Below are positions 1 to 64,000 of a stretch of 64,000 nt of DNA, piece by piece; position 1 is the stretch's first letter; each line of letters begins with the position of its first letter. This stretch comes from Oryzias latipes (lineage: Eukaryota > Chordata > Actinopteri > Beloniformes > Adrianichthyidae): contig NC_019864.2 in assembly GCF_002234675.1 (NCBI RefSeq), forward strand, positions 10,130,129 through 10,194,128. Direction: 5' to 3'. The notes beneath the pieces are model-generated. The model had not been told where the DNA came from and ran no database searches. It worked only from the letters and a program-made list of their open reading frames with translations. Both the position numbers and the translations under genes were made by a program.

Positions 1-987
1 AAGTGTTTTTTTTTTTTTTGTAATGGTATCCTTTGTTGACAAATAATGTGTTGGTCTATAACTTCCGCTGTTAATGGATTGTGCATTCACTCCTTGAAGG
101 GTGTTCCCTTGCTGCTCATATGCATTTGGCTGGCTCTTCCTTGCACCTTGGTGCAATCAGCCAATATTCACAGTGATCCAGGTGATGTTGCAGACTTTTG
201 GTTTATTGTGGTGATCTCATGTGACCACTTTAAAAATGTCATTTATGTCTTCAACCTTCTGTATTGTCAGACAAAAATCCTACAAGTGATCATGGAAGAC
301 AAAATGAATTTAATTTCAGGCTTTATCAATTGTAAAGTCTAAGGCCCAGTACTTCAAAACTTTGGATCAAGAATAAAGTTATCCGGATTACCAAATCCTC
401 TGATCTGACTCAATAGATCACACCTTGTTATACCGGTATTTCAAAACTTAGCTGGGCCAGAACAGATTCGCTCAGATCTGCTCAGATGGGGATTTTCAAA
501 TCCGTCCCTCCCACAGAATCAGAGAAGAGAACCCAGAAAAGGCGGAGCTTTCTCCAGCAACAAGGGAAAATCTGCAGGACTTTTGCGACCATACATGAGG
601 AATATTTTGAAACATACACTCTAAAACACTTAGCCTTCATATCGTCTGTGATCTGCCTAGTTCACTTGAAAGTCTCTTGTTTTCAGAAAAACCTAGGTAA
701 AATATGCTATAACCAGAATGAAATGAACTTTTGCTTGCAATGAAAAGAATGGTGTAAAAGCATTCAGTACCAATATCCATTATTATTTCATTAGTACCGT
801 AGCCATTAAATAGGTAAAATTTACCATCATCATTATAAAAGTAATTTCATAATTCAGGTTCTATAAAACCTGTTCACCTGAAAGACAAAGAACATAAATG
901 CATAATGAGTAGAGGAAAAAGAAATACAGAGGAATGGGGGAAATTGCAAAGTGTAATGATATAATTATAACCTTAAAAGAACAATTT
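1..987. other. AT-rich stretch without a recognised gene
   Basis: I see no supported gene here. Open frames are short and have no recognisable protein similarity. A 116 bp segment at 343-458 begins GGCCCAG and ends CTGGGCC and may be a tiny inverted-repeat element, but no clear target duplication flanks it. Confidence 0.5.
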
Positions 988-1518
988 TGTCATGACGAGC
1001 GTAACGGATAGACCCAGACGCTGGAACCCGGAAGAAACACAGGTGAGTACGTGGTGGAGTGAAGAAAGGTTTTAATATTGATTCTTGGTTTGTGGATTAT
1101 TCTAGTCAGAGTTGACGTCCTTTCAGGAACCCACGGCGAGGTTGGTTCGGTCCGGCGGCTCGTGGCGTCACTGGTGGGTCGGCAGAGGCTCGTGGTGTTT
1201 CAAGAGTAACGGCAGAGGCTCTAGGCGTGACAGGAGGGAAGGCTGTGGCTTGGATCCGTGGATGAAGAAGACTCAGACGACCACTCGTGTTTATGGATTC
1301 CTGGGAACAAGGTAGAGAGCGAGACTTAAACAAGGCTTAATAACAAGAGCTATGAACATGACAACCATTCTATGCACCATCAGGGGCAACGGACTGGCGA
1401 TGAATTCTGGTCCAGGGGCTCCTTAAGAAGACAGGCAGGTGATGAAGTAAGTGGTCGCAGCTGAGTCACGTCAGGAACCAAGCAGAGAGGGGAGGAGTCT
1501 GACAGAGGCACCATGACA
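988..1518 (-). mobile_element. Solo LTR, Ty3/Gypsy-like, with 5 bp target duplication
   Basis: A 531 bp segment starts TGTCATG and ends CATGACA. It is flanked on both sides by AATTT (983-987 and 1519-1523), the 5 bp duplication expected of an LTR element. On the minus strand the end region, with an AT-rich stretch before a GC-rich terminus, resembles teleost Gypsy-type LTRs. No internal region or second LTR lies beside it, so I read it as a solo LTR fossil left by LTR-LTR recombination. The central part (about 1130-1260) holds imperfect GC-rich repeats. The perfect duplication suggests a moderately young insertion. The family is inferred; the ends and duplication are seen directly. Confidence 0.72.
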
Positions 1519-1523
1519 AATTT

Positions 1524-2134
1524 AATTTAATAAAAATCCGTCAAACATCCCAAAACTTGTGTCTCTTTTTTGTGTGCACTGGTCTTTGATTCATTTTATT
1601 CACAGGATTAAAAATGTACAGGAAAAAGGAAACTCCTGTTCCTGAAGATCCCAACAGAGTTTTGTAATAAATCTTGCATTTAAACCTAACTACAGTCTTT
1701 TTAACCTTAACAACAGCTAACAACAGTTTTGAAGCTTAACAGGGTTTCATGGTGGGATATTTTTCTTACCTAATGAGGATGACATTGCTTTCAAAAAATC
1801 TTTTAGTATCACAGGCTGATAGGTTATTTTAAAGTTGCATAACTTTCCTGGGAAAAAAGACCCTAAATCATTTGTGCATTGAGAAGCTCTATCTTTTTAA
1901 ATAATTTTTCAATTAGATTTCTTTCTGAGCTTTTCTTCTAACCTAACCATTAAGCGTTGCATAAATTTTCGTGGAAGTCGAAACAGTAATGTGCAACACA
2001 GCTACACACTTACACCTGTTGGAAAAATGCATTTATTTGCTATATACTCATAAGCCTCCTGAACCAATTATAGCCTTTAAATGCTTGTATTTAAACAGTT
2101 GAAAAGTAGCTGATTTGAGGATAAAATGACAACA
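1524..2134. other. No gene seen
   Basis: AT-rich DNA between the solo LTR and the SINE-like repeat. No coding similarity or RNA gene is visible. Confidence 0.5.
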
Positions 2135-2440
2135 CTCAGGGGTGCATGATGTTACAGGGGCTAGCACTCTTGCCTCAGAGACAGAAATTCCTGTTTTAAA
2201 TCCCATCTGGGTCTTTTTTGTGTGGAGTTTTTGCATGTCCTCCTTGCATATGTGTGGGTTTTTACTAAGACTCCGGCTTCCTCCCACAGTCCAAAAAACA
2301 CACTTCATAGCTCAATTAGTGATTGTATATGATTGTTTGTCTGGACAATTTTACTGTTCAGAGTGTACCCTGCCTTTGCCCTTCAGAAGGTGGGTAGGCT
2401 CTTGCATCTCCATGGCTCCCAATGGGAATAAAGAGGGTTC
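2135..2440 (+). repeat. Degenerate tRNA-derived SINE-like repeat
   Basis: The segment follows the order of a repeat very common in fish genomes: an A-box-like start (GGGGCTAGCACTCTTGCCTC), a decayed B-box area (TTTTAAATCCCATCTGGG), then the conserved blocks GTGTGGAGTTTTTGCATG, CCGGCTTCCTCCCACAG and GTGTACCCTGCC. Many substitutions separate it from the usual consensus as I remember it, so it is an old copy. I recognise the repeat by pattern and do not assign a family name. Confidence 0.6.
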
Positions 2441-2444
2441 AGAA

Positions 2445-3470
2445 TTTTTTTTTAACAATTGCCATTTCTAATCAGCTCTCAATCAAATTTGTGCTTGAAG
2501 AATAGTTATTCGTCTGATTTCTTCTGCCATGCCAAGCTAGGCTTTGCTCTCGAGAGAATTAGTAGGCTCCTTCAACCACAACTTGTTACTTCTGCCCTAT
2601 GGGACTTCAATTGCATAAAAAAAATAAAAAAATTGCTTCACTTCCATCCACAAGAGATAAGATGTCCCCACTTAAGCAGACCACACTGCAATCACACCCA
2701 ATTGATTTTTTTGTGTGGTTTGCTAAAGTGAATCATCATCATCTCACATGATAAGAGCTTTGAAATGTGGTCTGTCTTCTGATGAATGCATTCACACTGT
2801 GGAAGGAATGTAATCTAATGATTGCATCCACTGACATGACTTCTTCAGAGGTCATTCTGATATTAAGATGTGGGATTTTGCAGCCTCCAAGAGCTTTTTT
2901 TATGTAAACTATGAGTGGCCTCTAAATGTGAACATAAACACAATACCAAAGTGACTGCAAACTTATATGGCTAGGTGATGATGAGCACATCTATTTTTGA
3001 TTTTACTATAATATTAATAACTGACAAATTAATAAAAATAATCAAAAAGCTATTTGCAGAAAATTATTTTAAGTTTTGCTCAATTTGCATACATAGACAT
3101 TGGGAGAAATCATTTGATTGTTATTTTATGAGAAGTGTACTTTGTTGAAATGTAGGGTTTAAAAACATCTCAAATGCAACATATTCAAATGACTGAACAT
3201 GAATATATTGTCAGTGTAGTATCCAGTTAGAAATATTTTGATCATTTTTTACTATTTTAAGTTTTTTTACTTAACATTCCCTTCCATAGGTTAATTAAAG
3301 CACTTTGTTAAATTTTGGATTTATTCCTTTTGTGGATGGTGGGCATGTCATTTGTTTGTGTGGCGTGGTTGGACGCAGATGTTTTAAAACATCACACATT
3401 GCAAAATCGTGAAGACACTTTGCACCTAAGAGCAAAACAGTCCTTTGACCGACCCGTACGTGTTGTTGTC
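2445..3470. other. AT-rich stretch without a recognised gene
   Basis: I see no gene, RNA gene or clear repeat boundary here. Confidence 0.5.
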
Positions 3471-4428
3471 CTGTAACCTAGTGTTTTTCAACCAGTGTGC
3501 CTCGGCACACTAGTGTGCCGTAAGATATGGTCAGGTGTACTGTGGGAAATTACCCATTCACTGATCTAAAAATATTTTCCATCTTCAGGATATCAGCTCT
3601 GTGTTCATCCAAACAGGTCCTGATAAAACACTGAGGAGTTAAGAATATGAAAGATCATAAAATACTTGTTTTCTTTGTTTATTTGATTCTATTAAAGACA
3701 TTTTGATAAGAATGGCGGTCCCGCAATTTAGCCGCAGCTTTTCGGAAAAGTCCCCCCCTTTAACTGTCTCCACCAATTATTCTTCGAGGCTTAATCATAC
3801 GTCATCAGTCTGACCAATCAGAAGTGGTTAAAGTCTTCACTTCCTTGTTCCGATTCTGTTCATAAAGTTTTTTGGTTCCAACAAAAATACCAGCTAAAGC
3901 TCGTCTTTAGCGGTGTAGCTTTCCACAGAATCCGGTATCAGAACGTGGAACAAGTGAACAAAACAATAAAGCTTAGTGAAGTGAGTCTGTCTGCGATCTT
4001 AGGCAGTTTCGCACTACATCTCCCATGATGCATCGGGTTAAAGTGACAGCATCTCGGCGTACAATGAGTCTTCCCTGTTAAACATCTTAAAACCACAACA
4101 AACACACAAAAAGTTTCTTCTTGGTGAAATCTTCTTGGTGAAATCAAAAGGTCAACAGTTTAGTTCTCCTTCAAGGTTTGTGTTTATTAACAGCCAAACA
4201 TCCCAGAGTTTGGTCCAAGTCATCTTTCTAACTGAAGCACTTTTCTAATAACATCTGAATTATTTTATATGGTAAACTTAAGTAAAAGTAATAACAACAT
4301 TTAAGAAACAGGATTAAGGTGAAGTGGCCAACAGACACAATTAAACTAAATCGAAACAATTTAATCATCTAAAAAAAAAAAAAAAAAGCATTTTTGTCAA
4401 AGTTTTCAAAGACTTCATCTTTGATTAA

Positions 4429-4633
4429 CCCTTGTGCTATCCTAGGCACTTTAATGTTGGGATTTGGGTCATCTAGACCCACTAGACAGTGCTCTGAACC
4501 TTTTTTCTTCAATGATTTGTGATCTTCACTGGTGTCCATGGATTACATGAAATCTTTCCACCTTTATCCACCTTTGTCATGGTAGGAATAACACCTCAAT
4601 GTAAGGGTGGAATCATCTAAGATAGCACAAGGG
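4429..4633. mobile_element. piggyBac-type MITE (205 bp) with TTAA duplication
   Basis: The ends are CCCTTGTGCTATC and its exact complement GATAGCACAAGGG. They are flanked by TTAA at 4425-4428 and 4634-4637. A CCC-type terminus with a TTAA duplication is the signature of piggyBac elements. At 205 bp it cannot encode a transposase. It sits inside the 3.7 kb hAT element, and another hAT element starts six bases beyond it. Confidence 0.85.
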
Positions 4634-4639
4634 TTAAGC

Positions 4640-5553
4640 CAGTGCTTCTCAATTATTTTTTGCAAGGTCCCCCCTAGGAAAAAGAAAATGTTTTGTGCCC
4701 CCCCCCAACCCCCCACCTCACACACACACTCACCGCAGTGACTTTGAATAAGATCAGTATCTATAAACATTGTGTAAGTATAACTAAAGTTGTATTTTTT
4801 AACATTCATCAAAAGAAAAAAAGCAATATAAATCCACTTTCAATAAATATTAACTTTATTTAGCCACAGGAACCCTGTTATAGTCTAGAATCGAAAAGAA
4901 GCTTGAAGTGCCTGAAATAAAAAGAATCAGTCAATCATTATTTAAACTAGAAACATTTTGACCAACTGAACCATTTGATTCTAAGAAAAATAATTAAATC
5001 AATAAATTTTAAATTTAAATTGATCTGAAACATTAACACAGCAGCACAAATATATTTAATGTTTTTAGTCTGAAGAAATAGGTGAAAAAACATTGTGCTG
5101 ATGTTTTTTCTAAATAGGATTATTTATGATCTCAAAAAATGGGGGCTGCTTTCCTGCATTACTTGCTGTCTTTAAGTCAAATACTGACACTAACTAAAGA
5201 CAGGCAGACAAAGAATACATTCATGGAAAATACAGATACGTCATGAAAATGTCTACAATAGTTGATAAAGAATGGCATTAGTAGCATGAGCTGAGTCATC
5301 TAAAGGCACGTGATCATCCTGGTGTTGCTCAATCGAGGCAGCGCTTAGCGTGCGCCGTTCCACCTGGCAGCCTGAGCCCACTACCGCTCCCCTCTCACAC
5401 CCGTGAGCCGCGTGTGACAGGAGACGGGACTAAGCCGCTGCCGCCCCCACCCCTGTTAAATTTGGACCACGGGCAATTGTCCGTATTACCTGTGCCTAAA
5501 ATCGCAACTACTGCATGCCCCCCCTGGCATCGCATCCTATTTGAGAAGCGCTG
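4640..5553. mobile_element. hAT-type non-autonomous element (914 bp)
   Basis: Termini CAGTGCTTCTCAATTA and (complemented) CAGCGCTTCTCAAATA are imperfect inverted repeats of Charlie-type hAT elements. The flanks GGTTAAGC (4632-4639) and GATTAAGA (5554-5561) match at 6 of 8 positions, as an aged 8 bp duplication would. The left flank includes the TTAA and last bases of the neighbouring piggyBac MITE, so this element landed after that one. No transposase frame is visible. Confidence 0.75.
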
Positions 5554-5728
5554 GATTAAGACAAGAGTTAAAACTAATAAAACTTCAACATGTTCACTTT
5601 TTGCATAGCTACAGAAAATATGTTAGTCTTTGTATAAAATTTAACAGTGATCTTATAATTGTTCAAACATTACAGTTGCCTTTGCACCAACATAAAAAAA
5701 TGTAAAAATATAAATCACAATTTAGAAA

Positions 5729-5730
<2 letters not shown>

Positions 5731-5787
<57 letters not shown>
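5731..5787. repeat. (AT)n microsatellite
   Basis: An almost pure run of AT dinucleotides followed by a T run. It lies within the old hAT element. Confidence 0.95.
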
Positions 5788-5800
<13 letters not shown>

Positions 5801-5967
5801 GGTTGCACAAAATTGCATGTTAATACACTGAAGGGAAAAACAACTATCAGGGTAAAATGTCAAATAATTTAGTTGAAAATTATTACTGAAAAACTAAACC
5901 ATTATTACATCTTTTAGAAAAAGCATTGCGGAGGGACTGTACATCAATTCAGACTATTGAGTTTTTC

Positions 5968-7080
5968 TGTCAGGAACCGGTGGTGGAGGACCCAAAATGC
6001 AGGAGAGTGACCGGAAAGAAAACAGTTAACAAACAAACTGAAACATGACCAGTGACAAAACAGAGCAGATGACCTGACATGGATGAACAGAAACCAATAC
6101 ACTTAAATAGGCTGAGGGTAATTAACTGAACTGAAGACAGCTGTGGATCATGAACCTGACACTGGAGTGACTGACAAATAGAAAACCAAAAACATGACCA
6201 ACAACAAAACCAAACCACTGAATCCCAAACACCTCTAGGAAGGGACCTGGAGGAACAGAAAAGAAAAAAAAAACGAAAAAAAAGTCCAGAACACAGTTCG
6301 GGTTCCTGCAGTTGAGCAGAAGTGAGGGATGACAAACCCCTCTTTAGAAGCAGACATGAAGAGGAGCGCTCCCAGCGACTCTCCCAAGAGACAGGACACC
6401 TGAATGGGAGCAGCTCCGGTGACCCTCCTCTCGAACAGGAAACATGGCCAATGGGGATGAACGGTGATCATCCTCAGGGATGGGGAACATGATGTGGCCC
6501 CGGCGACCCTCCTCAGGAACAGACATGAAGAGGAGCGGGCCCTGGAGACGAAACAGGGAACATGAAGGAGCAGTCCTGGCGACCCTCCTCAGGAACAGGC
6601 ACATGAAAAGGAGCGGCCCCAGTGACCCTCCACAGGAACAGGATGCTTGAAGGATGGTCCCAGCAATCCCCTCAGGAACAGATAGGCTTGACGTGAAGTA
6701 CATTGCATGAACAATGCTGCAGGAACTCAGCTGGCGTGGCATGGAATGGCATGACAATAACTCTACTGCTGGGTCCAAGGTGGTCAGGTCATTCTGTCAT
6801 GAACTGGTGGTGGAGGACCCAAAATGCAGGAGACCAGGATTGGTGACAGGAAATAAAACATTTAATTAACAAACTGAAACATGACAAAACTATGGGGAGA
6901 AACAAACAGATGACCCAGAGCAGATGACCTGATAAGGATGAACAGAAACCAAGACACTTAAATAGGCTGAGGGTAATAAACTGAAGACAGCTGTGGATCA
7001 TGAACCTGAAACTGGAGTGACTGACAAATAGAAAACCAAAAACATGACCAAGAACAAAACAAAACCAATGAATCCTTACA
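5968..7080 (-). mobile_element. Short (TRIM-like) Ty3/Gypsy-derived LTR element
   Basis: Two direct repeats, 5968-6231 and 6795-7080, flank a 563 bp internal part. Read on the minus strand each repeat starts TGT and ends in TGACA. Near that end it carries CTGCATTTTGGGTCCTCC, typical of teleost Gypsy LTRs, and an AAATAAA-like signal lies upstream. The flanks TTTTC and TTCTC agree at four of five bases. The internal part starts (minus strand) with a gag-like leader and then turns into GC-rich imperfect ~50 bp repeats. No pol region is present. It is a broken, non-autonomous fossil that landed in the hAT element. Divergence between the two LTRs suggests it is not recent. Confidence 0.7.
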
Positions 7081-7180
7081 TTCTCCTTTTATAATTTTTG
7101 GATGCTGGTGTGCCACGGGATTTTTGTCAAGGATAAAGTGTGCCTTGGCTCAAAAAAGGTTGAAAAACACTGCTCTAACC

Positions 7181-8493
7181 CTCCATATCACATGTACATA
7201 ATGGTGCAAACACAATAAATAAATGAATGAATGAACGAAATAAAAGAAGCTGATTGTTTTCATTGGAAGTTAAAATAGAGAAAAAAAACTTTTAATAAAT
7301 TAGACATCTTACAAACTGAAAAAAGACATGTAAATGTGAAATGTTTTCATGTTTAAATACCAATGCAAATTTAATGTGCACTTTAGCACACATTTAATCA
7401 GTTTTTTCCAATGTTTTTTTTTTTTTTGAACATATTGAAACCATAACAAACTCACTATTCTAACCTTCCTTCTGGTTTACTCTTTACAAATAATGTATAT
7501 TGCATTTGGCCTGATAACCAAAGCTAGGCAATTAACTGCAGTAAGCAATAGGTTGCACTGTTGCAATACACTATTACATGTAATTGATGAAATAAAATCA
7601 AATTTTATTTATAAAAAGCACTTCTCAAGCTTTTCAAAAGCTCAAAGCGCTTTACAATATAATTAAAACAGAGGCAGAGAAGTTAAAATAAAAACCCATA
7701 TTAGTCAAATGCACTACATTTTTTGACAATTGTCAGCATGTATTACATTTACACATGTACTTTTTTTTATTTTAAAGAGAAATGCAATCACTTTTAGGCA
7801 TGTATGTTGGCAATAGTCTGACCAACACACATTCTAATAACTTGCTTACTCCTGGGGTGAGAAAAGCCAAGACAAGAGCCAGAATAGAGGCCTTGGGATA
7901 TGTGTGGGCATTCAGCATCTTCACATTCTTGTGAGTATGCTGGATGTGGGGTTGATGATGGTGTAAACTCATAACTCGTAACTTGGATGAGCAACTGTCT
8001 GTGGGCTTGACTGATTGTGCTGTTATCACTGCCTGACCATTACGTCCATCACTATCAAAAAAGCAAGTTTAGTGCCCATATTCAGAAGTACCTGAGACTG
8101 TTTTGCAACATTTAAAAGAAGGCATCTTTATGATTAATTGTATTTTTTTTTTTTTGCTTCAACAGACTTGGTAGCTGCAACTCATGATTATTACGTCTTC
8201 TCACACCGAAAGTCTGGAAGTGAGAAGACAGATTGCATTGGAACCAGGTCAGATTGCCATCCTCACACAGATTGAAGCATCTGCAAGCAGCAAGATAAAG
8301 GATTGAGTTGGAAGTGGATCCAAAAAAATCTCCTCAGAAAGATGATCTCTCTGCAGAGGATTGGTTGACACTGATGAGTCTTTATTCCGGCAACCGTTTG
8401 GGCTGGGATCTGTAATCGTTTTAGTCCAAAAGTTCAGATCATTGCCTGCTGGATAATTTTTAGTTTTACAGTTTGGTCGTAAAGAAGACATAT
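7181..8493. other. No gene seen; fragment of a common interspersed tail
   Basis: No gene is supported. Around 7604-7668 the block AAAGCGCTTTACAATA and its surroundings resemble an interspersed repeat tail common in fish. A short AATG/AATA-rich patch lies at 7207-7240. Confidence 0.45.
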
Positions 8494-8740
8494 TGTTTTA
8501 TGGCTGTTATTTTTTTATATATCTGTTATATTTTCTTCTCGAGAAGAGATGGCGTCGTGAACGGACGCCTGTTGGCATAGCTCCTGTAATCGCTTTTTTA
8601 CTCAAGTCTGTAATTATCGTCTCCTTTCCTTTTTTCTCACTTTTTTTGTTGTTCTTCTATTATTTCTGTCATTTTTCCATTTTTTGTGCTTTTTATTTAC
8701 TTTTTTCTCTCGTTATTATTCTCACATCGGAGGGAATAAC

Positions 8741-9604
8741 AATGGAAAGCATGGCCATTGTTTACACGCGCGACCAGCTGCTGGCCCTGAGAGAGCCAAG
8801 CCTGTTTTATGGAGCTCGGCATGAGATTCCGAAGGAGTTACGGAGGAGACGTCGGGGTCGCAGAGCCGGGACTCACGTTAAGATGAACAGAAGGAGATTA
8901 GAGCCTGTCGTGCCTGCAGTCATTATGGGGAATGTGCGCTCACTGGCCAACAAGACCGAGGAGCTAACGACGCTAATGAACACCCAGACGGAGTATCGGG
9001 AATGCAGCCTACTGAGCTCCACCGAGACGTGGCTGCACTCCCACATACCGGACAGCAGCGTCGCGGTTTCCGGTTTTACGACTGTGAGAGCGGACAGAGA
9101 TGCAGCCGGCTGCGGTAAGAAGAGGGGAGGCGGGATTGCTCTCTACGTGAGTGAGCGGTGGTGTAACTCCGGACACGTCTGCGTGAAGGATTGACTCTGC
9201 ACGCCGCATGTGGAGCTGCTGGCGGTGGGACTCCGGCCTTATTATCTGCCGAGGGAGTTCACATCGGTTGTGGTGGTGAAAGTTTATGTTCCTCCATCCG
9301 CCGATGCTGAGGCCGCCGCTGACGTCATCACTACCACCGTTTCCCGCCTGCAGACACAGCAGCCTAACTCTTTCTGCAGCTTCACTGGGGACTTCAACCA
9401 CATCAACATGGACAGAACGCTTGGGGACTTCACTCAATGTGTGAACTGTCCCACCCGGGAAAATAAAACTCTGGATCTGCTGTATGCAAAGAATGCATAC
9501 AGAGCCACAGCCCTCCCCCCCTCGGCAGGTCTGATCATAACCTGGTTCACCTCATCCCAAACTATATCCCTATTGCCCTGCGGGAATGTGTCCACATAAA
9601 GGCT
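8741..9604 (+). pseudogene. LINE endonuclease (EEP/APE-type) domain, broken
   Basis: Translation from 8741 gives MESMAIVYTRDQLLALREPS, then an arginine-rich stretch, then the start of an APE-type endonuclease (MGNVRSLANKTEELTTLM, STETWLHSHIPDSS, GGGIALYVSERW). One in-frame TGA at 9192-9194 interrupts an otherwise continuous frame. The frame resumes as VELLAVGLRPYYLP, VKVYVPPSAD, FTGDFNHINMD and LDLLYAKNAYRAT. Near 9520 a one-base change shifts the frame, after which SDHNLVHLIPNYIP can be read, the C-terminal endonuclease motif. The SDHN and GDFNH motifs are the family's active-site landmarks. The protein would nick target DNA for LINE insertion; this copy cannot be functional. Confidence 0.8.
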
Positions 9605-11170
9605 GTGAGGAGGTGGACCCCAGAAACGGAGCAGGCCCTGCAGGACTGTCTTGGGTCCACGGACTGGGACGCTCTATGCACGCCTCATGGGGAGGACATT
9701 GACGGCATGACGGACTGCATCACGGAATACATTAAATTCTGTGAGGAGTCCGTTGTGCCTACTCGAACTGTTCGATGCTTCCCCAACAACAAACCCTGGA
9801 TTAGCTGTGACCTGAAGAACCTCCTGAACAGAAAGAAGAGAGCATTCAGGTCTGGAGACTGGGAGGAGCTGAAGAGGGTGCAGCACCAGCTTAGGGATCA
9901 GTTGAGGAACGGGAGAGATTCCTACAGGAGGAAGCTGGAATCCAAACTCCAGCAGGACAACATGAGGGCGGTGTGGTCTGGAATGAAGAAGATCACAGGA
10001 TGTGGGGGGAGAAGCAGACCCATCACAGGCAGCAAAGAGAGAGCTGACGAGCTTAACACCTTTTTCAATAGGTTTAGCTCTCTGAATGCCTCAGCCCCCC
10101 CCCCCCCACCTCCACCACACCACCCCCCCGCTCCTGCTGCCTCTCAGCTATCTGAGCTATCTGACCTCCCCCCTCATGAAACCCCCACACCTCCTCACCT
10201 TCCTCCCCCCTCTAATACACCACACCTACTGGGCCCACAGTCCATCACCCCTCCCCCCAGTCCAACCCCCCCCCCCCCCCTCCCTGTTTGACTGTAAAGG
10301 CCCGTACACACCGGGACGAATATTTGTCTGGCGTTATTCGCCAGCGTTTTTCGCCACGTTTTTTGTGTTCACACCCAGGCGATTTTTGCTGACGATGAGC
10401 CGAGCGAACATGCAATTTCATTCCCTGACATTAGATGGCGCTTAATGTAAACAGAAATACTCCTGTACACAAGGTGGCGCTGCGCAACTTTACGCTTCTC
10501 AAAGTCGCTTTTCACTCAGAAGAAGAGAGCAAGTATTTACGCGCTTGTCAGACTAATACAAAGAAACATGAATATTTCAAGCACCAGTAGCTCCAACTGG
10601 TGCTTGGTTCGGGGATATTTTAGAATGTCCGTCATTATTTCTTCGCGGCAGTGTAGACGCTACTTGGCTTCTATCTTCTTCGCTGGTAAGTGTGCTCAGC
10701 AAGGCAGTTTTGTGTTTGAGCGCCCCCAAGTTGTGTTTTACTGCAACTTCAGAAGCTCCAGACACGTGTGCAAAAGCGCCGTTCTCATTGGTCGAATAGA
10801 TTTCGACGCGAGGCGTCAAAAAAAAAAAACGAACCCGAGGCATTTTTTTTTTTGACGCTTTGACGCGTGGCGTTTTTTCGTGCACACTCTCATTGGTGCC
10901 CTTTGTTTAGTCACGAGGCGTTAAACCTCGGCGAAATTCGTCCCGGTGTGAACGGGCCTTAACAGCCTGCCAGGTGAAGAAGCAGCTGGAGAAACTTAAC
11001 CAGCACAAAGCAGCCGGCCCGGATGGCGTCAGCCCTCGTACTCTGAGGACCTGTGCCCACCAGCTGTCTGCGGTTCTCCAGCATCTCTTCAACCTGAGCC
11101 TCAGACTGGAGAGGGTGCCCCTCCTCTAGAAGACCTCCTGCCTGGTCCCCCTTCCTAAGAAGACCTCTCC
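9605..11170 (+). pseudogene. LINE linker and start of reverse transcriptase, split by a MITE
   Basis: Reading from RRWTPETEQALQDCLGSTDW through TVRCFPNNKPWISCDLKNLL and KRAFRSGDWEELKRVQHQLR gives the linker between endonuclease and reverse transcriptase in this LINE group. A proline-rich, C-rich stretch (10096-10285) follows. After the inserted MITE (10298-10959) the frame resumes as LEKLNQHKAAGPDGVSPRTL, the first conserved block of the reverse transcriptase (AAGPDGV), and ends near VPLPKKTSPSP. A TAG interrupts at about 11128. The poly-C tracts may be a later expansion. Confidence 0.75.
10298..10959. mobile_element. PIF/Harbinger-like MITE, copy 1 (662 bp)
   Basis: Ends AGGCCCGTACACACCGGGAC and (complemented) AGGCCCGTTCACACCGGGAC are inverted repeats. 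They are flanked by TAA at 10295-10297 and 10960-10962, the TWA-type 3 bp duplication of PIF/Harbinger elements. No transposase frame is present. It lies inside the LINE, so it is younger than it. A second copy in the opposite orientation lies at 56008-56690. Confidence 0.82.
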
Positions 11171-11172
11171 AT

Positions 11173-12385
11173 CTCCATTTGTGGAGTGGGCTGGAGAGAA
11201 TCACCTGCTGCTCAATGTGGACAAGACCAGGGAAATGGTGATCGACTTCCAGAGGAAAAGGACAGTCTTACAACCCCTCTGCATCCTGGGCAAGGATGTG
11301 GAAGCGGTGGAGGAGTATAAATATCTGGGTGTGACTATCGACAGCAGACTGAGCTGGAGGAGCCACAGCCCTGCTGTGTACAAGAAGGCCTGCAGCAGAC
11401 TCTACTTCCTAAGGAAGCTAAAGGCCATTTAATGTGTGCAGCAAGATGCTGGGGATCTTCTACCAGTCTGTGGTAGCCAGCACCTTGTTCTCCTCCGTGG
11501 TCTGTTGGGGAAGCAGCATTGCAGTCAGTGACACCAAAAGACTGAACAAGGCGATCAGGAAGGCGGGTTCTGTCATTGGCTGCAAACAGGAAACTTTTGA
11601 AGCAGTGATGGAGAGTGTGGCAGTTTCCCCTGATTGAAACTCCACACAGGAACTCAAACATACAGACACACACACATCATATACTCAGGGACTAAGCTAA
11701 TGCTGGTTGGGTGGGTGCACACATTCAACCATTTAAAACATCTTAGCAAGTTCCTGATAGCAACACACACTGATATACACACTGTTAACTCCTTTATTCC
11801 TTTATTATTTTGGGTGCTTTGTTTGGGTGTATTATGTTTATGTATTTTTGTATGTCTTACTGACTTGTGTCTTACCTTTTTCAGTTTCATTTCCTGGGTC
11901 AAAGGACCCAATCTCTGGGTTTGGTAGGCTTTTGTAGGGCCTGACCAAAAATCAGCAATTAACCTCAACTGAAACCACCTGGCCCAGGGGAGGGGCCATG
12001 TCTTATAAAAGAGTGTGAATTTTGGTTCATGAGAGAGGTAGTTTGGGTTTCAGAGCATGTATGGACATTGCTGCTGGTTACCTGCTGTAAAATAAAAATA
12101 ACAGCCATTTTCCCCATTCACAAAAACCTTGTGGAGTGGTTTTTATTGGTCTTGCCTTGGACCTGTCGGTCTCACTCCGGACAGGAGCGTGACAGAGAGG
12201 AGGTTACTAAACAAGATCTTTTCCATCATGGACAACCCAGAGCATCCTCTCCACCCTGTTCTGGACAAACAGCGGAGCTCCTTCTCTAGAAGGCTCAGAC
12301 AGCTCTGCTCCAGAACTGCCCGGTACCAGAAATCCTTCCTGCCCAATACTATAACCCTGTTCAATAACTCACAATGCAGAAGATA
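11173..12385 (+). pseudogene. LINE reverse transcriptase thumb and C-terminus, split by a solo LTR
   Basis: The frame FVEWAGENHLLLNVDKTREM, then EEYKYLGVTIDSRLSWR and KKACSRLYFLRKL, is the region just after the catalytic core of CR1-type reverse transcriptases. It continues as MLGIFYQSVVASTLFSSVVC and KAGSVIGCKQETFEAVME, is cut by the solo LTR 11616-12194, and resumes with KIFSIMDNPEHPLHPVLD and RYQKSFLPNTITLFNNS, the usual C-terminus of this protein. The catalytic palm is absent upstream. A frame change lies near 11432. Confidence 0.78.
11616..12194 (+). mobile_element. Solo LTR inside the LINE, 5 bp target duplication
   Basis: A 579 bp segment starts TGTGGCAG and ends GCGTGACA. It is flanked by GAGAG at 11611-11615 and 12195-12199. 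It contains a TATA-like CTTATAAAAGAG (about 12001-12012) and a downstream AAATAAA at about 12090, in the order expected for a plus-strand LTR promoter and polyadenylation signal. No internal coding part remains: a solo LTR fossil of unassigned LTR family. It cuts the LINE frame, so it is younger than the LINE. Confidence 0.82.
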
Positions 12386-12480
12386 ACCTTTGCACATTTT
12401 TTTCTCTTTCTTTTATTTTGCACATTTCTTTTGCACATCTCTTTGGCTGTCCTGTTGTCTGATGAAACAAATATTGAACT

Positions 12481-13004
12481 GCTAGTCAAAATGTGCTACA
12501 TTATGTTTTGAGAAAAAGTGGTGGGGGTGTGAGTGTTACAACCCTCAGCATAATGTCATACACCCGTACTGATGCACTCCATGAAACAGAGAGCATGATG
12601 GTAAAAGGACATTATGTGGACAAATAATAACATCTCAACACATGAGCTAAAAACGTTAGTCTTGGGAAAAGATCAGTCTAACTAATGGACTATGCCTCAC
12701 AAATGTGTGGGAAGTTTGGGGACCACAGTGAAAAATTATTTTGAATGGCTTTTATTTGGTTCTTCAAATAAAAGTGCATAGACACAAGAAAAACTTTAAG
12801 CTATCCTGAGGCTCAAGAGTTCATGCAGTTGACATTCTTGTCTTACAAAATGTAGCCCAGACTACATTCTTAAAAAACGTAGTGAACTCACTTTTATTAA
12901 CCACAAAACCTCACAGAATATCGTGCAATTGGGCGTCATCTTGTCTTAAAAAGACTTCACAATAGCGCTTTTTTTTTCTTTTTAGGATTTTTGTTGATTT
13001 TTAA
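12481..13004. other. No gene seen upstream of the tRNA array
   Basis: No coding similarity or RNA gene is visible. The T-rich stretch just before 13005 corresponds loosely to the T-rich sequence that precedes the other two tRNA-Lys copies. Confidence 0.45.
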
Positions 13005-13077
13005 ACCTGGCTGGCTCAGTCGGTATAGCATGAGACTCTTAATCTCAGGGTGGTGGGTTTGAGCCCCACGTCGGGCG
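13005..13077 (+). tRNA. tRNA-Lys(CTT), copy A, probably a pseudogene
   Basis: The sequence aligns along its whole 73 nt with the intact tRNA-Lys at 14358-14430 and keeps the CTT anticodon in the stem TGAGA/TCTCA. It has several changes at normally fixed places: A instead of G at position 1, GGCTGGCTCAG instead of GGCTAGCTCAG near the A box, a changed D-arm base (GGTATAGC), and TTTGA instead of TTCGA in the T loop. The broken first pair and B box make efficient transcription or processing unlikely. Confidence 0.75.
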
Positions 13078-13680
13078 ATGACTTGACTGAAGCTGTCAGT
13101 ATGATTTCAGTTAAGCTATTTGTTTGTTGTGCCATTGCACAAGCAAAATGGTCCTGAGGTCATCTTCCAAGACCCCCCTCCAATAAGCTTCAGTTACTCC
13201 ACCAGGAATCCTTGGTTTGGTTGCTAAGAATCACTAAAGGTCTTTGATGACCCTTAAATGATTAGTTTTTTAACGTCAATGTTCAGCAATCATTATGAAA
13301 CATGCCAATTCTTTGCAAAAGGATCATTGAAAAATGTTTGTATGGACACAGAATTCCTCAGCAAGCTGCATTGGATGAAGGAGACAGAGGCTTACACCTC
13401 TCTTTAGCACAACCTTGAGATAGGGGAAAAACATCAATGACTAGCAAGAACTAAGAACCAAATTAGCTAAACTGCATATAGGGAGTGATGTTATCAAGGT
13501 ACACCAAGTCACAGATGCTTGCTCAAGACAAGACATTTCACCAAATCTTGCCTTTGATGGTTCAGTGTCGCACTAGCATCCCCTGTTAGCAGAAGGCCTG
13601 AGTCACAATGGGTCCCTTTCAAGGAGTCTGTGGGACATGGTATATCCATAAAGAGGCCTGGAAAACTGCTGCTCCAATTC

Positions 13681-13769
13681 CCTTCGATAGCTCAGATGGT
13701 AGAGCGGAGGACTGTAGATGAAGCGGGACAGGTATCCTTAGGTCGCTGGTTCAATTCCGGCTCGAAGGA
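13681..13769 (+). tRNA. tRNA-Tyr(GTA), copy A, with 16 nt intron
   Basis: CCTTCGA at the 5' end pairs with TCGAAGG at the 3' end, and the D arm is TAGCTCAGATGGTAGAGC. The GTA anticodon is followed by a 16 nt intron (13718-13733) at the canonical position one base 3' of the anticodon. The T arm is GCTGG/TTCAATT/CCGGC. All eukaryotic tRNA-Tyr genes carry an intron here. A T6 run about 30 bases downstream can end Pol III transcription. Looks functional. Confidence 0.93.
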
Positions 13770-13894
13770 AGAGCTTTCACTTAAGGTGTGCTGACTGTCT
13801 TTTTTCTTTGGCAAATGGACCTTTGCCTTTCATATGCCTAAAAAAGCAAAAGAGGATCTTTGCACTCTGCGGGCCACGTGCATACAAATGCATG

Positions 13895-13967
13895 GGGCTA
13901 GTGGCGCAATGGATAACGCATCTGACTACGGATCAGAAGATTCTAGGTTCGACTCCTAGCTAGCTCC
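13895..13967 (+). tRNA. tRNA-Arg(ACG), copy A
   Basis: GGGCTAG pairs with CTAGCTC. The D arm follows TGGCGCAATGGATAACGC, the anticodon stem TCTGA/TCAGA holds ACG, and the T arm is CTAGG/TTCGACT/CCTAG. The discriminator base is C where G is usual. TTTT follows a few bases downstream. This gene shows the intact form of the site that the transposon array interrupts in the third unit (TGGCGC, nucleotides 8-13). Confidence 0.92.
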
Positions 13968-14357
13968 GCTTTTGGTCACCTCCACATTGCTAAAATGAGC
14001 AATTAGCCAACCCACACTGCAAATCATGAAAATCCCATAAGACACACTCAACAATCACCCTGTTTCTAGACCCAAAGCTTACCCTCACCTTGTCTTTCAC
14101 AGAAAAGATCTCATCTTCCGTCACATTCGAGTGCCTCTTTCGGCTTTTATGGCCACCATTTTGCACAATCTTTCAGACATCATATTTGCACAAGTGAGCT
14201 GTTATCTGATAATCTTCGCTATCTTGTTGCATGCGCCAAAACAATTTCACCAGAAGGTTGAATGTACTCAGCTGTAAACGCAATAGATGTGTCGTTCACA
14301 TCTCATTGGATTGGTATCTTGTTTTTTTTTTCTTCAAGGGCTCTGAAAGACTTTCAT

Positions 14358-14430
14358 GCCTGGCTAGCTCAGTCGGTAGAGCATGAGACTCTTAATCTCA
14401 GGGTCGTGGGTTCGAGCCCCACGTCGGGCG
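14358..14430 (+). tRNA. tRNA-Lys(CTT), copy B
   Basis: A full cloverleaf: GCCTGGC pairs with GTCGGGC (with wobble pairs), D arm TAGCTCAGTCGGTAGAGC, anticodon CTT in TGAGA/TCTCA, T arm GTGGG/TTCGAGC/CCCAC, discriminator G. No T4 run lies in the first ~60 downstream bases, which is unusual for a Pol III gene. The call is otherwise secure. Confidence 0.93.
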
Positions 14431-14516
14431 ATGACTTGACTGAAGCTGTCAGTATGATTTCAGTTAAGCTATTTGTTTGTTGTGCCATTGCAAAAGCACA
14501 AGTAAAATGGTGCTCA

Positions 14517-16544
14517 GGGGCCTGTTTCACAAAAGTAGGATAAGGGATTAAGCCAGCATATCTTGGTGATCCTGGCTCAATTGATCCCCAATCCGGTTGC
14601 ACTAAAGCTGGATAGGGGGCAGGAGGATATGTTATGGTATAAATTACCATGGAGATTTATTCTGTGGAGCTAGCCTGCTCCAGACCAGGCTAAATTCCAG
14701 GATCTATTTAATCTCATCCCTAACATCAGTCAGCAGTCGCCTCAAATGGAAACCAATAGTTATTTCACTGCTCACTGTACATTGTTATCACATATAACTA
14801 GACCCACTGTCATTATTTAAACGTTTGTGATCATTAATTTCAATCATTTTGGATAAATAATGAGCTTTAGATGATGTTGCTATCATTAGATAATTTACCG
14901 TTTCCCATAGACTATAAGGCTATATGTAAAATGATAGAATATTAGGGCCACAGAGGGGAAAAAAAGACAAGTCATAATATTATAACCAGTTGTTTTAAAG
15001 GAGGATAGTTGTTAAAATGACAGATGTGGGGCATTTCGTGAAATTGTACCTCAGTATGGTTTCTTAAACGAAGACATGCTGATGTGCCAGAATATGAAGT
15101 ATCACATTGTCATAACTATCGAAACTGTAAAAAGAATATGTTGCTTTTCTCCAGAAAGAACCAGTCTCATAAATTTATGACTTTATCCTTTTTCCTCAGT
15201 GGGGCCCTAGTACTCTGTCATACAAAATAATACACATTCCATTAAAATATGAAAACACAATGTGTAACATTATGTTCATTTATTGAATAAGGATAAAACA
15301 AAGCAGGTAAACTACACTCAAAAAACGTTCACTTTGAATGAACATAAAAAAATTATGGAAATGATTTCCACATGATTAGATAGCGTTACTTGAACAAAAA
15401 TGAATCATATTGGTCCTACTTAATGTACTTAGGTTCAAACTAATAAATTTAAGTTGATTCAATCTAAATACTGCAGTTGGACCCAACTTTAAATTAATAT
15501 TGTTGCTCACTCTTAAAAGATAAAAGTTGATCCAACTTAATTGAATCACTCCAATTGGTCACACCTCATTAAATTAAGTTTATTCAACTTAAATTTGTAT
15601 GACTACCTAACAAAATTTATGTTGATATTACTTAATTTTTTGCTTTAATCTTATTTATACATCTGACAATGATAAGGTTTTCCAAAGTTTCTACCAATGG
15701 GTCTTTTAATTTTTACATCAAAGACATGTAATGCGCAGTAATGTCCCACATGACAAGACAGGAGTTCAAATAATGCAAATTCTGTTTTAAGTTACATGAA
15801 CAGTTTACCGCACAAGGGGTTTGGTCATCATCCTCTCCCACACTCTAACTCATGGTGCAGAAAAGATATAAAACATGTCAGTTTAAATCACTAGTTAAAA
15901 CAGAGTAAAACAGCTAGACAATAAAACCCATGGACAAAAACTCACACTTAGACCCCAATCTGCCCAGATAGACAAAGAAAATGGAATCCCACAATTCCTT
16001 GCGATTACTAATGTATCCAATTCAACGGTATCATGTTGGATCAACATGATTAAAATTAGTAACTTTTAAATGGATTATTTTTATGTATGATCGACATGAT
16101 TCATTCACGTAAGATTAACAAACATAACATTTTCTGGTTGAAATGACAAATTACATTTTCATAAAATTAATTGGTTGGTAATTTAATTTAAAAAAATCTT
16201 GAGTGTGCTTTATCACTATGGCGGTGTTGCCTTTCTTCTTAATTATATCTTTTACCTCCTCGTATGCGTATGAGGATTTGTGCTTCCGACGGGGAAAAGT
16301 ACGCGGCTCTAGTTGCCATGGTAAATCAGTTTATCTGTGATCTGTGGAGGGGTCTGTTTGAGTGAGCCGTGAGCGCGCACCTATCCAGGATTGGTTACAC
16401 CTGGCTTGATGAATCCGTGTCTGCTCATCCTGGCTTGGTCTTTGTACAACCAATTAAGCCTGGACGCACATGTTTTGGATTCATTGAGCTCAGCTCAGTC
16501 ATTTATCCCGGATGTCTTAATTCTACTTTTGTGCAACAGGCCCC
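14517..16544. mobile_element. 2.0 kb inverted-repeat DNA element in tRNA unit B
   Basis: Ends GGGGCCTGTTTCACAAAAGT and (complemented) GGGGCCTGTTGCACAAAAGT are inverted repeats. Units A and C lack the whole segment and read directly from GGT.CT to GGTCATCTTCCAAG, which gives an empty-site comparison. Target duplication is too short or changed to define, so I do not assign a superfamily. No transposase frame is visible. A further AT-rich element is nested at 15314-16206. Confidence 0.75.
15314..16206. mobile_element. Nested AT-rich inverted-repeat element (~0.9 kb)
   Basis: The segment begins ACACTCAAAAAACG and ends (complemented) ACACTCAAGATTTTTTT. In between, short blocks such as AAGTTGATTCAA, AAGTTGATCCAAC and AAGTTTATTCAACTT recur, giving a loose subterminal repeat pattern. 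It lies within the 2.0 kb element. No coding frame; family not assigned. Confidence 0.5.
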
Positions 16545-17070
16545 TGGTCATCTTCCAAGCCCCCACCCCCCCACAATAAGCTTCAGTTACTCCACCAGGA
16601 ATTGGTTGCTAAGAATCACTAAAGGTGTTTGATGATCCTTAAATGAGTAGTTCTTAACGTGCCTGTCAATGTTCAGCAATCATTATGAAACATGCCAATT
16701 CTTTGCAAAAAAATCATTGAAAAATGTTTGTATGGACACAGAATTCCTCAGCAAGCTGCATTGGATGAAGGAGACAGAGGCTTACACCTCTCTTTAGCAG
16801 AACCTTGGGATAGGGGAAAAACATCAATGACTAGCAAGAACTATAATCCAAATTAGCTAAACTGCATATAGGGAGTGATGTTATCAAGGTACACCAAGTC
16901 ACAGATGCTTGCTCAAGACAAGACATTTCACCAAATCTTGCCTTTGATGGTTCAGTGTCGCACTAGCATCCCCTGTTAGCAGAAGGCCTGAGTCACAATG
17001 GGTCCCTTTCAAGGAGTCTGTGGGACATGGTATATCCATAAAGAGGCCTGGAAAACTGCTGCTCCAATTC

Positions 17071-17159
17071 CCTTCGATAGCTCAGATGGTAGAGCGGAGG
17101 ACTGTAGATGAAGCGGGACAGGTATCCTTTGGTCGCCGGTTCAATTCCGGCTCGAAGGA
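17071..17159 (+). tRNA. tRNA-Tyr(GTA), copy B, with 16 nt intron
   Basis: Nearly identical to copy A. Changes are TCCTTTGG for TCCTTAGG and GCCGG for GCTGG; the second makes a fully Watson-Crick T stem. The intron is the same 16 nt. A T6 run follows after about 30 bases. Confidence 0.92.
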
Positions 17160-17283
17160 AGAGCTTTCACTTAAGGTGGGCTGACTGTCTTTTTTCTTTG
17201 GCAAATGGACCTTTGCCTTTCATTGGCTGAAAAAGCAAAAGAGGATCTTTGCGCTCTGCGGGCCACGTGAATACAAACGCATG

Positions 17284-17356
17284 GGGCTAGTGGCGCAATG
17301 GATAACGCATCTGACTACGGATCACAAGATTCTAGGTTCGACTCCTAGCTAGCTCG
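17284..17356 (+). tRNA. tRNA-Arg(ACG), copy B
   Basis: Same as copy A but with the normal discriminator G. A G-to-C change makes the anticodon-stem 3' strand TCACA, so one stem pair is lost. Anticodon ACG, the T arm and the A box with TGGCGC are intact. Function may be reduced. Confidence 0.88.
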
Positions 17357-17745
17357 GCTTTTGGTCACTTCCACATTGCTAAAATGAGCAATTAGCCAAC
17401 CCACACTGCAAATCATGAAAATCCCATAAGACACACTCAACAATCACCCTGTTTCTAGACCCAAAGCTTACCCTCACCTTGTCTTTCACAGAAAAGATCT
17501 CATCTTCCGTCACATTCGAGTGCCTCTTTCGGCTTTTATGGCCACCATTTTGCACAATCAAACAGACATCATATTTGCACAAGTGAGCTGTTATCTGATA
17601 ATCTTCGCTATCTTGTTGCATGCGCCAAAACAATTTCACCAGAAGGTTGAATGTACTCAGCTGTAAACGCAATAGATGTGTCGTTCACATCTCATTGGAT
17701 TAGTACCTTGTTTTTTTTTCTTCAAGGGCTCTGAAAGACTTTCAT

Positions 17746-17818
17746 GCCTGGCTAGCTCAGTCGGTAGAGCATGAGACTCTTAATCTCAGGGTAGTGGGTT
17801 CAAGCCCCACGTCGGGCG
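17746..17818 (+). tRNA. tRNA-Lys(CTT), copy C
   Basis: Matches copy B except near the T arm, where GGGTAGTGGGTTCAAGCC replaces GGGTCGTGGGTTCGAGCC. Acceptor, D and anticodon arms are intact. The change A for G in the T loop slightly weakens the B box. Probably still functional. Confidence 0.88.
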
Positions 17819-18419
17819 ATGACTTGACTGAAGCTGTCAGTATGATTTCAGTTAAGCTATTTGTTTGTTGTGCCATTGCACAAGTAAAATGGTGCTCTGG
17901 TCATCTTCCAAGCCCCCCCCCCACAATAAGCTTCAGTTACTCCACCAGGAATTGGTTGCTAAGAATCACTAAAGGTGTTTGATGATCCTTAAATGAGTAG
18001 TTCTTAACGTGCCTGTCAATGTTCAGCAATCATTATGAAACATGCCAATTCTTTGCAAAAAGATCATTGAAAAATGTTTGTATGGACACAGAATTCCTCA
18101 GCAAGCTGCATTGGATGAAGGAGACAGAGGCTTACACCTCTCTTTAGCAGAACCTTGGGATAGGGGAAAAACATCAATGACTAGCAAGAACTAAGAACCA
18201 AATTAGCTAAACTGCATATAGGGAGTGATGTTGTCAAGGTACACCAAGTCACAGATGCTTGCTCAAGACAAGACATTTCACCAAATCTTGCCTTTGATGG
18301 TTCAGTGTCGCACTAGCATCCCCTGTTAGCAGAAGGCCTGAGTCACAATGGGTCCCTTTCAAGGAGTCTGTGGGACATGGTATATCCATAAAGAGGCCTG
18401 GAAAACTACTGCTCCATTC

Positions 18420-18508
18420 CCTTCGATAGCTCAGATGGTAGAGCGGAGGACTGTAGATGAAGCGGGACAGGTATCCTTAGGTCGCTGGTTCAATTCCGGC
18501 TCGAAGGA
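18420..18508 (+). tRNA. tRNA-Tyr(GTA), copy C, with 16 nt intron
   Basis: Same sequence and intron as copy A. It lies 125 bases before the broken tRNA-Arg of this unit. A T6 run follows about 30 bases downstream. Confidence 0.92.
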
Positions 18509-18632
18509 AGAGCTTTCACTTAAGGTGGGCTGACTGTCTTTTTTCTTTGGCAAATGGACCTTTGCCTTTCATTGGCTGAAAAAGCAAAAGAGGATCTTTG
18601 CACTCTGCGGGCCACGTGAATACAAACGCATG

Positions 18633-18645
18633 GGGCTAGTGGCGC
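18633..18645 (+). pseudogene. First 13 nt of tRNA-Arg(ACG), copy C, cut by the transposon array
   Basis: GGGCTAGTGGCGC equals nucleotides 1-13 of the two intact tRNA-Arg genes, with the same upstream sequence (GGCCACGTG and CGCATG). The next base belongs to the ~7.8 kb transposon. The break falls inside the A box, and the last six bases (TGGCGC) are the duplicated target. The remaining 60 nt of the gene should lie beyond the right end of the array, inside or past the assembly gap; I do not find it after 42953. Confidence 0.9.
18640..18645 (+). repeat. Target-site duplication TGGCGC, left of copy 1
   Basis: Nucleotides 8-13 of tRNA-Arg. The same six bases recur at 26517-26522 and 34280-34285, each immediately before the same transposon start (CCCCGGCCGCTGG). 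Confidence 0.85.
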
Positions 18646-19819
18646 CCCCGGCCGCTGGTTAGTCGAGCTCGATCTCGGTCATTCTTGGTTGTGATATCCA
18701 ATCAAATCACTTACTTGCAACCAAGATTCGAACCTCTCCTCCAATAAGCTGTTCTCTAGCGTACGACATCTCGCCCAAGAGTAACCTAGAATTACCCAAT
18801 CAGTTGCCACGATGAATTTCCGGGGCGATGACAAAGGACTAACCAATGAGATGCAAGAAGAGAGAAGAGCGCTTGAAAAAAAAAAAAAAAAAAAAAAAAG
18901 AGCGCTTCATTTGCATCTGCGAACATCGCTAAAAGTGTCGGAGCAAGATTTGATCCCGTTTTCAACGCTGATCACGACTTTTCACAGTAAGTACGGAGTT
19001 GTCATTGTGAAATTTAATTTTAAATGTTTGTGCTATCGTAATAACACGTTTTTGCTGATGGTATTACCTGTTGTACTCCGCTAGAAAGGTTGTTTTCCTT
19101 TGGTCATTTACAGTAAGTGTCCTCCATTGTTGTTGTTCAACCAGCGGGGTTTTTCCACTAACCGTGTAGTAAAATAACAAGTAAATCTTTTTTAATCGTC
19201 TGAAAGCGAGGCTAACTGAAATGTGTAACCGAACTTTTAGCAAGCAGCGGTGTTTTTCACGTTGGTCATTTACTGTATTGAAAACGTCAGGCCAAAAATA
19301 AAATCAGAGCATCAGCTGCTCAAATATGAATAATAACCGGACCTTTTACGTGTCGATTGCTGCTTCTTTGTGTTTGTTATTTGCCTTTCGGCCGCATGTT
19401 TTACTAGCGAGTACTTTAACACATGCACACGAATACTTTTATTTGTTCAAAGTTATTTTTGTTGTTTTTATTATTAAACACAAGAAAAATTTATGAATGA
19501 ATTATTTCGGGAATGAGTCAGACTGTTGTCCTCAAGCTTTGCAATATGTTATTTTCTTTTGTTGTGTTTAATGTTTAGAATAATAGTAATTAATAATAAT
19601 AATAATTAATAATAATTTAAATTAATAACATTCCGCAAAAAACAAGCAATTGGTATTTAAGAACACACAAAAAAATCAAAGTAAGTAATACAAGTATCCA
19701 TCCAATCAAATAAAACTGGATTAAAGCCTTCCTGTAGCATTTTATTTTTTCATCTTGTGTTTGCACAGCTCATTTTATGGTTTACAATCTGCTTTTCTCA
19801 TTTGATTCATTCAGCTTTT

Positions 19820-22800
19820 ATGATGGAACCCAGATTCAGAAGACTGGCTAGTGGCATTCTGAATTTGTCAGACTCATCTGAAGCCTATTCCTATAAGAAG
19901 GCAAAAAAAGGAAAGCCATGGATGAAGCCCTTGTCCCCAGAAGCAGTACTGGAAAAGGCAACAAAGAACCTGCTGGATCATCAGGGAGATCTTTCCAACA
20001 GAAAGCATCTTCTTGGCTTCTTTGAGATCCAGTTTGGTATTTTCCAGGGCCAGACATTCAAATGGCTGCTGGAAAATGCTTTAGGTTATGCTGCCTACCT
20101 TGTTGCTGCTATGAAGAGAGATCCAACAGGGGGTAGTAAAGACACCAAGGATCATGCCAGCAACAAAGAAAGTTTCAGAGAATACATGGAAATGTTTCCA
20201 TCTGCCAAAACTGCTGTGGCGATGAAAGAGGAGCAGTGGTCACGAGAGAAGACACAGCCTAGTTTGTCCAGCCAGCCGGACCATCGATGGCATCCTCTTC
20301 TTCTCAGACTCCATCAACGTCTAATCCTTCTGCTGCAAGACCTCCCAGTTCACCATCACACCCCAAAACTCCTCAGCCCATCTCCACCGCGTCTCTCTCT
20401 TCCCTATTAGTGGGTAATTTGGCCAAGGACAGAAACATTGAGAAAGCTGTAAAAAGGCTGGCGTCCCCATTTAAAGTCAGACCCTGTAAGAAAACAATTC
20501 TCTTTTTTTCCAAACCCTGAGTTACATTAAATCTTATTGGCAGTGGATGTTAATGCTGTGTTGTTGTTGTTTTTCAGCTTTGATACATGCACGGCCGCAT
20601 TCCACATCCACAACTTTGAACAAGCCAGCTGGATCCCTTTCTTCCTCACCTGCGCTTGTAGGATCCCCCTTCACCCTCGAAGCCTCCCCCTCCTCCTCCT
20701 CCTCCTCCCTCCCAGTCGCAGGACCCTCTTCCCCACACCCAACTGTGGAAACCTCCATCAATCCTCCACAGACACCACCAGCCTTTGGCCCTAAAGCCAG
20801 TGAGCAGTTCTCCACCGCTGCAGGTCCAAAAACTCCCACCACATTTCCACCCGTGTCGAGTGAAGTGGACGACAGCACGCTTCTGGCAGAAGCACTCAGA
20901 TGGGATAAATCTCCCTCAGCAAGTATGTACATTTTATATAGAATTTTTTATGTATTTACTCAAGCATGCATTTAAAGAAAAACACACCACACACACACAC
21001 ACACACCACTGACAAAACATTTTTATTTATATATTTAAACAAAACCCTTTTGCATTTGCTCTGACTGAAAAAGCTTTAAGGTTTAAGTGTCCCCTGAAAT
21101 TTTAAATTGTATCCAAGCACAAATTCTATTAATAGACTTTTTTACCTTCTCTTTTTCCTTTCAGCACAAAGAGTGTGTCTTCCAGCCGGCTGGCTTCACA
21201 CACTGCCTGAGGTGGACCAGAGATGGATGTCCAAAGCTCTTTTCAAATGGACAGCGCAAGGACATCCTGAACTGGACTTCAGCAGGGTGGACAGACTGTG
21301 GTGGTATCCTCCACAATTCCCATTGCACGTCACCAATGTCCCTCAGCCCGAAGACTATTTTGGCAGCCCCCTCTTCCTTTGGATGCCCCGAAAACTCTGG
21401 CAAGTCAAGCTGACATGTCCTCATTCAGATTGTCACAAAGGGCTTCTGACCTCATCTGGTGTTCATCAGAAGATCAGGCAAGTTATTTCTCTGGACATAA
21501 CTTATTTTGTGGCATCTGAATATTTAGTTTGCAAAATATGCAAAAGAAAGGTCATCAGCTGGAGCCATGCCATCGTCTCCCAGCTGGATGTGGGGCACAG
21601 GGGGCAGTTTCCCTGCATCCTCACATCCAAGCTTGCCTGTGACCTGAGGGTGGTCACTTTGATGCGCCAGAGGGGTCTGGGAAACAGCAGCAGCCAGATT
21701 AGGAAGAAGGTGCAGGAGAGTCATTCAGAAGTGTGGCTGAAGAAGACTGTCCAGTACCTGACGGACTGTAAACAAGTCAAAGGGGCTGTTGAAAAGGGTC
21801 TCATAAGACCAGTCACGTTTTCACCTCCCCCTCCAATGCCTATTGTTCCAAAGCACAGGTGGCTGATGCAGGTCTACGCCCAAGATGTTCTCCAGAGGCT
21901 GACTGAGGTCAAGGCCTCAGTGACATCAACTTATGGACGCATCTTGAAGCTGGACTCCACCAAGAAAGTTGCTCGGAAACTGGCTGGAAGGGGTTTTGGA
22001 ACAGCGACCTGAGCAACAAATGTTGGCAATGAGCACGGCCAAATAATAATGTCTGTGCTCACTGCTAGCGAAGGTTTTGGCCTGGGGCCAATGATCGAAG
22101 GACTCATAGGGAGATATGCAGTGGCTGGGGTACCTCCCCCTGAAGTGCTTTACGTCGACAGAGACTGCTGTGGAAACACGCTTCTTCGACGAATGTTCCA
22201 GAAGTGGAAAGACCTTAACATCCGCCTGGACATATGGCACTTCATGAGAAGGTTTTCGGTGGGCTGCACCACGGATTCACACCAGCTGTATGCGTCCTTC
22301 ATGAGGCGCCTCAGCCACTGTCTCTTTATGTGGGATGAGGAAGATCTGACAGCCCTCAAGATCGCAAAGCGCTCCGAACTCTCTGCCAGGCTCACCAATC
22401 CCTCAGATGCTGACGTGCTGAGGTCCATTAGCCGCAGTGAGTTAGCCCTGCACTGCAGGAGAACGACACGTGGCTCTCAGGAGACTCTGGCTCTCATCAA
22501 AAGCCTCATCCAAGCTTTTGATGGGGACACTCTGGGGGTCCCTCTGATCAACTCGGAACGCATGGCTGGCATTTTAGCTGCTCAGGCAAAACATGTGGCC
22601 TGCATCCAGGACCCCGCAGGCATCCAGCTGTACACCAGGACGGGAACAATCCTGAAAGGAGGACATCGTTTGCCCACATACCGCTGTGCCAGAGGTTCAA
22701 CATTCCTTGAATCTTTTCATCTTCACCTGAATAGGTTCATCCCTGGTAAGTTGTTCTTTTATCTTTCCTTGAAACACAAAAATCCTAAAATATTGTAAAA

Positions 22801-25393
22801 AATATAGAAAGCCATATGTATTTATGCATGGAAACGTGTGTTTTGTTTTTTCCATGGATACTACAGGCACCCTGGCAAGTGATGTCTTCTTCCAGGCCTA
22901 CCTGTTAGATGGGCTGGCCAGGTGGAATGAAGACCGCGCTGTAGCCGCCACATCAGACAAGCAGCAGCAGCCATGCTCCTACGACCATCTCCTGCGGCAT
23001 GCTGCTAACAGTTTGTCTGAGGAGGTCCTTGGCCAGGAAATTGTTCCCTATACTGGGCCAAGGAAATACACAGGTATGCACACTTTTTTTGAAAAGAACT
23101 TCAAAACCTTTTTTCTTCTTCTAATGAGTGCTTTGCCTTTTACAGGTGAACTTCTAGGGGTGGAGTACCTTTACCAGCAAACTGGTAAAGTTCTCCAAGA
23201 TTACAGACAGGCTGTTGAAGAGTCGGAGACAATGGACATGGAGATTGAAGACAGCTTCAATGAACCCGAAGAGTTTGAAGACTTCACTGTGGCCACTTTG
23301 GAGCCAGTGAGGACCTTCACAGTCTCTTCAACGTCATCCTTGGCACCCACCAGCAGTCTGTCAGCTCCAGACCCTCAGCCTGGCCCCTCTTGGTCTCCTC
23401 CTCCTCCTGAGGGTCCCTCAGCGAGTGCGACACACTCAGCGCCTGGACCTACATCACCATCTCCCTCTTCATCACCTTCCGCCACCACCTCTGTTCCCCC
23501 TTGTGTCTTATCCCCCGCTGAACAGAGCAGTGAGTTTAGTTCAACTTTTCTATTGAAAAAAGAAAAAGTAAAGTAGTATGTATGTTTTTTATTTATTTAC
23601 CGGTATTTTGTTTTGCAAATGGGAAAAAGGTCTAGGAGTGCTTTCATTATAAGGATTTATCATGTTACTGTTTATTAAGGGATTTGCTTTTTTCTTTTAC
23701 AGCCTCCAAAACAGATCTGCCAGCAACCCCTCAACAGTTGGACTCTTCATGTGACGTAAGACTAAGTTCTTTTCAAAAGCATAAATGTCTTTTTTCTTTT
23801 AATTTGATTCACTAATTGTTGTTCTTGTTTTATAGGATTCTGTCGGCCCTGACAACGTGGAGGGTTATGGGGCCGTGCAGGAGCTGGCTGATTTCTTGGT
23901 CGGCCTCCGGCACAATAACCTTGTGGTGACTGCAGAGGAGTCAAACCGGATCGTTTCCCTGTGGCAGTCATTGGGGGATTATGACAAACAAAAAACGGTT
24001 TACTCCCAGCGTCACCAAGCCCACCTGAAGCAGGGTAGATTTAGAGCAACCAAAAAAATTGTAGCCCCCGGCGTTCAAAGCACAAAAAGGTGAGTAGACA
24101 AAAAACACAAAAGAGCTGAGCCACCAAAAGAAGTGACACAAAACAAAATGTTTGGCTTTAAAATAACACTTTAAATCATATATCCTTGTTTTTTTGTCCT
24201 TGCTTTTCCCCCTCTTTTTTCATTCAGGTGTTTTATCGGGGCTCACAGTCCTGCACAGTGGCCAGACTGCAACCGAGTGTCAGAGGCCATCTTTGTGAGA
24301 CTCTGTGCCTTGTACCCAAACGCCGTCCGATGCGAAGCGAAGAAGGTTTCTCGGTTCACTATGGTGGTGCGAATGTACAGGACGATTAGAGAGTGTGTCG
24401 TCTCAAATGCCAGAATTATGAGCGAGACCACCATCCAGCTCCCAGAAGTAAATGCTGCTACAGTCACACAATGGTAAGTAAATTAGAATGATTTTAATAC
24501 ATGACATTTTCAGTCTATATGAATACATTTTCAACAACATCAAACAGAAAAATATAAGAAGCTGTATTCTCCAGAATGCATAGAGGAAAATCAAAACATT
24601 TTAATCAAAAAATAGGATCAAACAATAGTAGGGGGGGCTTTTTCATTTGTCTTGCATCTTATAAACACAAAGGCAGATGGGGCTGTTCCCCTGTTTTGAT
24701 TCTATTGTTGAACCTTTTTGTTTTGCACATATTTACAGGTACAGCAGGCGGTGCCGGGCACAAGAAAAACTCATTTTAAACCAGGGCATCCCACAACCTG
24801 CTGCTTCCATGGCAGCTACAGAAAAACTTCCAGATCCACTCCAGAAAGGAACACCTTTACAGGTGGGGACCTCAGCTCAGCCGCACATTTTTGTGCTTCC
24901 GCCCAACACTGCTGGGGAGGCAAAACTTAAGGCAAAGCCACAGCTGCAGGCACTTGCACCCCAATTGAGTTCTACACCCTTCATCATCCCATCAGGATCC
25001 ACCTCACAGGTTTTGGTTCCTCCCGTTTTAAATGTCCCATTCAGTTTTGTCCTGCCTCCTCCTCCTGCCGTGCCGATCATACTTGCTGTGCCGCCATCAC
25101 CTCAGCCTCTTTCCAGCACGCCATACACGGCACAACAATACCGAAAGAGGAAAATGGAAGCAGAAAAAATGGGTATTATGAAAAGGAAATACATAAAAAA
25201 AACAGAAACCATAATGTGCAGCAAATGCGGTGGAAACAGACAGCCACCATCCCACCGTCAGTACTTTGGGAACTGGTTTTGTGAAGCAACAGAGACTCAG
25301 TCATTTGACAATTGGAGGGCTGAGCTACAGAAGCGTGGATATGGGAAAAAAAAGAGAGGAAATGACCCACCACCACCAGCACCACCACTTTAA
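19820..25393 (+). pseudogene. Dada-like transposase gene, copy 1, broken
   Basis: Coding exons are 19820-20485, 20578-20922, 21165-22745, 22867-23073, 23146-23529, 23703-23755, 23836-24089, 24228-24473 and 24739-25393. All have GT-AG borders. Compared with copy 2 the first coding exon lacks one G (about 20278), which shifts the frame. The main exon has TGA for TGG (W to stop) at about 22010-22012 and lacks a 12-base stretch (NGRD) near residue 787. The remaining exons agree in length with copy 2. The donor after the main exon (GTAAGT at 22746) is intact here. The product would be truncated before the second catalytic aspartate. Confidence 0.82.
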
Positions 25394-26438
25394 ACAAAAA
25401 GCAGTCCTTGCACAGAAAAACTTGCACATCCAAAGCACCTAATGTTTTATACTGGTTTATATAATTTTTTAAACATTGTAATGATGACACCATCTTTTAT
25501 ATATGTTTTCTATAATATTTTGTTGGTGTTTTCTGTAAGAGTTATTGTGTTTTTTAAGCTTCAAGTTGTCGTTCTTGTTTAAAAGGACCACCACCAGCAC
25601 CACCACAAACAGAGCAGTCCTTGCACAGAAAAATTTGCACATCCCAAAGCACCTATTGTTTTATATTGGTTTATTTTTGTGCTTTTCTATATAGATTTTG
25701 TTTTTTCTAAAGTTAAACATTGTAATGATGATACCATCTTTTATATATTTTTTCTATAATATTTTGTTGATGTTTTCTGTAAGAATTATTGTGTTTTTTA
25801 AGCTTTGAGTTGTATTTGTCATTTAAATTTGCTATTTCAATATTTCAGTATTTGATCAAAATATAATAATTGAATTTTTGGATAGAAAACTGTCATATGG
25901 ATGCCATTTACGGAGGTATTTGCATTAAAGAACTTTTACATGAGCACTTGAGTATTTTCATTTGTGTTCATCTTTTAAATCAACAGTCAGATTTTAGAAG
26001 ATTGTCAATACATTACATCTGTAGTTGTTTTTACACAAATAATTTTATTGTTATGCTGCTGTAGTACATTAATTAGACAATTCATTTTGTTTCAAGATTC
26101 AAAGCAAACTTTATTGTCAATCTCTATAATGTTTTCAAATAAAAAGAAATTTAAATTCATTTTCTCTTCAAACTCCAGTCTAAAGGAATCTAACTTCAAA
26201 TTACAGAATGAAATGACCAACAAATAGGGTGAATATAAATATAAAAAAATAAAGTCACTGTTACAAAAAGGTGAAAAAAAATCTTAATTTTCATATAGTT
26301 TATAATTCCATTATTAATGTCATATAGTTTATAACTTTATTATTAACAAATCTCATTTGCTATGAGGCCTGGCAAACTTGGCAGAAGAGGTTAAGAAAGC
26401 CACGAGGCCAAAAAAAAAACAGTTCGAACGCGTCCGGT

Positions 26439-26455
26439 GCGGGGTTCGAACCCGC
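26439..26455 (-). other. tRNA-like T arm / B box near the transposon right end
   Basis: On the minus strand GCGGG/TTCGAAC/CCCGC is a perfect 5+7+5 T arm with a Pol III B box. Copy 2 has the same site at 34202-34218 with one loop change (TTC to CTC on the plus strand). No matching acceptor or anticodon arm is found upstream, so this is not a complete tRNA gene. Confidence 0.6.
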
Positions 26456-26516
26456 GGCCTCTGCATGCGTTCCTACAAAACTTGAAAGCTTTACCTCATC
26501 TGATGGGCGCAGTCCT

Positions 26517-26522
26517 TGGCGC
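26517..26522 (+). repeat. Target-site duplication TGGCGC between copies 1 and 2
   Basis: Same six bases as the tRNA-Arg target, lying exactly between the end of copy 1 (GCAGTCCT) and the start of copy 2 (CCCCGGCC). Confidence 0.85.
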
Positions 26523-29500
26523 CCCCGGCCGCTGGTTAGTCGAGCTCGATCTCGGTCATTCTTGGTTGTGATATCCAATCAAATCACTTACTTGCAACCA
26601 AGATTCGAACCTCTCCTCCAATAAGCTGTTCTCTAGCGTACGACATCTCGCCCAAGAGTAACCTAGAATTACCCAATCAGTTGCCACGATGAATGTCCGG
26701 GGCGATGACAAAGGACTAACCAATGAGATGCAAGAAGAGAGAAGAGCGCTTGAAGGAAAAAAAAAAAAAAAAAAAAAAAAAAGAGCGCTTCATTTGCATT
26801 TGCGAACATCGCTAAAAGTGTCGAAGCAAGATTTGATCCCGTTTTCAACGTTGATCACGACTTTTCACAGTAAGTACGGAGTTGTCATTGTGAAATTTAC
26901 TTTTAAATGTTTGTGCTATCGTAATAACACGTTTTTGCTGATGGTATTACCTGTCGTACTCCGCTAGAAAGGTTGTTTTCCTTTGGTCATTTACAGTAAG
27001 TGTCCTCCATTGTTGTTGTTCAACCAGCGGGGTTTTTCCACTGACCGTGTAGTAAAATAACAAGTAAATCTTTTTTAATCGTCTGAAAGCGAGGCTAACT
27101 GAAATGTGTAACCGAACTTTTAGCAAGCAGCGGTGTTTTTCACGTTGGTCATTTACTGTATTAAAAACGTCAGGCCAAAAATAAAATCAGAGCATCAGCT
27201 GCTCAAATATGAATAATAACCGGACTTTTTACGTGTCGATTGCTGCTTCTTTGTGTTTGTTATTTGCCTTTCGGCCGCATGTTTTACTAGCGAGTACTTT
27301 AACACATGCACACGAATACTTTTATTTGTTCAAAGTTATTTTTGTTGTTTTTATTATTAAACACAAGAAAAATTTATGAATGAATTATTTCGGGAATGAG
27401 TCAGACTGTTGTCCTCAAGCTTTGCAATATGTTATTTTCTTTTGTTGTGTTTAATGTTTAGAATAATAGTAATTAATAATAATAATAATTAATAATAATT
27501 TAAATTAATAACATTCCGCAAAAAACAAGCAATTGGTATTTAAGAACACACAAAAAAATCAAAGTAAGTAATACAAGTATCCATCCAATCAAATAAAACT
27601 GGATCAAAGCCTTCTGTAGCATTTTATTTTTTCATCTTGTGTTTGCACAGCTCATTTTATGGTTTACAATCTGCTTTTCTCATTTGATTCATTCAGCTTT
27701 TATGATGGAACCCAGATTCAGAAGACTGGCTAGTGGCATTCTGAATTTGTCAGACTCATCTGAAGCCTATTCCTATAAGAAGGCAAAAAAAGGAAAGCCA
27801 TGGATGAAGCCCTTGTCCCCGGAAGCAGTACTGGAAAAGGCAACAAAGAACCTGCTGGATCATCAGGGAGATCTTTCCAACAGAAAGCATCTTCTTGGCT
27901 TCTTTGAGATCCAGTTTGGTATTTTCCAGGGCCAGACATTCAAATGGCTGCTGGAAAATGCTTTAGGTTATGCTGCCTACCTTGTTGCTGCTATGAAGAG
28001 AGATCCAACAGGGGGTAGTAAAGACACCAAGGATCATGCCAGCAACAAAGAAAGTTTCAGAGAATACATGGAAATGTTTCCATCTGCCAAAACTGCTGTG
28101 GCGATGAAAGAGGAGCAGTGGTCACGAGAGAAGACACAGCCTAGTTTGTCCAGCCAGCCGGGACCATCGATGGCATCCTCTTCTTCTCAGACTCCATCAA
28201 CGTCTAATCCTTCTGCTGCAAGACCTCCCAGTTCACCATCACACCCCAAAACTCCTCAGCCCATCTCCACCGCGTCTCTCTCTTCCCTATTAGTGGGTAA
28301 TTTGGCCAAGGACAAAAACATTGAGAAAGCTGTAAAAAGGCTGGCGTCCCCATTTAAAGTCAGACCCTGTAAGAAAACAATTCTCTTTTTTTCCAAACCC
28401 TGAGTTACATTAAATCTTATTGGCAGTGGATGTTAATGCTGTGTTGTTGTTGTTTTTCAGCTTTGATACATGCACGGCCACATTCCACATCCACAACTTT
28501 AAACAAGCCAGCTGGATCCCTTTCTTCCTCACCTGCGCTTGTAGGATCCCCCTTCACCCTCGAAGCCTCCCCCTCCTCCTCCTCCTCCTCCCTCCCAGTC
28601 GCAGGACCCTCTTCCCCACACCCAACTGTGGAAACCTCCATCAATCCTCCACAGACCCCACCAGCCTTTGGCCCTAAAGCCAGTGAGGAGTTCTCCACCG
28701 CTGCAGGTCCAAAAACTCCCACCACATTTCTACCCGTGTCGAGTGAAGTGGACGACAGCACGCTTCTGGCAGAAGCACTCAGATGGGATAAATCTCACTC
28801 AGCAAGTATGTACATTTTATATAGAATTTTTTATGTATTTACTCAAGCATGCATTTAAAGAAAAAAAAAACACACACACACACCACTGACACCAACATTT
28901 TTATTTATATATTTAAACAAAACCCTTTTGCATTTGCTCTGACTGAAAAAGCTTTAAGGTTTAAGTGTCCCCTGAAATTTTAAATTTTATCCATGCACAA
29001 ATTCTATTAATAGACTTTTTACCTTCTCTTTTTCCTTTCAGCACAAAGAGTGTGTCTTCCAGCCGGCTGGCTCCACACACTGCCTGAGGTGGACCAGAGA
29101 TGGATGTCCAAAGCTCTTTTCAAATGGACAGCGCAAGGACATCCTGAACTGGACTTCAGCAGGGTGGACAGACTGTGGTGGTATCCTCCACAATTCCCAT
29201 TGCACGTCACCAATGTCCCTCAGCCCGAAGACTATTTTGGCAGCCCCCTCTTCCTTTGGATGCCCCGAAAACTCTGGCAAGTCAAGCTGACATGTCCTCA
29301 TTCAGATTGCCACAAAGGGCTTCTGACCTCATCTGGTGTTCATCAGAAGATCAGGCAAGTTATTTCTCTGGACATAACTTACTTTGTGGCATCTGAATAT
29401 TTAGTTTGCAAAATATGCAAAAGAAAGGTCATCAGCTGGAGCCATGCCATCGTCTCCCAGCTGGATGTGGGGCACAGGGGGCAGTTTCCCTGCATCCTCA

Positions 29501-32500
29501 CATCCAAGCTTGCCTGTGACCTGAGGGTGGTCACTTTGATGCGCCAGAGGGGTCTGGGAAACAGCAGCAGCCAGATTAGGAAGAAGGTGCAGGAGAGTCA
29601 TTCAGAAGTGTGGCTGAAGAAGACTGTCCAGTACCTGACGGACTGTAAACAAGTCAAAGGGGCTGTTGAAAAGGGTCTCATAAGACCAGTCACGTTTTCA
29701 CCTCCCCCTCCAATGCCTACTGTTCCAAAGCACAGGTGGATGATGCAGGTCTACGCCCAAGATGTTCTCCAGAGGCTGACTGAGGTCAAGGCCTCAGTGA
29801 CATCAACTTATGGACGCATCTTGAAGCTGGACTCCACCAAGAAAGTGGCTCGGAAACTGGCTGGAAGGGGTTTTGGAACAGCGACCTGGGCAACAAATGT
29901 TGGCAATGAGCACGGCCAAATAATAATGTCTGTGCTCACTGCTAGCGAAGGTTTTGGCCTGGGGCCAATGATTGAGGGACTCATAGGGAGATATGCAGTG
30001 GCTGGGGTACCTCCCCCTGAAGTGCTTTACGTCGACAGAGACTGCTGTGGAAACACGCTTCTTCGGCGAATGTTCCAGAAGTGGAAAGACCTTCACATCC
30101 GACTGGACATATGGCACTTCATGGGAAGGTTTTCGGTGGGCTGCACCACGGATTCACACCAGCTGTATGCGTCCTTCATGAGGCGCCTCAGCCACTGTCT
30201 CTTTATGTGGGATGAGGAAGATCTGACAGCCCTCAAGATCGCAAAGCGCTCCGAACTTTCTGCCAGGCTCACCAATCCCTCAGATGCTGACGTGCTGAGG
30301 TCCATTAGCCGCAGTGAGTTAGCCCTGCACTGCAGGAGAACGACACGTGGCTCTCAGGAGACTCTGGCTCTCATCAAAAGCCTCATCCAAGCTTTTGACG
30401 GGGACAATGGCCGCGACACTCTGGGGGTTCCTCTGATCAACTCGGAACGCATGGCTGGCATTTTAGCTGCTCAGGCAAAACATGTGGCCTGCATCCAGGA
30501 CCCCCCAGGCATCCAGCTGTACACCAGGACGGGAACAATCCTGAAAGGAGGACATCGTTTGCCCACATACCGCTGTGCCAGAGGTTCAACATCCCTTGAA
30601 TCTTTTCATCTTCACCTGAATAGGTTCATCCCTGGAAAGTAGTTCTTTTATCTTTCCTTGAAACACAAAAATCCTAAAATATTGTAAATATTGAAAGCCA
30701 TATTTATTTATGCGTGGAAACGTGTGTTTTGTTTTGTTTTTTCCATGGATATTACAGGCACCCTGGCAAGTGATGTCTTCTTCCAGGCCTACCTGTTAGA
30801 TGGGCTGGCCAGGTGGAATGAAGACCGCGCTGTAGCCGCCACATCAGACAAGCAGCAGCAGCCATGCTCCTACGACCATCTCCTGCGGCATGCTGCTAAC
30901 AGTTTGTCTGAGGAGGTCCTTGGCCAGGAAATTGTTCCCTATACTGGGCCAAGGAAATACACAGGTATGCATACTTTTTTTGAAAAGAACTTCAAAACCT
31001 TTATTCTTCTTCTAATGAGTGCTTTGCCTTTTACAGGTGAACTTCTGGGGGTGGAGTACCTTTACCAGCAAACTGGTAAAGTTCTCCAAGATTACAGACA
31101 GGCTGTTGAAGAGTCGGAGACAATGGACATGGAGATTGAAGACAGCTTCAATGAACCCGAAGAGTTTGAAGACTTCACTGTGGCCACTTTGGAGCCAGTG
31201 AGGACCTTCACAGTCTCTTCAACGTCATCTTTGGCACCCACCAGCAGTCTGTCAGCTCCAGACCCTCAGCCTGGCCCCTCTTGGTCTCCTCCTCCTCCTG
31301 AGGGTCCTTCAACGAGTGCGACACACTCAGCGCCTGGACCTACATCACCATCTCCCTCTTCATCACCTTCCGCCACCACCTCTGTTCCCCCTTGTGTCTT
31401 ATCCCCCGCTGAACAGAGCAGTGAGTTCAGTTCAACTTTTCTATTGAAAAAAGAAAAAGTAAAGTAGTATGTATGTTTTTTATTTACTGGTATTTTGTTT
31501 TGCAATTGGAAAAAAGGTCTAGGAGTGCTTTAATTATAAGAATGTATGATGTTACTGTTTATTAAGGGATTTGCTTTTTTCTTTTACAGCCTCCAAAACA
31601 GATCTGCCAGCAACCCCTCAACAGTTGGACTCTTCATGTGACGTAAGACTAAGTTCTTTTCAAAAGCATAAATGTCTTTTTTCTTTTAATTTGATTCACT
31701 AATTGTTGTTCTTGTTTTATAGGATTCTGTCGGCCCTGACAACGTGGAGGGTTATGGGGCCGTGCAGGAGCTGGCTGATTTCTTGGTCGGCCTCCGGCAC
31801 AATAACCTTGTGGTGACTGCAGAGGAGTCAAACCGGATCGTTTCCCTGTGGCAGTCATTGGGGGATTATGACAAACAAAAAACGGTTTACTCCCAGCGTC
31901 ACCAAGCCCACCTGAAGCAGGGTAGATTTAGAGCAACCAAAAAAATTGTAGCCCCCGGCGTCGAAAGCACAAAAAGGTGAGTAGACAAAAAACACACAAG
32001 AGCTGAGCCACCAAAAGAAGTGACACAAAACAAAATGTTTGGCTTTAAAATAATACTTTAAATCATATATCCTTGTTTTTTTGTCCTTGCTTTTCCCCCT
32101 CTTTTTTCATTCAGGTGTTTTATCGGGGCTCACAGTCCTGCACAGTGGCCAGACTGCAACCGAGTGTCAGAGGCCATCTTTGTGAGACTCTGTGCCTTGT
32201 ACCCAAACGCCGTCCGATGCGAAGCGAAGAAGGTTTCTCGGTTCACTATGGTGGTGCGAATGTACAGGACGATTAGAGAGTGTGTCGTCTCAAATGCCAG
32301 AATTATGAGCGAGACCACCATCCAGCTCCCAGAAGTAAATGCTGCTACAGTCACACAATGGTAAGTAAATTAGAATGATTTTAATACATGACATTTTCAG
32401 TCTATATGAATACATTTTCAACAACATCAAACAGAAAAATATAAGAAGCTGTTACCCTGTTGTGATTCTATTGTTGAACCTTTTCGTTTTGCACATATTT

Positions 32501-34279
32501 ACAGGTACAGCAGGCGGTGCCGGGCACAAGAAAAACTCATTTTAAACCAGGGCATCCCACAACCTGCTGCTTCCATGGCAGCTACAGAAAAACTCCCAGA
32601 TCCACTCCAGAAAGGAACACCTTTACAGATGGGGACCTCAGCTCAGCCGCACATTTTTGTGCTTCCGCCCAATACTGCTGGGGAGGCAAAACTTAAGGCA
32701 AAGCCACAGCTGCAGGCACTAGCACCCCAATTGAGTTCTACACCCTTCATCATCCCATCAGGATCCACCTCACAGGTTTTGGTCCCTCCCGTTTTAAATG
32801 TCCCGTTCAGTTTTGTCATGCCTCCTCCTCCTGCCGTGCCGATCATACTTGCTGTGCCGCCATCACCTCAGCCTCTTTCCAGCACGCCATACACGACACA
32901 ACAATACCGAAAGAGGAAAATGGAAGCAGAAAAAATGGGTATTATGAAAAGGAAATACATTAAAAAAACAGAAACCATTACGTGCAGCAAATGTGGTGGA
33001 AACAGACAGCCACCATCCCACCGTCAGTACTTTGGGAACTGGTTTTGTGAAGCAACAGAGACTCAGTCATTTGACAATTGGAGGGCTGAGCTACAGAAGC
33101 GTGGATATGGGAAAAAAAAGAGAGGAAATGACCCACCACCACCAGCACCACCACTTTAAACAAAAAGCAGTCCTTGCACAGAAAAACTTGCACATCCAAA
33201 GCACCTAATGTTTTAAACTGGTTTATATAATTTTTTTAACATTGTAATGATGACACCATCTTTTATATATGTTTTCTATAATATTTTGTTGGTGTTTTCT
33301 GTAAGAGTTATTGTGTTTTTTAAGCTTCAAGTTGTCATTCTTGTTTAAAAGGACCACCACCAGCACCACCACAAACAGAGCAGTCCTTGCACAGAAAAAT
33401 TTGCACATCCAAAGCACCTATTGTTTTATATCGGTTTATTTTTGTGCTTTTCTATATAGATTTTGTTTTTTCTAAAATTAAACATTGTCATGATGATACC
33501 ATCTTTTATATATTTTTTCTATAATATTTTGTTGGTGTTTTCTGTAAGAATTATTGTGTTTTTTATGCTTTGAGTTGTATTTGTCATTTAAATTTGCTAT
33601 TTCAATATTTCAGTATTTGATCAAAATATAATAATTGAATTTTTGGATAGAAAACTGTTCATATGGATGCGCATTTACGGAGGTATTTGCATTAAAGAAC
33701 TTTTACATGAGCACTTGAGTATTTTCATTTGTGTTCATCTTTTTAACAGTCAGATTTTAGAAGATTGTCAATACATTACATCTGTAGTTGTTTTTACACA
33801 AATAATTTTATTGTTATGCTGCTGTAGTACATTAATTAGATTTGTTCAATTCATTTTGTTTCAAGATTCAAAGCAAACTTTATTGTCAATCTTTATAATG
33901 TTTTCAAATACATTTAAATTCATTTTCTCTTCAAACTCCAGTCTAAAGGAATCTAACTTCAAATTACAGAATGAAATGACCAACAAATAGGGTGAATATA
34001 AATATAAAAAAATAAAGTCACTGTTACAAAAAGGTGAAAAAAAATCTTAATTTTCATATAGTTTATAATTCCATTATTAATGTCATATAGTTTATAACTT
34101 TATTATTAACAAATCTCATTTGCTATGAGGCCTGGCAAACTTGGCAGAAGAGGTTAAGAAAGCCACGAGGCCAAAAAAAAAACAGTTCGAACGCGTCCGG
34201 TGCGGGGCTCGAACCCGCGGCCTCTGCATGCGTTCCTACAAAACTTGAAAGCTTTACCTCATCTGATGGGCGCAGTCCT
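26523..34279 (+). mobile_element. tRNA-Arg-inserted DNA transposon (Dada-like), copy 2
   Basis: The 7757 bp copy has the same ends as copy 1 and is the best preserved. It differs from copies 1 and 3 by loss of about 110 bases in the intron before the last exon (near 32452). The first exon donor is GTAAGT at 26870. It is followed directly by TGGCGC and copy 3. Substitutions relative to copy 1 are few, so the array is young. Confidence 0.8.
27702..33159 (+). CDS. Dada-like DDE transposase, ~1467 aa, nine coding exons, near-intact
   Basis: Coding exons 27702-28368, 28461-28805, 29042-30634, 30758-30964, 31037-31420, 31590-31642, 31723-31976, 32115-32360 and 32505-33159 total 4404 nt, a whole number of codons with one terminal stop. 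The start (MMEPRFRRLASG) lies just after an AG acceptor. Residues 1-222 resemble no family I know. About 338-560 form a DUF6729-like region with C422-x4-C427 and C460-x2-C463. The RNase H-like core follows: D601 (LKLDSTKK), D669 (LYVDRDCC), D693xxH696 (LDIWH), E857 (TSLESFHLHLNRF). Then come Pro/Ser-rich linkers and a C-terminal C1410-x2-C1413...H1422...C1431 knuckle. One defect is visible: the donor after the main exon reads GAAAGT instead of GTAAGT, so read-through gives a stop soon after E857. Confidence 0.8.
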
Positions 34280-34285
34280 TGGCGC
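34280..34285 (+). repeat. Target-site duplication TGGCGC between copies 2 and 3
   Basis: Third occurrence of the tRNA-Arg hexamer, again exactly between the transposon end and the next transposon start. Confidence 0.85.
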
Positions 34286-37200
34286 CCCCGGCCGCTGGTT
34301 AGTCGAGCTCGATCTCGGTCATTCTTGGTTGTGATATCCAATCAAATCACTTACTTGCAACCAAGATTCGAACCTCTCCTCCAATAAGCTGTTCTCTAGC
34401 GTACGACATCTCGCCCAAGAGTAACCTAGAATTACCCAATCAGTTGCCACGATGAATTTCTGGGGCGATGACAAAGGACTAACCAATGAGATGCAAGAAG
34501 AGAGAAGAGCGCTTGCAAAAAAAAAAAGAAAAAAAAAAGAGCGCTTCATTTGCATCTGCGAACATCGCTAAAAGTGTCGGAGCAAGATTTGATCCCGTTT
34601 TCAACGCTGATCACGACTTTTCACAGTAAGTACGGAGTTGTCATTGTGAAATTTAATTTTAAATGTTTGTGCTATCGTAATAACACGTTTTTGCTGATGG
34701 TATTACCTGTTGTACTCCGCTAGAAAGGTTGTTTTCCTTTGGTCATTTACAGTAAGTGTCCTCCATTGTTGTTGTTCAACCAGCGGGGTTTTTCCACTAA
34801 CCGTGTAGTAAAATAACAAGTAAATCTTTTTTAATCGTCTGAAACGAGGCTAACTGAAATGTGTAACCGAACTTTTAGCAAGCAGCGGTGTTTTTCACGT
34901 TTGTCATTTACTGTATTAAAAACGTCAGGCCAAAAATAAAATCAGAGCATCAGCTGCTCAAATATGAATAATAACCGGACCTTTTACGTGTCGATTGCTG
35001 CTTCTTTGTGTTTGTTATTTGCCTTTCGGCCGCATGTTTTACTAGCGAGTACTTTAACACATGCACACGAATACTTTTATTTGTTCAAAGTTATTTTTGT
35101 TGTTTTTTTATTAAACACAAGAAAATTTATGAATGAATTATTTCGGGAATGAGTCAGACTGTTGTCCTCAAGCTTTGCAATATGTTATTTTCTTTGTTTG
35201 TTAGTTAATAGTAATTAATAATAATAATAATTAATAATAATTTAAATTAATACATTCCGCAAAAAAATTGGTATTAAATGTCATAAAAACAAATCGTAAA
35301 GTAAGATATACCTAAACTCAAATAAAACTGATAAGCCTTCTTAGCATTTTATTTTTCATCTTGTGTTTGCACAGCTCATTTTATGGTTTACAATCTGCTT
35401 TTCTCATTTGATTCATTCAGCTTTTATGATGGAACCCAGATTCAGAAGACTGGCTAGTGGCATTCTGAATTTGTCAGACTCATCTGAAGCCTATTCCTAT
35501 AAGAAGCAAAAAAAGGAAAGCCATGGATGAAGCCTTGTCCCCGAGAAGCAGTACTGGAAAAGGCAACAAAGAACCTGCTGGATCATCAGGGAGATCTTTC
35601 CAACAGAAAGCATCTTCTTGGCTTCTTTGAGATCCAGTTTGGTATTTTCCAGGGCCAGACATTCAAATGGCTGCTGGAAAATGCTTTAGGTTATGCTGCC
35701 TACCTTGTTGCTGCTATGAAGAGAGATCCAACAGGGGGTAGTAAAGACACCAAGGATCATGCCAGCAACAAAGAAAGTTTCAGAGAATACATGGAAATGT
35801 TTCCATCTGCCAAAACTGCTGTGGCGATGAAAGAGGAGCAGTGGTCACGAGAGAAGACACAGCCTAGTTTGTCCAGCCAGCCGGGACCATCGATGGCATC
35901 CTCTTCTTCTCAGACTCCATCAACGTCTAATCCTTCTGCTGCAAGACCTCCCAGTTCACCATCACACCCCAAAACTCCTCAGCCCATCTCCACCGCGTCT
36001 CTCTCTTCCCTATTAGTGGGTAATTTGGCCAAGGACAAAAACATTGAGAAAGCTGTAAAAAGGCTGGCGTCCCCATTTAAAGTCAGACCCTGTAAGAAAA
36101 CAATTCTCTTTTTTTCCAAACCCTGAGTTACATTAAATCTTATTGGCAGTGGATGTTAATGCTGTGTTGTTGTTGTTTTTCAGCTTTGATACATGCACGG
36201 CCATTCCACATCCACAACTTTAAACAAGCCAGCTGGATCCCTTTCTTCCTCACCTGCGCTTGTAGGATCCCCCTTCACCCTCGAAGCCTCCCCTCCTCCT
36301 CCTCCTCCTCCTCCCAGTAGCAGGACCCTCTTCCCCACACCCAACTGTGGAAACCTCCATCAATCCTCCACAGACACCACCAGCCTTTGGCCCTAAAGCC
36401 AGTGAGGAGTTCTCCACCGCTGCAGGTCCAAAAACTCCCACCACATTTCCACCGTGTCGAGTGAAGTGGACGACAGCACGCTTCTGGCAGAAGCACTCAG
36501 ATGGGATAAATCTCACTCAGCAAGTATGTACATTTTATATAGAATTTTTTATGTATTTACTCAAGCATGCATTTAAAGAAAAAAAACACACACACACACA
36601 CACCACTGACACCAACATTTTTATTTATATATTTAAACAAAACCCTTTTGCATTTGCTCTGACTGAAAAAGCTTTAAGGTTTAAGTGTCCCCTGAAATTT
36701 TAAATTTTATCCATGCACAAATTCTATTAATAGACTTTTTACCTTCTCTTTTTCCTTTCAGCACAAAGAGTGTGTCTTCCAGCCGGCTGGCTCACACACT
36801 GCCTGAGGTGGACCAGAGATGGATGTCCAAAGCTCTTTTCAAATGGACAGCGCAAGGACATCCTGAACTGGACTTCAGCAGGGTGGACAGACTGTGGTGG
36901 TATCCTCCACAATTCCCATTGCACGTCACCAATGTCCCTCAGCCCGAAGACTATTTTGGCAGCCCCTCTTCCTTTGGATGCCCCGAAAACTCTGGCAAGT
37001 CAAGCTGACATGTCCTCATTCAGATTGCCACAAAGGGCTTCTGACCTCATCTGGTGTTCATCAGAAGATCAGGCAAGTTATTTCTCTGGACATAACTTAC
37101 TTTGTGGCATCTGAATATTTAGTTTGCAAAATATGCAAAAGAAAGGTCATCAGCTGGAGCCATGCCATCGTCTCCCAGCTGGATGTGGGGCACAGGGGGC

Positions 37201-40200
37201 AGTTTCCCTGCATCCTCACATCCAAGCTTGCCTGTGACCTGAGGGTGGTCACTTTGATGCGCCAGAGGGGTCTGGGAAACAGCAGCAGCCAGATTAGGAA
37301 GAAGGTGCAGGAGAGTCATTCAGAAGTGTGGCTGAAGAAGACTGTCCAGTACCTGACGGACTGTAAACAAGTCAAAGGGGCTGTTGAAAAGGGTCTCATA
37401 AGACCAGTCACGTTTTCACCTCCCCCTCCAATGCCTACTGTTCCAAAGCACAGGTGGATGATGCAGGTCTACGCCCAAGATGTTCTCCAGAGGCTGACTG
37501 AGGTCAAGGCCTCAGTGACATCAACTTATGGACGCATCTTGAAGCTGGACTCCACCAAGAAAGTGGCTCGGAAACTGGCTGGAAGGGGTTTTGGAACAGC
37601 GACCTGGGCAACAAATGTTGGCAATGAGCACGGCCAAATAATAATGTCTGTGCTCACTGCTAGCGAAGGTTTTGGCTGGGGCCAATGATCGAAGGGCTAA
37701 TAAGGAGATATGCAGTGGCTGGGGTACCTCCCCCTGAAGTGCTTTACGTCGACAGAGACTGCTGTGGAAACACGCTTCTTCGGCGAATGTTCCAGAAGTG
37801 GAAAGACCTTCACATCCGCCTGGACATATGGCACTTCATGAGAAGGTTTTCGGTGGGCTGCACCACGGATTCACACCAGCTGTATGCATCCTTCATGAGG
37901 CGCCTCAGCCACTGTCTCTTTATGTGGGATGAGGAAGATCTGACAGCCCTCAAGATCGCAAAGCGCTCCGAACTTTCTGCCAGGCTCACCAATCCCTCAG
38001 ATGCTGACGTGCTGCGGTCCATTAGCCGCAGTGAGTTAGCCCTGCACTGCAGGAGAACGACACGTGGCTCTCAGGAGACTCTGGCTCTCATCAAAAGCCT
38101 CATCCAAGCTTTTGATGGGGACACTCTGGGGGTCCCTCTGATCAACTCGGAACGCATGGCTGGCATTTTAGCTGCTCAGGCAAAACATGTGGCCTGCATC
38201 CAGGACCCCAGGCATCCAGCTGTACACCAGGACGGGAACAATCCTGAAAGGAGGACATCGTTTGCCCACATACCGCTGTGCCAGAGGTTCAACATCCCTT
38301 GAATCTTTTCATCTTCACCTGAATAGGTTCATCCCTGGTAAGTTGTTCTTTTATCTTTCCTTGAAACACAAAAATCCTAAAATATTGTAAAAAATATAGA
38401 AAGCCATATGTATTTATGCATGGAAACGTGTGTTTTGTTTTTTCCATGGATACTACAGGCACCCTGGCAAGTGATGTCTTCTTCCAGGCCTACCTGTTAG
38501 ATGGGCTGGCCAGGTGGAATGAAGACCGCGCTGTAGCCGCCACATCAGACAAGCAGCAGCAGCCATGCTCCTACGACCATCTCCTGCGGCATGCTGCTAA
38601 CAGTTTGTCTGAGGAGGTCCTTGGCCAGGAAATTGTTCCCTATACTGGGCCAAGGAAATACACAGGTATGCACACTTTTTTTGAAAAGAACTTCAAAACC
38701 TTTTTTCTTCTTCTAATGAGTGCTTTGCCTTTTACAGGTGAACTTCTAGGGGTGGAGTACCTTTACCAGCAAACTGGTAAAGTTCTCCAAGATTACAGAC
38801 AGGCTGTTGAAGAGTCGAGACAATGGACATGGAGATTGAAGACAGCTTCAATGAACCCGAAGAGTTTGAAGACTTCACTGTGGCCACTTTGGAGCCAGTG
38901 AGGACCTTCACAGTCTCTTCAACGTCATCCTTGGCACCCACCAGCAGTCTGTCAGCTCCAGACCCTCAGCCTGGCCCCTCTTGGTCTCCTCCTCCTCCTG
39001 AGGGTCCTTCAACGAGTGCGACACACTCAGCGCCTGGACCTACATCACCATCTCCCTCTTCATCACCTTCCGCCACCACCTCTGTTCCCCCTTGTGTCTT
39101 ATCCCCCGCTGAACAGAGCAGTGAGTTTAGTTCAACTTTTCTATTGAAAAAAGAAATAAGTAAAGTAGTATGTATGTTTTTTATTTATTTACCGGTATTT
39201 TGTTTTGCAAATGGGAAAAAGGTCTAGGAGTGCTTTCATTATAAGGATTTATCATGTTACTGTTTATTAAGGGATTTGCTTTTTTCTTTTACAGCCTCCA
39301 AAACAGATCTGCCAGCAACCCCTCAACAGTTGGACTCTTCATGTGACGTAAGACTAAGTTCTTTTCAAAAGCATAAATGTCTTTTTTCTTTTAATTTGAT
39401 TCACTAATTGTTGTTCTTGTTTTATAGGATTCTGTCGGCCCTGACAACGTGGAGGGTTATGGGGCCGTGCAGGAGCTGGCTGATTTCTTGGTCGGCCTCC
39501 GGCACAATAACCTTGTGGTGACTGCAGAGGAGTCAAACCGGATCGTTTCCCTGTGGCAGTCATTGGGGGATTATGACAAACAAAAAACGGTTTACTCCCA
39601 GCGTCACCAAGCCCACCTGAAGCAGGGTAGATTTAGAGCAACCAAAAAAATTGTAGCCCCCGGCGTCAAAGCACAAAAAGGTGAGTAGACCAAAAACACA
39701 AGAGCTGAGCCACCAAAAGAAGTGACACAAAACAAAATGTTTGGTTTTAAAATAACACTTTAAATCATATATCCTTGTTTTTTTGTCCTTCTTTTCCCCT
39801 CTTTTTTCATTCAGGTGTTTTATCGGGGCTCACAGTCCTGCACAGTGGCCAGACTGCAACCGAGTGTCAGAGGCCATCTTTGTGAGACTCTGTGCCTTGT
39901 ACCCAAACGCCGTCCGATGCGAAGGAAGAAGGTTTCTCGGTTCACTATGGTGGTGCGAATGTACAGGACGATTAGAGAGTGTGTCGTCTCAAATGCCAGA
40001 ATTATGAGCGAGACCACCATCCAGCTCCCAGAAGTAAATGCTGCTACAGTCACACAATGGTAAGTAAATTAGAATGATTTTAATACATGACATTTTCAGT
40101 CTTATGAATACATTTTCAACAACATCAAACAGAAAAATATAAGAAGCTGTATCCTCCAGAATGCATAGAGGAAAATCAAAACTTTAATCAAAAAATGGAT

Positions 40201-41953
40201 CAAACAATAGTAGGGGGGTTTTTCATTTGTCTTGCATCTTATAAACACAAAGGCAGTGGGCTGTTCCCTGTTTTGATTCTATTGTTGAACCTTTTGTTTG
40301 TATTTACAGGTACAGCAGGCGGTGCCGGGCACAGAAAAACTATTTTAAACCAGGGCATCCCACAACCTGCTGCTTCCATGGCAGCTACAGAAAAACTTCC
40401 AGATCCACTCCAGAAAGGAACACCTTTACAGGTGGGGACCTCAGCTCAGCCGCACATTTTTGTGCTTCCGCCCAACACTGCTGGGGAGGCAAAACTTAAG
40501 GCAAAGCCACAGCTGCAGGCACTTGCACCCCAATTGAGTTCTACACCCTTCATCATCCCATCAGGATCCACCTCACAGGTTTTGGTTCCTCCCGTTTTAA
40601 ATGTCCCATTCAGTTTTGTCCTGCCTCCTCCTCCTGCCGTGCCGATCATACTTGCTGTGCCGCCATCACCTCAGCCTCTTTCCAGCACGCCATACACGCA
40701 CAACAATACCGAAAGAGGAAAATGGAAGCAGAAAAAATGGGTATTATGAAAAGGAAATACATAAAAAAAACAGAAACCATAAGTGCAGCAAATGCGGTGG
40801 AAACAGACAGCCACCATCCCACCGTCAGTACTTTGGGAACTGGTTTTGTGAAGCAACAGAGACTCAGTCATTTGACAATTGGAGGGCTGAGCTACAGAAG
40901 CGTGGATATGGGAAAAAAAAGAGAGGAAATGACCCACCACCACCAGCACCACCACTTTAAACAAAAAGCAGTCCTTGCACAGAAAAACTTGCACATCCAA
41001 AGCACCTAATGTTTTATACTGGTTTATATAATTTTTTAAACATTGTAATGATGACACCATCTTTTATATATGTTTTCTATAATATTTTGTTGGTGTTTCT
41101 GTAAGAGTTATTGTGTTTTTTAAGCTTCAAGTTGTCGTTCTTGTTTAAAAGGACCACCACCAGCACCACCACAAACAGAGCAGTCCTTGCACAGAAAAAT
41201 TTGCACATCCCAAAGCACCTATTGTTTTATATTGGTTTATTTTTGTGCTTTTCTATATAGATTTTGTTTTTTCTAAAGTTAAACATTGTAATGATGATAC
41301 CATCTTTTATATATTTTTTCTATAATATTTTGTTGTGTTTTCTGTAAGAATTATTGTGTTTTTTAAGCTTTGAGTTGTATTTGTCATTTAAATTTGCTAT
41401 TTCAATATTTCAGTATTTGATCAAAATATAATAATTGAATTTTTGGATAGAAAACTGTCATATGGATGCCATTTACGGAGGTATTTGCATTAAAGAACTT
41501 TTACATGAGCACTTGAGTATTTTCATTTGTGTTCATCTTTTAAATCAACAGTCAGATTTTAGAAGATTGTCAATACATTACATCTGTAGTTGTTTTTACA
41601 CAAATAATTTATTGTTATGCTGCTGTAGTACATTAATTAGACAATTCATTTTGTTTCAAGATTCAAAGCAAACTTTATTGTCAATCTCTATAATGTTTTC
41701 AAATATAAAAGAAATTTAAATTCATTTTCTCTTCAAACTCCAGTCTAAAGGAATCTAACTTCAAATTACAGAATGAAATGACCAACAAATAGGGTGAATA
41801 TAAATATAAAAAAATAAAGTCACTGTTACAAAAAGGTGAAAAAAAATCTTAATTTTCATATAGTTTATAATTCCATTATTAATGTCATATAGTTTATAAC
41901 TTTATTATTAACAAATCTCATTTGCTATGAGGCCTGGCAAACTTGGCAGAAGA
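34286..41953 (+). mobile_element. tRNA-Arg-inserted DNA transposon (Dada-like), copy 3, right end in gap
   Basis: Same start and order as copies 1 and 2. The sequence stops at the N run, about 130 bases short of the expected right end (copy 2 continues past GGCAGAAGAGG for that distance). Many one-base losses set it apart, most heavily in the AT-rich part 35200-35345. Substitutions group it with copy 2 at some places and with copy 1 at others. Confidence 0.78.
35426..40960 (+). pseudogene. Dada-like transposase gene, copy 3, multiply frameshifted as assembled
   Basis: The exons correspond to 35426-36091, 36184-36523, 36762-38337, 38459-38665, 38738-39120, 39295-39347, 39428-39680, 39815-40059 and 40310-40960. 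All splice borders, including the GTAAGT donor at 38338, are kept. Seven of nine coding exons differ in length from copies 1 or 2 by 1-5 bases (for example 383 against 384, 253 against 254, 245 against 246, 651 against 655). Substitutions are scarce. That pattern, next to a gap, fits consensus errors in a poorly assembled repeat as well as real decay. Confidence 0.75.
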
Positions 41954-42953
41954 NNNNNNNNNNNNNNNNNNNNNNNNNNNNNNNNNNNNNNNNNNNNNNN
42001 NNNNNNNNNNNNNNNNNNNNNNNNNNNNNNNNNNNNNNNNNNNNNNNNNNNNNNNNNNNNNNNNNNNNNNNNNNNNNNNNNNNNNNNNNNNNNNNNNNNN
42101 NNNNNNNNNNNNNNNNNNNNNNNNNNNNNNNNNNNNNNNNNNNNNNNNNNNNNNNNNNNNNNNNNNNNNNNNNNNNNNNNNNNNNNNNNNNNNNNNNNNN
42201 NNNNNNNNNNNNNNNNNNNNNNNNNNNNNNNNNNNNNNNNNNNNNNNNNNNNNNNNNNNNNNNNNNNNNNNNNNNNNNNNNNNNNNNNNNNNNNNNNNNN
42301 NNNNNNNNNNNNNNNNNNNNNNNNNNNNNNNNNNNNNNNNNNNNNNNNNNNNNNNNNNNNNNNNNNNNNNNNNNNNNNNNNNNNNNNNNNNNNNNNNNNN
42401 NNNNNNNNNNNNNNNNNNNNNNNNNNNNNNNNNNNNNNNNNNNNNNNNNNNNNNNNNNNNNNNNNNNNNNNNNNNNNNNNNNNNNNNNNNNNNNNNNNNN
42501 NNNNNNNNNNNNNNNNNNNNNNNNNNNNNNNNNNNNNNNNNNNNNNNNNNNNNNNNNNNNNNNNNNNNNNNNNNNNNNNNNNNNNNNNNNNNNNNNNNNN
42601 NNNNNNNNNNNNNNNNNNNNNNNNNNNNNNNNNNNNNNNNNNNNNNNNNNNNNNNNNNNNNNNNNNNNNNNNNNNNNNNNNNNNNNNNNNNNNNNNNNNN
42701 NNNNNNNNNNNNNNNNNNNNNNNNNNNNNNNNNNNNNNNNNNNNNNNNNNNNNNNNNNNNNNNNNNNNNNNNNNNNNNNNNNNNNNNNNNNNNNNNNNNN
42801 NNNNNNNNNNNNNNNNNNNNNNNNNNNNNNNNNNNNNNNNNNNNNNNNNNNNNNNNNNNNNNNNNNNNNNNNNNNNNNNNNNNNNNNNNNNNNNNNNNNN
42901 NNNNNNNNNNNNNNNNNNNNNNNNNNNNNNNNNNNNNNNNNNNNNNNNNNNNN
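41954..42953. other. Assembly gap, 1000 N
   Basis: Exactly 1000 N, the conventional size for a gap of unknown length. It cuts copy 3 of the transposon array on its left and a pogo-like remnant on its right. Long open frames reported across it are artefacts. Confidence 1.
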
Positions 42954-44118
42954 ACAAAGAAAGACGGTACACAGAAAGAGTTTTCAAAGTTATAATATTA
43001 TACCTGAGCTTTTCTTTCCAAACATTGCTTGTGACACGACAGTAACACGGCAGCAATATGGTAGTAACAGCACTAACAGGGCTGGTTAAAAAAAACATAC
43101 CGGTAAAAGTCACTGAGAGCAGCAGTAACTTATAGGCAGAGGAAAGCGCCGCACAGCATGTACGCCGGACCTTTTCTTCCACAACAGTGACACAGCACTA
43201 ACAGAGCTGGTTTAAAAAAACATAAACGTAAAAATCCCTGAGAGCTTTCTTCATCTTCCTCCTGTGCACTGAAACCATGTGTTAGCAGCTTAGCTTGTTC
43301 CACCCCTTTTTGTTGTGTTTATTTTGTGTGCCTGCGGTTGTCATGGAAGCATGAGGCACTAAAGAAGGCGTTGCCTTGTGCGCTCGGTGATGATGCAGCC
43401 TCGAGTGAGGAGATGCGCGGGAGAGGGAAAAAAAAAGGCTGTTCTGCTGTATGTGCACTCTATGAGTTTCAAACGTTGGGCTGTATCAACAGTTTGGTCC
43501 GAGCAAAGAAACAAACATCTACTAGCCCTGTTCAAGAGCAACGGTGCCCCGTCTGATTAGTTACCATATGCCTCCCGACCTCAGGTCTGAAGCCTGAGGC
43601 TGGAAGGCAACACATGGAAGTCTTCCTCCTGAGTGTCGAATTGGAATAGCGTCAGATATTCTTCGCCACACACTCTCTATGTGTCTCTCCTTCGTTGTCG
43701 CTGTCAGTGTCACTCTCATCCTGAGGCAATTTCTCTCCTGAGCTTGTGCTGTCACGTAGCAGACCGGCTTTTCCAAACCCGTTGGTGCTGGTGGATTTTT
43801 TCACACCGTTTTTAACGATTGCTTTTAACTTGAAAGCTGTGTCATATGCATTTCTTCTTGCATTTTCCATGATGAGGGTCTGTTCATGCTATTCATTCAC
43901 AAAGCAGGAATTTACATTAAACTTGCGTCTTCCTCGATAGATATACCGTATTCTATCTGTTTCACTCTTACCTTTTCTGCTCGAGCGCCCCCTAGCTGCA
44001 GTTAGAAATAATGCTCTAAAAAAAAAAATTTTAGCTGCATCATTGAATAAACCGCAGGGTTGAAAGCGTGTGACAAAAGTAGCGTAGCGGCTTATAATCA
44101 GGAAATTACGGTAGGTGA
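42954..44118 (-). mobile_element. pogo/Tigger-like DNA transposon remnant, internally deleted
   Basis: The right end (44089-44118) reads GTAGCGGCTTATAATCAGGA then AATTACGGTA, the terminal repeat type of teleost pogo-like elements ending in TA. On the minus strand an open frame from 43870 starts MENARRNAYDTAFKLKAIVK, the start of the N-terminal DNA-binding helix-turn-helix, and soon passes to FGKAGLLR and acidic residues. After a frame change it gives YLTLFQFDTQEEDF, like the C-terminus of these transposases. The catalytic core is missing. Two imperfect copies of a non-coding block (about 43061-43120 and 43195-43245, CACTAACAGRGCTGGTT) follow. The left end is in the gap. Confidence 0.65.
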
Positions 44119-44229
44119 GTCGCAGACACGTCGTACGGATTGTTTTTATTTTTTTAGCAATAAAAACAAAGGAAAAATAAAATAAAAATATGCACATATC
44201 TCGAATCTCTTTACAATATTAATTCATAG

Positions 44230-44985
44230 ATTGATATTAATAGTAGACCTACCCAAAAACCAACAGCAGCTGTGTATTTGACTAAGGCAAAAGCTAGTGA
44301 TGAATTCAAGTCAAAGAAGAACATGAAAGATGTTGTTCTGTACAAGACTGATCACTGAAGCAAAATCAAAAACACAAAACCTCAGTGTAGCTTTCATGCC
44401 TCCTCATTTGTAGTAGCTGTGGGTTTACTAATCACTAAAGGAGCATATATTATATTTTCTGGTAAAATGAAATAAAGAGCATTTAGACAGCACACAGGGT
44501 AGGCCAGCTTTGATGTTCTACTTAGTACAAGCTGTTCATTGAGCTTGAAGAGGCTATATCCTGCTGTGTTACTCTTCCAACTTTAATCAGAAATACCTTT
44601 ATGGCAGCTCTCATTTCTGCTCAAAACATTCATGGGAGCCAATACCGCTAAATCTTTGTGTGATGCCTTGGCCACATTCTGAGGTCAAAAGTGAGCATTT
44701 GTGAGCAACTATGTGGCTTCACGCCAAAGAGCAGAACTGCAGATGTAATGTTTGCATTGCAGATTCTTCTGGAGAAGAAAAGGGTGGGAGCTGGTTTGTG
44801 TATTTGTGACATAAGTTCAAAAATAGACCATTAATTGATGGTGTGCCTTATAATCCAGTGCACCCTGTGGTGAGGAAATAACGGGACACCGGACCAATAT
44901 CTTAAATTTCTAACATTTCTGTCACCCACAGAAATCTTCATATATCTCCATGCTAATGTGAATTATAATAACTATGAAAAAAAAA
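44230..44985. other. No gene seen; possible short pogo-type fragment
   Basis: No gene is supported. At about 44835-44870 the block GTGTGCCTTATAATCCAGTG resembles the subterminal part of a teleost pogo-like element, but no matching end is found. Confidence 0.4.
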
Positions 44986-44989
44986 GTAA

Positions 44990-45340
44990 AATAGTTAATA
45001 AGGGTGGGATTATATAAATTTGATTCTTCCCATTCCTTTTCAAGGAAATAATTACCAGAATGTTATTTTTGACAAGATTCAGATTTATTGGATTCAATGT
45101 GTCATGTATTTCTAATTAATGTTTTTATGTTGTGGTATGTATATGTAATCTTTTTATCTTGGTATTTATTTCTTATCCTTTTTAATTAATTTATTTTTAT
45201 TAAGTGTTTTTTATTAACTTTTTTATTAACTGTAACTATACACTGTACCTTATACTTGTGTATTCTTGACACTGTGTATTTTTTTAAATGTAGTGGGTCT
45301 GTGTACTCCTTTTTACTGATTGGACCATGAGTCTGGAATA
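44990..45340 (+). mobile_element. 3' tail of a LINE, plus strand
   Basis: AAGGGTGGGATTATATAAAT and the following TTCTTCCCATTCCTTTTCAA match the complement of 45733-45777 with few changes, and the segment ends GTCTGGAATAAA directly before a tetranucleotide array. This is the form of a 5'-truncated LINE whose 3' end carries a short tandem repeat. No coding part remains. Confidence 0.5.
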
Positions 45341-45448
<108 letters not shown>

Positions 45449-45589
45449 ACTAGAAATACTATATATATATTTATGATTAAGAGGAATTATATTGGTAAAA
45501 TTATGTGGATATATATATTGATATTAATCTTCTTTTACTTTTATTTTTTTCAATCAAGTCATGAGTAACCATCCAATGTTTGATTTTGA

Positions 45590-47410
45590 TTTTTTTTTTT
45601 TGATTTTGAAATGGTTTATTTCAAGCAAATTAAGTAGAAATAATACACAACAGCAATATAAACATCAGTTATACATTCATACAGTAACTAATCAAACTTA
45701 GGATAATTAGACATATTAATAAATATTGCTTGAAAGGGAGTGGGAGGAAGCGAATTTATATAATCCCACCCCGATTATACTGTAACCATTTTATTACATG
45801 ATTTATCAATATCCGGTTCCCAGTTTTTATCAGACAGAATTAAAAATCATAAGATATCGATAAAGCACATGACAAAGATGAATTACTTAAGTATTACGTC
45901 AAAAATAACTATTTTAGAAGTCAACATGGCAAATGCAGATCAGTCATCTGGAATATATGCAGATTATGTTACTTATAAAAGCCATTCATATGAATAAAAC
46001 ATAATACTATATTATTAAAGCAGACAACACTACTTCAGAAATTTTCATAGCAAAAATTTCATCAAGTATCAAAATTTAAAAACATGTGCAAAATTATGCT
46101 ACATTAGGAAAGATTTTTGAATCAATTTATCAAGTTTTGGAGAAAGTGTAGTAATATCATTAAAAGTCAATCAATTTAACAATTTTCAATAAGTGATTAA
46201 TCATTTGTTTTACTTTTTTTTTAAATATTTTTTTGTATTTTTTATTTTTTTTTTTTATAATAAAGAAATGCTGTAGGGGAAGAGTAAAAAGGGTCCATAA
46301 CTGTCGATTGTCCAAGGTTGGTATTTCTTCTTTTACTGATAACAGCTGATCTCCTGGGTTCAAAACAGAGTTTATAGTTCTCTTCGATGTTATGTCTGCA
46401 GACATTAGATTCAGGTCCATATCCTTCTTCAGCTGATATCAGCGACGGTGAAAGTTGAGGTCAAGTTGTCTGCAGGTCAGAACTCTGCTGTTATTCAGGT
46501 TACGTTAAAGTGATGAATCCACGTGTCATATTTCTTGAAATTATTTGGCTCTTTGGTTTATTACTCCACGTTGTTTCAGACGACCGTGATCAAACACTTT
46601 TCAAAGTCTTTCATGGTGTTCACAACCACAACCTTGGACCGGTCCTCTGGACCGAGCGGTTTGACATAAATCCTGCAGCCTTTAACCCAAGTGTTCTCAA
46701 TCTGCTTACGCTTCCTGAGAAGCCGTGCATGTTTTGAGATTTCAGCATTCCTTCTGGTCAGATGGTCGTTCAGATAAGCAGCCGAACCTTTCAGGTGTTT
46801 CCTTTGATTCATCAAAGCTAGCTTGTGTTTGTGATTCACAAACCTGATGAGGATCGCTGGTTTATCCGTCTCCTTTCTCCTGGGGAGCAGGTGGCAGGTC
46901 TCGATGGTATTGAGATCCAGGGAAATCCCTTTAGATGTGAGAAATGAATGTATTTACTGATCCAGAGACACAGCACCGATCTCCGTATTGGCACTGCTAG
47001 CTACGCTAGCATTAGCAGTGCTAGCTCGAGGCTTGATTGGTACTCCAGTGAGAATGACAGTATTCATCCTTACTTGCTGTTCCACATCGTCCAGTCTTTT
47101 CTCCAGAATCTCGACCTGGTTTTCTCGCTGCTCGTTTTGAGCCCGAAATCTTCGGAACTCTTCCATCATATCCCAAAGGGGCGTTAGCTTAGCCGACACT
47201 TGTTCCATAAAACTTTTCAGCGTTTCTTGCATAATGTCAAGAGTCTTTTTGAGATCTTCATATTCCTGGGGTTTCTTCGGGGGCATGGTCAGCTCTCTTT
47301 TTTGAAAATCAACCTTTTAAGTAATTTGAAGATAGTTGTATTCGCAGAGAGGCACGCCACGCGTCCTGCCGTGTAACCCGGAACCGGAAGTCGGTGTTTG
47401 ATATATTTCT
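45590..47410 (-). mobile_element. Non-LTR retrotransposon with ORF1, internally deleted
   Basis: Read on the minus strand, a 5' leader near 47410 is followed by ORF1, then by an AT-rich 3' region that ends in GCTTGAAATAAACC and an A-rich tail at 45590-45610. The 3' region shares its GTGGGATTATATAAA block with the LINE tail at 44990. No endonuclease or reverse transcriptase lies between, so most of the element is deleted or this is a non-autonomous form. Confidence 0.6.
46540..47286 (-). pseudogene. LINE ORF1-like protein, broken
   Basis: From 47286 the frame MPPKKPQEYEDLKKTLDIMQ continues as a heptad-rich coiled coil (LEKRLDDVEQQVRMNTVILTG) typical of ORF1 proteins, which bind LINE RNA as trimers. 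It stops at 46954. In another frame NHKHKLALMNQRKHLKGSAA and LNDHLTRRNAEISKHARLLR, then WVKGCRIYVKPL, give the conserved C-terminal part (46839-46576). The two parts are out of frame with each other. Confidence 0.65.
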
Positions 47411-48395
47411 GTTTAGTCTTATTTGTTTGTCTTTTTTTTTTAGATTGTTTGAAATAAACCGATTCTAATTCCAAGGTTGGAAACAAAAAAAGCTGAGTGC
47501 ACTAATGCAGGGTACAAAATATCCTTTAAGAATGACAAACAACACTCCTGTCCTTCAAAGCCAAAAAACCTCAACACTTTCTTGTGAATATTAATGAATC
47601 CCGAAAGTCATGTCTGAGCAGAACAGCAGGGCACTTACAAATTTCCCAGGAGAAGGCCTATCCTGCTGCATGCTGTACCCCACTCCTGTGGTTTCCTTGC
47701 CTTATTGCAGTTCGATATTTTCCAACATTGGTGCTTTGGAAAGCCCTTTGGAAGAAACGTCCCAAATAGAAGAGAGGGAATGTCATTCTTGTTGATGTCA
47801 ATTTTAAACTTTAGTACACTTTATTTATAAAAATAAAAATTATACCAACAATATTTAGTTCAAGAACAGGTGAATCATTACTAATCTTCTTTTTACTAAA
47901 TTATTTACAAGCCTTATTACTGTATCTAAACAGAACATTTCCTATGAGCACATGAACATGCATGACAGTGTTTTTCCTGCTTTTAACCTTATGTCATAAT
48001 CTGACTCAAAAGATGGGCATATACACTTCAGGTTGTAAACCATGAATAATGGTAAAATAAAAGAAGTATTTGTAGGTCTCCTATTCTGCAAGTCCCATTT
48101 AAAAAGGCGAATTTGGTCTTTAACGCTCATTATAAATACACAGGATCCGGGAAATCACATTGTATGGCTTTAAGGAATTTATTTGCGCAATGGTGCCGAA
48201 AATATTTAACCATAAAATACTTTTTACGTAGCTATTACCTGGGAGATTTGTTTGGGATCATTGACATGCTGCAAGATCCAGATGTATTTCAACCTCAATG
48301 TTCTTACTAATGAAAGGTCTTTGCCCAAAATCTCATTGTAAATTAGGCCATTAATCCTTTCCTGTGAGGTATTGGGGCCAGGGCGTTTTTTCTGC
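47411..48395. other. No gene seen
   Basis: AT-rich DNA. No coding similarity or RNA gene is visible. Confidence 0.45.
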
Positions 48396-48429
48396 TTTTG
48401 TTTACTTCCTTTTCCTTTTATTTACTTCC

Positions 48430-49020
48430 TGTACTTATGTACTTCCCTTGCATTCGTTGCCGGATTGTTTTGTGTTTATATGAGAGCTATGAGCCATTTT
48501 ACCTTCGTTTCCAGGTTTTTTTCCTGATAAAAGGAACGTTTCATTCTGGATCTTTTTGCGTCCTGCATATTGTGTCCACACCAATCCTGACATTTCCTCA
48601 ATACAGATCAGTTGTCCTGTCCCCCAGCCCAAAAGCAAGATGCTTCCACCTCCGTCTTAATTTAAGATTTCACCGCTCTAAACATGGCGCATGGCATAAA
48701 TACCAAAGAGTTACATTTTGGTTTGACCAGACCAGATGACACTCTCCTAATCCTCCTCTGGATCATCCAGATGATCTCTGGAGAACTTTAGATGGTCTGG
48801 AATTGTGCTGGCTTAAGCAGGGGGACCTTTATGGCACTGCTGGCATTGAAACAATGATGGCGAAGCGTGCTGCTAATCGTAACCTTTGATTCTTTGGTAT
48901 ATTCTCATCAAGTTGCTTGCTTATTGGAGATTGGTTCATTCCAGACTTTTTCAGGTCTACAATCTTGTCCCTGATGTTCCTCACCAGCTCTTTCGCAGTC
49001 TGACTATGTAAGGGTGTGGA
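48430..49020 (-). mobile_element. Tc1/mariner transposon relic
   Basis: On the minus strand KTAKELVRNIRDKIVDLKKS followed by GMNQSPISKQL (about 49005-48910) matches the N-terminal helix-turn-helix of fish Tc1 transposases. Further on, GTGCTGGCTTAAGCAGGGGG, CATCTGGTCTGGTCAAACCA and GGAGGTGGAAGCATCTTGC (plus-strand complements at 48815-48840, 48720-48740 and 48625-48644) follow the order of the catalytic part. Stops, indels and deletions are frequent, so this is a long-dead copy. Terminal repeats are not identified. Confidence 0.78.
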
Positions 49021-49333
49021 CAGGTATCTTTTCTACAGAAAACCAGCTCAGATAATGTAAATACAGCTAACATGAAGGGTAAAACAGCTTCTTGAAGAAG
49101 TAACAGGTTTGTGAGGAACAGAATTCGGTTTTGTTTGTCAGAGCTAAAAGTGTATTTTCTGCGCCAATATACAAATATATTCTTTATGACTCAAACAATA
49201 GGATTTTCTGCATTATTTTTTTGTTTCATAGTTAAAGTGTACTTACAATGAACTGTAAAGATATCTCTTATGTTTTTAAATGGGACATCTAGCAGAATCA
49301 GTCCTACTTTTTTGCCCCACTTTACCTAAAAGG

Positions 49334-49533
49334 CAGGCATGTCCAAAGTACGGCCCAATTTAAATTCAAATTTCTACCGGCCCACAGGTCTTTATAAAAC
49401 CAATAATATCGGCCTCCCTGCAATTTTTAAGTGCACAATTTCTTGATTGCTATTGGGTGAATTACGATGCGAATTATTGCCCTTTTCAGTTCACAAAACC
49501 TGTCCTATTTTACAAAAAGTTTGGACACTCCTG
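49334..49533. mobile_element. hAT-type MITE (200 bp)
   Basis: The left end CAGGCATGTCCAAAGTACGG and the complemented right end CAGGAGTGTCCAAACTTTTT are imperfect inverted repeats of a known hAT-like type. The flanks CTAAAAGG and CTATAGGG agree at 6 of 8 bases. Confidence 0.7.
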
Positions 49534-51480
49534 CTATAGGGGAAGGTTTGCTTTAAAGTTACTCTAGTTGTCCTAAGTGATCAACATCTGAATCCTTTAA
49601 ACCCCTCAGAGGTAAAGCAGGCTCTCCTGCCTGCCTGTACAACTTCCATGTATAAATATTATTTTGCTTCTGGTTATCTCGGTTTATCAGGCGTCAGCGC
49701 TTACTATGTATTTTCCTGCCTTGTCTCCACATTTATGAGGCAGCAGCAGGAAAAAATCTTTCTCCGCTTTCTGCACTGTCTGGCAAGTTATGATTTGAAA
49801 GCAGAATGATTTGATGCTGGCAGGGAAAACTGGATCAGGAAATACCAACGAGGCTGTACCAACCCTGCAAACCATCACAGGGAAACAGAGCACGTCCCAC
49901 ATAGGCTTAACTCGGCTAAAGTAATTGACTGATATGCGTTCAGATAAATTCACGGCTGCAGGAATTCCACCAGGGAGCGGCTGGCAAAAAGACATTCCCA
50001 GTAAACTGTGGACAAATTACCATTCCAGCCAATGTCCTCCTTTTCTGTCAAGCCGCATCTGGCTGGAAGGGCAAGTGATTGATGACAGCTGTCAGTCTGT
50101 TGTCCGCTTCATCTCATCAACCCCTCTGGATGCCACTTTTGCCGTACTAAGAGTCCGTCTCCGCCTCCTGGCAGCCCTGACAGAGGAACCGCACTGGAGC
50201 TGGATCGCATTCTGCTGCCCAAAAACAGCAGAACCACCTTTGCCTTTGAAGAGCCTGTGCCAGAAAACCAGTAACTTACAGGATTGATAGCACCCATGAC
50301 TGATGTCCTATCACTTTTCTCCTCTTGCATATGTAGCGTGTGGAAATCCAGATAAGCCTCAGCAGGCACTACTTTGTCAGAAGATGGAACATTTTCTTTG
50401 CAGCCAAGAAAAATTAGACTCCAAGAAAAGAGAAAGATCAGTAAAACAACTGAAGCTCTCTGAAGCTAAGTAGATCTTCCCCCAAAAAAAGGTTTAAAGG
50501 TATGAAAGTCATTAATTACTCAGAGTAACATCACGGGTCTCGTGTGCATCAAAAAAAGTACTTAAACTTTAATGTTGCATGCAGTAGCTAGGAGACCACT
50601 CTTCGGAGGAAGTTTTTTTTTTTTTCTGAAGTAAAATAGGTGCCTGTTAAAGCATTTGAGTTTACAATTACCAAGATAAACTGCAGACAGACAGACAGAA
50701 ATCGCCCTTCCTGGCAGCGTATCACCCCAGTTGTTCTAATTAAAGATGCACTGCAGGGCTTCTGTAAGCAGGAACTGGAGGCAAATGAAAGTATTACCGA
50801 CCTGCTGGACAGCAAACATAAAACACAGACTAGCATCTGCTCGGGCTCTGAACAAGGGCCGGCTTTGAGCATTTCACCAACCGGCCACACCAACGCAACC
50901 CACAATTTTTCCCTTTCTTTCATAAGTCTTTTTCTAAGGAACTTTATTCCTGAAATGCAAACATCATCTGCCATTTGCAACACTTTCTTTTGAATGTAGT
51001 ATGAGTCACCAAATATTTGTTCTTTTTAACTGCATGCATCTCACCAAAGCCCACGTCAGTAGTGGGATTTAGTAGCTAAAAGTTAATAATTTTATATTTT
51101 TATACTTATTTAACTAATTCTCAGAAAGTTAACTTAGATTTGAGACAAATATGCTAAATTACGTGTTAAGTATTAGAATTAGGGCCATTTAGGTATTAAG
51201 TAATAGGGCCAACATAAAAATAATGGGGAAAAAATAAATTCCTGAGAATAAATTGATTAAGTTATATGAAGAAAATCGTGATTTTACGAGAAAAAAATTA
51301 TAATTTAACAAGGAAATAGCTTTTTTGAAAATATAGTTATGAATGCCTCCCCCTATGTGCTGACTCAATCAGTCAATGCAGCCATTTATATTTTTTTATA
51401 TATATTTTTTCCTATAAACTTTTAATATTAATTCTAAATGCTTCTCTTCACCTTAAAAACACAAACTTTTGCCTCTGAAA
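49534..51480. other. Unique-looking DNA without a recognised gene
   Basis: Base composition is more even than in the flanks and no repeat is recognised. Several frames of about 100 codons are open (for example 49925-50287 and 50640-50993), but they lack similarity to known domains and splice or start context that I could defend. It could be intronic or regulatory. Confidence 0.4.
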
Positions 51481-51799
51481 TTACAATAAAGTTGTTTAAT
51501 TAAAAAAACAAACCTGTAAGACTTGAATGTTTTATGTAAAGCACTTTGAATTGTCTATGTACACAAAATAGTGCTAAATAAACAAAATTGTCTGAATAAA
51601 ACTAAATGACATCACATCATGTGACATTTTCAGCAATGTGGGTGTGGTTACTGAAAGGCCCAATAGCCAAGCAAATCTCAATTCTAGGTTTTGTAATCAT
51701 TAGCAGAAATGTACTGTGGCACAGGCCCAAAAAGGGGCAAACAGGCCCAAGTTTGTTATCCAACCACTTTCTTTTTAGAACCAGTAGCTGCCTCTGCAT

Positions 51800-52155
51800 T
51801 TTAGAGTTCACTTCAAAATGTAATCAATTAGTTTTTAAACCTCTAAATGGTCTTGCAGCTCTAAACCTCATCAGGCTTCTCTCTCCTTACATCCCAACTC
51901 TTCAGGTGAGCTGGAGAGGTGCGTCTTCCTCTGCGTTGCTGTCAGTAAGAAATACTCTTACACACACATAGTGCCCTGTAACAGCTGTTGATTTCACACA
52001 AAAAACAAATAAGTTGCACCCCCGGCCAAACAAAAGAAGGAAAAAAAAAAAACGTGACATATACTCAAAATAATATAGTAATGTTTTGACATTACGCGGG
52101 TTTAATGTGCATGTTGGGGTGTTATACATAAAGTTGATTGATTGATCGATCGGTC
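51800..52155 (+). mobile_element. LINE 3' fragment with TTGA-repeat tail
   Basis: PLNGLAALNLIRLLSPYIPT can be read at about 51835-51900, resembling the C-terminal GLAP..LLxPYxP motif of fish LINE reverse transcriptases. The segment ends with ACATAAAGTTGATTGATTGA (52124-52143), the tail style of L2-like LINEs. Confidence 0.45.
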
Positions 52156-52159
52156 GGTC

Positions 52160-53570
52160 AGTTTACATCCTGGTGTGTGTATTTCCCCCAGTCACACACA
52201 CAAAAAGTGTTAGTTTTTCATCCTTGTCTTCTGCTTTTTCTTTTACCTTTGTCTATTTAGGAGTCTGTCTTCCAGTCGGTCCTGGCCATCACCTCTGTTA
52301 TGTCACCATAAAGTTCAAGTCTTTGGTGATACAGTCTTAGTTGTGTGATTTGATTATTTATTTTGTGTTGCAGTTTATTCCTAAAAGTTCAATTTTTCAG
52401 TCATTGTGCTTCACTCCTCCTGAATATGGGTACACAAAAATTATCCTTGACACTGATGGGTTGATTCATTTTTCATCTTCCGGCATGTTATTCAAATACT
52501 TTCAGATTTTTGCTGTTTTTGTTTTCTGTTTTTCGCTGGGTCAAGACCTTGGCTGGAATACATTTATGAGATTTTTCATCAGTACTTTATTGAACCAAAG
52601 GACCTGGTGGACCCATTTTTTTCTCATTAAAAATCCCTTCAAAGAAAATACAGAAATTGACAAGTTAAATTGTATTTAATGTTGCACAAATAGGCATGAA
52701 TGCTATCAAAACCATATAACTTGTTTAATTGAAATGACTTCTCTGTATGTGTTGTGATAAATCTGTCAAAGGGCCCTCTTTTTTTGTTACATGTAAAACA
52801 TTTTTTTTCCAAAGAGCTTCATACTTCATCATATTTCTTCAAAATACATTATTTATCAAATAAATATTGCATTATCTTAGGTTAGCCGTGTCCAAAGCAA
52901 TTGATTTTGGAACATTAAGGTTTGACACATGTAAACTGTTTTTACATGGCTGTATATTTTAAACTTCAGCATCAAGCAACATGACAGTAGAGTGTGCTGA
53001 ATGCTGGAAAGAGTGACAGGCCTGATGCTTTGAACAGCAAATTTTTTCCGATGAAGACGTCAGACTGGTGTCGCCTGCTCTTGCCTGTAAAGCATCAACA
53101 GATGTGAGGATCTGCTGTATCAGAGATTGACGATTATCCATAAAATATCTCCATATACCCCACTGGACTGTTACAAGGGCAGGCTGCATGATGATAATCA
53201 ATCAGCCAGTCTTTCTATAACTCACTTCATCGCTCCTCTGTGGATGCAAATCATAGATCTCAAGCAGACAATCAAATGATGCAAGGCAGCCATAACTGGA
53301 CTTTGATTCTGTGTTTTTGAGTGGAGGTAGGATCCAAACTATGGGGAAAAATGAAGCATTTGTTGTGTTAATTAGCTTTTATTGTAGCTTGTAGCTTAAG
53401 GTTGTAGCTTAAGTAAAAACTCTACATTAACCAATGGACTGAAATCATCATCAAGTGCTTGTATGACACATGTGAGGCTTTTGCAGCTTTTTTTTGGCAT
53501 CAATAATTCCTTTTTAAGGAGCTGAAGGACTTCCTGTGGTCTAATACAAATTAAAAACTCACAGTATTAG
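52160..53570. other. No gene seen
   Basis: AT-rich DNA with short open frames only. No repeat or RNA gene is recognised. Confidence 0.4.
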
Positions 53571-53830
53571 GGTTAAAGATAAAATCCGATCACCTTTTAA
53601 TCTATTGTAAAAGTGTTCCCAGTGGTCTTTTAAGTATAAGATGCAGTTTTTTTCCTAAATTTAAAAACCTGTGTTGTTTTGTAGGAGTTTCTGCAGAGCA
53701 TCAGTAGTTCATTAGACAATTACCTCTGAGTTGTGGGCGGGACTGCTGGTGTGGAGTAAGCCCACCCCCCAATATTCCATCATCCCTCTGTTTTCACGCC
53801 CTCACACCCGCAACTGAAATAGATCATTTT
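53571..53830 (+). mobile_element. MITE family member 1 (TTAA type), partial
   Basis: The blocks GTTCCCAGTGGTCTTTTAA, AACCTGTGTTGTTTTGTAGG, GTTTCTGCAGAGCATCAG and TTGTGGGCGGGACTG are shared with 55850-56800 (same strand), and in part with 58232-58790 (opposite strand). The left end TTAAAGATAAAATCCGATCA is a diverged form of the family terminus. The right end is not found. Confidence 0.55.
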
Positions 53831-55072
53831 GAATAAAAGAGATATTCTTTTTAGTTGGAGTTTTGTTGATGTTTGCCAGTGGCAGGCTTTTGTTCTTCTG
53901 ACATTATTCCATGTTCTATTTTTATCAAAACGCCTCACACCCTCATACTTATTAATTAGGTACAAGAATCCATACGTGTCATCGTCAAAGAAGTATCTGC
54001 TGAGAATCCATGTGTTTATTGGAAAGTAAACAGAACTTGAAGGAGCTGGATAAATGCGGATGATCAAGCCTGGGAACAAGGTGTAACGCTTAAGGTTAGT
54101 TTAAGGTCAGAAATCAGACATGGCCTTAAGACCACTTGTTTTTTTTACATGACTAGCAGATTGTGGCTGAAACGACTGGTCATAAAAAAAGGCAATTTGA
54201 CTAGTTGGTGACTTGCAGGTGTGTCAGAATCCCTGCCTTGATTCCAGGCACCGTTTTGAAGCATAAACCAGTGAGAACAGACCGCATGCAGCAACCGACA
54301 CGAGAACAGAGAGCAGAGAGGAAACTGTCAACTCCTGATAATACAGAATTATAGTTGAACATTTCTGGATATTGCTTTGCTATTGCTTTAGCTGAGCATA
54401 CTCAAATAACCCAGTAAGGAAACTGGATTGCGTACATTCCAGTACACAAAGTCCTCAAATGCAGAGAAATGATAACATGTAACTAAACTACTCTAAAAGC
54501 TAATAAAAACAACAACAAACTAGACTAACAGAAACTGCAACAACTAAAGAAAACCCAATAACTGAACACAACAGCATAAAATGTAAACTTTCAAAATACA
54601 CTGGGCCAACAGCTTTCCTTGGAGTGAGTGGGAACAACACAATTTTTCTAATAAAAGTCAAGTGTTGGCATTCACCAATACATACCTTCTTCATTACATC
54701 TTATTCAAAAATAAAATCATTACTCGTTTTTTGTGTGTAACAAATGCAACTGCTGTATAGTTTATCGTGCTTTCACATCTATCATGACCTCTTTTTTCTT
54801 AACACTGGATGTTAGTCCAAACATATTTGTGTTTGTTTATTCCTTCAGCATGGGATTAATGCCAGAAGAGACAGTATTGAACAGACGCAATGGACACATG
54901 GATTGTCACAATCAAACAGGCTAAAGCATAGAGATGTGTTACGTTTATTCTTATCTAGGCGCTGAATAAAATAGATCAAGTGAGGAGTATCTGTTTGCTT
55001 TTGTGAGTTTTTGTCTAATTACAAGACACATACATGTCCTTTTCTGCATATAAGGCATATACGAATGATGTC
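53831..55072. other. No gene seen
   Basis: No coding similarity or RNA gene is visible. Confidence 0.4.
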
Positions 55073-55501
55073 CAGCATTCCCTACTTTATTTTGGGGGTT
55101 ACGTTCTAAAAAGAACCCCTGAAACTGATGCAGATGTTTGGAGGCTGTGAAACTCCTCGCTACACTATTTATTCACTTTCTCAGACAGACATTAACATTT
55201 TCACGCTTTTCTCTTTTTAGACTCTCAAAGTTCATACCTGCATAGAAAAATAAGTAAAGTTTTGTAAAATGAAAACAAAGATCTGCTCGGGGTTGAAGAT
55301 TCATGTTAATGTGCCAAGCTGAATATCTTCTGTAAAAGAGAGATGGCACAGAGGATTGATTGACAAGGTCAACAGCCAATCAGGGCGTATAACACACTGT
55401 GCTGTATGAAAAGCAAACAAGTACAGAAACTGCACTAAAAAACATCAACAAAACAGCTATAGCTTTACAGTGTTCCCTCAAAGTATAGCAAGGGAACACT
55501 G
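55073..55501. mobile_element. pogo/Tigger-like MITE ending in a perfect hairpin
   Basis: The left end CAGCATTCCCTACTTTATTT and the complemented right end CAGTGTTCCCTTGCTATACT are related termini. The internal block GGGTTACGTTCTAAAAAGAA and TTCACTTTCTCAGACAGACA are familiar from vertebrate elements of this kind. TA follows the right end. At that end 18-base arms (55461-55478 and 55491-55508) pair perfectly around a 12-base loop, so the terminus is duplicated in inverted form. Confidence 0.6.
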
Positions 55502-55508
55502 TAAAGCT
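55461..55508. repeat. Perfect 18 bp inverted repeat
   Basis: AGCTTTACAGTGTTCCCT and its complement AGGGAACACTGTAAAGCT are separated by 12 bases. The arms contain the transposon terminus CAGTGTTCCCT. Confidence 0.95.
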
Positions 55509-55849
55509 TTCTTGCTGGCCTTGGTGTCGCAGCCTTTCGATCTTATTGGTGCTTGCAGCTGTCTGTCTCTGCTGCCTACAGTGAATGACAGTCAGCTTTT
55601 TGTGGATGCTACAGGGCTCGAGCAGATTTTATTAAATAGAAGCTAGCTGAAATATGTCTGGATAAAAACTCCACCCAAATGCACAACTGTTAGCAGCTGA
55701 ACCAACTGTGTATAAAATAGGACAAAGAAAGAAGACTATGAAGCATGTCTTTTTTTTTCATTTTTACTTTTTTTTAAAAGTAACTCAATTTTGATTACAT
55801 ATTTATTTAAAAAGAAATTCAATTGATGTTTAGGCCTGCAGTGAAGGGC

Positions 55850-56800
55850 CCTGCACTGACTGATCATTACCCCACACTGCTTCAAAGTCTCACTTCCATC
55901 ATCTATGGATCTGTTTTCAAATCGTTCCCAGAGGTCTTTTAACTATGATTATGCTGCTTTTAGCCGAAACCAAAAACCTGTGTCGTTATATAGTTTCTGC
56001 AGAGTAAAGGCCCGTTCACACCGGGACGAATTTCGCCGGCGATTTTTGCCGACGTTTAACGCCTCGTAACTAAACAAAGGGCACCAATGTGAGTGTGCAC
56101 ACCGACGCGAAAAAACGCCACGCGTCAAAGCGTCCAAAAAAAAAACGCCTTGGGTTCGTTTTTTTTTTTCGACGTGTTGCGTCGAAATCTATTCGACCAA
56201 TGAGAATGGCGCTTTTGCACACGTGTCTGGAGCTTCTGAAGTTACAGTAAAACACAACTTGGGGGCGCTCAAACACAAAACTGCCTTGCTGAGCACACAT
56301 ACCAGCGAAGAAGATAGACACCAAGTAGCGTCTACACAGCCGCGAAGAAATAATGATGGACATTCTAAAATATCCCCAAACCAAGCACCAGTTGGAGCTA
56401 CTGGTGCTTGAAATATTCATGTTTCTTTGTATTAGTCTGACAAGCGCGTAAATACTTGCTCTCTTCTTCTGAGTGAAAAGCGACTTTAAGAAGCGTAAAG
56501 TTGCGCAGCGCCACCTTGTGTACAGGAGTATTTCTGTTTACATTAAGCGCCATCTAATGTCAGGGAATGAAATTGCATGTTCGCTCGGCTCATCGTCAGC
56601 GAAAATCGCCTGGGTGTGAACACAAAAAACGTGGCGAAAAACGCTGGCGAATAACGCCTGGCGAATATTCGTCCCGGTGTGTACGGGCCTTAACTGCTGT
56701 TCATTAGAAATTCACCTCTGATTTGTGGGAGGAACTGTTGGCAATGAGCAACTCCGCCCCCTTCCCCTCACCACTGCTAAGAGTTCAGAGCAGGGAGCTT
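55850..56800 (+). mobile_element. MITE family member 2, split by the Harbinger-like MITE
   Basis: GTTCCCAGAGGTCTTTTAAC, AACCTGTGTCGTTATATAG and GTTTCTGCAGAG lie left of 56008. CTGTTCATTAGAAATTCACC and GATTTGTGGGAGGAACTG lie right of 56693. Together they follow member 1 at 53571, which reads through the insertion point without a break and so serves as an empty-site relative. Confidence 0.6.
56008..56690. mobile_element. PIF/Harbinger-like MITE, copy 2 (683 bp)
   Basis: The same family as 10298-10959 but in the opposite orientation. Ends AGGCCCGTTCACACCGGGAC and (complemented) AGGCCCGTACACACCGGGAC, flanked by TAA at 56005-56007 and 56691-56693. The internal sequence matches copy 1 closely over its whole length, so both inserted fairly recently. 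Confidence 0.85.
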
Positions 56801-58227
56801 GTGGCCACCTTTACGTAAATCACACATTTTCAAACTGCATTTTTTTGTCTGCTCCTGATTCATAACAATTTAAATAAAGAAGGGTCAAGCAACTCAGGTC
56901 AATATTCATTATAAATGCAGCATTAACCTGGCAAACACACCAAAAACACAATTTTTGTCAGAGTAGTTCTTTACAGTCTCTCACTTAACTCAGCAAAACA
57001 TGAATAGTTGAGAAGGCGCTTACCTAAAAACCCAGGTGACCTGCCTGCACCCTTTGAAGTCCACTCATAGGTTTTATCAACATTAGATACGTTTTATTTT
57101 TTGTCATTTTTGACACATAAACATGTGTTTTGAACCTAAATATATATATCTATATTACAATAAAGTACAAATAAAAAAAATTCCATCTGCACCGATGCAG
57201 AATGGCAACTTTGACTCAATTTTTCCAAATGTAATGGCAGAGGCTCAAGCAGAAAATCAAATCTATACTGAGGCAGGGGTAACAATCAAAGCACGAAGGG
57301 AAACTGATTCTTCGAAGGAGCGACACTGTTTTTTCCTGGAAGGAAAGTTAGTTTCTTTACTGAAGTTAAAGTAAAAAGCTAAAAACCTGCATGTTCCTCT
57401 CAAACCTTGTTTTGTTTCACATTTAAATACGTGTTTGTATTCTCTTTTTTTTTAATCTTTATAAAACTCCTGGGTTAGAGCTTTCTAGGTCAAGACAGCA
57501 AAAACACCAAAGGGGGAAGAATGATATGCTTTAATTTGAAATTATAAATGACTATTTCAAAAATACCCATGCCTTACTTCTAATAATCCTACAGTTTTAT
57601 TTGTGATGCTTCAAATCCACTTAAAACTAGGAACGTCTATCTTCGTCTCTCAAAGTCAAAACCCACTCTCAGCTATTTATCTCAGGACCCGCAGCTGCAA
57701 TGTTCTTCATATCTGCGGGTAAAATGATGCAGATTCTCTCTGGACCTGCTTGTTAGTGGCTGATACGGCTGGTTATGCGTGTGCGTTCCCTCCAGTGGCC
57801 TTTGTCGAAGGGGGATTAAAAACATTAATATGGCGGGGGAATCCAATAACTGTGTGCAGTGGAGGGAGAATATGCATCATCCACACCTCACAAAGCCAAA
57901 ATGTCAGCAAGCAGCGCTCCCACCGTAACCTTGACGGTGACAATAACGTCTATTAAAATGTAAATAATGACAGCTTGCCCAACAGGATTACAACCTCTGA
58001 TCTGTCTGTTCAACCAACAGTTGTAACAGGAATCATTGAGGATTTTCTTTTTTCTTTTTTTTTTTTTGCCGACCTGGGACTCATTACTTCCAGCCTGGAC
58101 TTTCAAGTTAAAATGAAATAATGAAAAATATCAGGAAAATGCATAATGCTCACTTTTGATCACTTTAGACAAGACTGTCACATATTTGTCAAGGTAAAAT
58201 ATAAAACGTAATTTTTGTAAAACTTAT
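56801..58227. other. No gene seen
   Basis: No coding similarity, RNA gene or clear repeat boundary is recognised. Confidence 0.4.
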
Positions 58228-58231
58228 TTAA

Positions 58232-58790
58232 AGACCCACTCTAATGAAAGATGTGTTTTTGGTTTTTTTAACATGAATTATTAACAACTTTTCTGATGAT
58301 GGAGGACATATATAAAGACAATTAATTTTGAAACTACATTTCTGAGTATTTCTTTATTTAAATTGGTGAATCAGAAGCATGTGAAAAAGTGAAATTTGAA
58401 TAAGCTTGTAGTTGTTATGTACAAACTACAATTGGCAAGCCACAAGCTCCTAGCTCTCATCCATTCAGATGCATCCTGTTGCAGACAAATAGGGACGTCT
58501 TTGTTTTCCTCGTCTGAGCTGGAATCTGGCTCAAAACTGTACGACTTGATAGCCCCAATATTACATGCTATATTTGTCATGTTAGCTTAGGGTTGTGGGG
58601 CTATAGGCTTTAGTGGGAGAGACTGCAAACAAAGGAATAAGTGGAAATCAGTGCAGACTGATAAAATGCATTGCTCTGCAGAAACTATGTCCTAGAAAAC
58701 GACACAGAATTGAAATTTGGCTAAAAATGGCATCATTACAATAAAATGACCACTGGGAATGCTTTGAAAATTGATTATTGGAGTGGGACT
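58232..58790 (-). mobile_element. MITE family member 3 (559 bp) with TTAA flanks
   Basis: Ends AGACCCACTCTAATGAAA and (complemented) AGTCCCACTCCAATAATC are inverted repeats flanked by TTAA (58228-58231 and 58791-58794). A TTAA duplication fits Kolobok or piggyBac groups; the terminus lacks the CCC of piggyBac. On the minus strand it shares blocks with members 1 and 2. It also carries a 69-codon open frame (58580-58371) containing IGAIKSYSFEPDSSSDEE. That motif resembles the start of small fish-transposon-linked proteins annotated as P2X7-like; this is a weak resemblance. Confidence 0.65.
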
Positions 58791-58799
58791 TTAAACAAA

Positions 58800-59835
58800 A
58801 CGAGAAAATCTCTAAATATTTGCCTTTTGCTCGAAAAACCCCCAAATACTTTACTTTGGATCATCTCATGTTTTTGGCTACTTAAGACTTTAACACTAGC
58901 GATGTCTGCAGCAATACGTAAATAAACCATGGTCTTTGACCCACTGTAACTCTTCAACTATTTGCGCTATCAACGTGAGTAAGCTGATTCTGACAGGGTT
59001 TGCATCAATATACATCAGGGTGCCAAGCTGCTTTCCTCCGTGTCACAATCAGCTGTTTTACGTTAAATACATAAGCACTCTACTACTGCGAAGTGTTGTG
59101 TGTACATCGGTACACCAGCACAAAGCTGTTTTTCTTCACTTCAGAATTACATTAATTGCGCAAACGGTCAAGAAGTTACAGGTATGGATGCAGCTTTCAC
59201 TGATTTGCACAGGTGGTATGGCACTTATTTTTATGCTTGATATCCTTCCTGACACAACCCTGTTTTTTATCCGGGGCTGGAGCCACAGAGTTAGGGAGTA
59301 GCACAAAGCTCTAGTGTTAAATGGTTAACCAGACCTAGCTTGTGTATGGGTTCTGCATGTCTGAAATCCTCGGTTGGTATGCTCTCTGTTCTTTCTTTGT
59401 CTATATTCCTCTTCCAAGTGGACCAACCTCTCAAAGCTCTCTCTGCATAGTGAATTCATTATGTAGCTTTCAATATGTGCACACACCTGCTTTCACAAAC
59501 CACAAGCTTTCTCAAGGTAGGTGGCAGCATCAGATCCTCAGGGATCCAAATCAAATGGAATTCAGAGAAAAATGCTCCTTTATCCTGTTACTATTTGTCC
59601 AAGGATTTCTATTATTTTGTATTGATGCATTGCAAGTAACACAAAGAGGGATCAATACTTAAATAAAGCACCACATATTACATATAGTGTTTTATTGATG
59701 TTTTTTCATGAAATACCAAAGATACTCCATTAAACTGAGACTTGAAGATGGTGAAAGCCAGAAAAGTTCAGTAAAAGGGTCTAGGTCAGCATTTACTTTG
59801 TTCAAGAATGTGACATGTAGACCACCGTCAGTTTT
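58800..59835. other. No gene seen
   Basis: Short open frames only (the longest, 58936-59301, has no recognisable domain). Confidence 0.4.
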
Positions 59836-59837
59836 AA

Positions 59838-60360
59838 AGGGGTCTAAAGTGTACCAAGAAAACATCCCCCATTCTATGACATCGCCTCCGACATCCTAAT
59901 CTAGAAAATCTGAATGTTGTTTACATTTTAATGTAGTCACTGCAGCAAAGATTTAGGCTCATTAGACCAGGCAACTTTTTTTTCCAGCATCTATTGCGAG
60001 GCTGCTCCTCAACTAGAGAAAAAGCTGGAAAACAAGCAAAACCAATAAGACCAGCCCCCGATTTGTTGTCTGACTTTGGAAAGAATAATTACAGTATTTG
60101 TCCTCTGTTTTAACTGGCAGGAGTGACACTCAGTGTGATCTTTGGAATCTATGGCCCATTTACTTCAAGAATCCAAATCTTGTTAGTTCAGAGATGGAGT
60201 TCTCTGCCTTAGTTGGAACAATTGGTCATTTTAAAAAATGCAGTTTCTAGCGTCAAAAATCACCTCTTGGTTTTAGAAAAGTGCTGTGCAGAAAACACCT
60301 CTTAAAAAAATCTTTGTAAACTCTGGAGATGGTTTTGTTTCTTAAATAGTTTTCCTAGAA
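59838..60360 (-). mobile_element. Second Tc1/mariner relic, diverged
   Basis: In plus-strand order the blocks AAAGTGTACCAAGAAAACAT, CCCCCATTCTATGACATC, ATTAGACCAGGCAACTTTTT, GGCAGGAGTGACACTCAGTG, TATGGCCCATTT and GTAAACTCTGGAGATGGTTT match, block by block, the complement of a common vertebrate Tc1 transposase gene (GVMVWG...S, the VAWSDE region, and further N-terminal parts). It is heavily mutated, with internal gaps. It is a different Tc1 lineage from the copy at 48430-49020. Confidence 0.65.
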
Positions 60361-60907
60361 CCAGAAAATAAGCAGCATCAATCAAAAATTCTGTTTCATT
60401 TTGTGGCTTCACCCTTCAGTCATGGTCCTTCTTGATCAGCTCTACTAAAATAGTTCAGGTAAAAATGAACAGTATCCTGCAAATACATCCATTTATACTT
60501 AAAAGTAATTAGAATGTTAAGAAGATGGTGTCATCTACTTTTATTTTCCTTATTAATCAATTTGAGAACTAATACATTCGAATCGGTTAGTTCAAAAGGG
60601 GCCCAAGCCCACCATTTTTCAAAATAAAGACATTATACGTTCTATGGTCTTCAAGGGAAAAGCTATCTGATTATGTGCAAAAAAGTCCCAAGTCCATTGT
60701 AATGTGTTGACTATGCTTAACATTTAAAATGCATTAAGTGCAAAATTCCTGGACTTGGGCCTCTCTTGCATGGGTTTTGCTTTATCCCATGGCAGCACTA
60801 GTTATCCAATGTGGCAGTGCCCCTGTTTATTTCAATAAGGGCCCAAATCCAGAGATTTTAGTTTGCTAGTCCTCTGAAATTATAAAAGTGAGGTGCTTAA
60901 TATGTAA

Positions 60908-61051
60908 GGGTTAATGGCCGACGAAGTGTGCGGTTACTACTTTTTAACGCACGCCGTGGAAGCCTGAACCGTCCGACGCGAAGCGGAGGACGGTTGCTTC
61001 CGCGAAGTGCGTTAAAAAGTAGTAACCGCACACTTCGAAGGCCATTAACCC
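60908..61051. repeat. 144 bp imperfect palindrome
   Basis: GGGTTAATGGCC, then GAAGTGTGCGGTTACTACTT and TTTAACGCAC, are repeated in reverse complement at the other side (ending GGCCATTAACCC). An inner stem AACCGTCC/GGACGGTT sits in the middle. The outer arms are about 45 bases with two mismatches. Likely a fold-back MITE or two fused transposon ends. Confidence 0.9.
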
Positions 61052-61054
61052 GCT

Positions 61055-61487
61055 TATACCATGGTCACTTACAAAAGCAATACATATTAACCAGGTTTTA
61101 GTCCTTAATTCTTGTTTTTTTTTCGATTTGTATCACTTTTCTCATAAACAGCGTACTATATGTTACGTGATGCGGCACATCGCGCCGCATCACGTAACAT
61201 ATAGTCCGCGTCGCGCAGCACCACCGCTGCAGTTAAGATTCGGCGATATATATATGCTGATCGTCCCGATGGGTTGAATAAAGCATCAATTCAGAGGGAA
61301 AGTTAATCGCTTACCGCTTGTTTTTGCCCCGATGATGAAGCAAAAGGTTGTTTTACAGAAGCCGGCGCAGTGATACAAATCATTTAAGCTAGCCGACCGG
61401 AACTTCTTTTTTCACCGTGCGGTTATCAGGTTTTAACGCATACCCAGCAGCCAATCAGAATCGAGTATTCAACCGGACCATGGTATA
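61055..61487. mobile_element. MITE-like element with 12 bp inverted ends
   Basis: TATACCATGGTC (61055-61066) and GACCATGGTATA (61476-61487) are exact inverted repeats. Inside the right end, GTGCGGTTATCAGGTTTTAA is related to the arm motif TGCGGTTACTACTTTTTAAC of the neighbouring palindrome, so the two belong to one family. A second palindrome lies inside (61155-61205). No coding frame. Confidence 0.6.
61155..61205. repeat. Perfect 22 bp inverted repeat, 7-base loop
   Basis: Arms 61155-61176 and 61184-61205 (ACTATATGTTACGTGATGCG plus GC, and its complement) pair without mismatch. Confidence 0.95.
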
Positions 61488-61489
61488 AT

Positions 61490-64000
61490 ATAGCATTTGT
61501 AGTCTATGAACTGGTGCTAAATCTGGGTGAAGTATTAATCATTTGGTATAGTCTCCCTTTAAGCTATGCAATTAAAATCATTTCCTGCAGGTGTGCCATA
61601 TAAAGGTTTGTTAGACCACCTCAAGGGACACCGTAGACGTAGAACATGTGATTGTCGCACTTGTAAAGATGATGTATGACCCCATGGGTGCAAATGCCAC
61701 ATGCATATGGTATGCAGGTGATAGGACACCTGTAAGCCTATATACTTAAATGTGCAAAGACAAGCAGAGCTGAGCTAAATGTAACAATTAAAAATGGATT
61801 CGTAAAAACTAAAGATTTATGGTTCTTTATGGTTTATGGTTTTCTTAATCTTCACACAATCCTACATAAATAGTTGGGTTGCCATTAGATATTTGCTTTT
61901 GTTTCATCTCTCAGTTCACTTGTAAATCAAACCTGTGTTTTGTGAAAAAGTTATCTCAGAGGTTTAAGCTCATAAGCCCCCCGTTAGAATAAAAGACTAC
62001 CGGCAAAAACAGATTTAAACAAATTTATAAATCGGTGGGATTTTTTTTACAATATTGAGAGCTGCACATGCTTAATTAAGGGTATCGGCTCAAATGTCAC
62101 AGCTGATATCAGTATGAATTTGGATTAGACTTATCTTGAGAGGATGCACTGAGGTAATCAATGGAAAAATCAGTGCTCGAGGTAATTACACCTGCAGCAT
62201 CAGTGTTTATTCTGTTAGCTGAGAGATTTGGAAGTGCTTACTGATGATACAGGATTCAGCTGTTTGTTTTTGGCTCACTGAGAGCAAAATGCTGCATGTA
62301 ATTAAACATGCTAAAACTGTCTGCTCCTACAACAGAACAGAGGAATTTACAGGTTTACTGCGCCATCTTTTATTCAAGAATCAGGTCAAAGCACTCTGCG
62401 TTGAACTTGTTTGGTCTTCTGTCCACCTTTATTGTTGTGTTCATTCACCTGTGGTTTCCTCACTTGTAAAACTTAAGCAGATTTGAAGCGCCTGTCACAA
62501 TCTCAACATTTGCAGTAAGAGGAGGCAGGAGGAGATATTTTATTTAGCTGTTTATGTGTTTTTCTATTTTGACTTGTTGCCCTGACAGAATGGGTTTTGG
62601 ATTGGAATTCTGCTGCACACCTTTTTGTTTCCTCTTCGGTCCTAAGATACATTATTTGGACTTCGTACCTGTCACTTTCAGTTCTCTGTTTAGTACAAAT
62701 CATGTCAAAAATAAAAATAAAAATGTCATATTTAAAGGATCCACAAAGGAAAGTTCACTCACTGCAAGCTGAGCTTTTGAGATGTTTAAATGCATTGATT
62801 ACATCCACATTATTCAGGATCTTCTTTGACCACAAGATGTTAAATACAATTTTCTGACAGCATAAAACAAACCCTAAAAGTTTTTCCACTCATGGAAGTT
62901 AATGAAAATACATTTGTTACAGTAAATGCATTCATGTTTTAATCTAAACACTATACTTTCAACTTGTTTAAATGCACACATAAGACCTTATTGAGTCCCT
63001 ATATATTGCTTCACCTTTTGCTGTCTAACGGAATTTCTTTATTGCAATTTGGCATGCATTTTTTTCAGTGCATTGTGTTCCTTATTCTGATTGGCTTTAG
63101 ACCCTGTCAATCAATCTCTTCTGTGCAGTATCTCCTGTACAAAAGTTTACTAAATCATCTATCGTGAATAGATCACTGTTTCCATTCTGTAATACTGGAC
63201 TTATTTTTTCTATAAAAGCTTGAACCTTTAGAGTTTAATCAAAAAGAAAAGTGTGAAAATGTTCATGTCTGTCTTCAAAAACTGTATAATATGTACAGAG
63301 AGGACTGTTTCAGCCTTAAAGCATCTATAATCTTAGCTTGAGGATTTCACCTATCACGGATTATTTTTAGAGTGTAACATTGTATTTGAATTTGTTGTCA
63401 CCTTATTCGGTTTCATTGTTTCTAGTTGGTTTTTAGACTTGTTGACCCATTGTGCTCCTTCCCAAAACAGCCATTTACTTCCACCTGGCTGCCCTGTGTC
63501 TTGACAATATTCATTTCCACTACTTTTAAAGCTGGTGTAGCTGGTCTACATTTCAGATGCTGTACATTATTCCATGAAACATGCAACGTTATTAATGATG
63601 TGAGGATGTTTACACCTCTTCATGTCAGAATGGGTTTTGCCATGGTGCGTTGGCATCTTATCATAATTTCAAACACAGTCTTCTATCCTGCAACAGTTCA
63701 GATTGGCTGCAGGAGTTTCTAACACTCAGAGGTTGCAGTGGTTGAATAACAGCCTGATTTGCTGTAAGAACTCATTACTCTCCTAACAGGTTTTTTTCTG
63801 GATCCATAACAGTTAAAATATGTCAGCAGTGCTCCTCTCACCTATTTGAAGCCGGGATATAATAACGCACAGAATATCAAATATTGTTTTCTTTTGTGGG
63901 GTCTTTGTTTCCCAGAATAATTATGAAATGGCTAGCAAAAATAGAAATGCAACAGTAAAAAAAATATCATACGGCAGTGGCACCTGAATGGACAGAAACA
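61490..64000. other. No gene seen
   Basis: AT-rich DNA with short open frames only. I find no RNA gene, recognisable exon or repeat boundary. Confidence 0.4.

Follow-up and report, generated by a model that had tools for sequence, protein, structure and literature searches.

tRNA cassettes and the transposon array

The window, by which we mean the whole analysed stretch of 64,000 nucleotides from Oryzias latipes (contig C6, 10130129-10194128), carries at least three copies of one transposon, which lie head to tail on the same strand within one tRNA-Arg(ACG) gene, downstream of an array of tRNA cassettes (Table 1). The cassettes repeat the order tRNA-Lys, intron-containing tRNA and tRNA-Arg (genes at 13005, 13681, 13895, 14358, 17071, 17284, 17746 and 18420). 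The intron-containing gene, presumably a tRNA-Tyr gene to judge from its sequence, was matched by Rfam but not reported by the ARAGORN run. It occurs once per cassette (13681-13769, 17071-17159 and 18420-18508) and has a long insert in the anticodon region. One cassette is split by a 2030-bp insertion (14516-16545) with terminal inverted repeats at 26 of the 30 outer bases, which is possibly another DNA transposon. Outside the window, ARAGORN found no tRNA gene in the 30 kb before and the 20 kb after it. Also observed were a 652-bp inverted repeat with arms that are 95% alike and far apart (10297-10940 and 56040-56691) and, at 8457-10291, two open frames whose translations give the impression of non-LTR retrotransposon pieces.

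Table 1 Features of the tRNA cassettes and the transposon array (positions in the window)
Feature	Position	Strand	Details
tRNA cassette array, upstream of the insertion	13005-18508	+	ARAGORN, Rfam tRNA, self-alignment
Interrupted third tRNA-Arg(ACG), 5' piece	18633-18645	+	acceptor strand GGGCTAG plus nucleotides 8-13 TGGCGC
Hexamer TGGCGC before copy 1	18640-18645	+	left target-site copy
Dada copy 1	18646-26516	+	complete, 7871 bp
Copy 1 transposase gene	19820-25393	+	in-frame stop in catalytic region, 1-nt deletion in exon 1
Hexamer TGGCGC between copies 1 and 2	26517-26522	+	
Dada copy 2	26523-34279	+	complete, 7757 bp
Copy 2 transposase gene	27702-33159	+	seven-exon model, 1486 aa in frame, exon 3 donor lost
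Hexamer TGGCGC between copies 2 and 3	34280-34285	+	
Dada copy 3	34286-41953	+	7668 bp visible, 3' end lost in gap
Assembly gap	41954-42953	.	1000 N, hides right end of array

The occupied site corresponds to nucleotides 8-13 of tRNA-Arg(ACG), TGGCGC followed by AA. At 18640, 26517 and 34280, TGGCGC is followed by CCCCGGCCGCTGG, and the second and third hexamers (26517 and 34280) are directly preceded by the element 3' terminus GATGGGCGCAGTCCT. These observations bear out the preliminary description, which had reported at least three copies of about 7.8 kb in one orientation, a start inside a tRNA-Arg gene, and TGGCGC with identical element ends before copy 1 and at the 1/2 and 2/3 junctions. 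Chance is no explanation for seamless repeats of 7.8 kb.

Target-site hexamers were found to the left of the array and between its copies, while the right border falls in the gap and three copies is a lower bound. A 28-nt pattern of the right half of the tRNA, with up to three mismatches allowed, was found only in the intact upstream genes (13908 and 17297), hence the right border and its hexamer are out of sight. Past the gap, no element match was found within the window, and the next 20 kb yielded neither an element match nor an exact tRNA-Arg target string. Each copy carries a stretch of 101 bp twice near its 3' end, with the two stretches 92-94% alike (in copy 1 at 25469-25569 and 25713-25813).

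Regarded as active elements, the array copies find no support in their sequences, given the stop codon of copy 1 and the lost splice donor of exon 3 in copy 2. When copy 3 is compared with copy 1, 40 of the 44 indels are bases missing from copy 3, which are probably consensus errors near the contig end.

Dada transposase, element ends and target supply

The element is a Dada transposon, based on its motifs, its zinc fingers, the lack of terminal inverted repeats, and the target gene and hexamer, in agreement with the first assignment. The third exon of the copy 2 transposase gene matches Pfam DUF6729 (E 4.8e-90), and the gene model features a DDE triad (D601, D669 and E857) and DxxH at 693. 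The D-D distance of 68 is the same as in Dada-U6_DR, as given in excerpts of its description, whereas the D-E distance is 188 compared to 176. An N-terminal CCCC zinc finger (C422, C427, C460 and C463) and a C-terminal CCHC zinc finger (C1429, C1432, H1441 and C1450) have spacings of 5/33/3 and 3/9/9, compared to 5/35/3 and 3/10/9 in Dada-U6_DR according to the same excerpts.

In an alignment of 117 transposases (copy 2 and 116 of the best 120 of 303 matches), the catalytic positions are kept in 103 (D601), 108 (D669), 116 (D693), 112 (H696) and 105 (E857) sequences, and the four N-terminal cysteines in 116 or 117. Residue 699, beside DxxH, is G in copy 2 and R in 107 of the 117. In the transposase tree, copy 2 clusters with proteins from Oryzias latipes (support 0.954-1.0), surrounded by fish relatives that carry no label. 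The best relative among the matches listed is annotated as Oryzias latipes and is 99% identical over the searched region. Three proteins with this annotation among the matches listed (P0001, P0003 and P0004) are 91-99% identical to copy 2 over that region; P0003 is without two of the three catalytic residues.

Full copies are 7757-7902 bp in length and hold a gene with introns, which is within the range of the Dada superfamily (4666-10979 bp). Terminal inverted repeats are absent: none of the outermost 7 bases and 13 of the outer 30 pair. No notable repeat was found between the two ends of the element. The motif CATCAGA at its 3' end and CATCTGA in the tRNA each start 12 nt from the hexamer, and subterminal inverted repeats common to element and target have been described for the U6 and U1 families of Dada (PMC3706591, excerpts); with a shuffle p of only 0.04, we do not claim target mimicry by this motif. 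A palindrome resembling a T-arm, GGTTCGAACCC, lies at 26443-26453, 63 bp from the 3' end of copy 1. The idea of tRNA-like element ends was dropped, as no Rfam tRNA match was obtained in the element at E<=5 and the palindrome differs by one base in copy 2.

A sequence search of solved structures gave no match at E<=10. A fold was considered through a model of the relative P0010, which is not a protein of the window (63-row alignment, mean pLDDT 83.3). The top match of this model among solved structures was by both methods ISCth4 of the IS256 family, with a low TM-score of 0.26 for the whole model, followed by retroviral integrases and Mu transposase; among the matches listed, Hermes (hAT) appeared only weakly (E 0.068). 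Like Dada, ISCth4/IS256 has a DDE domain with C/DxxH, besides being its best fold match, and forms short spacers between abutted ends; unlike Dada, it is bacterial, with terminal inverted repeats and 8-bp target duplications (PMC7780238, excerpts).

For Dada-tR, recorded for the medaka family Adrianichthyidae, the described target is TGGCGC at tRNA-Arg nucleotides 8-13, followed by AA (Kojima 2022, PMC8869645). The array element shares this target and host family and is accordingly best described as putatively of the Dada-tR type, a likeness by description and not to the named Dada-tR sequences; the main text of that paper mentions no tandem array. Genome-wide searches covered the 734-Mb assembly (25 contigs), in which the 18-nt target GTGGCGCAATGGATAACG has 3 intact sites, 2 in the window and 1 in a tRNA-Arg gene on contig C5. 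Since assemblies can miss tRNA arrays and only the tRNA-Arg 18-nt string was counted, this number is a lower bound. At 3 exact intact sites, the small RNA gene target is 'multicopy' only to a modest degree in this assembly.

Divergence, selection and mosaicism of the copies

Family relatives in the genome were found by shared element ends. Contig C10 (27700135-27708036) carries a full-length, solitary copy that has the ends of the array element, and contig C7 a near-full relative, 96.7-97.0% identical. Older relatives have termini in common with the element at 68-90% in the 3' end (L019, L020, L022, L023 and L024) and 75-83% in the 5' end (L044-L048). Their displayed flanks are not TGGCGC in a tRNA-Arg gene, and the C7 relative is followed by TGGCAC. 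A relative on contig C17 (L024) has a tRNA-like stretch on the opposite strand, about 60-70 bases past the element end.

Aligned-base identity is 98.80% between copies 1 and 2, 98.96% between copies 1 and 3, and 98.49% between copies 2 and 3. The pairs differ by 80 to 114 substitutions and by private indels, indicating that the array is not one sequence assembled three times. In the comparison that includes the C10 copy, in which the counts for copy 3 are inflated by sequence noise, the array pairs show, in ascending order, 82, 91 and 113 substitutions. The C10 copy differs from the three array copies by 83, 88 and 84 substitutions. Thus, the mutual divergence of the array copies is about the same as their divergence from the solitary copy, at about 98.5-98.9% identity. 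Copy 2 is missing a stretch of 121 bp that copy 1 and the C10 copy have and of which copy 3 retains nearly all.

When codons with gaps or stops were excluded, dN/dS was 0.18 for copies 1 and 2 (p 1.5e-8), 0.13 for copies 2 and 3 (p 2.4e-9) and 0.29 for copies 1 and 3 (p 9e-4), each against neutrality. These values are below neutrality, which indicates that the differences between neighbours mostly arose in lineages with a selected transposase and argues against duplication in place.

Shared-derived sites were polarised with the C7 relative as outgroup, dropping sites that were gapped, had more than two states or lay within 10 columns of an indel. Of 35 such sites, 25 place the C10 copy together with some array copies, and at the other 10 the derived state is shared by array copies alone. 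Among neighbouring sites, 7 of 34 were incompatible compared to 18.3 expected (p 5e-5). A runs test on the three array copies gave p 6e-5 when sites near gaps were dropped (n 67) and p 8.6e-4 when they were kept (n 80). The array copies are thus recombination mosaics, in which the grouping switches in blocks along the element. A derived deletion of 12 bp is common to copies 1 and 3 and absent from copy 2, the C10 copy, the C7 copy and the nine protein relatives examined. Against copies 2 and C10, copies 1 and 3 have eight or nine further states in common and are, based on both observations, kin over part of their length. At residue 571, copies 2 and 3 group with two of the nine relatives, and at residue 653 copies 1 and 2 group. 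Exchange restricted to the array was considered and rejected, since the C10 copy has segments in common with it; recombination affected the array copies, and not within the array alone.

Origin of the array and the hexamer at the solitary copy

With moderate confidence, we attribute the array to repeated targeted insertion into the duplicated hexamer, combined with recombination among family members. An element of the Dada-tR type would have inserted at nucleotides 8-13 of tRNA-Arg(ACG) and duplicated TGGCGC. The hexamer at its 3' end, with the remainder of the tRNA gene still behind it, would remain a usable target, so that more family members could enter it, all in one orientation, and lengthen the array by an element plus a hexamer each time. 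The transposase presumably recognises mainly the downstream half of its target, as has been suggested by Kojima 2022 (PMC8869645). Each array copy would then represent an insertion of its own, in an order along the array, and TGGCGC followed by AATGGATAACG should be found after the last copy. Family members, including those in the array, would have swapped segments by gene conversion or crossing-over, and the copies would subsequently have gained their defects.

This account is supported by the exact junctions of one hexamer, by neighbours about as diverged as the C10 copy, by the involvement of that copy in most shared-derived sites and by the dN/dS of 0.18 and 0.13. The transposon hobo belongs to hAT, a superfamily other than that of Dada. 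Head-to-tail, expandable transposon tandems have been described as arising when a duplicated target is hit again, with double insertion of hobo in Drosophila as an example (McGurk and Barbash 2018, as described in PMC12628747 and PMC12368964, both excerpts); hobo tandems resemble the array in this route and differ in lacking a tRNA gene as target. This route is a precedent for the proposed origin, and so is the zebrafish case in which Dada-U1A adjoins Dada-U1B, a member of another family, with a single GCGAAT separating the two (Kojima and Jurka 2013, PMC3706591, excerpts). Against it count the partial kinship of copies 1 and 3, which is expected from local exchange or duplication, the hidden right border, and recombination with active copies elsewhere, which could produce both the divergence and the selection signal. 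Of the target genes assembled, at least four in number, a single one is occupied and holds all three copies, for which the chance is about 1 in 16 under equal choice, suggesting that the occupied site was favoured or that another process contributed. The preliminary reading of the locus as reuse of an insertion site is the best supported, although the mosaic copies are not a plain stack of untouched insertions.

Alternatively, unequal crossing-over between units of hexamer plus element might have multiplied one insertion or a dimer on the spot, which we find conceivable, if unlikely. Such crossing-over keeps an exact period and head-to-tail order, as seen in the exact units on the same strand, the 12-bp deletion that copies 1 and 3 have and copy 2 lacks resembles a repeated two-copy unit, and the block-wise mosaicism, significant in the filtered and the unfiltered runs test, demonstrates exchange. 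However, array neighbours diverge to about the same extent as unlinked copies, the C10 copy belongs to the same mosaic, and in-place copies that drift should approach a dN/dS of 1, which is at odds with the purifying selection seen. An assembly artefact is very improbable as the source of the tandem order: copy 3 is noisy, with its many missing bases, and ends in a gap, but the junction of end, hexamer and start was found twice without a gap, it has 6 bp in common with a solitary insertion, presumably too little for an overlap misjoin, the copies have private changes, and the same arrangement has been published for Dada-U1 (PMC3706591, excerpts).

Quite improbable, in our view, is a reaction of the copy-out type, on the model of IS256-family elements. 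One Dada end would attack at a distance of six bases beyond the opposite end, either of its own element or of a sister, and produce circles or tandem dimers in which six bases of flank form the joint. The array displays 6-bp spacers; circles or free junctions are not displayed by a genome assembly. A dimer from one element would begin as identical copies, unlike those of the array. A shared fold is no proof of a pathway, and eukaryotic Mutator-like elements are partly cut-and-paste. IS256 transposases have also been likened to those of Mutator-like elements (PMC7780238, excerpts). Since the array element is without terminal inverted repeats, we do not file it as IS256-type copy-out/paste-in.

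Dada and its target in tRNA-Arg have already been published, as have tandem Dada pairs separated by a single hexamer (PMC3706591, excerpts; PMC8869645). The zebrafish Dada-U1A/Dada-U1B tandem shares with the array a single target hexamer between Dada copies, but lies in a U1 snRNA gene and comprises pairs according to the text, compared to at least three copies of one family in a tRNA-Arg gene (PMC3706591, excerpts). Arrangements of this kind are therefore known, and the pile-up, which had been put forward as notable, is a real array of at least three copies although not the first tandem case, given the Dada-U1 tandems of 2013. In a literature search for Dada and tandem, confined to texts as distinct from figures and supplements, none of the papers listed was recognised as describing a three-copy Dada array in a tRNA gene. 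New are the divergence of neighbours on a par with that from the C10 copy, the purifying selection, the mosaicism, and the TGGCGC kept around the C10 copy in a tRNA-Leu gene. The locus is a clear example of repeated use of a single target by a site-specific DNA transposon, with at least three copies in place and evidence that adjacent ones stem from separate lineages and did not simply arise by local duplication, and illustrates a pile-up of an element that seeks small RNA genes with only 3 intact assembled 18-nt targets.

The C10 copy occupies a tRNA-Leu gene of the opposite strand, yet is flanked by TGGCGC on both sides, and these hexamers are not a duplication of the tRNA-Leu target. In the occupied gene, 14 bases are replaced by TGGCGC, the element and TGGCGC. 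The intact site was searched as a pattern with a single spacing (12 fixed, 14 free and 6 fixed bases), which gave 57 matches in the genome; the free 14 bases were G[GC]ACT[CT]AAGATCCA in all 57, and ARAGORN reported tRNA-Leu at both sites checked. From this replacement, the tRNA-Arg hexamer seems to have been brought along and the target bases lost. The right junction is followed by AACGCCTTAA, similar to AGCGCCTTAG after the published Dada-tL site (PMC8869645). Replaced hexamers have already been published for Dada-tA and Dada-tY (PMC3706591, excerpts; PMC8869645), which makes the C10 insertion a further case.

A tentative and rather unlikely idea is that the target hexamer travels with the moving form of Dada, either as a circle-junction spacer, as in IS256, or as an overhang on excised ends, as in piggyBac, in which a short overhang is kept on excised ends. 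If true, a matching site would appear to carry an ordinary duplication, the carried hexamer would displace target bases where the site does not match, as in the tRNA-Leu gene, and an occupied site would gain a unit, resulting in head-to-tail arrays with one hexamer. One mechanism would then cover target specificity, the published 'replaced' duplications and arrays. The tRNA-Arg hexamer within a tRNA-Leu gene offers a concrete starting point for studying the cutting and joining of DNA by Dada, left as 'an unknown mechanism' in the 2013 paper (PMC3706591, excerpts). The final 12 bases of the C10 copy, GGGCGCAGTCCT, stand twice in direct repeat (27708013-27708036).
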